Below the pieces are notes generated by a model, which saw only the letters and a list, made by a program, of their open reading frames with translations, was not told where the DNA came from and made no database searches. A program made the position numbers and the translations under genes. A stretch of DNA of 64,000 bases from Saccoglossus kowalevskii (lineage: Eukaryota > Hemichordata > Enteropneusta > Harrimaniidae), in NCBI RefSeq assembly GCF_000003605.2, contig NW_003123425.1, positions 138,267 through 202,266 of the forward strand, given 5' to 3'. This document shows, piece by piece, positions 1-64,000 of this stretch; the first letter of the stretch is position 1; each line of letters begins with the position of its first letter.

Positions 1-603
1 TATAAGTAATTTCAAATTATATTTAATGTGTCTCCAATACTCTTAGCACATGGGAGTTCTTTCTAAGCTTTCTTTGATTTCTCATATTCTTCTATGTTTG
101 CCATCGTTACCCATAATAATTACTGGGTAGCTATCACATTTATTACTTACATACTAGGTAATGGGGGAAAAAATCTTATTGTTTGGTTTAAAAAAAAGTC
201 ATTTTAAGAGACTGCCTCTACCTACATAAAACATGAAAATTAGGAGTCTTTATTTCCACTTGTCATAAATAAGTAATTTATTTCCATATTAACACATACA
301 TGTATGAGTTTGAATGTTGAATTCACAATTGTTTACCTTTACCTTCAAATTGCAGTATAGTCACCAATTACCTTTTGAATTTTGTTTTGTTTTTCAGTTT
401 TGGCCTTGAATTTTGGGTCCTTTAGTATACTATAATTGCAAATTTTAAAAATAGACTACAAAGACTCTAATAATGTACATACATCTCTCTGCCTTGTTAA
501 AGTTTAACTCGGAGAGCATTTGAATGCTTTGTGGGTGGTGGTGGGCGATTCCCCAGGATACATTTCCCACTATTCATGAAAATTCAGACGATCCTTTCTA
601 AGT

Positions 604-660
604 TTTTCATCACCAGACTTTTTTTCTCGTATATTGTTTAATATTTGAACCCTAATTTTG
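604..660 (+). mobile_element. Fragment of piggyBac-type MITE
   Basis: Matches the left part of the longer copies at 1248, 4630 and 6839 (TTTTCATCACCAGACTTT, then ...TATTTGAACCCTAATTTTG). The right half is missing. Confidence 0.5.
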
Positions 661-687
661 CTTTAATGCTTGAAATAGTGTACACAT

Positions 688-931
688 GAATATAATAGTA
701 GGTGGTTATTACGAGGATACCTCAACGTATGCTCAAAGACAGTCAAACCCTGGTGGCAGCCATGTTGTTTTCATTATTAGAGAACGCTTACATGCCTAAT
801 CATTCCATATTTGGAATTTGCATTTCCTAATATGGTAGGATGGAAATATCCTGTAAAATACCGCAAAATTACAGCACACTGTAACTTACATGTTTTTGTA
901 TAACGTTACAGAGACAGATGTATAATAATAG
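688..931 (+). mobile_element. Foldback non-autonomous element, copy A (short)
   Basis: Begins TAATAGTAGGTGGTTATTACG and ends GACAGATGTATAATAATA. It shares both ends and the block around CATTCCATATTTGGAATTTG with the copies at 10615 and 47580, but lacks the central palindrome. Confidence 0.65.
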
Positions 932-1051
932 TTATGATTCCTCAAAATCAGAACTTTTGCAAGTTGGACTTTGAAGTTCCATGTTGTAAAAGTCCATAAT
1001 AACTACTCATGGACTAGTGAACATTTTTCAGAATATTCAACTTTGTTGCAG

Positions 1052-4000
1052 TGGCAGTGAATATGATCCAGAGAGGTTTGCTGGGAGTCACATTCCAATT
1101 CTGGTAGTGGGTACAAAGATGGACCAAATAGACCCAAGGAGGGAGAGTGTCTTATCAAGGAGTAGTCCAGTAGCTGAAGAATGTGGTGCTGATGAAATTA
1201 ATTTAGTGAGTACATCACAGTGACCTTTCTCAATACAATGTATAATAAAAAGTACCAGACTTTCTCACCCAAATTTTCTAGACTTTTTTGTTATATTCTT
1301 CAATATTTCTGGAAATGAATCCTAATTGAACCAACAGTCAATTTTCACTGGCTATTTTATCCCAGTCTTCTGAAGGAAAGTAGACTATAAACAGGACTAT
1401 TTTGTGAATTTGCTATGAAAAGAGAGAATTTGTAATGAAAAGGTTAAATTTGCTTTCTCATTTTGCAAATATGTAAAACATCACTTCCAGAACAAGCTAA
1501 AAAACATAAAATGTCTTCAAATGATTCTATTTTAGTTAAAAAAATGATATATTATAAGTAGGTATCCTGCCCTCACTTTACTGCCCATGTACCAGAGGGT
1601 CTTATCTCTTATCACATAATTATCTACAATATAACTGACCTTCAAAGACAAACAATGCCTTCTAACTCAGTGAATGTTTGTTTACAAATCTTGAATAATT
1701 TTGGAGGTTTACCTAAATTAATATTCTGCCACTAATGTTTCATTACTTGCTCAAGATATCAAAATTAGAACGTATCGTATATATTTTGGTGTATATATTC
1801 AAAATGAGAGTTCAACTTTATATCTTGCATTTGAGGAAACTTGTAAATTTAATTAGCATAATTAGCATAGTACAAAAATGTACTTTTTTGGGAGCCCCTG
1901 CTAATGTAGTTCTTTTTGCTGTTCAGCAGCGACTGTAGCTAAATTGTGAATAGCATTTCATTCTAACCACAACGTAACAGATTGTGATTTGACAAATATA
2001 GCTGTTCAATATGAACACTTGTCTACACTAAAATACCATATCTTGTCTGTCCTGTTTATGGTGCACTGCTGCATTTAGTGGTAAACTGGTTTATCACCAC
2101 ACGTAGAGAAAACGCTGCTTCCTACCATTTCTAAGAGAAATAAAAAAAAATATGAAAAAGATGAAATGAATCTGTAAGCCTTTACCTTGTTAGTTAATAC
2201 CAACAACTGAATAGTTTTCGTGCTACTGGTACCTCCATGACAGGGTTAAATTGCTGTATGCAAATTTAACATGCATCTGCTTTGGGTGGCATAATTGGCG
2301 TTGTGTTTATAATAAATGCATTCTATTGGTCGAACATGAACATGTATTCCCACTTTCAAAAACAAACATGTCTGTGTCTTTGATATCAAATAATATTTTT
2401 GTTCATGTTCATGTCTTCCCTCAGAAACCATGATGTCACACAACCCCTTTTCTCATAATTGACATGGGGGCACTGTTCAATATATTGCACCAATTTACAT
2501 TGTTGTTGTTATATTTTCACCAGGATTGTATGCAGTCTAAAGACCTGGCAGCTGGAACATCAAAAGCTGTCAAGTTCAGCAGATTCTTTGATAAGGTAAA
2601 GAATATACAAATTGGCTATACTTCATATTGATGTTTTGATTGGTTCTATGCTTTATGCAAATTAGCAATATTTACATATCATTTGCATATTTAAGCATAA
2701 TGTTTTTGTGTTCTGTTTTATTACTGCCATAAATGACATCTTAACACATTTTAGCATAATTTAATAATTAAATTGCATATAGTGAAGCTTCACTATGTAT
2801 CTTATTACACCCAAATTTAATGGCAAACAAAAAGAATAAGTATAAATAGGTGTATGGTACATGTATATATAATTTGTACAATGACCCAGTCATTGATATT
2901 TAACTCTGGCACATTTGTCACTGCTGTCTTACAAACATTGTGTTTATTACACAACAACACATTGATACCTGGTTGGAATATCAAATCAAAGTATTAACAT
3001 TGCCATAGTGGTGCTGTAGATTTGATAGGAGCATAATTATTTTTAATTTGTTCATAAAGCACAGTCTTAGCCACATGTCTTATGGTTCTAATCACAAATA
3101 CTGCCAAATCGTTAATTTACTACCTAGCCACCTCCAACCCAAACACTGTAATATTGATGTATGTTATATTGAAACATTTGTATAACTCAAGGCACTTTTC
3201 CCTAAAATGGAAATTATCTCCAAATATGGAGACATTCTTTTGATTAGAATCCAAGTGCTTTTTGAATCTCCTAATAAATTGTGTAAACAAATCATGTTAA
3301 AATATTTGGTGAATATCCTCCAATCGATTTTCTCACCAAAAGGTGAATTTTGCTGTTGGTATTTTGAGCTGGGCTGCTTATTGGGTTGACAAAAATATCT
3401 CTGGTATCAAGTAACTGTATTCCAATTGAGACCTGCATTCATCTTTTCATCTGGTGAATCTTCCCAATTTGGAGTTAGTCTGCATTTTGTTAATACCCCA
3501 GAAATTTTAAATTTGTTTTGTCAGAATAATAGAGTAATCTTTTCATTAAAGGTGCATTTAGGTAAAATGATGGTATTCCACAATAGTGATCCACTGTACA
3601 AGTACAATTCACGAAACCTTGATTATTCTCGACCCCAATTGCTAATAAACTTCAGCATCATTGCTATACAAATACATCACAGTATGTGCTTCACTAATAA
3701 TAACCTTATATCACCAATAACTGAATAAGTAACTATAACATCAACATGCAAGTCTGCAGTAATCACTTAACAACATTGTTCAAAATCATTTATCTTTGCA
3801 AGTCTCTCCTCTATTTGACTTTATATTTGTTCTATGCAGTGCTTTGAGACTTTGCTTTCCGATTCTGTCTATCCCTATGTTTGTAGGTGATTCGTCGTCA
3901 GTTTTACTGTAACACGTCTAAGGATTCACCTGCTAAGGTCTGTCTCTACATTCATCACTACAGCCTCTCAATAAGTTGTAGCATTGTTGTTGTTTTTTGT

Positions 4001-7000
4001 TTCATAATCAGACGTTATGTTCTCTTCATGGTTTTGTTTAAAAATTGGGTGTTGAGTGCCAAACCAACTATCTCTCTGCACAAAATTACATTCATGCATA
4101 GTTAGTGTTTCCTCTAAGCCTTATTTTTGTACATTTGTTTCACTGTGAAGCCTCTAAGTTTCTGTGAATAGTGAGAAATATGAGATTTTTTTTTATTTAA
4201 TCTATTTTGAAGTGAAGTGAAGTCAAAACATTACTCAGTGCAAAATGTGCTATGAAAGCACATTGTTTCCCACTTGAAGATAAAAACTCAATTTTATATT
4301 TTAAGCTTGCTAAGAACTAAGAACTACACAGGTTACATTGTTGTGGTGTGACACCTGATGACAAATTGCAGATGAATTTGTAATTTATTCTCACATGGTG
4401 TGCTTTATCGCAAATGGCACTTTTTGTCTGAAATTTGGAATTGGCACAACCCCTAATGAAAATAGATAGCTGTCTTGATTTGTAATCGTTCTCGTCATCC
4501 ACTTCATTACATTATATAAATAGATACATAGATTTATGTGTAAGTATTTAATCATTTTTCGTTGTGCACAAGAGATAGTTGGTCTGCAGTGAATATACAT
4601 CTCTGCGCATCACTGCCTAACATAACAAGCATTCACCACCAGACTTTCTTGCCCAAATTTTTCTGCACTTTTTTTTTATATTCTTCAATATTTCTGGAAA
4701 TGAACCCTAATTTTGGACAAACTTTGAGTGAATTTTCACCCAAATAAATTAGCTATTTTTGCCCTAGTCTTTTGAACGAAAGTGCAGACTATAAACAGGA
4801 CTATTTTGTGTATTTGTGATGAGATGAAAAGAGGGAGCTGGTGGTGAAAAGGTTAAATAAATGCCCACACTTGTACGGCTAATATCAACGTCTGTTGTAT
4901 ATTTGAAGATAAATAAATATATTCAAGGCTATATACTTATTGATGGGCTAATCTATAGTGTCTTTACCTTCACCCCTCTACCCCTTCCTCCCAAAAAATT
5001 GGTCATTATGGACCAAACTATATTGTGATAGGGGGTTGAAGGCAAAGATTAAAAACATAAATAAACAAGTTCTAGTTCTTTATTCATTGTAACCGTATCT
5101 AATGGCATGTGTCTGATGCTACTTACTTTTATGCATGACTTTCTGCATAACAACTGCTTGTTTTGTGCATGATGGCTTGTATGTTTACATCTGAAAATAT
5201 TGGTGTGCACTTGACTTGACAGATCTCTTTCCTGACTTGCACTGAACACTTAATAATCAAAATAATTAATAACAAGTCTAATAAGAAGTTCTTTCGTTGT
5301 GAACAAAACGTTTTGTTACGGTCATGCAGTTTGTCACTGCGTGCACATTTATACATCATTGCAGTAATGAAAGTTATTCACTGATACATGTACATTGGTA
5401 TGATGGAGTATTCATGTACAATGTATGCATATGCACTGATTGAGGATGGCATGCAACAAAAAACATAATTTCACTTAAGTCATACAAAAATTCTGATCTG
5501 GATTCAAACTTGTAGATCTATTGAAAATAATTGTTGATCTACTAGGTAGAATTAAACCTTATACAATGTACATGTGTGGCATATTTGCTCTGTTAATAGT
5601 GTTGTATATGCTTACGTAAATTACAAAGTTATGTCTAAGACCAGTTATGTCGTATATACAATAAATGCAATGTTGGGTTTATGTGCACCCTCTATTTGAG
5701 ATGTGCTTCTATTAGAATATTAAATCTCACATGTAATTATTTATATATGATCTCCAAAGTGAAATTATTGTTATTTTGATAATTCAGATAAAATAAAATA
5801 AATAAAATACATTTCTTTCACAATCTAAACTAAACACGTCACATGTCAGATCACATGTTAGGTCACTTGCATTTTAGGGTGTCCAGTACACAGGTCATTA
5901 GTTGGGTTCTACATAGTGCGTACCGGTATATAAAGGTGATTAGTAGGAAAGAATGCATAAAACTGCACTTTGTGGTAAATTGTCTCTGTTTTCAATAATT
6001 TGATTAAAGAGCCATCTACTGCAATTTTTAATTCATGTAAACTTCTGTCAAATTAGTATTGACAAGTTGTAAGATGTTGTTTCATTTGTGTACATCAGAC
6101 CGCATGTTAGATCAAGTGTCTGTAAGAATTGCACTCGAGCAGTTCTCCTATGACTGTCAATAAGCTTGTGGGCACCTCACCAAAGATAGTAAGAGTTTTG
6201 ATTGGTTACTGCTTCTAAGAGTCATGATTTTCCTACTACACGACTGGTCACATGTAATTGCAGATGATGTACACCAGTGACTGGTTATGTATATTTACTG
6301 AGATAAACCCACCCTACAACTGATTCAAGTCAGATGGAAAATTAATGTCAGAGAATGCAGCTCATGTTCCTTTAACTACTTTAAATAAAAAACATGTTGT
6401 GGTTCCTATAACAAACTTTTTGAACAAAAGAGTACCGGTAGCTCAGCTAGATTTTTTCTTTTTAATTTTCCAACTGTTTACTTTTTTCCCAGCAAACAAA
6501 GACTGCCTTTGTAGTTACAAATGTCATCATAGATGTAAATCATATATGAAGTTGTTTACATTACCAAGTTTTGCAAAGATTTAAATCTCTGTAAAATCTC
6601 ATTCAAAACCTGGCACAATTTTGTGATGTTTTTCTCAAATATGGCCAAAAACAAAGGTCTGGTTGTCAAAATAAGGATAGGTTGAGTTATAGGAACCACA
6701 CATGTTTTTTTCTGTATTGAATGTCAATGTGTTATGAAAATATATGTGTGTTTAGGGGGTTAAAGTGTCAAATATGTTTAACAATCTCTGGAATTTTTTT
6801 AGTTCACATTCCATAGTCTCCAACACAGCCATAATGTTTTAACCTTTTCACCACCAGACTTTCTCACCCAAATTTTGCTGCACTTTGTTTTTTAAAATTT
6901 TTCATTATTACTGGAAATGAACCCTAATTTTGGAGCCAACAGACAAATTTTGAGTCAATTTCCAGTTTCTGCTGCAAAAATTCTACTAATTCAGACTATA

Positions 7001-10000
7001 ATATGGGACTATTTTGTGAATTTGTGATAAAAAGGGGGAACTGATGGTGAAAAGGGTAATCATTGGTGTTACTATTGGAGGGCAAAACGTGGATTTTATA
7101 ATCACTGTATACATGGGTAATGGGTATAGAATTCAGGTTGTAGCATGTTAACCCATTCCCATAATGGAAGTAGACAGAGAGGTGAACTGTTCTGGTATGG
7201 TAATTCTGATGTTAGTCTCAGCCCTAGTGGGAGCACTCCCTATGGTTTTGGAAAACATGGAGTGTAAAACACTGCATGTGCAGAGAGATGTTGAGTAACA
7301 CTAGATATACATGTACATCATGTCTTCAGCATTGAATGAGTTTGTATGCAAACGTTTCAATGTAATGGCGACGACATGTAGGTTTATTTAAAATGTGTTT
7401 ATGGGTGTGGCTGCAGCCAGCTGCATGAACTTTTCCATCTAGGTGGGTCAGGTATGACAGAGTATACATTTCTTGATAATGTTTTATTTATTAAAATCAA
7501 TTTACAAAGATACAGTGAATTTTTTCACACGATTTAAAAAAATTAAAAATGTTTGGTCTGTAGATTATTGTAAACTGCTGTAATTTCCAGTGAGACAAAT
7601 GTTTGTAGCAGTGACAATTTTTATTATGTTGTCTGACACTGAGTTCCAATCACTCTTGCAAAATTTAGTCTTTGTGAATGGTACAAAATCCTGAAATCTC
7701 AAAAATGTTTACCAACGAAAATGGTTTACAGTATTTCTCTACATGTTGAAAATTTTATTAAATTGAAATTATTATTTTTTCTTGCCCACTGGATGGCATT
7801 AGTTATAACATTATCAAATTTGTTATTTATCTGTCATACCCATGAAATCATCTACAATGCCAATTTTACCAAATTTTATTTTATTTTATGAGAAACTTGT
7901 GTCGAAATAAACAGTCACTCATAAATGCCCTGCTAGTGAAATTGTTTTACATGAATGTGTTAATTATTAAACAGGTATGTAATGTCCATAAGCGCATAGT
8001 GCCCGACTTACATGTACTTGTCCAGTGGCATCACTATATTTCCCAGTGTAATACATCATCAGAATAAATTTGTCTATATTTTCAAGTTTGTTTTGAAAAC
8101 AATTGCAGGGGAAAAAATGTTAATATCTCAACACCATCAGTAAAAAAAAAATTAAACAAGAAATGATTGGCATTGTAATGATAACAAATGTTAGGTATTC
8201 TTGGGTTAATGAGAATTCTATGGTTAACTTGGAGGGTTTTAAATACTTTTTTTCCGATATTACATCTTGATGTACTACTGTACATTTGCATGTGTGGACC
8301 ATATCTTATTGTAAACTAAAATTATTTCGTTCATCTAGTATATATGTTCATTTTATTTTTGATAAAATAATGCATAATCTATGCGAGTAAAAAATAAACT
8401 TTAATTTATTGATACGTACAATTAAAGTTATTTTCTGAGATCATTCATAAAGCTTCATTTAGTGTCTTGAGATTTATATGTGTACATGTACATTTGGTGA
8501 CATGGATATGTGTCAATTGTGGGAAATACTCATACTGATAAGTTCCCACAATTAATGCAAATTCCGACCGTCAGCTTCACATTAGTCACATGACCCTTTT
8601 AGCTTTAGGAATGATATCAGAGTGCAAATTTAATTCAGTGTTCCTTCCTTCAATGAACCACTACTCATTGTGTTTCATTAGCTGCAAAACCAATTAAAAA
8701 ATTAAGTTTACAATGATTAATTACCTGGTTGTCATCAAGGTGCATTATTAAAAATAAATATTAGTATTTTCTCCAAATTATCCATATTGCTCATTTAAGA
8801 TAGTTATGCATGCGTGAAGGCTAAATTACGAGATCTGAAATATATTGACTAATTTCCATTGTATATTATGATGAATCAGAAAAATGGCCCCAATGCTTCT
8901 TTGTTGCCTTCTTGGCTTAGTTGGTACAAATAAGTTCTGAACTGGTAAAAACAGGTAATATTTAATTTTTATTTTATTTTTTGCTTTTCATTTATGCAGA
9001 TACAAAATGTATATCAAAGAGTACTAGTAATGCATACATATTTTTACGCTGAGCTGCAAAGTTATTAAAATAATAATATCATTTTATTTGTACATGTATT
9101 TTCAGTTTGGTGATTTTATATTAAAAGTACATAAATTTCACCTGCATATGACAGACAGCCATAGCATTTTAGTGTGCATTGTTATCATTACTTGCGACTC
9201 AGTTTCAGCATATGTGCAGATTCAAACCTCTCCACTTTAAATGTTCTTTTAATGAACAGGGGAACAAACCTGTGACTTGATATAGCTGCAAGACAGCTAA
9301 TAACAAATTTCTTCAACTGTGCTGTATAGTGAGATGCATGTATATTTCTTGGTAATTTTTTTTCAATGTATGGTTTTCTATTGACAATGATACGTTAGGG
9401 AATGAGCATAACAACATGTAACCAGATTAAGTTTTGCAGGACAGTCCCCTCTCAACTACCGGTACATGTACTGTCTAGACATAAAGCACCTAAAATGTCC
9501 ACATGGTTACATAACCAAAATCCTTCATAGGAGATCCAGGCTACTGTCAAAAGGGAGTCTCATAGATATACATTGTAACTCATGAAGTCATGCTATTCTG
9601 CTTTTGTGACCACATAATCATTACTGACATATAAAATAATGATTGCAATTTGGGAATAACTTTGAAAAGTATTTCATTGCCTTCACAGGTTATAGAAAGA
9701 AGATTTTTTGCAAAAGACCCATTCCAAGTAAGTTGCTATTCACAAGACTTATTTATTTTTTGATAGTTATTTATTGTCTTTTAATACTACTGTCACATTA
9801 AAGCGAGGGAGTCGTCACCTACACATGCGTCAGATGGCCGTAGCGTGTCATTGTTTACCCATGAGCCTTTGCGTTTTTAGCGTGTGTTATCGTCGATTGG
9901 GACTCAATTCCCGCACGTGTGCAGATGACGACCCTCTCACTTTAATATATCAGTCATGCATTGCTATTTAGATTTATACTTTGGCTGAGTGTATGTAATG

Positions 10001-11325
10001 TTTGAATTTCACTTGAATGCAGTGGTAGTGTCCTATAAATTCAGGGGTGAGGGTTAATCTTACGAGGAAATGAATATTGATTGTGTAATATAGTCCATCA
10101 TCGAACAGAAAATCCTGCATGCACTTGGGAGACTTGTGGATTCCATGAAATATTAAAAAATCTATCACAACCAAATCTTTGCCAAAGTTCTTGGTTATAT
10201 TCATTTACTGGAAAAAAATTGCTCACTCACCGGAAATACCATAATTTACATTATTATATTACACATATTGCCTCATGTGGCTAAATTTTTCCTAATTTAA
10301 AAATACAACTTCAATACCAAGTATGGAGATTTGTGAACTATTAATTCTGTGGTTATTTAACTTGGACACCATAAAAAAGGGGCATGGATTGAAAAGCTTT
10401 GTAAGGGCCTAACCCTATATGACTTATAACATTCCATGCACCTGGACATTGCATTACATGGTGATAACCTTATTATTATACATCTTTTCCCTGCTGTTGT
10501 AATAATTTAATTTAATTTTTAATGAGATTTCCAAATAAGGAAGACATTCAAACATGTCTGTAACACTTTAAAACATTTCCATTTGTGGATGGATGAATTC
10601 TATTGTTTTTGATGTCAGATGTATAATAATATGAGGTTATTACAAGGATACTGCAAAGTATGCACAAAGACAGTACAGCGGGAGTATCAACTGACTCAGA
10701 GTGGAGGTCAATGTGACTGCGTACTGTCTGAGTGCATACTTTGAAGTACCCTCATAAAACCCTTTTTATTATACATTTTTTTCCACCAGAAATACATCGT
10801 GGGAATGTAGAATTTCAAAACTTTTAGAACAGATTAGCGAACTTCTTTGTGTGGGATTCGGTGAAACCCCAAGGGAAGCCTTACACATGTAATCGTTCCA
10901 TATTTGGAATTTGTATTTCCTATTATGGTAGGATGAAAATACCCCATAAAATACAGCAAAATTCTGGCATGCTGTAACTCATGGTGCTACAGTGACAGAT
11001 GTATAATAATATTAATTATATGCATATATTCAAACATAAATTCATGAAACGCAGAATTCAAACTCTTCTTGCCACTATAATATATGATTTGTGATATGTG
11101 GTATGTAGATTGTAGCATAATGTAGGTTTAATAATTCTGCCTATACATGCATGTCACATAGGACAAATTTATTGCATCTGCAATGTATATGCAAACTGCA
11201 ACATGTCATATGAAGTATTTGTGTCTGTTCCTTTGCAGTCAGTTTCCACTAGTTCTTACATGTACACAGACAGAAGACGACCTGTTGCGCCACAGTATAT
11301 TTCAAAAACATGCCATCAAGACTGA
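1052..11325 (+). CDS. RABL3: RABL3 (Rab-like protein 3), 3' part of gene
   Basis: Small-GTPase-like protein; in vertebrates RABL3 lacks a lipid anchor and has been linked to KRAS prenylation. Exons seen: 1052-1205, 2524-2595, 9689-9727 (alternative 3887-3937) and 11239-11325 with stop TGA. Exon 1052 begins in mid-codon and encodes the G4 guanine-binding motif as VVGTKMDQ (human VIGTKLDQ) and ends EINL. Exon 2524 gives DCMQSKDLAAGTSKAVKFSR then FFDK, nearly colinear with human RABL3. Exon 9689 gives VIERRFFAKDPFQ, matching the human VIEKRYF region. The last exon ends with a basic tail containing DRRRPVAPQY and CHQD. All internal borders from 2524 on are phase 0, with good acceptors and GTGAGT/GTAAAG/GTAAGT donors. 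The 5' half (P-loop, switches) lies before the window. The family assignment is firm; the last exon is less conserved and is chosen by phase and basic composition. Confidence 0.88.
1248..1447 (+). mobile_element. piggyBac-type MITE, copy 1
   Basis: About 200 bases colinear with the copies at 4630 and 6839, sharing TTCTGGAAATGAA...CCTAAT and GACTATAAACAGGACTATTTTGTG. The right end keeps GAAAAGG followed by TTAA (1444-1447); the left terminal repeat is eroded to ACCAGACTTTCTC. Confidence 0.7.
1462..1600 (+). repeat. Dispersed repeat, pair with 11885-12025
   Basis: AAACATCACTTCCAGAACAA and the following ~110 bases recur at 11923 (AAACATCACTGCCAGAACAA), both ending in a stretch with GTATC and CCC-CACTTT. 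Family unknown; about 75% alike by eye. Confidence 0.5.
3887..3937 (+). CDS. RABL3: Alternative penultimate exon of RABL3
   Basis: A 51-base open stretch follows a pyrimidine-rich acceptor (ttgtag) and ends AAG before gtctgt. It would read VIRRQFYCNTSKDSPAK directly after RFFDK of the previous exon. The other candidate, 9689-9727, starts VIERRFF, so both begin with VI-x-R and both are phase 0 to phase 0. They look like alternative (mutually exclusive) versions of the same exon, though both could also be kept in one transcript. The donor GTCTGT is weak, so this one may be minor or a relic. Confidence 0.45.
4630..4856 (+). mobile_element. piggyBac-type MITE, copy 2
   Basis: Left end TTCACCACCAGACTTTCTTG, right end CTGGTGGTGAAAAGG then TTAA (4853-4856). 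The ends are inverted repeats. No coding capacity. It sits in the RABL3 intron before exon 9689. Confidence 0.75.
6839..7059 (+). mobile_element. piggyBac-type MITE, copy 3, best ends
   Basis: Starts TTAA (6839-6842) then CCTTTTCACCACCAG and ends CTGATGGTGAAAAGGGTAA. The TTAA target site and CCTT-type inverted ends fit the piggyBac superfamily as a non-autonomous element. The inside has no open frame and is ~70-80% like copy 2 by eye. Confidence 0.8.
7060..9688. other. Long RABL3 intron segment, nothing coding seen
   Basis: AT-rich intron before exon 9689. No exon, RNA gene or complete mobile element recognised. Confidence 0.5.
9795..9949. mobile_element. Short TIR element (MITE), ~155 bp
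   Basis: Left end ACATTAAAGCGAGGGAGTCG, right end CGACCCTCTCACTTTAATAT, an inverted pair of about 33 bases continuing through GTCACCTACACATGCG / CGCACGTGTGCAGATGAC. It is CpG-richer than its surroundings. It lies in the last RABL3 intron. A related CTTTAATAT end occurs near 14750. Confidence 0.7.
10615..11011 (+). mobile_element. Foldback non-autonomous element, copy B (full)
   Basis: About 397 bases, from TAATAATATGAGGTTATTAC to GACAGATGTATAATAATATT. The left ~170 bases form a palindrome: AGTATGCAC...GACAGTAC pairs with GTACTGTCTGAGTGCATACT, and the outer arms GAGGTTATTACAAGGATACT pair with AGTACCCTCATAAAACC. The right half carries the conserved block TCGTTCCATATTTGGAATTT. No open frame. 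Confidence 0.75.
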
Positions 11326-11884
11326 CGTTTTCCTGAAGCTGCAGAAGATCTTTAATATCTTTCTATCTAATATGGGGTTATTTTCCAATTCTACGATATC
11401 ATGGTCACCATAGTGAACCAATTATTCTGCTCTGAAAGTGTATTTATTTAAAGGTCAGAAATGACTGAGAAAGAGAACGTACCAGTCTTTTACAAAATAT
11501 ATCTAGTCTTACAATGGGTGTACAGATAATGGAGCATGAAAGGACATTTTGTATTCCTTCATTGACCCTTTGGTTTTCTACTGCCATGACTAAAATAAGG
11601 CAATCTACTGCTGAAAGTTGTGGTCTGTTTAATACGGTGTAGGATTATTGGCATAGTCTTGCAATACATGCATTTTTACTACCATGTAGCTCTTTTGTTT
11701 TACTGGACAAATTATTTTCAAATGTGCAATACTGTAATAGCTTTCACTAAAACCAGTAAACAAATTTTATTTGCCACCTTGTACAAGATTATTTGTTCTA
11801 TCTAATCTCTCTTAGTCGGTATTGACCATTTCCATATACATATGTCTGAAATATGGTTAAAAATGCCGTGTAATTGTAATTGTT

Positions 11885-12025
11885 TAAAATTGCTTTCACA
11901 AGTTTTGAGAATATATGAAACATCACTGCCAGAACAAAATTGAAACATAAAATGTATTAGAATGATACTGCATATTTTAGCTAAACGTATGTTATATTAA
12001 AAGTATCGAAACCCCACTTTCCCTC
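11885..12025 (+). repeat. Dispersed repeat, pair with 1462-1600
   Basis: Second copy of the unclassified repeat described at 1462-1600, located just downstream of RABL3. Confidence 0.5.
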
Positions 12026-13225
12026 TAATTTCATTTTTGAGGTTGAGACTGTTTGTAAGTTGTACATAATATTTGAAACACTACACTAACATATTGTGGA
12101 GTTATTAAAGCCATGTCCTTACTCCTGTACAGTCATGGTTGAAAGAATTTAGAACCAATGGGTGTTACTCGGCACTACAATACCGGGTATATACATTTCA
12201 CGCTGGTCACACGAACATGAGAACATGAACAAATTTGTTTTGATTTTTAGCAAATAAAATTGTATTTGGGTTTTTTTAAATTCTCAAAATAATGACACTA
12301 TCATACAATATACTATATAAATATATGTACAACCACGTCAAGAGGGTCAATATTTATGTATTTAAGCACTGAAGAACCATCAGTCTAATGTAAGTACACG
12401 GTAATAATGAACACAAACTTTACTTTTATTGTGAATTGAATTAATTGATATATTAATAATTCATGTCATTATGTATCATGTTCCCCTTAAATATTTTATT
12501 CTTCTTTCGACTTTATTTTCAAAATGTCACAAGGTAGTGTGATGTTTTGTTATCAAACTGGGACTTAAGAGAATTTTTAGATATATGACCAATGGGCTTC
12601 ATGTAAATAAATGGGACATTGTTTTCAAAGAACACTTGAGTTAATGTGATCTATCTTCTTTGATTTGTTCACTGTATTTCAACTGATCCAATATGGTAAT
12701 ATAGGAATAATATAGCTAACTAGTATTTATGTATCCTATCCAATATTTATAAGATACAATATTGTCAGCAGGTATCTGCATGTATTCAAGATGGCTAAAT
12801 ATGCTTTGTGTTTAAGGAATAACGCAATACAATGCCCATCACTGCACATGGTATAACACCGCTATCAGAATAAGAGGTTTTATGATGTCATACATTCACA
12901 TTATCACACAATAATCTCTATTTGCAAGTGAATTCATTTTAACAAAATGCCCCAAATTTAACTAAATTCTGATGGTGGTAATTTATAACAGTAATGAATC
13001 CCCCATAGCTTCATATTGGATTTGTAGAAAAGTCTAGACGCGATGTTTTTGACTCGCCTTGCCATTATCTTGCCATAGACCTTTCTCAACTAATATGGTA
13101 CTGTGGTGGATTCGTTTTTGATTAAATAACAGGAAAAGGACAGAGATGTATGAAATAATTTGTCAGACGAAATCAACATCCCCATTCAAGCCCTGTTATT
13201 AGTCTCCGTCCGAACGAAGTCCGAA
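12026..13225. other. Intergenic, downstream of RABL3
   Basis: No gene seen. AATAAA at 12253-12258 is a possible but distant RABL3 polyadenylation signal. The stretch is AT-rich up to the start of the tandem array. Confidence 0.4.
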
Positions 13226-14660
13226 AACGAGGACTTATAATTCGGTCTCCGTGCGTCCGTCCGGAGTCATATCTCAGAATCCCTTGGACCGATTCCGTTC
13301 ATTCTTTGCATGTGCCTAGTACTTTATGTGGGACATATGCACATGCAGTGGTTTAGTGATTTGATTCAAAATGGCCGACTGACAGCCATCTTGTTTTTTG
13401 AAAATGTTGCATTTTGGACATGCTTTGTCAGTTTTCATTCAAACTTGGTACATAAATTATACCTGTTGGGATACATGTCCATGACGATTTATTTCACAAT
13501 TGGATCAAAGATGGCCGACCGGCAGCCATCTTGTTTTTTGAAAATGTTGTATTTTGGACATGCTTTGTCAGTTTTCATTCAAATTTAGTACATAGATCAT
13601 ACATGTTAGAATACATGTCCCCGACCGTCCGTGAGTTCCCGTGTGTCCGTCCGTCCGTTCATGCGTCAGTCTGTTCAGAGTCATATTTCAGAATCCTGTG
13701 GACCGATTTCGTTCATTCTTTGCATGTGCCTAGTACCTTATGTGGGACATATGCACATGCAGTGGTTTAGTGATTTGATTCAAAATGGCCGACTGACAGC
13801 CATCTTGTTTTTTGAAAATGTTGCATTTTGGACATGCTTTGTCAGTTTTCATTCAAACTTGGTACATAAATTATACCTGTTGGGATACATGTCCATGACG
13901 ATTTATTTCACAATTGGATCAAAGATGGCCGACCGGCAGCCATCTTGTTTTTTGAAAATGTTGTATTTTGGACATGCTTTGTCAGTTTTCATTCAAATTT
14001 AGTACATAGATCATACATGTTAGAATACATGTCCCCGACCGTCCGTGAGTTCCCGAGTCTGTCCGTCCGTGTGTCCGTCCGTCCGTTCATGCGTCAGTCT
14101 GTTCAGAGTCATATTTCAGAATCCTGTGGACCGATTTCGTTCATTCTTTGCATGTGCCTAGTACCTTATGTGGGACATATGCACATGCAGTGGTTTAGTG
14201 ATTCGATTCAAAATGGCCGACTGGCAGCCATCTTGTTTTTTGAAAATGTTGTATTTTGGACATACTTTGTCAGTTGTCATTCAAACTTGGTACATAGATT
14301 ATACGTGTTAGAATACATGTCCATGACGATTTATTTTGCAATTGGATCAAAGATGGTCGACTGGCAGGCATCTTTTTTTTTTATGCTGTATCTTGGACGT
14401 ACTCTGTCAGTTTTCATTCAAATTTGGCACATACATGTACTTTATACGGTACATGTTAGGATGCATGTCCATGACAATTTGTTTCAAAATCTGGTCAAGA
14501 AGGCCGATTGACAGCCATCTGACTTTTTGGCCTTACTACTATATTTCCACAATTTATGTACCATTTTCATTAGTATTTGGCACATACATCATACATATCA
14601 GTGTGTTTCATAATCAGATCAAAGATGGCCGAATAACGGCTGTTTTTATTTTTGGCCATA
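13226..14660 (+). repeat. Tandem array of ~414-428 bp units built from ~140 bp subunits
   Basis: The landmark GTTCATTCTTTGCATGTGCC recurs at 13297, 13711 and 14139, giving spacings of 414 and 428. Each unit has a GTCCGTCCGTCC simple repeat, then two ~140-base subunits around AAAATGGCCGACTGGCAGCC (about 13370, 13510, 13784, 13924, 14213 and 14354). Two decayed subunits follow near 14500 and 14624. 13297-13620 and 13711-14034 differ at only about one position by eye, so that duplication is recent. The long open frames (up to 188 codons) follow the repeat period and are not genes. Confidence 0.9.
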
Positions 14661-15868
14661 TTACTACTACACGCAACACGTGTTTTGATGTAATCTGTTG
14701 TATACGTCACTTGGAACACAAGTTTCAAGGACACAATCGTGACAACCCCTCCGCTTTAATATGACGAGCACGAAGAGAACTTTCAAAAATTTAACGGGGA
14801 CTGTGTCATTTTCAATGACTTGTTATGCAGTAAAAGGCAGTGCGAAGTACTTAATCATGGACTTAATATATGTGCAGTGTTAGCTTGAATAGCAAGGAAT
14901 AGATATTGTAGAGGAAATGTCAAGTCATACACACAATTACAAGTACCAATATGCCCGTACATTGGCCTCAAGTACTGCCCAGTTTGATAACGTGGTTGCA
15001 CATGGATCTGACCAATGAGAGTGCAACATTTTGATAAAGGGCAATACACAGTATTATAATTCAGTTTAGCTAACTAGCATGCATCTTAATCCACAATGGG
15101 AGTGCAATCGATCTGATATTAAACAACATGAACACTGCACAGCTGAGTGGAGTTCAATATCAACAACTATATGACCGCAAGTACAGGTTTACAGCACATC
15201 AACCAGTGACGAATACCGTACATTGTGTTTGTACAAATTCCCTTTAAAGTCAGAGAAAAATAAGTTCACTTGGACAACAAAGGGGTCAAAAGACCATTGT
15301 GTTGTAATGACAGAACTTCGCAACTGTTATGAATATATGAACACCATCAATTCATCTGCTCCAATATGGTCATCAGGCATCTATCAGATTCAATACGGCG
15401 AATTAGCATCCACCTGACTCGATATGGCCAATAAGTATCTATTTGATCTAATGTGGCCAACAACCATCCCAATGAACATTTTTCCTGAAACCTATCACTC
15501 AATTGCTTTAATATTTGATATGAAATTACATTACCATGTGTTTCACTTCAATTCTCTTTTTTTTTCAGTGAAAAACTTTATGTATTAAAACTAAAAAAAT
15601 GAAATTGACCAGCTTCAATGTGTCTATATTTACAGTGATATTATCATTGATTTTCAATTTTAGCAACTAGTTTTGCAACCTTCAGATCAATATATACAAG
15701 ATGGCCAATTAACATTTATCTGGTTTATTCCATTATGGCCAACTGGAATTTATCATATACCTGGTATCGCCCGGCCTCGTAAGGCTATGGGAAGTGCACC
15801 ATCACATCAGAGCAATAATTTCCTGTATAAACCATGGTAAAATTGTACCTATAAGGTATATGATAAAA

Positions 15869-15956
15869 CCTTTATGGGCTGGGTACGGCATTTGCTGCCC
15901 TCGCAAGCTCTCGGCGCACTACTTCCGGCCGCAAAAGCCGTATCCAGTCCATAAAG
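15869..15956. repeat. Long imperfect hairpin
   Basis: CTTTATGGGCTGGGTACGGC pairs with GCCGTATCCAGTCCATAAAG (18 of 20). The stem extends inward through ATTTGCTGCC / GGCCGCAAAA, giving arms of about 31 bases around a CG-rich loop. Probably a foldback transposon remnant. Confidence 0.7.
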
Positions 15957-16427
15957 ATTATTATCCGATCCAGTATGGCTAGCTAACATTTATCTAATTC
16001 AATATGACATTGTATTTATCTGACCCCGTATCATGACCAATTATTGATTTAGTTCAATTTGGCTTTTATCTGAATGCATTACTTTATCGAATGACACATA
16101 ATAGCGAACAACAATAGAGCTTATAGTTGTGCTGGCCATGTGCATATCGTTTTCCAGTTCGAGTACTGAACAAAAAAGTGTATTCATCACACAACTATGT
16201 TGCAAGAATAGTGGGTAAACATATATTAAGAATGGACTCTTACTTATGTCTTTTGAATCATAGCAAGCATATATTTATTAACGAATTAAACTGTATACAA
16301 ATGTTAGGAATACTCCAATCTTTTGGTAGATTACGTTATGAAAGTTGTAAGGCATATTTAACTTTAGAGATACTACTGATAGATTTCTTGATAACAAATC
16401 CCGAAAGGTGATGATTTGGGTGGGAGT

Positions 16428-16433
16428 TTTATT
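16428..16433 (-). terminator. Candidate polyadenylation signal of cadherin gene
   Basis: TTTATT on + reads AATAAA on the minus strand, about 190 bases past the cadherin stop codon. A second one is at 16274-16279. Confidence 0.4.
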
Positions 16434-16620
16434 GAATGCTTTAGTTTAAACCTAATCGGTAATACATATTAGTACTCTATCAACTAGAAATGATTTACTG
16501 AGTATGAATTACAATGATAAGATGCCATGTATAATTGACATTTTAACTAATGTATGATTCTTGCAGAACTGGTGCTATAGTCAGGATATGTTGTGGTCTT
16601 GTGGGTTTCGCTGTATCAGT

Positions 16621-16727
16621 TCACAATAGTGTGTCACCATCACCCAGATCTTGAACCACTTCAGAATTTTCAATGCCGTTTTCTTCATCTTTTTTGTGGG
16701 TACGGGAAATTGTTGCATAGACAGGTA
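16621..16727 (-). CDS. Cadherin gene last exon: C-terminal tail
   Basis: After the acceptor cttttgcag the only open phase-compatible frame completes a Val codon, then reads PVYATISRTHKKDEENGIEN and ends GDGDTLL before TGA. It has an YATI tyrosine motif and an acidic end, with no similarity to the classic catenin-binding region. Confidence 0.8.
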
Positions 16728-19700
16728 CTGCAAAAGGAGATGTTCAACATATTATGTCGCCGGTTTAGATGGAGGATGTATGTAGGAATTAATACGCCAA
16801 TGTAGCATAAGTATGTGTTCATGTGAAGACGATTAAATCAACTAGACAAGTATTTTATTCTACCAGACCATATACAGACAGGGTTTAGCCAAATACGACT
16901 TTCAGGAAGAGTACTTACCATCCTCCTGCACATAACCAGAATTGTCATATGTCACTACACTCTGTGTGAACTGGGTGCCATTTGTATTTGTATCACCAGG
17001 GACTGCATACTCTTGATTTTTACTTGTCTGTTTACACTGACATTTCACAATAAGTATGAATAACAGGATTGCTGCAATGCCTAACATCACACACCCAACT
17101 ATGATTCCTGTTGTGCGGGAGCTATCATTTGGGACTAAATTGTTGCATGTACTTCCTTGCCAGTCACTGCTACATTTACATTTGTACCCATCACCAGTAA
17201 TACTGCACTCCCCGTCATGTTGACACGGATTTGGTTCACATGGATCTTGATCACGACATTTGATTCCCATCCAACCTGCTTTACAAGCACATTCATACCC
17301 TCCATCTGTACGGCTACACACTCCTTCATTCTCACAGGGAGAGCTGCTGCAGTAGTCGAACATCTCGCATTTGTCGCCATAATACGATAAGGTGCAAGTA
17401 CACAAGAATGTACCTCCCCCGGCCTTACAGGTACCCCCATTGTAACATGGGTTCGGTGCACACAGATCATTCTGATCACATACCTCACCCTCAAAGCCGT
17501 ATCGACAGTGGCAGTTGTATTTACCCTCAGCATCTGGTGTGCAGGTTGCTCCATTCATGCATGGCATGGAGGCGCATTCATTCACTATGTCACAGTGTTT
17601 GCCAACATGGCCATCATCACAATCGCATTCATAGTCATACATCATGAAATCTCTACATGTCCCAGCATTGCATGGTTTGTTTTTGTAGCAGATACTTTCA
17701 TACTGGCATAAGTTTCCAAGATAACTTTCTGTACAGTCGCACATTACATCGCCATCATTACATGTTCCCTCATTTAGACACGGGTCATCGTCACATGGAT
17801 CAACAGGTGTGCACCCTTTGTCTCCAGCATTCATTCCAGGAGGACAGGTACAGTTATACATATCACCAATTTCTAAACAGATTTCTGAATCATCACACGT
17901 GTTATTTGTGCAAGGCGTTGTACAGCCTTGCATCAGTTCGGTTGGTTCTCCTGCTACTTTTCCAATGGTTTCACCAAAGCCAATGTAAGATTTGCCAAAT
18001 CGGGCATCTTTCATGCATCCTATGAAATCACCATGGATCACCCCAGTAGACATGTCATATCTTGCTCCTATGACAACTCCCGATGATTTGTCAACCTCGA
18101 GGTCAGTGTAATCACCAGCACTGCCTTCAACACGTCGACATCCACTACCATTGTCAAGAATAATCTTGAAATATGAGCGTGCGCGATGTACAACTACAGT
18201 GTGCCACGTGTTATCATTCACTAATATACTATCCAATGACAGTTGGTGTTCTCCGTCACCAAGGTCATACTTAACTGTGACATATCCATTCATCAGTTCT
18301 ATGAATATGTACTCTAAACCTTCTCGCATTTCAGCAGATCTGATATGCCCCAACGTAGCATCGCTCTGCTTTGTACGAAAGGTAACTTGATAGTCTGATA
18401 TTCTGGAATTGGCTACACCATCCTCTAAAGTGTATTGTACGTAGCTTCCGTCTCCAAATGTGTACTCAGGCGTAATCTCGTCACAACTATCACCATGGTA
18501 ACCAAGCTGACACACGCATCTGTGTGAAGATCCAGCTGCCATACATTCTCCATTCATACATATGGGATTAGACTTGTCGTCATAACAATGATGGTCTGTA
18601 GACGTGCATCCATTTTCACTATTCATCTGAAATGCAGGATTTCCTAAATGATATAGATTTCCATCAATGTCAATTGCTCCAATGCACCCGTTAAAACCAT
18701 CAGTCATTTCTGTTGGATACGCATAGCTACTGTCTATGCCTCCGACTTGCAAAGGTGTATTCAAGTACAGATTCCTAGAACGATAACAGGAACATTTGAT
18801 TACAAATTAGTAACAGATTGCCCTCACACTTATCAGCAATACAACAGCATAGCAGATCCTAACTTTTGACCCAATTTCGTTTTCAATCCGTGATCAAGTC
18901 TGAGCACGCAGAAAACATCATTATATTTTCTCTAAACGTTTTAGTTAGGCCACACTGATTTAATTTTATGGATGACATCCTCTGGAGACCCCAAAACCAA
19001 TGCGAGAGGGCAAAAAAAAAAAACCTGCCAAAAAAAAAAAAATGCTTCTAAAACCACAGGACTACGAAGCTGGTATTACGAATTGAACCACAGAACACAA
19101 TGTATCAAAAAACAACAAGAAGTCTTTATTTGTAGGAGGCACATGTTGATATACACATCTCGTACTGTATTACTGTCACAGGTATAACCATTTCAGACAA
19201 GCTCTAGTACATGTAGTCATTATGAAGTACCTTCAGTCAAAACACTGCATTCAAGGTACAACATGAACATCATTTTCAGTACAAGTCAAGGCGGAATGTA
19301 CATATCACTACTTTATGACAATAACTAAAAGAACATTGCAATGATACAGAAATGTCCTTGCTTACTCCTCTCTACACAGTAGGGGTTAGCTTTAACCAAT
19401 CTCTCGTATAGCTGTGTAAACGTCACAACTCCCTGGCCGACGTCAATTGCGTACCAGTCTACAACAATCCCTCAGTTTTTTCTCTGAACTTTTATGCTCA
19501 CGTATTCCCGGCAACGCAATACGCATATGCAGAAGATCATTTACGACAAAATTGGCACGTTTTAAGATAGTCCAAAAAGAGTTTAACGACAAGCCGGCGC
19601 TTTGCGACGATATAAGTCGGCAAGTTCCGGACAGAAAACCGATCTGTGGAGGCTCGTCGTCGGAGATTTTTTTTTTTTTTTTTGAGAACAGGCGAAAACT

Positions 19701-22700
19701 AATGCGCGCGTGGATGTCATCCATAAAATTAAGTCGGTGTAGCCTTAGTAAAAAAAAACTTACATGTTTGTTTCGTCCAAAATCCCATTGATTCGACAAG
19801 TTGACGTATCTTCTTCCCGGTAAGTTGGATATTCCATGACAGATGAAGAAATACAGAAGTTAACCATTAGTTCAATTTCAGATCCACTTTTCAAGATTGT
19901 GATGAGGTGCCATCTTCCATCACTAAGCTTAGACGATTCAGTGAGTTCCAAGTCTAGGGATTGTGATCCAACACGAATACTCAGCTTTGGTCGTCCCTTG
20001 ACCAGTCTCAAAGCTATGTAGTCACCTTCGTCAGTAGTCATCGGACCATTATAAAAAATCAATCCATTTTCCCTTGATGTCAGAAACTGTATACGTATAA
20101 CGGAATCCTGGCAGATCTCCATAGCATCATACCAGGCGTAGCTATTTCCTGAAAAACTTCTTTTTGTGCTTTGGCACCTTGGGGACGAGTAACCTTCTGG
20201 GCATGCGCATCTGTAACCGCCTTCAGGCGTCGGAAAACATGTTCCACCATTGAAGCAAGGATTCATATCACAAGAGACTTCCACGCACGACTTGGCTTTA
20301 CACTCGCATACCGCAGTCTGCTTCACAGTGAAGGGAACGGACAAGGACACGTTCTTAGCACCCATTAACACTTGACTGGTTTCTAAAGAAGATACGACGG
20401 AGCATGACTGTCCAGGACAAGTGGACTCGTCTTGGCATGGGTTGACAGTCACACTCTGGATGACGATACCAACATCTTCTTCAATCTGAAAAGTCAAATT
20501 ATTATTATTATAGACTAAGTGTACAAATTACAAAGTATCACAATGAAATGTACACAAATAAATTGGCATGACAAAAACAAAAACAATACGTATTTACCGA
20601 ATAAATATAATTTATAATAGTAATCTCACAGCTCAGAACAATAATTGATACAATATGTTTTGATTGCCCATTACGTGTTCCCAAGTTATGCGTAAAATCA
20701 ACAGGACAAACAAATGTCATGATAGCGTCGTAGTCACGTCAAAAGATTTCGTGGATCTATTGGACAAATTAAAGCGAAAGTATTTTGGGTATTTTCGCAC
20801 TTAATACATGTGCTATACAAATTTTATGAGGGTCAATTTTGATGACGTAATATTTTGGGTATTTTCGCACTTAATACATGTGCTATACAAATTGTATGAG
20901 GGTCAATTTTGATGACGTAATATTTTGGGTATTTCCGCACTTAATACATGTGCTATACAAATTTTATGAAGGTCAATTTTGATGACGTAATATTTTGGGT
21001 ATTTCTGTACTTAGTACATGTGCTATACAAATTTGTTGAGGGTCAATTTCGATGACGTAACGCCATATTTCTTTCTGAAAGATCGACATTTCGAACTATA
21101 AAAAATAAAGAAATTTCAAAATAATTTCGATTTTTGCGGCAGACGTTCGGTCCGCGCTCTTCAGGCAATACGAGAGATTTCACAGTGAAACGAAAATAGT
21201 CTATTTTTGACGTTTTTTCTGTATAACCCCTGGAGTTACGAAACAGTAGATCTCAACAACTGCATATGTCGGTGTAATGATTTCACTACTTCACATTTAT
21301 AATATTAGCTTATGTGTATAAAAACCCATGACAAAATACCAAATAGAATTAACTGAGTTTTGTTTTGACAGACACTAAATTCCATTCCGAGGCTCAAAGG
21401 AATACAAAACGGGATACTTAAAATACGCCCTCTAGCGACGAACATTTTCTGACATGTTAATGTGGGGGCGCCTTTCACTGTGTCGATGATGTTTGTCCGT
21501 AAATTAAATATAATGTTAATATTTTAGATAATTATTACGTTCTAAATAATATGCATATTGTCACGATCGTTATCCGTTAACAAAAGGCGCGACTACATAA
21601 TAATATCGTTTCATTTCAATAAATAAAAAAATAGCTTGCACCTACCTGATTTTTGTTTTTACCTAAGATGGCTTCCGAGGCTGTTGCTTGGTAACCATGT
21701 ACGCTGTAACTGACATCAAACAGGTTGTCAGAGGTCAGCATCACTCCGACCTCGTTATCTGAGTCAGTTCGAACATTTTGGACACCAATAATATAGACTG
21801 AGTTGCTGTGAACTTTGAAAATGTTCGCCAGTGAGGCGACAAATCTCCCCGCTTGTCCTGCTACCAGAAAGTGTTCTGCCGAACCCTCTAGTCGAGTTGT
21901 TGTTGTCTGGGTTACAATGTCCTCGAAGAAATATTTCACGTTGATTTCTGCTGTGCAGTTTTCAGTTGGGTGGATGTCATCTGACACTTCAACGGTGAGC
22001 TGATATACGCCCTCTGGAGTTTTGTCTTCGATTATAATGTTTCCAGTACCTGTCTCCACCTGTATTAGTGTATAGGTATAATGCTCACTGTATGTATTTC
22101 ATTAATGAAAAAGGCAATTTCTGCTCAGATGGCGCATTTTTTTTCATACCATGCGGGTTTATGTGACGTGGTGCTCTCACTCTCGCCTGATTAGTGGGTG
22201 GAGTAATTTGTAAATACACGAAAAGATGAAGTGGAGTACTGTGAGTAAGATGTTCTTTTACTGTATTCACCACAGTCAGCAAGGGAATAGATACATCGGG
22301 GGGGGTATTCACCTTGATTTTGGAGAGCTTTTTGCCTCCCTAATTGGGGTCATAGCATCGGCGCATACCTGCCTACTACAGCGATGGAAGTCCCTCGGGA
22401 GATGCATATTCCCACCACCGAAAGTTTCTACTAAATGGCACTGCTCTACACGATGCCCCTCAACACATTTTCGAAATGTTGTTTTCATTGTCAACAGTTT
22501 ATGAAAGTACTAGTATTCGCAAATTCTGATGTTCCCTAGAGTGGGTTTAATGATCAAGGGCAGGACGGTAGACATTCATTTCACCTCAGTGATCACACTC
22601 AAGGCGATATGTACCAGTTTCGGGTCAAATATACATTTCATAAAATGTTGTATCACGCATACCTGAAAATAATCCGTTTCCGTGAGCAGATTAAATGTCT

Positions 22701-25700
22701 TGTCCCCGCTAACTTTGTCGTCTGGGTCATTACAAAATATTTTGCCTACAAAGCCATCTTTTTGGGATCGGCCGCGATATTGGTATACCGTAGCTTCCAA
22801 GTGGCCAGGGCTATGAGGATTATCGTTCATATCGTCTATCACAACGGTGACAGTGCTCGTTTCTGTCATGTTCCCGCTGTCTGTGATCGTGATCGGTAAA
22901 TAGTAAAATGCCTGTTCCTCACGGTCGAAAGTCGTGTTAGTCGTCGTTATATTTGCAGTTTCTGTAAAAGACAGTACGGGTATCGTTATTATATTATAAA
23001 CAATATCCAAATTACTCTGTTTTATCTTCGGAAAAACGAATTCTATCATTTGTTGGGTCCTATGTTATACTTTTAATAAGCATAATACAATTCCTTTGAT
23101 GCCTCTCACGATGTATATCTCTCATTCATTGGATGACAAGTTATTGGAAATAGAAAATGTTCATATTTGTTTGCAACACAAGAAACAGTATGCGTTTGAA
23201 ATATATACGTGAACACTATAATGATAAGTATGCAATAAGTCGCTGTACCAAAAACTCCGGGCGCATCTGTCCGAGCAATATGCATTCAAATATATATATA
23301 TTTATTAAACAGGGGTAGAAATGGTACCAATTTGTTTTCTTATACATTTTGAAACATATAAAAACGTTTCCTCAAACTTAGAATAATCACTGTACCCAAT
23401 TAAATAAAACGAATTTCGCCGGGATGTCACTCCAATGAGAGTTTACAAAATTAAATCAGACTAGCACTGCTGTGTTTTAAACGATGTATGTCTTTGGGTG
23501 TACTGGTACTCCATAAAAATTTCACGTATGAAAAACTGAAAAAATAAATGCATGTCGCAAAAAGCAGCAACCTCTCCGGTTTCTGTCGGAGCATGTAAAA
23601 ATGTGTATAGATAGTGACCATTGTGCGTTGAACATATTTTAATAATCATACCACCATCTCCATTTTCCAGAAGAGTAAAACGATCATTTTCATCGGAAAG
23701 CGTGAAGCTAAATGGCCAACCATGATCTACATCGGCATCAATAGCTCTGATAGTAATGACAAACTGCTGAGTTGCCACATTTTCTTTTATCAAGGCGTTG
23801 CGAGAGTGTTCATCCAATGTAGGAGCATTGTCATTGATGTCTGTGACATTGATTGTACATAACGTTGTCCCAGTCCTTGGAGGAGAGCCTGGAATGATGA
23901 CGAGAAACCGATTACATAATGCAAATATATAAAATTAAGTAAGCATACACGCGCCAAATACACAATTAATGCAATGTGTCCTCTAATTTGTAGTCTGACA
24001 GTCTGACGTGGCGGCCGATAGTTACTGCGCCCTCACCGACGGATTCACTATAGTTTGCGTCAAAGTGAATCCATCGGCGAGGGCGCAATAGCTATCGCGG
24101 GCCATGTTAGGCTACCCAATTTGTTACTCTATACGTTCTTTGATACCTCTTCCGCCGTTACTCGATAAGCGATCCTAGATGTAACCAGCCTCGTTATGGT
24201 CTCAACCCGATGTTTTAATGGAAATAAAAACGTTCGGTTTTATGCATCTTACAACGGCACAGCTGCAACAGCTACAGTCGTAAATAATTGCCATCAACTC
24301 ACCATGATCTACGGCAAAAATTGTTAAATTGTATTGTTCTTTTTCTTCTCTGTCCAGACTTCCACTGAGAGTAATCACACCAGTCATACCATCGATATCA
24401 AATATTTCACTGTTTTCAGAAATCATGTATCTAATAAAATAAAAAGAAACATTGAAGTTTGTATCTATTGTAGAAGTACATGCTCCATACATCGATGATC
24501 AATTTCCTGTATATAAGAGTATGTTACATTTGTATGAAAAACGTCCGTCGTTTCTAGGCGATTTTACAAAATTTTGGATAGCGCATATTTTAGGCAAGCA
24601 CGTCTTAATGAATAGCATACTCACGTTATATTAGAATTGTCACCAACACGGTCGGAATCAGTCGCAACCACAGTGCCGATGTATTCTTCCGTCCCTGCAT
24701 TTTCCTCGGAAGCAAATTGGTAATTAAGTTCGGCAAACTCCGGGTCATAAAGATTAGCATCGACGAGTCTCAGTATTAATGAACTATCAGATTCAAATAT
24801 GCCATCACTTACTTTCAAAGTTAGGTTGTATTGTTCAGGATCGGTGCTGATATTGAGGCTCTTTAAGTAAAAATAAAGAGTTATTAAATACCTTTAATAT
24901 GTACCGTCATATTATAAATCGCGCCCCCTAGTGACGAAGCGCTTTTATGACGTCAATGGTGACATGAAAGCTGTTCAAAGTGTCGATATCATTTTTATCT
25001 GTAGTGTCCATCAAATTTTGAAGATTATGTTTTTTCAGAGATTCTAATGTATTCTAGATGACTAATGACGACAAAACCAACTACAGTGATCGACTTCAAC
25101 GACATCGCCTTCACCCATACACGTAATTTTGGCATCAAAAATAACCCCGTCACTAGAGGGCGCGATTTTTAGGAATGGAAAATGGAATAACTATAGTGCA
25201 GATACTTCATATTAGTACTACATTTGCAGATAGCAGGATTTATATGCTTTAGGTGTCGAATGAATACGTATTGTTATCAGTCATTACAATATATAAAAGT
25301 GTGATATTGAAAATCGCCAAAATTAAAATTGATCTAACTATTGCTACACTGGACTCACTCGTGTTAGCTTCACAGTTGCTGTGTTCATAACTGGTCCGGC
25401 CTCAATATCAAAATGACTAGTACTGTCACCATTCACTATAAAAAATGTGACATTTTTATTGACGTCATTATCCATCGCTGACACGACATATACGTCATCC
25501 CCAGCAACCATATTTTCATAAAGCTCGGCGTAATACAGATCGTTAGTAAACCGTGGGGTCTCGTCATTGATATCTGATAGAAAGATTGTTGCAGTGGCAC
25601 TACCTGGCAAAAAAAGAAAAGCATCTGATAAACGAACTGTGATGGCGCATTACTTTTCTCTGTCGTATAGATTGCGGCTGCGCGCCAACAAGAGCTGTTG

Positions 25701-27833
25701 ATTCTATTGGTTCGTGCTTGTTAATGCAGTCACAAACTTTAAGTGTGTATGTGTAATTATATCGTTAGCAAGGTATTACTGGCCATGGGGTAATATTCAC
25801 GTTTTTTCTATGAATATGTCTGTTGGTTAAACGGAAGAATCGAATCGAAGACATGATACCATATTTTCTCGAACTCCAGGGTGTGACTTTTATTTTCACT
25901 GTCAACAGACTCAATGATGAGTGCTTTTAAAGGTAGAAATTACTGCTCTAATAATCCAGTGCGCGTCTTCAAACTAGGAGTACAGCGAATCATATATTCT
26001 CTGGTCTTTAATCGCGATGTGACGTCAGATGACTGCTGTGTTAGGATGCTAACCACTGCACGTGTGACTCACCCGTCAGTCCAAGCTTGTCTGTTGCCTT
26101 CACAACGATTTCATAATAAGGCGCCACCTCTCTGTCTAGTGCAGTGGAGTTCAAGACTGTGATCATTCCTGCGCTATCAATAGCAAAGATTTCATTGTCG
26201 TCGTTCTGTGTAATGTTGTATTCTTTTATTGACACGTGGTCTAGTTCATTTGGATCGTCTAAGTCAGTAGCTGTCATGGTAGACACAATTGTATCTAAGG
26301 AAGTGACGTAATACATTCAATTACCAATGAGAACAGACTTTATTTACATAAAATTGTTTTTATTATATCCAACTAGCGAAGGCCATCGCACAGTGTAATC
26401 TTAGAAGAGCCCTCCTGTGACGAAATCCTTCTATGATGTAAATGGCTTCATGACCCAAGAAGAGTATTGTTTTTAGGAATTTCCTATACACAACCAAGCC
26501 GTTTTGTTGCTAGAGGGCGCTACTTATTGTTAAGAGTTTTTCAGGTTATGTCTGCCGCGATGAAAGTTGAAGAAGACTGCCCTCAAAAACGAAAACAAAT
26601 ACACGTTTGAACAGAAGTGCCGAATGCTAAATGGAAATCGCGCCCTCACATTTTTTCTCACTTACCTGTGGCGGCCATTTCTTCCACGGAGAATACATAT
26701 GGTTTGTGCAGAAATTCAGGCGCCCGGTCATTTATGTCATACAGACCAATAATGACGTCAGCAGTAGTCGATTCCCCACGACCAGAGTTTTCTGTTGCCA
26801 TGGCGACAATATGATAAACGGCGCGTTCGTCTCTATCAAGTGGTTTTATCAGTTCTATTTCACCGGTGCGTGGATTTATAGTAAAATAGTGTTCCTTGGT
26901 GTTTTGTAGACTGTACCAGATATCTTCACCAGTGGCTGAAATCTTAAAAAACAAAAAGCGTGCTTGTTATGTCAAGGTACACTGTCAAATCAAGTCAAAT
27001 TGGCTCACATTTGCTTAAACGATGAAATGTAACGTGTCCCTCAGCTCTATTTGAATTCTCATATTTGGTCTTACCGTCTTTAGGGGAATACGACAAATAA
27101 CACGCCATATAGTGGCAATTGGTAATCGTAGCGATCATCTTTCAACTATACAGGTATAATTAAATTCTCATTATCTAAAACATATGACTATATTGAATGA
27201 ATACGGTAATTGTATAGTGTATTCATTGGTCCTAATCGGTATTACCTATTTTCAACATTTCTATTCTAAAATAAAAACTGTAACACGATAAAGACTTTCT
27301 ATTTTCAACATTGTGAAAAATACAGTATTTTCACCAAGTAAATTCATATTTATTAAAGTTATTCCTACATGAGTTGTTAAACAACCTACATAATTTGTAA
27401 TTTCATTCAGCTTTTTCAGTTATAATTCAAGACAAATAAAAGGAAATATGTAGAAAATATAGAAATAAATATAGAAAATTATTTGCTTTCCGTAATATTC
27501 TTGCGTAATCGGTAATATTATGAAAATTATTTATGGTGCATGGGGAATACATTTTTTGTGAATTATTCTTAATATATTTCTGAATTATCTTGTCAAAATC
27601 TTTTCTTTTCTCCTAAAAAACGAAATAATTTCACAATGTCGAAAACGGAAAGTCTTTATTTTACGTTTTCTTACCTGCAACACCTGTACCGGGGTTTCCG
27701 CGTCTTCTTCCCAGATGATAGTAGAGTACACCATCTCATCGAATACCGGTAATGCGCAAACGTGACCAATCACAGCCAGGGAGAGGAATAAAGTAATACC
27801 TGTCATCTTTGTGACACCAAGAGATGACGTCAT
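16621..27833 (-). CDS. Type III-like cadherin with LamG/EGF ectodomain and short non-classic tail (1633 aa)
   Basis: Single-pass adhesion-type membrane protein. Twelve coding exons in transcript order: 27833-27675, 26942-26666, 26294-26073, 25603-25359, 24860-24625, 24430-24303, 23888-23652, 22961-22663, 22059-21646, 20485-19764, 18774-16919, 16727-16621; phases agree throughout and sum to 4902 bases. Residues 1-27: signal peptide. 28-652: six cadherin repeats with DxNDN-type motifs (DINDRAP, DINDETP, DINDNAP, DMNDNP). 653-806: primitive (nonchordate) classic cadherin domain. ~807-844 EGF; 845-1036 LamG (PLQVGG); 1037-1079 EGF; 1080-1264 LamG; 1265-1525 seven EGFs; 1537-1556 membrane span; 1557-1633 tail. 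The ectodomain resembles Drosophila DN-/DE-cadherin and sea urchin type III cadherins, but there are only six repeats, many membrane-proximal EGFs, and no recognisable beta-catenin-binding motif. The tail has YAVPGD, VVTYDNSGY and VPVYATI. The start is chosen as the first Met after the acceptor at 27853; a Met 16 codons upstream is also open. Confidence 0.9.
16919..18774 (-). CDS. Cadherin gene exon 11: LamG2, EGF array, TM
   Basis: One unusually large exon (1856 bases) encodes the end of LamG1, an EGF, all of LamG2, seven consecutive EGF domains, the membrane span and most of the tail; the other exons are 107-722 bases. The seven EGFs keep the CxNxPCxNGGTC-type pattern. Acceptor ttctag before 18774; donor GTAAGT after 16919. 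Packing so many EGF modules in one exon suggests local expansion or past intron loss. Confidence 0.9.
18946..19747. mobile_element. ~800 bp TIR element in cadherin intron
   Basis: Left end TTAGGCCACACTGATTTAAT, right end (reverse complement) AAGGCTACACCGACTTAATT, followed by an identical TTTATGGATGACATCC; about 35-base inverted ends with ~5 differences. The subterminal regions hold A-rich tracts (left) and a T16 run near 19670. The ~115-codon overlapping frames inside have no recognisable family. Non-autonomous DNA transposon. Confidence 0.7.
20781..21060. repeat. Minisatellite, 4 x 70 bp
   Basis: ATTTTGGGTATTTTCGCACT recurs at 20782, 20852, 20922 and 20992, exactly 70 apart. Each unit ends GATGACGTAA, a CRE-like palindromic core. 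Copies 1-3 differ at a few sites, copy 4 more. It lies in the intron between cadherin exons 9 and 10. Confidence 0.9.
24011..24103. repeat. Long hairpin in cadherin intron
   Basis: GCGGCCGATAGTTACTGCGC CCTCACCGACGGATTCACT pairs across an ~11-base loop with AGTGAATCCATCGGCGAGGG and onward to GCTATCGCGGGCC: arms of ~40 bases with few mismatches, GC-rich in an AT-rich intron. Probably a palindromic DNA-transposon remnant. Confidence 0.75.
24916..25170. mobile_element. TIR element with GCGCCCTCTAGTGACG ends
   Basis: AAATCGCGCCCCCTAGTGACG at the left and CGTCACTAGAGGGCGCGATT at the right are inverted. Related pieces occur at 26395-26530 and about 21409-21440, all inside introns of the cadherin gene. 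Non-autonomous, about 255 bases. Confidence 0.65.
26395..26530. mobile_element. Second copy of the CTAGTGACG TIR element
   Basis: GAGCCCTCCTGTGACGAAAT, then CTATGATGTAAATGGC, matches the left half of the element at 24916 (TAGTGACGAAGCG...TTATGACGTCAATGG). It ends CTAGAGGGCGCTACTT. Diverged and shorter. Confidence 0.5.
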
Positions 27834-27852
27834 ATTCAGACAACCGTGTCTA

Positions 27853-30605
27853 CCTGAATGGAATAATATACCGTTTACCATTGGTGTATTTCAAATGGTT
27901 GTACGTGAATGTGTTTTTCTAGTACCGAACTGAAGTTTCCGAGGTCCCCCGACGCCAGACAATGCCTGACGTCAGAGTTTATATTTGTAACTCAAATTTG
28001 TATTCGTCATGGAGTTCATTTTTATAACTTCTCAGATTTAAATGATACAAATGTCCTCTTAGCCGGTAGTCAGTTTGGTCTCCGAGGTTGGACGTTTCTA
28101 ACATTTTCGCAATTCGTACAGTTGTGTCTACTGAACTCAACGGTTCAGTTCTTTCCAGTCGCCACTCGAAACATCTGTTTTGACTTGATAAACCCATACG
28201 TCAAAGAGAAATTTACATTTAATATTAATCTGTAAAGTCCCATTTACCCGATTTCCTTAAGATTCTTTCGTATAGTCATAGGTGTTAGTTATGAAACCAT
28301 AGTGAAATAAACGCACAACATGCATTTTTCTAAAAGAAAAGTCAACAGCCAAAAGTCTCGATTTTCCATGTGCTAAATTTAACACTACCGATCAACGCCA
28401 GCACAGGTGAATATATGTCGTATTGCTAACGTATAAACGCAATTATATATTATGGCATGACAACTATTTTTGTTTGAGTTATTGATATGACGTATATTAG
28501 TATTATTACTCTACGACATGATATGTATCTCCGGCATCGCCCTGGTAAGTTATCGCAGACTCGGAGTTGAGGGCGCTTTAGAAAACAACAAGGTGACAAA
28601 TGATACACGCCCCTAACATTCAGTCGATACGCATCGTTATTAATAGTGTTGATTTATTGTCATATAAATGCTGAATAACAGCAATAAATAATTTCGCCAA
28701 CTTAAGTATGTAAGGGCTGTTGATAATTAAATGCACAGCAGTAAACGCCTTTCCCTAAATTGCGGACAAATGGAGCAAACATTAAAATAAACTCTGTGTG
28801 ATTTCTTGCATAGTACTAGTATTTGAAATTACTCTCATCGCCCACCAATCCCTAAACGAAAAGATTACGTATGTGTGCATGTTTTAATTATCAACGGCCC
28901 CTAACATGAAATGGCACACTGTGTAGAGTTCAATTGTTAGTTCCTTGGGGTGAGTTAGTGTCACTGTAAAACTGAAATGTACATAGATACCATGGTATGT
29001 CGGTGTCTTAACAGTGCTTAAGTCTAGGACTCATGTCCGGGCTGTAATGGCGATAAATGTACATGATGCTAGCTTTGCTCGTACTAATTTTACAAATATT
29101 TTTTACTTTTATTTGCAAAAATAATACGCAGAGTGCCGTAATTTTATTTCGAGTATTTGTTTTTTCATTTGCATATGAATAACAACATGTGTATGATAAG
29201 ATGGATCTGATGTCGATTTAAACAATTACACGGTGTGTTTTGACACTGGATTGCGGCTGCAACCTCAGATCATGTGTCTATTAATTTTATGCGAAATTTA
29301 TAATATTAGATGTATGATCTTAACTTTTCATTTTTAACTTTTTTTCAGTGCCTTCAACTATGCTGTCTGTCGTGTTGACTTCCCCCATTTATATGTGTTC
29401 GGAATCTATGTAGCTAATCTGAGCGCTGTTGAATAAACTCACAAATATTCGCCTCTGTTCCGAATTACTGCATGTCGTAATCATAAGGTTTAAATGCTGC
29501 TATCCAGTAAAAAGCGAATATCAGTGGGATTAAAAATTGAAAATTTTGCTTTAATTTCGCTTTCCAGGCAATAACCGGATTCGAATATGCTACAAGATTG
29601 GAAACAACTTGAAGGGTGCGGTATGGGGAACGTCACCTCGTATGTATGCGACGGTGGGAGGTACTATACTAGTGGAACAGCAAGTAACAGCCACTCAAAC
29701 GACAAAATGTCACACAAGTTGTGATATATGAAAGCTTGCATGACAAGCTGGAGTAATAAATCAATTCAACAATTCTCGGTGTTTTCTATCGTGAAAACAG
29801 TATTCCACGACACGCCACTATCACGTGATACGTTTTTTCATGTTACTAGTATGTTGGCGACTGGCTTCTATCGCCGTCCACTTTATCGGCGTAATTCACC
29901 CAAATCGTTCACGATTACTTTGCTCGAGTCCTGATGTAAAATGGGTGGAATGTGATGTATGTTTCTACGTCTGTGCGAATGTACACTGTAAGATATATTA
30001 ATTGTCCCTGCAATTCGGCGAGTTATATTACCCGGGTTGAAATATTGCGCAAGACTTGTGCACTTCACCCAGTTCCAAAACTCGGAGACTGTTGAAGGTC
30101 TTTTCCCTCACGTGCTTCAAATAGAAAGTTAAAAATAAGCCTTTATTTTAAGTAAATCTTGCTCCGAATATCAAGTTCCGTTCGAATCAGTTCAAATGAA
30201 AGCTAAAAAAATGGCGGTAACTTACGCCATGATTTTCATATACTAGTATTTCACACACCAAGTGTTGCGTTGATGCACATGCCGTCCAATCAAACGTCTA
30301 GCTGTGTATCACGAATTGCGTGACGTGCATATCGCTATGCTGCTTAACATAGACGAACAATTTACAAAGTACAACTAATACTTATAAGTTTCCAATTTGC
30401 TGCATGTGTGAAAGTTCAGCAGTAAAACTGAAAACGTGATCAATGATCACTTCACAATAAACCAGTAACGACGATCTCATACGGATGCATTAAAATACTG
30501 CAATGCTTCCATGGTTACAAACATCACTTACCTGCCTAAAATAAGTCGTTTTTAGAAGAACTGGGACGAGCCGCTACTCCTGAAATCAAGTGAGCTCTGC
30601 GACTT
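27853..30605 (-). promoter_or_regulatory. Putative 5' UTR exon and promoter of cadherin gene
   Basis: On the minus strand TTTAGGCAG|GTAAGTGATG gives a strong donor at 30535, and TTCCATTCAG before 27853 a good acceptor 20 bases upstream of the chosen start codon. A TATATA motif on the minus strand near 30634-30640 would put the transcription start near 30600. Inferred from splice signals only; no transcript evidence. Confidence 0.35.
28711..28904. mobile_element. ~195 bp TIR element (possibly hAT-type)
   Basis: TAAGGGCTGTTGATAATTAA at the left and TTAATTATCAACGGCCCCTA at the right are inverted repeats of about 30 bases including GCACA/TGTGC. AGGGGCCGTT-type ends resemble hAT MITEs, but no clear 8-base target duplication is seen. 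Confidence 0.65.
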
Positions 30606-31400
30606 GGAAGGACACTTATGAGTTCAACACAGTATATAGGTATGTTTATGAGTCTTGAGAGTTTAATAAGTAACATATTTTAATCGATTGTCTACATGGG
30701 AGTAATAAACATCAGGTTTAGTGCTACTTGACGAGATTTGACGTTTATTAGGGGCGCCCCCTATAGTTGACATGTACGCGTTCAAGTATTCGGTTTCAAG
30801 TTTCGCTGTGTTTTTTTATTTACGTAAAAAAAGACATTTTGGTGCAAACTATGTTATTGCCCGTAAATATTACGCGGATGTGCCGAATGATAATCTGAAT
30901 CTTGTTAGTTAGATTCGAATTGCCGTTTTAACAGCATTTTCGTGGCAAATTATGGAAATCGCATTTTTTTAGTAGAGAAAATATTTTAGATTGCATGTCA
31001 TATATCTACATAGTGTAATCATTTACACCGAGCATAAAACAGATTCAGCGTGATTCTTAGTGAATGCAAAGTGATATTTTCTGATAAATTCTGTGATACG
31101 AAAATGTACCAGTAAACACTCACAAATCCATGAGTAGATTATTAAGTATTTGGGCACACAAAATACCGTGTACAAGCGACGACATTGTCCCACTAATAAA
31201 CACGTGAGTTTACCGAAGGTTTCCTTCGGTGAATAGCATCATGCGGTCTTGCGTGGCTCGTATCGGAAACCAAAACTAGGTCACAGAAGGAGGTAGTGTT
31301 GACATGGTTGCTGAGATACGTATAACGTTACATGATAATTGATCACGTGATTTAAACAATCAATGACGGACAGGCAGATTTAGACAAATCCTCCTCCTTG
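29000..31400. other. Intergenic region between divergent cadherin and kinesin genes
   Basis: No coding exon seen. It holds the inferred cadherin 5' exon near 30.54-30.60 kb and a possible kinesin 5' UTR exon ending at the donor after 31470 (CACGG|GTAAGT). CpG is more frequent here than in the RABL3 introns. Confidence 0.4.
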
Positions 31401-32126
31401 AAAAAAGCTCAAGGCGACCCAGAGAACGGAGACGGATGTTATTGAGTGTATAACGTCACAACAATCACGGGTAAGTATAGTATATCATATTGTAATTTGT
31501 TGTAACTAAAATCTTGTTTCGTAAAATTTACTTCCGGGTTTCCTAGAGCAGTTGTCTCGACACTGAGTAAATGTGCTTGTCGGTTGTTACACTATAGATA
31601 TGATTTGCTTAAGGTAGTTTGAAGCATGTGTGTTTATGTGTGACAATGTGAAATAAACAAACGTCGGTACTGTAATGGTGCAACGGGCTCAAAGTACACG
31701 AGATGATTGTTGCTGTAACAAGCCGTCCCTATATCCGGGTCGCGCATACATAAGCATCCGGGTAATCTCAGTATAAACTAAACATGAATTGGTGATTCGA
31801 ACATAGCCCAAGTATAAATAACGAATCGCCTCTGGTGTTTGAATGCTCATTCTACCTTAACTATATCTCCATAATTAGGGATTGGCCAATGTAGTGTTAG
31901 GCCGGTTGTGAGGGGGAAGTAATGCCTTGGGCAAATTCACAATTTGTTTCTTCTGAAGAAATTCTAAGCCGCATTAAACACATTGTTAAACCCCTTGGTA
32001 CGAGGTAGGGCTTTTACAATATCTACTGTCAAATATTTAAAAAACAAATACTGCTCTTACTTTTTTTGTTTTTGTACTTTCATCGACAGAGGGCAGTATA
32101 ACAGTCCACTTAAGAATACATGGATA

Positions 32127-35100
32127 ATGGGATCCAATCCAAGTACAAGTAAAAAACTAGAAGACACGACGTCTCAGGAGTCAAGTCAGCCTAAGCCACG
32201 TGACGATGAAAATGACGTAAGGAATGATACTATTTATAAATTCTTTCTGTTATATTATAACAATACTTTCGAAAAACTTGATTATGACAATTTCAATCCT
32301 GCAATGGTTCACAATTAAGGTCGTTATGCAAAATCTAACAATCGCAGCGATGTATTGTGTCCGACACGTGTGACCCATGTGCGTGTACATTGTTTTTTTG
32401 TGTGCATATAGATATAGATATAGCATATAGATATGGATTTTTCGAATGACTTGTATTGATGGAAGGTACTAGTAGTCTCAAATATTGGACTACAATTAGT
32501 AGCAATTTTTGGAAAGGTACTCTAGTTTGTTAAGGCTTCGCAAAAAAATGTTCTGGTCAAATTTCTTTTCAAAAATGGAAGCGACACATTTTGCAAGTCT
32601 AATTAATTCTTCAACGGAGGGCGCTTTACAGTGGCAGAATAAGTGAAAGAAAAGACCGGCTCGCCCTTTGTTTGGTGGTGCGCACGCCGAATAGAAATAT
32701 TCATTTTTAATCACGCCTAATTAATAATTTCCCTGTAAACACGTCCATCCGAGCCTCTCTGCAATATTGCTCTTGTAATTGTTTCATCACACTTATCTTG
32801 CGGTTTGCTTTGTATTTTTTCATTCTACTCCTTCCAAAATTGTCTTTGATTTTGGTGAAACCATGCGACCGTTCGACAACAATAAGGGCCATTCAAATGA
32901 TGGAGCAAAATAAATAACCACAAAGACATTTTAATATTTTTCAAGTTTCATCATAAAATGTTTCAAATACAGCAAAACATCCAGGGCTAATAGTTCAGAC
33001 AACAATCGATACGATGGAACGTTGTTGTATGTACATTTTCATCTAATACGTACTAGTATAAGGCAGATATTTTAATTTTTAGATGAACTTCGCGCGCTAC
33101 TATACTTGGCATCTCCAACGAGAAGAATGTGAGCAGGTAAGTAAATCAATAAAACACTCGAATCTGTGTACTACTCCTGTAAACACGGCTTATGGGCGAA
33201 GCGTCAACTTTGTTTGTTTAGGTGTGTTTTTTTCGTAGCAAATCTCCTAAAACATTATTGGTTATAGACGGAAAAAAGTCCGTAGAACAAAATATTTGGG
33301 CTCAATGAGCGGCTAATAATGAATTGTTACCGAGACGATTCATCGATGTTTCTATTTTAGGAAGGGCGTATTGAAGACCACCAAGATACCTTTGGGATGA
33401 ATGGAAAGGTAAACCACTCCCACCTAAATCAGATTAGAATATTACGCTCGTTTGGGCTTCATTTTTTTCTCAAATATATACTGTTTTTTTATGTTTTTAT
33501 TATTTAAAATTATTTTGAATTTGCTGGTAGTTTTGGTAATCGCGAATGTATGTGGCGTAAGACAAAATACTACAAAATAAGTTGTACATAATAAAACACA
33601 ATTACAAAACTATTTAAAAAACATAGTACATTTAAAATAAAATATACGGCAGATTTTTATCAGATTGCCCCCACTTCTGCTTTATTAATGATAATGTTAA
33701 TTTCAACAAATCTGACTTTGTATGCAAAAAAAGTGTACAATTGTGATCTTTGGAAATAGGCGCAATTTGTACATATTACGTCAAAATATAATCCACTTAA
33801 TTAAAGTAGCATTAAGAGAGCATTCCTAAAATTGCATTTCGGGTCTTGGGGCTATTATTTGATGAAATGAATTTGCGTGAATTGTGGGAAGTACATAATA
33901 ACACATAATAACGATTTCAACGCCTTTCTGTGAGTTCAAACTCGAGCTAGTCGGTGGTTGTTTCGGCTTCCCATTAGAGTGTGTGTTTGAAATTCCTTAA
34001 CTACATTTTGAATAGTGTTCCAACGTGTTTAGATTTACATAGCAGATAATATTTCATGGATTCCTTATTTTATTTTACTATTTCAACAGTTCATAGATTC
34101 TAATATGGATTCGCTTCTGTTCCGAATTACTGGCGAATCCCAAAATTTAACTTTAGACTATCCAATATCTCACATAATCAGACCCATATCTCTAAGTTCT
34201 ATGTATGCTCTCAGATTGCAACTTTTTCATAACTAAAAGTTCTATACATACTGTAAAACATGTTGAAGCGGCATATTATTTTAGCGAATTGTGGTAAAAC
34301 GACGTAATAGGGAAATATTGATTTATAGAATCTCTCTTGTCTTTGTTGATTTCCTGTTTTCGCAATACTTGTCTGTCGCCAGCCAAAACAAATGCACAGT
34401 TATCACCTACATAGAAACAAAGAAAAACTGTCAAGTGTAATAAGGAAGCCCTCCAGATTATTAGGTTTTCTGTGTTGTTTACAAAGTGTATGTGTGGAGA
34501 AAAGACGTTGTTTGGACGCCATTTTGAATTTTTAATGAAGTCATTAGCGACATCTTCAATTAGCGAATTAGCTCTCTCGCTAAATTCGCTAAAATACATG
34601 TCCGCGAAAAAGACATGTTTTGCAGTAGTATTTGGCCCGGGATTCAACCATAAAATACAATGGGGTATTACCAAAGTGCCATATTCCAAATTTAGTGCCT
34701 ATTTGTTATACTATTTTTGCATTTACACGACTTACATATCTCATCATTCTTTGCAGTCAGACGTCGAGCAGAGCACATTTCACCACGAGGACGGAACTAT
34801 TTATAACTGTATAATTGACGACGGACAGCGTTACTATTTCGACTCGAAAGACGAGCAGGTAAATTTTATTTGATTTGCTGTCCGGAGATTCATAACAAGT
34901 ATTCAAATTATCAACGCTGGAAACCTTATATTAGAATGTTAAAGGGACTGTTCTAGGGTGTTGTAGTATATCATGAAAACGTTCGCTGTCGGTACAGCAA
35001 ATGAGATTACAATCGGCAAAATTATTGCTGAAAGGGAGGTCACATAAGACACGTGGTTGCAAAATTGTAAGTGGTCACTATAGGCAGGTGGTCTTTATAT

Positions 35101-38100
35101 AGAGATGGTCACTAATCCAGTTTTCACTGTATGACAACACTCTCCAAGAATTGTTTCAAGTTGTGTGTGCTTCGAATTCTCTGTTAGATCTAAGCAGACT
35201 TTGAAAACGACGGTGTGAACTAATTCTACGCCACTGGAAGACGCGACGTTATGGCTTTGCCATTTATTTTGTATTTTATGTTTCGAATGTTAAATTGTTT
35301 CCCAATTAAGACATACAGTATAACAGGAGAAATACCATGTCGAATATAAGAATACAGCACTCAGAATAAGACGATGACAGAGGATCGCTTCGATTGTGAT
35401 ATTGCCATTGAGTAGTGCAATAATATATTGACTGCTTACAGGTTTGGAAGCCGTTTCCCTCGACGTGGCTGTCGCGAGGAACTCTGGTAGAAGGGACTCA
35501 CTACGATGGAGATGACATGGTTAGCGACCCTGGTGAAGGAATCAAGACTCGGATGCAATCTCCTTCACCTAAACTAGAGGCCAATGAATCATCTCAGGCG
35601 GTAAGATAGGTTTTAACTGAAATTGGTTTACCATCATCAAACTGGAGACAAGCTAATCTCTCACAAACACTAGTTTACATTGATGCACTATAATAGATTC
35701 AAATAGTAACCCGTAGTGACGTCGCAGAAGCAGTTAGACGTTAAAAGCTAGAAATGTGTGTTGTACACGATTCACGATGATTAGGGTTCTTGTTAATCAT
35801 TAAAAACATTAAACAAGATATAACCTCATTCAATAATGTTGTAATAAGCTAATACATTGCACTTCTCTCCTCTCCACCGCAGATGGCGATGTTGCTTGCC
35901 CCGGGAATGAAGACATTGCGACAGACAACTAAATCTCTGAGGATAGCAACCCAGCAGTTAAAATACACTTGTCAACAACATTTCACAGGTACGGTAGTGG
36001 TATTAATATAAGCATAGAACTCCTGATATGAATTAATATCCTGGATACCGTTTCGCTTGCTACGCTATCTAAATTTCGCGGTGATCGAGGCCGATGGTTT
36101 GCTAAAAATCATGTGATTCGATCGATCGTTTCCGCATACTTGCTTAATCTCGGGGCGGTCATCCTGTAATTTTCACAGCTGGAAATAGTCACGGCGCAAA
36201 CGACGGCCGAAATTATCAGAAAACTGTACTTTGAGATAGTTGTTGGGACACTCCTGGACAATGTGACTATATCTCCCTTACATGTGCAACTTATATAAAT
36301 TTGGTTCTTTCGAACATGGAGGTCTTTTTTTATCTACATGCTCCGGATTTATTCCAAATTGAGTTTGTGCTGTTTCCTTGAATTTTCACCGGCTTTGCTA
36401 GCCGCGTTCTACACTAGAGTTCATAGAAATACATGGTACAGTGGTGCGCGTCTTAGCAACGTATAATATTATGGGGCGTAGCTCCGCCCGACAATTTTAG
36501 TGTGATTACCAGTCGCTAATTTTGTGGTCAACGGTGATACATTTTGCCGATATGCAATAGGAACCATTAGTTGTCACGTGATAGAGGTACGACCCGACGA
36601 TGAATAAATTTACATGGTTAATGTCGCTAACAGATAGCGGAAGATTTCTGACTGTGATACGTGCCGTTGATTTATTCCTTGAAGTTGTGTATGCATTTTC
36701 GTCGAAGAGACTGACGACTTTCCTTTCCCCTATACTTGAGCGGCGCCCTGCGATCGGAACAAATCCAACATCGACAGAGGGCGCAACTCAAACAACTACT
36801 CGTATATCCGGCCAGTTAGTATTTAGTGTTGTGATTGTTGTCTTTTTATCAGAAATTAACAACTTAATACAGGACGCTGCCTTGAATTTGCCATCACTGA
36901 ACTCACCAATGACGTCACCTAGAATCACCAATGACACATCAGAGACAGAATTGTTGCGTTCGGCATACAGATTAGAGTGTCTGCAGAGAAAGAGTTATTA
37001 CAATAAGGTAATTACAGTCATATTAAATCGACATGCTCACATCAATAATATCAGTTCGAATCTAACAAAACCATATGTAATATCAGCGTGGCATACCATG
37101 TATTAAACAGTGTATATTGTGTACACAGTCGAGTATTATAGTAACTTTACTTGCAAAGACGTCACCTTCATTATGCCGTAAAGTAATATATGATGGGTAT
37201 CACGTGGGATAAAAGATGCGTTCACTTGGTGACACTTTCTGTATGTATATCATGTTGTCCATGCATCATTGTTAATCTTGAGTCTGTTGAAATGAGCTTG
37301 GGTCACTAAAATAACACCGTATACGGTTACGCCAAGTAACTGTGCACCATACAGAGTCATTTTTGTTTAGCAATATATTTAGCATTACTTTTCTTGAGAA
37401 AAATTTGCTTCGCAGAGGAAGAGATTCTGATGCTAATCAAGGCTCATCGTAATCCTGGCCTAGCAAGTATCTACACGCAAATGATTTTAGCGTTCTAATC
37501 GTTGTAAAATGTTCTCTTATTCGCGCATGCTTTATTCAACCAGCTTCAGGAGACAAAGGGGAACATCCGGGTATTCTGTCGTTGTCGCCAACTTGAAGGA
37601 GACAAATCCAACAAATCATTTGAGTTGTTGACAGACCAAGAGGTGATATGCAATGACGGACGGACTTTTAAATTTGATAAGGTGTTTCCACCGTTTGCAA
37701 CTCAACAAGAGGTAGGCAGCTTAGTTGAATTATTATTAGAATGGTGTAATTTTATAATGACTTATAATCAACTTCAAGTGAGATTAAACTCAAAATATTG
37801 GTGATAGATGTAGCGCGATTACACAATTACTTATTCTAGGTGGCGCTTTCATTTAATATTGAAGGCGGACAATAACAATTTCTTTTATATGTCCCCCGTA
37901 GTAGGCGGGCAATAACAGTTCAGTTTATACGCCAGCCAATAAACTTTTACTGACGTCGGATGTTTCGTTCCATTTACGGCGAGTTAAATTCCGACAGTAT
38001 ATAGAGGACGGGAAGGGGTTAGATCAAGGAACAGTTTTATATCATTGACAATATTTACTCATATATGCTGTTTTGGTGTAAAAATTAATATTACGATAAT

Positions 38101-41100
38101 AATCTACACAATGTTTACTTGCTATGAATTGGTTTTTAGTGCATTGTAATTTCACTGTAATCGTAACATTCTGTGAACCAACTAATGCAATCAAATTCAA
38201 AACTGAAAAAAACCTCTGTACGTTGTACTCTTATAGAAACAACTTAAAATGTCATCAATAACATCAACAATTTTTGAAGTAATAAACGAACATATAATTA
38301 TATTAATTATTGTATTTCATTATTGCATTTTATATCAAAAAAATACTTCACTGACGTTAAGTATGATTGGGGATATGAACTAAATGACTAAATTCAAAGT
38401 ACAATCAATCTACTTGTCCACAGGTATTTGATGAGGTTATGCCGCTCACCTTGTCGTGTATAGATGGATACAGTCTGTGCGTGGTAGGGTACGGACAATC
38501 AGATTCAGGTACAACATACACTCTACTGGGTACGCAGCACGAAGCAGGAATTGGTATCAGAGCGATTGGAGATATTTTCAAGAAATGCTCACAGAAACAT
38601 CTGGTGGATTTTGCATTCAAGGTAATTGTAAGATATTCATTGACGTCATGTCCTGGTCACGATGAAATCAATGAAATATGTGTTTCGAGTTTAATAATTA
38701 TTATTTGATCACATTTGACCACTTGATTTATGGTTAATTGACATTATTAAAACACGATTCCGATTTATTCTAGCTCTACCCTGGTTATACTTGTGATGCG
38801 ATGTGACGTTGATGTGTTATCACGTAGTTTGATCACTTGTAATGAAACATAATTTAAATAGAATTCTTAACTCCTCTATCTTCGTTATTTGTACCGGGGG
38901 TGGATATATTGCGACATATATTTAAACGGGCACTTCCAGTTAAGCCTAATCTCACAACAAATTTACTTTTTGGATTAAAATGACAATGGATAACAAAAGA
39001 TAGATTAACTTTGTAAACAACATAAACAATAGTGTCCCATGATTCTTTGGTGCAATCCCTGGGATTGGAAGCTTCCCCTTTAAGGTATTGAGTTGGTTTT
39101 GCCAGGTAATTCAGATTTGATTATTTGTCCCCATGATGATTGCATTTGCCTACCACCCCCAACGATTTATGTGTCAAACTTGTTCCACATTTTAGCCGAT
39201 CGGAGAGTCATGTTGGTGTGTGTGGGATATAGCATTAAATTTACACAAATTTATTTACACTTCTGGTAGGTACTAAAGCATCATACCACAAATCGCCCAC
39301 AAACATTGTCACTGTAGATACGATCTTAATCGCATTTAATCCGTTTGTCATTTATTTGTTCAATATGCCTAACCCTATTAGATAATATAATAATGAATAT
39401 AGTTAGTATTCCCTGACGCATTTGAACAATTCAGTTATTTAGTGATTTTGGTGTGCATACAATTCCGCACATATGTATACGTAATTGGTTTTTTTGAATG
39501 CATGGATTCAAACAATTAACATCAACTTGTGAAATACTAAAGCCTTTCGTCAGTCTGTAACAAATACATCACTTGCCAGAATACAATTATGCGAAATCAC
39601 ACTTCTCTGATTTGCTGTAAGATGTATTAATACTAATGGGCTTGTTCTGTATTCGCCCAGATAAGACAAGATAATAGCTCACTAAATTGACCGCATAATC
39701 GGTTCTAAGCGTTTGAGTCGCGGAGCGTGAAGTACCTCTAGTGGGGGCGCATTTTGACAAGATGGATGCGACACGGTCATATCACCTATGCCCGGTTACC
39801 TATTCTATTGTCGATTATTATTGTTTGTTAATATGCACGGTTCAAAATAATTTAATGTATTGTTGACAGTTTTCAATGGTCGAAATATACAATGACTGTG
39901 TGTACGATCTTTTGGGAATGGATGCACGCTCGAATTTAACATTACTGGATGACCCCAAATCAAGCAACGAGTTCATTGCAGATGGTGTAACTAAGGTAAT
40001 CGTCAAAGATGATACGGATGTAATGAAAAACTTAATACGAGGAATCCATGCCCGAATTAGCGGAATCACATCGACACATTCTTCAAGGTATGCTGTAGTG
40101 TAAATTGTCAAATCGCGTTACGAAACGATTTGTTTAGTATGATAGTGAAAGTAGTGATGTAAGCCGACTATGTCTATGGAACGTTTCAATAACCCACGGT
40201 AATATGTAGAGTCCATGGAAACAATGGATACTAAATATATCCATGACTTTCAATTTAACGCGTGGGTTAGGAATATGTTATACAAGTACCTTGAATAAAA
40301 TTTCAATATAACTGGCTGCTCTCGAAACAACGAGTTCGTGTAAAAGTGAACTAACCAAAGGGCGGCTGATTAGGTTCGATGAATTTAACGTAGATGCATT
40401 CGTGGTATATGGCACCCACCCCTCCCGCGCGACCAAATGTTCTTAAATATAAGAACAAACTTTCTCGCACTCGGCTATTATTTTTCACGACATGCGAAGC
40501 AGTATCGTGGACTCTCAAAATAGCGTCCCAGACTGATAATGTCATAAACCCTTGGATGGGATCTGCCATAGGTGACCGTTTTTTTTTTTTTAATTTCAGG
40601 AACGTGTTTAGATGAATTGTCATTACAATAGCGTAGTTTTGTAATGACTTATAATCAACTTCAAGTGCGATTAAACTCTGAACTAAATATTGATGATAAA
40701 TGTACGCGCCGTCATACAAGTACTTACTCTAGGTGGCGCTGTATATAAAATACACATGCTTTCCAACTAGTATATCATAATGATATGACCTTAGAAAAAT
40801 ACAAAACGCGTAACTGTTCGTTTGAAACTTGCATTGAATTGTAAATCTACTAGATTGTCCGTAATTTATATACGGAGAGGATATCTCATGGGACACCTGA
40901 CAATATCAGATTAATTAACCAATTATACTGAATTTAATGTAGGCTGAAATTACTGCGCGAGTTTAATTGTAGGGTAACGATTTTGATATCTTGATCATCC
41001 CAGACATCGTTTTGAAACGCTAGAATACAAAACTCGTAATTCATTAACGCGTATTCAAGAAAAATAACGCAAAATCGCCGACATTTGGCATATTTGAGAC

Positions 41101-42534
41101 ATCAGCCATGATATCAACAGTTCCATGTGCTTGTATAGACCATTCAGATTACCGGAATGCACATGATATGGACATACTGAAAACAAATAACGATCAAACA
41201 GTGATGAAAAGGAACGAACGTGGTAATAAATCGTGATATGATTCTGGGAATTTGTCGGCAATGCGAAATATCTAACTTTTAGAAAACAGAATTTATGAGC
41301 GCACTATGTTTCTTATTAGTTTGTTTCAAAAACGAATGACGATTCAGAAACGTGATACAGAATCATTTCAATAACTTTCATTTGTAACATATTATGTTTT
41401 ACACGTGTTTTGCTGTCCATAGTTGTAGATCCCATTTGCTGATAGCTCTACAGATAGGAGGTGTTAATAGAATATCCGGGGTTACAAGTAATGGCTCCAT
41501 TGCCATTGTCGATTTAGCGTGCACGGAAACCATCCATATAGGCAAAGGTGATAATTCTGGACAGAGCATGGTTGAGTCTACCACAGTGCACAAATCATTC
41601 ATGTCGTTGCAATTGGTAAGTACGAAAGATCCCTCTAAAGTCTAGAAAATGTTTTGCCGAAACCACACCAACAATTTCTATAAAATTGAAACACACATTA
41701 TAAAAATGTGTCAGTCTTTGCAGATCTCTGCCTTGGTCTGAAATTATCCAACTGATAATTGCTTTTAATGAGATGTTGTTTGTTTTGTTTTGTCTTTGCG
41801 CTCATTGCGCAGCGCAAGGTAAAGTTAGTGTCCACCCTCGTCAATGAAAGGAATGCGATGCTCATTAAAAACTTATACCTGTTGAAACTCTTGAAGTACC
41901 TCAATTTTGATACTAACAATTCTCCAAGCAAGTCCAATTCACATGAGACTTTCATTGTGACTAAGACAACCATAAAGCGAAATTATTTCTTATTTCTAGA
42001 AGGTAGCATTTTAGGCCAAAGATATACACGGACGCGGTAACCAGTAAGCCTCAGTCACATTAAGACTTTGGTCATAGTAATCTGTCGATATTTTCTGTCT
42101 CCAGGTGTTGAAAGCTCTTCGAACAAAGACAGGCACTGTGCCCTTTAATAATTCCGTCCTGACCCAGACATTACGACCATTTTTTGGACCGGACGCTAAG
42201 GTAATGTATATTTAGTTAATCTAGTATCAAGTTAACGTGAGCATGCGTAGGCACGAGAGTGTACAAACGAGTAGATGTGTTGGCAGAACTAATCATATAT
42301 TAATTAAAGGTATTACAAATTCTAGATCACCACATGCCGTCAAATTACGTAACTATTTTGCATTAGATATTTTCAAACTTATACTGTAACATGTTTTTCA
42401 CCCAGGTATGCTTCTTTGCTACTGTCAACCCGGAACAAGATCACGTGAGTGAAACGTTGAACACGCTAGAATACGCGTCTACAATTATAACGCAATCAAC
42501 ACCAGGAAGCGAGAAATGGGACCAACAACGATGA
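32127..42534 (+). CDS. Kinesin-14-type protein with degenerate nucleotide site (569 aa)
   Basis: Thirteen coding exons: 32127-32216, 33083-33136, 33361-33408, 34757-34858, 35442-35600, 35883-35988, 36853-37007, 37550-37711, 38424-38621, 39870-40087, 41423-41615, 42105-42200, 42406-42534; 1710 bases, phases consistent. Residues 1-238: polar N-terminus with short helical stretches, no known domain. 239-569: C-terminal kinesin motor fold, entered through KGNIRVFCR, the kinesin-14 neck/motor junction. Further motor landmarks: VEIYNDCVYDLL, CRSH (switch I region), VDLACTE (switch II) and NTLEYAS. The P-loop reads GQSDSGTT (316-323) where kinesins have GQTGSGKT, so the essential Lys is Thr; switch II DLAGSE is DLACTE. 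The protein probably cannot hydrolyse ATP but may bind microtubules or partner another kinesin, as Vik1/Cik1 do with Kar3 (inference). The ATG lies in an exon preceded by a CATCGACAG acceptor, implying a noncoding first exon. Confidence 0.88.
32390..32440 (+). repeat. Short ATATAG-type microsatellite
   Basis: Imperfect CATATAGATATAGATATAG run in the first kinesin coding intron. Confidence 0.6.
34249..34627. mobile_element. ~380 bp MITE with ~45 bp inverted ends
   Basis: Left TACTGTAAAACATGTT...TATTTTAGCGAATT; the reverse complement of the right end is TACTGCAAAACATGTC...TATTTTAGCGAATT. It lies in the kinesin intron just before exon 34757. A 137-codon minus-strand frame across it is a by-product of the element. 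Confidence 0.75.
37741..37860 (+). repeat. Dispersed repeat pair in kinesin introns (copy 1)
   Basis: TAATGACTTATAATCAACTT CAAGTG and the following ~75 bases to CTAGGTGGCGCT recur at 40630-40745. About 80% alike by eye. Unclassified. Confidence 0.65.
38630..39869. other. Large kinesin intron, nothing recognised
   Basis: AT-rich intron between the P-loop exon and the next motor exon. No exon or complete mobile element seen; one GTGGGGGCGC motif near 39743 resembles ends of the CTAGTGACG element. Confidence 0.45.
40630..40745 (+). repeat. Dispersed repeat pair in kinesin introns (copy 2)
   Basis: Second copy, with the same orientation and ends (TAATGACTTATAATCAACTT ... CTAGGTGGCGCT), in the intron between exons 40087 and 41423. 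Confidence 0.65.
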
Positions 42535-42599
42535 CGTAATGGCCCGTAATGGTTTATCGTTGCTGTCAGGCTCCATTCCTTTCCTACAGCTGAAATAAC

Positions 42600-44150
42600 A
42601 GAAATGAACATCCGTCTGTTATCCCTAGAAGGGTCACAAGCCACGTTTCAAAAAAACCATGTGACACCTAACACATAGAGTTATGTCATGGACTATATTT
42701 ATGATAATTGCATTTAAACATCTGGAAATGAATATCAAACTGCAAATTGTGAAAAGTGAAAAGTTGAAGACTTTTTGGCATACTATTATACATGTATTAT
42801 ACTTGGTAATGGAAACTTCTGCCAGGTGAATATCAGTTACTGAACACATTGATTGCAGCATTAATATTATTTTAATAACATATTAGAAATACAGATATAT
42901 ATTATGAGTATTATTATCAAAATGTTTTTTGAGAGCGAGAGCCAGAGGGATTTATTTTGCTTTTCAAACAGTCTTTTATTCTCTCTCATCATCGCATCGC
43001 TGTCCATGATAATTGGAACGATGGATGAAATGACGGTAAAAATGGAACACCGTTTAAAGGGCAAAACATGTTTCATTTCTCTCTCGCAATAAACGATATC
43101 TCGGCGTTCATTTGCTTCGAATGTCCATTTCCTTCTACTTATAAGAATCAATAACTAAAGAACATAGAGGAAACACTTGTCACAATTTGATCGTAAAAAA
43201 GAGAAAAAAATGAGTTGTCCCACTATCAAATATGGGAACATTTTAGATGTCATTGTATTATATTTTTAGCTACACAAGCAATATCTTTATTATTATCTCG
43301 TTGTTATTTGTGGGTTATTATTTTATATTCTGTATTGAGTTATATTTTTGATTAAAATATGACATGTTGCAGGGAAGACCCGACGAGTAGGCTAAATCGA
43401 GTATTTTATTGATTTACTAAAAATATACGTAACTGTATAACGTCGAAGTGCTTGAAATGCGGCCCTCGAGTTAATCTATCAAGCGTGATTCGAGCGGGAT
43501 TCAAGATGGCGCCAGTCACGACTCGCTGCTCACCGGTTCGAAGCACCATTCAACGTTAAACTATTTTCAGCTCGCTGTTAGAAAACAATTGTCATATAAT
43601 TAAACAACATTACTGAATTACTGAATGAGCTACCTGGCTTCGCATAACTTGTAAAACACACAAAATGGCGCCGCCAATAATTTGACGTGGCCGTGTACCA
43701 TATTCTAAAGCTTAGGCTGTATAGATTTCTCCAATACTCCTTCTTAAACAGAGTATATGGCTGTATTATGTATCTGAGTTCCAAACAGGACATTGACCCC
43801 GTTGTACACGAGTTTGTTTTCGTATCCCTCTGTGTATGTGTCTATGACAGAAATCGCCGTTAATTATTCAATGTTTTCATACAGTATCCGTTATTTTGAT
43901 ATTTATATCATCACAACATTTCGGTTGGATGCATAATATACTTTAAATGTGATTCTGTAATGGGATCCTAGCAAAGTCTTATCAGTTCTAGGCATGTTTA
44001 TTTTCTTCCTATCAGTTCTATGTTATCATATTTTATTATCTGTTTACCAGGAAGTTAACTCCAGGGGATGATACGCACAATGCTGCTGGTACGGAAGCCG
44101 GTGATACGTGTCCTGGCTTTTCTTATTAGTATTTGTAAAGAGTCAGTGGT
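42600..44150. other. Intergenic between kinesin and Ig gene
   Basis: Kinesin 3' flank, then AT-rich sequence. No exon seen. The last ~150 bases before 44220 are the presumed 5' UTR of the Ig gene. Confidence 0.4.
43088..43093 (+). terminator. Candidate polyadenylation signal of kinesin gene
   Basis: AATAAA 554 bases after the kinesin stop codon, the first clear one seen downstream. Confidence 0.35.
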
Positions 44151-44219
44151 CTGTTGATATACACAGCCGGTCGCGTGGATTCCTTTGCTTGCTTTCCCAT
44201 CATAAACACCTCGGAAAAG

Positions 44220-45839
44220 ATGAAAACGAATATGTTGACCTTGTGTTTCTGTCTTGCGTGTATGATGTTTACCATCGCGTACGGACAGAGCTTCATCGAT
44301 GGGCCTGTTGATGTCGAACTAGTTGAACATAACACGGCTATATTGAAATGTAAAATTGGACCGGATCTAAACTTCGCCGAAGACGCTATGGGTGTTCTGT
44401 GGTACCACGGCGGCAAGCGAATTTATGATGAGGAATCTGCTAAGTACAAACGTATAACAGATGATCGTGGCCAACACGACCTCTTGATCTATAATATCAC
44501 GGAGGAAGATACTGGATACTACACATGCTTGGTGTATGATGTTCAACCACAAAAAGCCGGTAAGCTGACAGTCATTCCGTACCCTGTATTGACGGAAGAG
44601 CCAATCAACAAAACAGTTATCGTGGGCGATACCGCTATTCTGAGCTGCGTGTTTGACACGTTTAGCGAAAACCATTTTGACGTGTTCTGGCTGAAAGACA
44701 AAACTGTCATAACAGTTAACGAGACAATCAAGACCGACGCATTCCCCGACTCAAGCTGGAATAGATATTTCGTAACACGCAAGGACGATGGAGTTTATTT
44801 GACTATAACTGACGTGACTCTCCAAGATATGGCAGATTACTCATGTGGTGTCGCTAATAAGTTAGAGGAGGATTTTTTCTTGTTGTCAAGGGCGACCGGG
44901 ATAAAAGTTCTAATTCCTTCGCTGGAACTTCACCCTATATGTTTTCTTCATCAGAACTCTCGTCACTATAACGAAGACGATGAAGTAACAGCTAATTGTG
45001 TGTTATCTGGCAATACAGCCGGCGTTAGTTTATCTTTTCTTAAAAATGGTGAAACTATGACCGATTATAAAACACAGGGTAATGCAACATATATACGGCA
45101 AAGCGAGACATGGGCATTGTCGCCAAAAGACGACGGCTGCACCTTGACCTGTGTCGTTAAAACATCCACCGGCACGGATAATAGAATATGCGCGATAGGT
45201 CCCATCGATGTCAGATTCTCCCCTATTGTCGAAGTTATGATACTTCACGGAGACCCACTGCCAGGTCAAAACATCGACATATCGTGTGTTGTAAGCGCCA
45301 ACCCTGAAGTATTCGAATACAATTGGCTGATCAATGAACAACACATTTCTACTATCAATGACACACGGTTTGCACTGCGGGAAAATGGTCGATTGTTAAC
45401 GATAATAGACCCATCGACAAAATACAACGGATCAATCGTGACATGCCAGACGCACAACGCCATTAACGCAAGCACCGCAACATCGACCATCATGATGAAA
45501 CCATGGCCAACTTACGTGACTGCTGAACAATCAACTGTTGGCGTACTGTCCGTCACGCCGGGTTTGGACATAGCATTACACACGTGCCCCAGCGAGACAC
45601 TGTACATACGCATCTACATGCTAGCCAGTTTGCTGATTGTGTTCGTGGCGGTTACATGTTTTCTCTCTTACCTATCGTGTCGGCGCTACTACCGTGAAAA
45701 GGAGTTAAACAGAACTGAGGTGACGCCCTCTATCGGGGTGCGTTACCATAAATGCGCGGAGCCTATCGTACGTGGACAGCGCGAGGGAAGAGACAACCCC
45801 ACTATGTACGCATGCGACGAGATGGTATATTGTGCTTAA
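44220..45839 (+). CDS. Intronless Ig-superfamily transmembrane protein (539 aa)
   Basis: Single open exon. The start is taken at the Met followed by a hydrophobic signal peptide (residues 1-~22, core LTLCFCLACMMFTIAYG); an in-frame Met 22 codons upstream would bury it. Four Ig-like domains follow. Ig1: LKCKIG ... VLWYH ... DTGYYTC. Ig2: LSCVF ... VFWLKD ... DMADYSC. Ig3: ANCVLSG ... LTCVV, lacking the core Trp. Ig4: ISCVVSA ... YNWLI ... VTCQTH. Several NxT/S glycosylation sites. One membrane span near the C-terminus (ASLLIVFVAVTCFLSYL) precedes a ~55-residue tail beginning CRRYYREKE, with several Tyr. Likely a cell-surface adhesion or recognition receptor; I cannot name an orthologue. Absence of introns is notable beside such intron-rich neighbours and suggests a retrocopied origin, though introns in the UTR cannot be excluded. 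Confidence 0.85.
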   Translation: MKTNMLTLCFCLACMMFTIAYGQSFIDGPVDVELVEHNTAILKCKIGPDLNFAEDAMGVLWYHGGKRIYDEESAKYKRITDDRGQHDLLIYNITEEDTGYYTCLVYDVQPQKAGKLTVIPYPVLTEEPINKTVIVGDTAILSCVFDTFSENHFDVFWLKDKTVITVNETIKTDAFPDSSWNRYFVTRKDDGVYLTITDVTLQDMADYSCGVANKLEEDFFLLSRATGIKVLIPSLELHPICFLHQNSRHYNEDDEVTANCVLSGNTAGVSLSFLKNGETMTDYKTQGNATYIRQSETWALSPKDDGCTLTCVVKTSTGTDNRICAIGPIDVRFSPIVEVMILHGDPLPGQNIDISCVVSANPEVFEYNWLINEQHISTINDTRFALRENGRLLTIIDPSTKYNGSIVTCQTHNAINASTATSTIMMKPWPTYVTAEQSTVGVLSVTPGLDIALHTCPSETLYIRIYMLASLLIVFVAVTCFLSYLSCRRYYREKELNRTEVTPSIGVRYHKCAEPIVRGQREGRDNPTMYACDEMVYCA

Positions 45840-46151
45840 TTCAGCCCCACCAGTGATCCACAGACTATGCATGAACTAGAATTGCAGACGGTATCTTATG
45901 GTCTCAATTGGGCACTCTTCAGCTTTAGTGAGTGTGGGTACGCCACCAAAACAAACCATGCATCAAATATGAACCTGATTAGGGACTGAAACAAATGTAG
46001 ATTTCAATCGAACGTGGTTAGATTTCCGTTCCGTTTCCACATGACCTTATTGTGATTTCACATCACGGTGATTCAAGGCGATTGCATTCAGATTTACTAG
46101 TTATTACTTTGAGACGCCTGCCATCAATTTATTGATATCCCTCGCCTTCTG

Positions 46152-46157
46152 AATAAA
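46152..46157 (+). terminator. Candidate polyadenylation signal of Ig gene
   Basis: AATAAA about 310 bases after the Ig gene stop codon. Confidence 0.45.
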
Positions 46158-46768
46158 TAATAATCATTGAAGTTTTAGCACCAAATTATCTAATAATACA
46201 TACATACAAAAAACGATATAAAGAAGTGATAAATATTCTTTTAAAAAAATAGCATTTAATGTCAGAAAGGCAATCCTTATACATTTACCAATAAATACAT
46301 TACGTCTATATCTCTATGTATTACGTTTTCTATTGTGTTTTATGCATAGTTCATGCACGCTACAAATGAACGTATGCAATCATACTGGTTGTATATTTGT
46401 TACTTTCGAACGCATTGTCAGGGAAGTATCAACATGTAATACAGAGACTATGTCTTCATTATCACGAAGTAAGCGTCCTCATTATAATTAATGGTGTTCA
46501 TTATATTATGCGGTCGTATATTATAGATTGAAATTTGTTATAATTGCTTGATAGTCCCGGTCATCCTGTCAATTACAAAAATACAAAATTATGTAATTTC
46601 TCCATAATGTTAACACTTTAATCGAACAATTAATTTATGTACATTCAGCCAAACTTTCAGAACGAACACGTGTTTTACGGGTCGAATTGGACGGGTATAA
46701 TTTTAGTATTCGAGAATATTGAAGATCAAATGTCACATCACACGTCATTCAACACAGCCGAACATTTT

Positions 46769-46900
46769 TCAGTACAGCATGTATCGATACGCGCCGTTCA
46801 TCCCTTCAACTTCAGTACATCGTGAATCAATACGCGCCGTCCACCCCTTCAACTTTAGTACAGCATGTATTAATACGCGCCGTCCATCCCTTCACGGCCA
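46769..46900. repeat. Minisatellite, 3 x 43 bp
   Basis: GCGCCGT recurs at 46791, 46834 and 46877 (period 43) within AGTACAGCATGTAT-x-ATACGCGCCG and CATCCCTTCAACTT. The short open frames here are repeat products. Confidence 0.85.
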
Positions 46901-47579
46901 TGTATAGATTTTCGAAATAATCAATATTCCAAATCACGGAATACATCGTGGAGTCTGTTGGTTATTTATATGTATTAATGTAACTGACTTTATCAGCCTG
47001 AGTTATTACACCCTCACCGATAAACTCAGACACAACTCCACGCTATTAACTTGCTAGTCAGATTTAGACTAGTCTTACAAATACATTTCTTTATTGTAAT
47101 AATCTGTATTGAATTTACATACTGTAGGTTTCCCCTTTTTCTTCCCTCCCCGTTAAACATTACTTTTAAGAAATTACTCTCTTGGAAGTACAATTTACTG
47201 GAAAATAAACTGGTAAGTTTTGATGTCGAGTTGACTTTATTTAATTTACCTTCCTTTTTTACACCAGACATGCCATCTCATCGCATTTGTTAGCGAGTAT
47301 TTCAAAAACACGGCAAAATATTGCAGAAGTCGGTAAAGAAATAAAATAAGGGGTCTTCATATCGAATGTCGGAAGTGAGAACCTAGTCTCGTCACAAACA
47401 CCCGGAATCGCGCTGTAATCGGCCCACTGCAGTAAAATACGTATATCTGCACATATCATTTTGTCTAACAATATACTCAAGCATGTAAATATTAAAGGAA
47501 ATTTATTGTACGCGCTAATAATTGTATTTAATGGTACCTGATACGATACATAACTGAAACGGCTCCGACGAAGAAGACA

Positions 47580-47945
47580 TGTTATTACTAGTATTATAAA
47601 TCTGTCACCGTAATGCCACAAGTTACCGCGAGCCGTAATTTTGCGGTATTGCACTGGGTATTTTCATCCTACCATATTAAGGAAATGCAAATTCCAAATA
47701 TGGAATGATTACGCACGTAGGGTTTGGCACCAGACCTCATAGAAAGAAGTTCGCTAAAGACATCTGCTCTAAACTTTTTGGATTTCGGCATTCCCATGAT
47801 GTATTATTGGGAGGGAAAGTGTATACTCAGGCAGTACACCGTCACATCAACCTCTGCTGCGCGTCGGTCGATACTCCCGCTGTACTGTCTTCGTGCATAC
47901 TTTTCGATATCCTCGTATTATCCTCATATTATTGTAAACCTTTCA
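47580..47945 (-). mobile_element. Foldback non-autonomous element, copy C (full, minus)
   Basis: Read on the minus strand it runs from TAATATGAGGATAATACGAG through AGTATGCACGAAGACAGTAC, the palindrome centre and CATTCCATATTTGGAATTTG to GACAGATTTATAATA, colinear with 10615-11011. Confidence 0.75.
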
Positions 47946-48149
47946 ACATGTTGTAACAGTTTATGCATCTTTTGTCGCGGCTATACGACAACTTTAATAC
48001 GACGTATGAACTTGTGTGATGTTGCCTACCACGGTGATGAGAATGATTACTTTGCTAGGCGACAAGAATCTTTGATCCAAAAATGTATTGTATCAATAAC
48101 TGAGGAAATGTTTAATTCACTGTACCGTGAGATTGAATCGACACTATGA

Positions 48150-49860
48150 ACACAAATTGCAAAGTATATATACTACTAGGTAACTTAGTAACAATACAAA
48201 TGCAAATACCAATGATATAGTTCACCTAATGCAATGTCACAGTGTCATCGCGTATTTGCATACAACCAATAGGTATGTGTGGCATTCCTCATTTAAATAT
48301 TACAGCAGATCAATCATAGTAACTACGTGTATACTATTTTAACTGGGAGATAGTTAACAGCAAACTTCAATCCGAAAAATAAACGTTGTTATCAGCGTAT
48401 AGCATATCAGTACTGAAAAGCAATAACATCATATAATCTAGTATAAGCGATATGTAGAATGAATACGGATTTCCAATTAAATTTAATGACATTTTAAGAA
48501 TTGTTTTTCAATGTATGTAAGCATATTTTTGCATCTTCCACTACAGGTACAGAGTGTCTGTATATTTACCATAAGTAAACATTATAGTATAGGGAAATAG
48601 CTGTGCCCAGCTATTATCATGTGTAAACTTTCTACTCTTGCAATTAATTTTAAAAGTGATGATTTCAGAATTTTTGAATAAATTACCACAAGTGTGTATT
48701 CATGTCAGAATCACTTCTGTTCTGGCAATTTCTCCCCTAACTCGAGATGATATGTTTTTATCTGTGACACTGTTAGTGTATAAGACGCAATTATGGATGG
48801 ATTGGATCGGTTACTATGGTACCTCTGCACACTGTGCTGAATTTGAATAGCAAACAAAATGTGATCTTTGCATAAAAGCTACTTCTAGTTGGAGCTCCAG
48901 ATTCTGTATCTGCTCAAAAAATATTGATTCTACATTGCTACTTACGTTTTTTTATTGCTCCTGATTGCATTTATGCTGCAATATTTGATGCCCCTGTAAA
49001 AGTGTATATTTTGCTCAAAGATTTTGAAGAAATACTCAAATTATTATTTGTACTTATTTGTTTTTTGGCATTGTTTAAGATCGTTTGTATGATTTAGAAT
49101 GCGTGGAGTTTGAGTGAATATTACGGTTTACAGTCTCGAAAAAGGTGTTAGTTACCATATAGATGTTATAGCCATATGTTTACTTAACATGAAATGGTAT
49201 CTTACAAATTATTTATTGTTTTGATATACTTGCGAGGTCATTTGTCATTGATTAATTACATTAGATTTGTAATCTCATTATTGAAAAATCTGCCAGGTAT
49301 CTTAGACTTCTAGCCCAAATGGGTACTGTTACCAGATATTTGTTATACATCATTCCGATTCACCTACAGCATTGATAATTATCTAAGAGGAGCACGTGAT
49401 GTAGGGTCAACACAAATTTAAAGTTTTTCTTATGATCTAAAATCAGAATGAAAATCCTTTCTACGGTCTTATGAATATATTGAACATTAATTATTTTAGC
49501 TAATATTATAAGGTCGTGAATTATGCCTAAAACAGACAAATGTCCACAAATGAGCCACAAACCAAGGTCTCTATAATTGTCGATATTTAAACGGGTATTT
49601 ACCTTGAGTAATTAATAGGGATGGACCACAACCATGTACATCGCATTGCAATTTATTCATTCAGGTTCACCATGAGGTGAAACGTACGTTATTGTGGTCA
49701 GTCTCTCCACTCGATTGTCTTATCACAAATTCCTAGTACAGAGAGACAACGAAGTTCACAGTGATAGTGTACACTGGGGTGATCAGCAAAAATGTAACTA
49801 ACAAATCTGCATTAGTTGCCGAACTATTATATTTGAATAACTGATGATATTTAACCGAAT
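48150..49860. other. Intergenic, nothing recognised
   Basis: AT-rich sequence between the Ig gene and the NIDO-lectin gene. A short frame starting at 49864 followed by a GTAGGT donor is possible but unsupported. Confidence 0.4.
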
Positions 49861-50194
49861 GAGATGAAGCTAAATCAATTGAAATTGAAGCTACAGAAAG
49901 ATTTGTACGAGCGTTACGGCGAGACGTTGGTAGGTAGTGCTTTTACATCTGTGTACGAATTTTTAAAATCATGTTATAATGTTTATTTAAGTTCAGTCAG
50001 CTCCGCTATGTTCACCCATTATAAATATCTTTTCAGAAACATATATATGAAGTACATATCATGTGCACATTATACGAACTATTGACTTTAATGTAGTTTG
50101 CACTTTCGTGAAATGCATTTAATAACGTGATTCATATTCTCTTAGCTTTCAGGTTCTAATTATTGTCTATTAGAAATTCCGTGTTCTCCTTGAC

Positions 50195-57769
<7,575 letters not shown>

Positions 57770-57827
57770 TGAGAAACGTCATCGCAGTACAATTATACAC
57801 GGATTAAACAACATGCATGCTAGTTGA

Positions 57828-57833
57828 AATAAA
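57828..57833 (+). terminator. Polyadenylation signal of + NIDO-lectin gene
   Basis: AATAAA 59 bases after the stop codon, a normal distance; supports the short last exon ending EIPC. Confidence 0.6.
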
Positions 57834-57839
57834 AAGCTA

Positions 57840-60800
57840 ATTTATCCTTGAATTTTATAGACTTGTATTTCACTGAGAATTGCATTGAGCATCAAATACG
57901 ATGTTTCTTGTTCTTATTTATAATATGTGTTTATGTATGGTATAAGATAGTAATATAGATAGAAGCTCGATCTTATATCCTTGAATCTCCAGTCCAATCC
58001 TGATCAGAGCATATACGTAGTATGCGATAAACTATTTAGATATCAACACTGGCTGAACATTCTCACAACTGGCTCTCTTCTACGTCTTTCATGCGTCAAT
58101 TCATTTGCGGTACTCTCATTTATATAAAGACATGAAACGCATTGGGTTAATGAACAGACGATTAGAACGGCACGCATAATGTTTGTCAACATCTTATAAT
58201 TAGCGTTTCATTTGCGCCGGGGGTTATTAATATATAAAACATGCCGTAGAGGGCACTATGCAGCCACTACAAAATAGCTGTTTTTATTAGACACTCACCT
58301 TGCTAGATTGTGTCGGCCCGAATGATCTAAGCATGGTTCGTGCACATCCAGAATGATATTTTTGTCGCTAGATACTCGTCATCTATTTTTTAGTGTATTG
58401 GTTTTTTTCACGCATGCGTAGTACATACCATATATTTAAAACACACATGCTATAATTATAAGAGCAATGACGATTTTAAAATTGTAATTATTATCACTTA
58501 CGTGGTACAAAAAGTAGTTGTACCTAAGTTTACTAAAAGTGGATATAAGGTTATAATATTTTCACTAAAAAAACAATTTCGTTTGATCGGTAAACCTCTG
58601 AATAACTATGTTATACCTCGAATTCGGCGAGTTTCACTAGTTGTTATAGACTTTAGTGAATTTAGTGTACCCCCATCGTGATTTTTGCATATGTTTGTTA
58701 TGTAACTTATTTTGTGCAGATAAACAATGGGCCAATGAACAGATCAACAACTAAAAAACGACCCGGATGTACACCGCACACCTATTACAAGACATGTATA
58801 ATCACGTTCTACTCGACCACCCACTTAGCTCAGTTGTTAAAGTATCTACTCCACAGCTTGAATGATTAGAAGGAACGTGGATAAAGAAGGCATGGGTAGA
58901 ACATTACTGTAATTAACTATAGATTTGATTGGGAAAACAATTTTGCATTGATATCAATATGCACATTTGCTATACAAGTTTGCATTGCAGACATATGTTT
59001 AAAAGTTATCCTAAAACTTGTGTGGACAATATAACGTTATAACACTACCATAACACAGCACGGAAAGAGTCTCTTTTGAACCCCCACCCCTAATCCTAAC
59101 CCTCACTCACACTAGAAGGGGCATTTACAATTCAATTGGCGTCGGATGGTAGGAGTAGAGTTATTGTTAGGGTTGAGGGCGCAAAAGAGAAAATACTCTC
59201 ATGTGTTGTATTAACGCATGAATGTATTGTTGTTCACACAGTATGTGGAAAGAAGAAAACTGTCACTTTCATTTCATGGCATTGCATTCGGACTGTAATG
59301 ATTAGAATTGTTTAAAAGTTTATTTTAAAAAAATGTCAAAAATATATTTTCGCTGATTGTCGACAACTTGTATATAATACACAAACTTAGTTAAAAAAAA
59401 TAATTCTCGTTCACACACAACTAATTTAAAAATTGAACGAAAAACATGGAAGACATTAAAAGTCAGAATACTATAAATGCAGGTCTGAGTTGATGATAGT
59501 TATTATACAAAACATAAGGCCTCTTAAATTAGCTGTTTTCATTTCTGAATCAAACTGTTAGTTGATTGCTTGGATGAGTGGACAATATAACTGGGGAACT
59601 AATGCAGAACAATCGTACTAGTTGTTTTTTAACTTCAATATCTTGATCAAAACTTTCCAACTTGTGAAGAAAGTACATTACTAGTCGAGAACATGCATTG
59701 AAAAGCAGGACATACAGTAGGATAGTTCTATTACATCGTGTCAAAACGGGGTTTGGAGGTTATATCCCTTGATATGCTCACGGATCTTCTTTACATCAGG
59801 ATTATTTGAACCAATAAGTTGAACCAATGAAGAGAATTTTTTATCTGCTTCCAATTTATACAACGAATGCCCCAAGCCTCAGTCTGATTCAAATAATATA
59901 TGGTACTTGGTTTACATGTTTCGGACAACCAGTCCACACGTAATAACTATTGCAAAATGTGTTCAAGTTTGTATATATATATTTTTTTTATAATATGGTC
60001 TATATTAAAATATAATGGAATAACATACCCAACTATAGATCTTAATAGAACGTCACGGAGAGACATTCACAAGTCCAAACACACAAAACAAATGACTGTA
60101 AGCAATTGACAAAACATTCCACAAGAACAAAACAACTGACACGTATGCAACGCTACAGAAAGAGTCTATCTAAGATAATCTTTATAACAGTGTTATTGTA
60201 TTTTACCGCAAGCTCATTATCCAGCAAAAAGCTTTTCGATTGTTAAGGCCATCTTCTAAACAAAAATATTTGTTAAGCGTAGGACGAAAGAGTATAATGT
60301 CTTCTCAAATTGTAGTAGTAAATGTACTACATGCTCTGGCATTGATTGAGCTAGCAAATATGTGGAGAATTGATGATATTAAAATGAAAATAATTCCTTT
60401 TGTCATAATTGTGTTGAAATCTCAACATTCAAAGTACAGATTTAAGTATGAAGCAGGATAAGCAGATTATGTAGTCCCTTTAACCACAAAATTCAGGTGA
60501 ATATATCATTGGAATATAAATTTAAACTGTTTGTGGAAAGTAATATATAAAGGTATGTGAAATTAAAGACTTTGGCTTTTTACTTTTTCCTTTTTAATAT
60601 ATTATTGCCATTGAGCAAATCTAGGCATACATAATTTATTATGGGGTATTGGTTGATCGAGCATACATGGTATATACATTAATCATGGAGATTTCCTTTC
60701 ATACCTGTATACAATATTGCAAAATCGAAAATCTATCATGAGGGCAAGCACTCTATTGCAGATACCAATCAAACCACAAGTACTATAGAATTGAAGAACT

Positions 60801-61150
60801 CGTTTGGTAGTTACATCTACTTTATTATCTAATAGCATTTATTGACTGACATATCGCAGGAATTCACGTATAGTAAATGTTAGATTTTAGATGTCGGTTT
60901 AGAATCTTTATGTTTAAAGATGTCTTATGATATGTCATGCGTTCTAGGTCATGGCTCATTGCCTCATGGTGCTCTTCATTAACATGGAATTTCTGCAAAA
61001 TTAAAGTGAAAACACGTGAAGGATTAATGTTTCATAAACGTTATGCTATGACGACCGCGATTCGTCGACTGTATTATTTGACCTATGCTACACCTAAAAG
61101 TTGGAATGTAACATTGTCATTATCTAAATTTCACTATATTCTTCAGTCTC
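57840..61150. other. Spacer between convergent NIDO-lectin genes
   Basis: No gene recognised. It contains a tRNA-like fragment near 58822 (TTAGCTCAGTTG) without a B box, a weak foldback at 59065-59205, and a 73-codon + frame (60240-60461) ending HSKYRFKYEAG that faintly recalls uncharacterised transposon proteins but cannot be assigned. Confidence 0.4.
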
Positions 61151-61152
61151 AC

Positions 61153-63773
<2,621 letters not shown>

Positions 63774-64000
63774 CTAAAAGTAAATAAAAAGGAAATAAGT
63801 AAATATTATAGCAATTGTGTAATTGTGAATACAGACTACATGGCTAGGGAGGGTGAACTATTAAAGCATTACTTTATGATCATCAGTTTAATCTGGTATT
63901 GTACTAGAAACAATTGTAACACATATTATATAAAAACTTATTATATAATCAGACGACGCATTCATTTTCCTTGTTCAAATATTGCAATTCATGCTACATA

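What the first reader, a model, noticed from the sequence alone, without database searches (positions are those of the whole stretch)
37550..42534. Kinesin-14-type protein with a lost P-loop lysine and altered switch II
The motor is recognisable from KGNIRVFCR to NTLEYAS, but the nucleotide site is changed in two core motifs: GQTGSGKT to GQSDSGTT and DLAGSE to DLACTE. The usual NxxSSRSH is HSSSCRSH. The frame is intact over 13 exons with matching phases, so it is not a decaying copy. This suggests a conserved non-hydrolysing kinesin, comparable in principle to yeast Vik1/Cik1, but here with a kinesin-like sequence still visible.
Basis: partly seen in the sequence, partly recalled or inferred. 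Interest (0 to 1): 0.8.

Follow-up and report, generated by a model that had tools for sequence, protein, structure and literature searches.

The report
Acorn worm kinesin without working motor
This acorn-worm gene makes a motor-protein relative whose fuel-burning site looks broken, yet a matching gene survives in a second acorn worm with a partly different break, so it was probably kept for a job other than walking along cell tracks.

Summary
Thirteen coding exons with GT-AG introns and matching phases (32127-42534, +) encode a 571-aa C-terminal-motor kinesin with P-loop GQSDSGTT, switch I HSSSCRSH and switch II DLACTE. It matches the annotated Saccoglossus kowalevskii "KIFC3-like" protein. 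The changed P-loop is not conserved: the one orthologue found, in Ptychodera flava, has intact GQSGSGKT but an altered switch I and switch II DLASTD. The two are sisters (100/99); pairing each with its own species' intact copy is rejected (AU p 0.0005, 0.0003). S. kowalevskii also has an intact sister gene. So this is an old, very fast-evolving paralogue, open in both species, with catalytic motifs changed partly by different routes. Losses are not focused on the ATP site; the presumed microtubule face is eroded too, while the neck is nearly untouched. I favour a non-motile scaffold; a Vik1-like role is possible but unproven. Most parent-subfamily members start with a predicted N-myristoylation site and this gene starts MGSNPSTSK, suggesting a membrane-anchored pseudomotor. 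No expression or biochemical data were available.

The parts
29587..29661 (+). possible extra 5' exon of the public gene model (about residues 1-25 of A0ABM0M7U7); probably not the conserved start
   Evidence: tblastn of P0001 against the window; the first Met of the family aligns downstream, with M38 of that model
32127..32216 (+). coding exon 1, start MGSNPSTSKK, matches the N-myristoylation pattern
   Evidence: M38 of the public model is in a column that is Met in at least 90% of 42 rows
33083..33136 (+). coding exon 2
33361..33408 (+). coding exon 3
34757..34858 (+). coding exon 4, first part of the DGQRYYFD...FPSTW box
   Evidence: with exon 5 predicted as a small strand-rich domain, pLDDT blocks 81-96
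35442..35600 (+). coding exon 5, end of that box plus linker
35883..35988 (+). coding exon 6, shortened helical stalk
36853..37007 (+). coding exon 7, stalk and neck helix
37544..37711 (+). coding exon 8, end of neck and beta-1 (LQETKGNIRVFCRCR)
   Evidence: 11 of 12 invariant neck/beta-1 columns kept
38424..38621 (+). coding exon 9, altered P-loop GQSDSGTT
39870..40087 (+). coding exon 10, up to the first half of altered switch I
41423..41615 (+). coding exon 11, rest of switch I (SCRSH) and altered switch II DLACTE, loop 11, helix alpha-4
42105..42200 (+). coding exon 12, loop 12 / alpha-5 with TVPFNNSVLT where intact hemichordate copies have HVPYRNSKLT or HIPYRNSKLT
42406..42534 (+). coding exon 13, end of motor, short C-terminus, stop

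Best explanation
The gene is an old duplicate of a klp-3-like kinesin-14 that arose before Saccoglossus and Ptychodera separated. It lost normal ATP-driven motor function while an intact copy (P0159) stayed in the same species. The product keeps a kinesin-14 sequence and predicted fold, a nearly unchanged neck-to-motor junction and a predicted myristoylated N-terminus. It most likely works as a non-motile, membrane-anchored scaffold or regulatory partner. Shown here: the gene structure, the altered motifs, the shared paralogue and the intact sister gene. Inferred: loss of hydrolysis, myristoylation, purifying selection and the scaffold role.
Against: No expression, ATPase, myristoylation or binding data. 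The AlphaFold alignment of 42 rows holds 40 intact kinesins, which favours a kinesin fold. Ptychodera keeps a normal P-loop and may still bind nucleotide. The public S. kowalevskii model starts upstream of MGSN, which would bury that site. With each long branch alone the placement is unstable: P0001 sits near ambulacrarians with weak support and P0003 moves next to molluscs. At 0.01 substitutions per site about 45% of simulated neutral frames stayed open, so the open frame alone does not exclude recent decay. dN/dS could not be measured.
Confidence: 0.6

Rival explanations
1. Vik1/Cik1-like subunit: the dead head pairs through its neck with the intact klp-3 (P0159) and acts as a foothold on the microtubule.
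For: An intact possible partner exists in the same species; the neck and beta-1 keep 11 of 12 invariant columns in both altered copies; such pairs are known for Kar3 (PMC4338441, passages). The Ptychodera altered stalk has a heptad signal (6 of 300 shuffles as good).
Against: The Saccoglossus window stalk has no heptad signal (140 of 300 shuffles as good); the test is weak, since the last 100 residues before the motor in Ptychodera klp-3 give 62 of 300 while those of Saccoglossus klp-3 give 2 of 300. Much of the parental stalk is missing by alignment. Only 12 of 23 and 10 of 23 invariant positions of the L11-to-alpha-5 stretch are kept.
Confidence: 0.2
2. Relaxed, slowly dying paralogue with no present function; the frame is open by luck or recent loss.
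For: Very long branches (1.89 and 2.56 changes per column against 0.06-0.15 for intact hemichordate copies); losses spread over the whole motor; neutral frames often stay open at 0.01 substitutions per site.
Against: Both species' proteins are complete over the motor, keep 67 and 63 of 98 invariant columns and nearly all of the neck; simulated neutral decay closes the frame by 0.1-0.2 substitutions per site.
Confidence: 0.15
3. Still an active but unusual motor that uses nucleotide with a rearranged site.
For: Ptychodera keeps GQSGSGKT; Saccoglossus keeps the switch I Arg and switch II Glu.
Against: Lys to Thr in the P-loop, Gly to Cys in switch II and Ser to Cys in switch I occur together in Saccoglossus; that single changes at such sites disturb the kinesin cycle is recalled, not tested.
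Confidence: 0.05

Closest known systems
klp-3-like kinesin-14 subfamily (Ptychodera klp-3 P0059, Saccoglossus P0159, echinoderm, amphioxus, mollusc, fish copies; my grouping, names as the sources give them)
   Same: C-terminal motor, conserved neck, MGS start, DGxRxYxD...FPxxW box; the tree places the window gene inside it
   Different: The 37 such rows in the tree other than P0001 and P0003 pass all three motif patterns; the window protein lacks the second box, the CUE/UBA-like region and much of the stalk, and tblastn of five canonical proteins found no such exons in the window at E up to 1
KIFC3 (PDB 5wde)
   Same: best solved-structure match by sequence (E 8.2e-51) and among the tied best by fold
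   Different: the five KIFC3 rows are split from the 39 others at 100/100 (rooted there by me), so the public name KIFC3-like is loose; their motifs are intact
Yeast Vik1/Cik1
   Same: kinesin-14 head lacking what is needed to bind and hydrolyse ATP, beside a catalytic relative (PMC4338441, passages)
   Different: here the sequence is still plainly kinesin; pairing and microtubule binding unknown; predicted lipid anchor
KIF26B
   Same: animal kinesin said to lack ATPase activity (PMC3387196, abstract and a legend passage)
   Different: another kinesin family (recalled); it is reported to associate with microtubules, which is unknown here

Membership tests
Kinesin superfamily | kinesin motor domain | tested here: met
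Kinesin-14 | C-terminal motor joined to an N-terminal neck helix | tested here: met
   motor ends near the C-terminus; YNKLQE.KGNIRVFCR junction kept; best sequence hits KIFC3, KCBP, Ncd
klp-3-like kinesin-14 subfamily | phylogenetic position | tested here: met
   with P0003 inside the ambulacrarian klp-3 rows, 95/91; weaker or elsewhere when either long row is alone
klp-3-like kinesin-14 subfamily | MGxxxS start and first box | tested here: met
   MGSNPSTSK and DDGQRYYFD...FPSTW; the start is inferred from M38 of the public model
klp-3-like kinesin-14 subfamily | second box, CUE/UBA-like region and long stalk | tested here: not met
   absent from the protein; tblastn of five canonical proteins gave no match for them in the window at E up to 1
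catalytic kinesin | GxxxxGK[ST], NxxSSRSH, DLAGSE | tested here: not met
   GQSDSGTT, HSSSCRSH, DLACTE
Vik1/Cik1-type subunit | heterodimer with a catalytic kinesin-14 | not testable with these tools
   only a crude heptad test: no signal for the window stalk
Vik1/Cik1-type subunit | microtubule binding by the dead head | not testable with these tools
   12 of 23 invariant columns of the L11-to-alpha-5 stretch kept; no assay

The most novel reading that the evidence does not exclude
Acorn worms carry a membrane-anchored pseudokinesin that lost catalysis stepwise: switch II (and part of switch I) first, in the common ancestor, then the P-loop lysine in Saccoglossus and the rest of switch I in Ptychodera. 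It now holds a fixed nucleotide-independent state that links a membrane to the cytoskeleton or restrains the intact klp-3 motor. (Odds lowered from 0.3 on recheck: the shared switch positions changed to different residues in the two species, so an ancestral loss is not shown.)
Probability: 0.25. Interest if true: 0.65.

Novelty: new variant of a known kind. Interest (0 to 1): 0.5.

Why it matters
The non-catalytic kinesin-14 heads that I know of from the papers seen are in yeast. It also draws attention to a kinesin-14 subfamily, found from protists to fish, most of whose members start with a predicted N-myristoylation site.

Tried and rejected
Rejected: sequence error or very recent decay as the whole story (31 of 98 invariant columns changed, shared paralogue). 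Rejected: recent species-specific duplication. Rejected: loss focused on the ATP site (Fisher p 0.80 and 0.30). Considered and dropped: a shared loop 11 insertion, because loop 11 is 2 residues longer in Saccoglossus and 3 shorter in Ptychodera (counted by eye from the alignment). Not excluded: an origin before hemichordates; a hemichordate-only group is not rejected (AU p 0.19).

Led nowhere or little: paper searches for pseudokinesin (1 paper; its passage names a fungal pseudoKinesin-21, PMC5076506), kinesin-14 with EF-hand and myristoylation (0), kinesin-14 with N-myristoyl (1 plant phosphoproteome paper, listing only), kinesin-14 with WW domain and EF-hand (0), kinesin with N-myristoylation and minus-end-directed (2, listing only), Saccoglossus with Ptychodera, kinesin and divergence (0), Saccoglossus with kinesin-14 (0). 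Searches listed 2, 1 and 9 papers on non-catalytic or unconventional kinesins; I saw passages of PMC4338441, PMC3387196, PMC12646758, PMC5590807 and PMC12692232, the rest as listings. The hemichordate genome paper is not held. All 3 protein searches are used; they depend on shared words and listed at most 120 rows, so they do not show that other hemichordates lack the gene. In one search the query members P0002-P0004 were not among the 120 rows listed, so that search misses divergent relatives. In one search the only row that names Vik1 is chain A of 4etp, which names Kar3; no Vik1 chain is among the 50 rows shown, which tells nothing.

Full report
The gene. The stated region holds the motor half of a gene on the + strand. 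I rebuilt 13 coding exons from 32127 to 42534 with GT-AG introns and matching phases; the product has 571 residues. The protein matches A0ABM0M7U7, "Kinesin-like protein KIFC3-like", of Saccoglossus kowalevskii (identity 100%, coverage 100%), so the window comes from this acorn worm. The public model has 37 more residues at the start, about 25 of them from an exon at 29587-29661. In the 42-row family alignment the column of M38 of that model is Met in at least 90% of rows, so I prefer the start at 32127.

The motifs. The P-loop is GQSDSGTT, switch I HSSSCRSH and switch II DLACTE. Among 270 proteins gathered by three searches, 269 align over the motor. Eight of these fail at least one of my three patterns: the window protein (all three), Ptychodera P0003 (two), P0031, P0032, P0037 and P0071 (one each), and P0201 and P0215, which have gaps at the switches. 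The 270 are redundant; many are fish KIFC3 isoforms.

Relatives. Ptychodera flava has two members in the lists: klp-3 (P0059) with intact motifs, and an uncharacterised 484-aa protein (P0003) with P-loop GQSGSGKT, switch I SSR changed to RNQ with six residues missing before it (the alignment puts the gap elsewhere), and DLASTD. S. kowalevskii likewise has an intact copy, P0159, 74% identical to Ptychodera klp-3 over 77% of it. Glandiceps has an intact copy (P0158); no altered one turned up, but the searches are not exhaustive. Saccoglossus and Ptychodera belong to different families, Harrimaniidae and Ptychoderidae.

History. In a tree of 44 rows chosen from the 270, the window protein and P0003 are sisters (100/99) inside the ambulacrarian klp-3 rows (95/91). 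Their stem is 1.7 and their tips 1.89 and 2.56 changes per column, against 0.06 to 0.15 for the intact hemichordate copies. Holding each altered copy with its own species' intact copy is rejected (AU p 0.0005 and 0.0003); a hemichordate-only group of all five is not rejected (p 0.19). They share 22 residues found in at most 1 of the 42 other rows; the best count with any other row is 5 for the window protein and 7 for P0003, and a control pair of long-branched intact rows (P0085 and P0007) shares 7. Against this, when each long row is placed alone, P0001 sits near ambulacrarians with weak support and P0003 moves next to molluscs, so only the sister relation is firm.

What was lost. Of 98 columns at least 95% identical in the 42 intact rows, the window protein keeps 67 and P0003 keeps 63; the lowest intact row keeps 88. 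Twenty-two columns are lost in both, against 11.1 expected if independent. Nucleotide columns are not lost more than the rest of neck and motor (14 of 22 kept against 48 of 71, p 0.80; 12 of 22 against 49 of 71, p 0.30). The neck and beta-1 keep 11 of 12 in both. The stretch from loop 11 to alpha-5, which I recall as the main microtubule face, keeps 12 of 23 and 10 of 23; I made no separate test of that difference. The switch II glycine and the switch I Asn and second Ser are changed in both species, but to different residues (Cys/Ser, His/Lys, Cys/Asn). The P-loop lysine is lost only in Saccoglossus; the first Ser and the Arg of switch I and the Glu of switch II are changed only in Ptychodera. 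The order switch II first, then different further losses, is a guess from two sequences. Solved kinesin-1 structures with Gly234 mutated appear among the fold matches (9l78, 9l6k, 9l7e; titles only); that Gly234 is the DLAG glycine is recalled.

Mechanism. I favour a non-motile, membrane-anchored scaffold or partner protein. Kar3's partners Vik1 and Cik1 show that a dead kinesin-14 head can be useful (PMC4338441, passages), and KIF26B is an animal kinesin reported to lack ATPase activity (PMC3387196, abstract and one legend passage). Whether this protein pairs with P0159 or binds microtubules is untested. Persistence is supported by the shared paralogue and by simulated neutral decay, which left 2 of 2000 frames open at 0.1 substitutions per site and none of 2000 at 0.2 (about 45% stay open at 0.01, so the frame alone does not exclude recent decay, no indels).

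Verdict. It is a new variant of the known non-catalytic kinesins, of moderate interest. No paper on it was found in the searches listed under Tried and rejected; that library holds only open-licence papers.

Noticed in passing
P0059, P0158, P0065, P0070, P0078, P0082, P0004 and others: A kinesin-14 subfamily from protists to fish mostly starts with a predicted N-myristoylation site such as MGSGAS, MGNGAS or MGTGAS, followed by a DGxRxYxD...FPxxW box; some protist members list EF-hand or WW Pfam accessions (names recalled).
   Followed up: partly
window 16905 to about 27860, - strand: Large gene with EGF and laminin G domains (16905-18806, 19763-20527) and a sub-threshold Cadherin match (23464-23934); extent to 27860 judged by eye.
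   Followed up: partly
window 44139-45836, + strand: 566-aa stop-to-stop open frame with several immunoglobulin-domain matches just downstream of the kinesin gene.
   Followed up: partly
window 61612-62055, - strand: C-type lectin domain match.
   Followed up: no
window 37745-37850 and 40636-40740: Two similar stretches of roughly 100 bases (ATGACTTATAATCAACTTCAAGTG...CTAGGTGGCGCT) in introns 8 and 10 of the kinesin gene, by eye: perhaps a dispersed repeat.
   Followed up: no
window 13264-14433 and 20781-21060: Tandem arrays of a 414-base unit (2.8 copies) and a 70-base unit (4.0 copies, 94% matches).
   Followed up: no
P0071 (Caranx melampygus): Switch II reads DLARSE in an otherwise intact klp-3 motor, in a partial automatic model; may be an error.
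   Followed up: no
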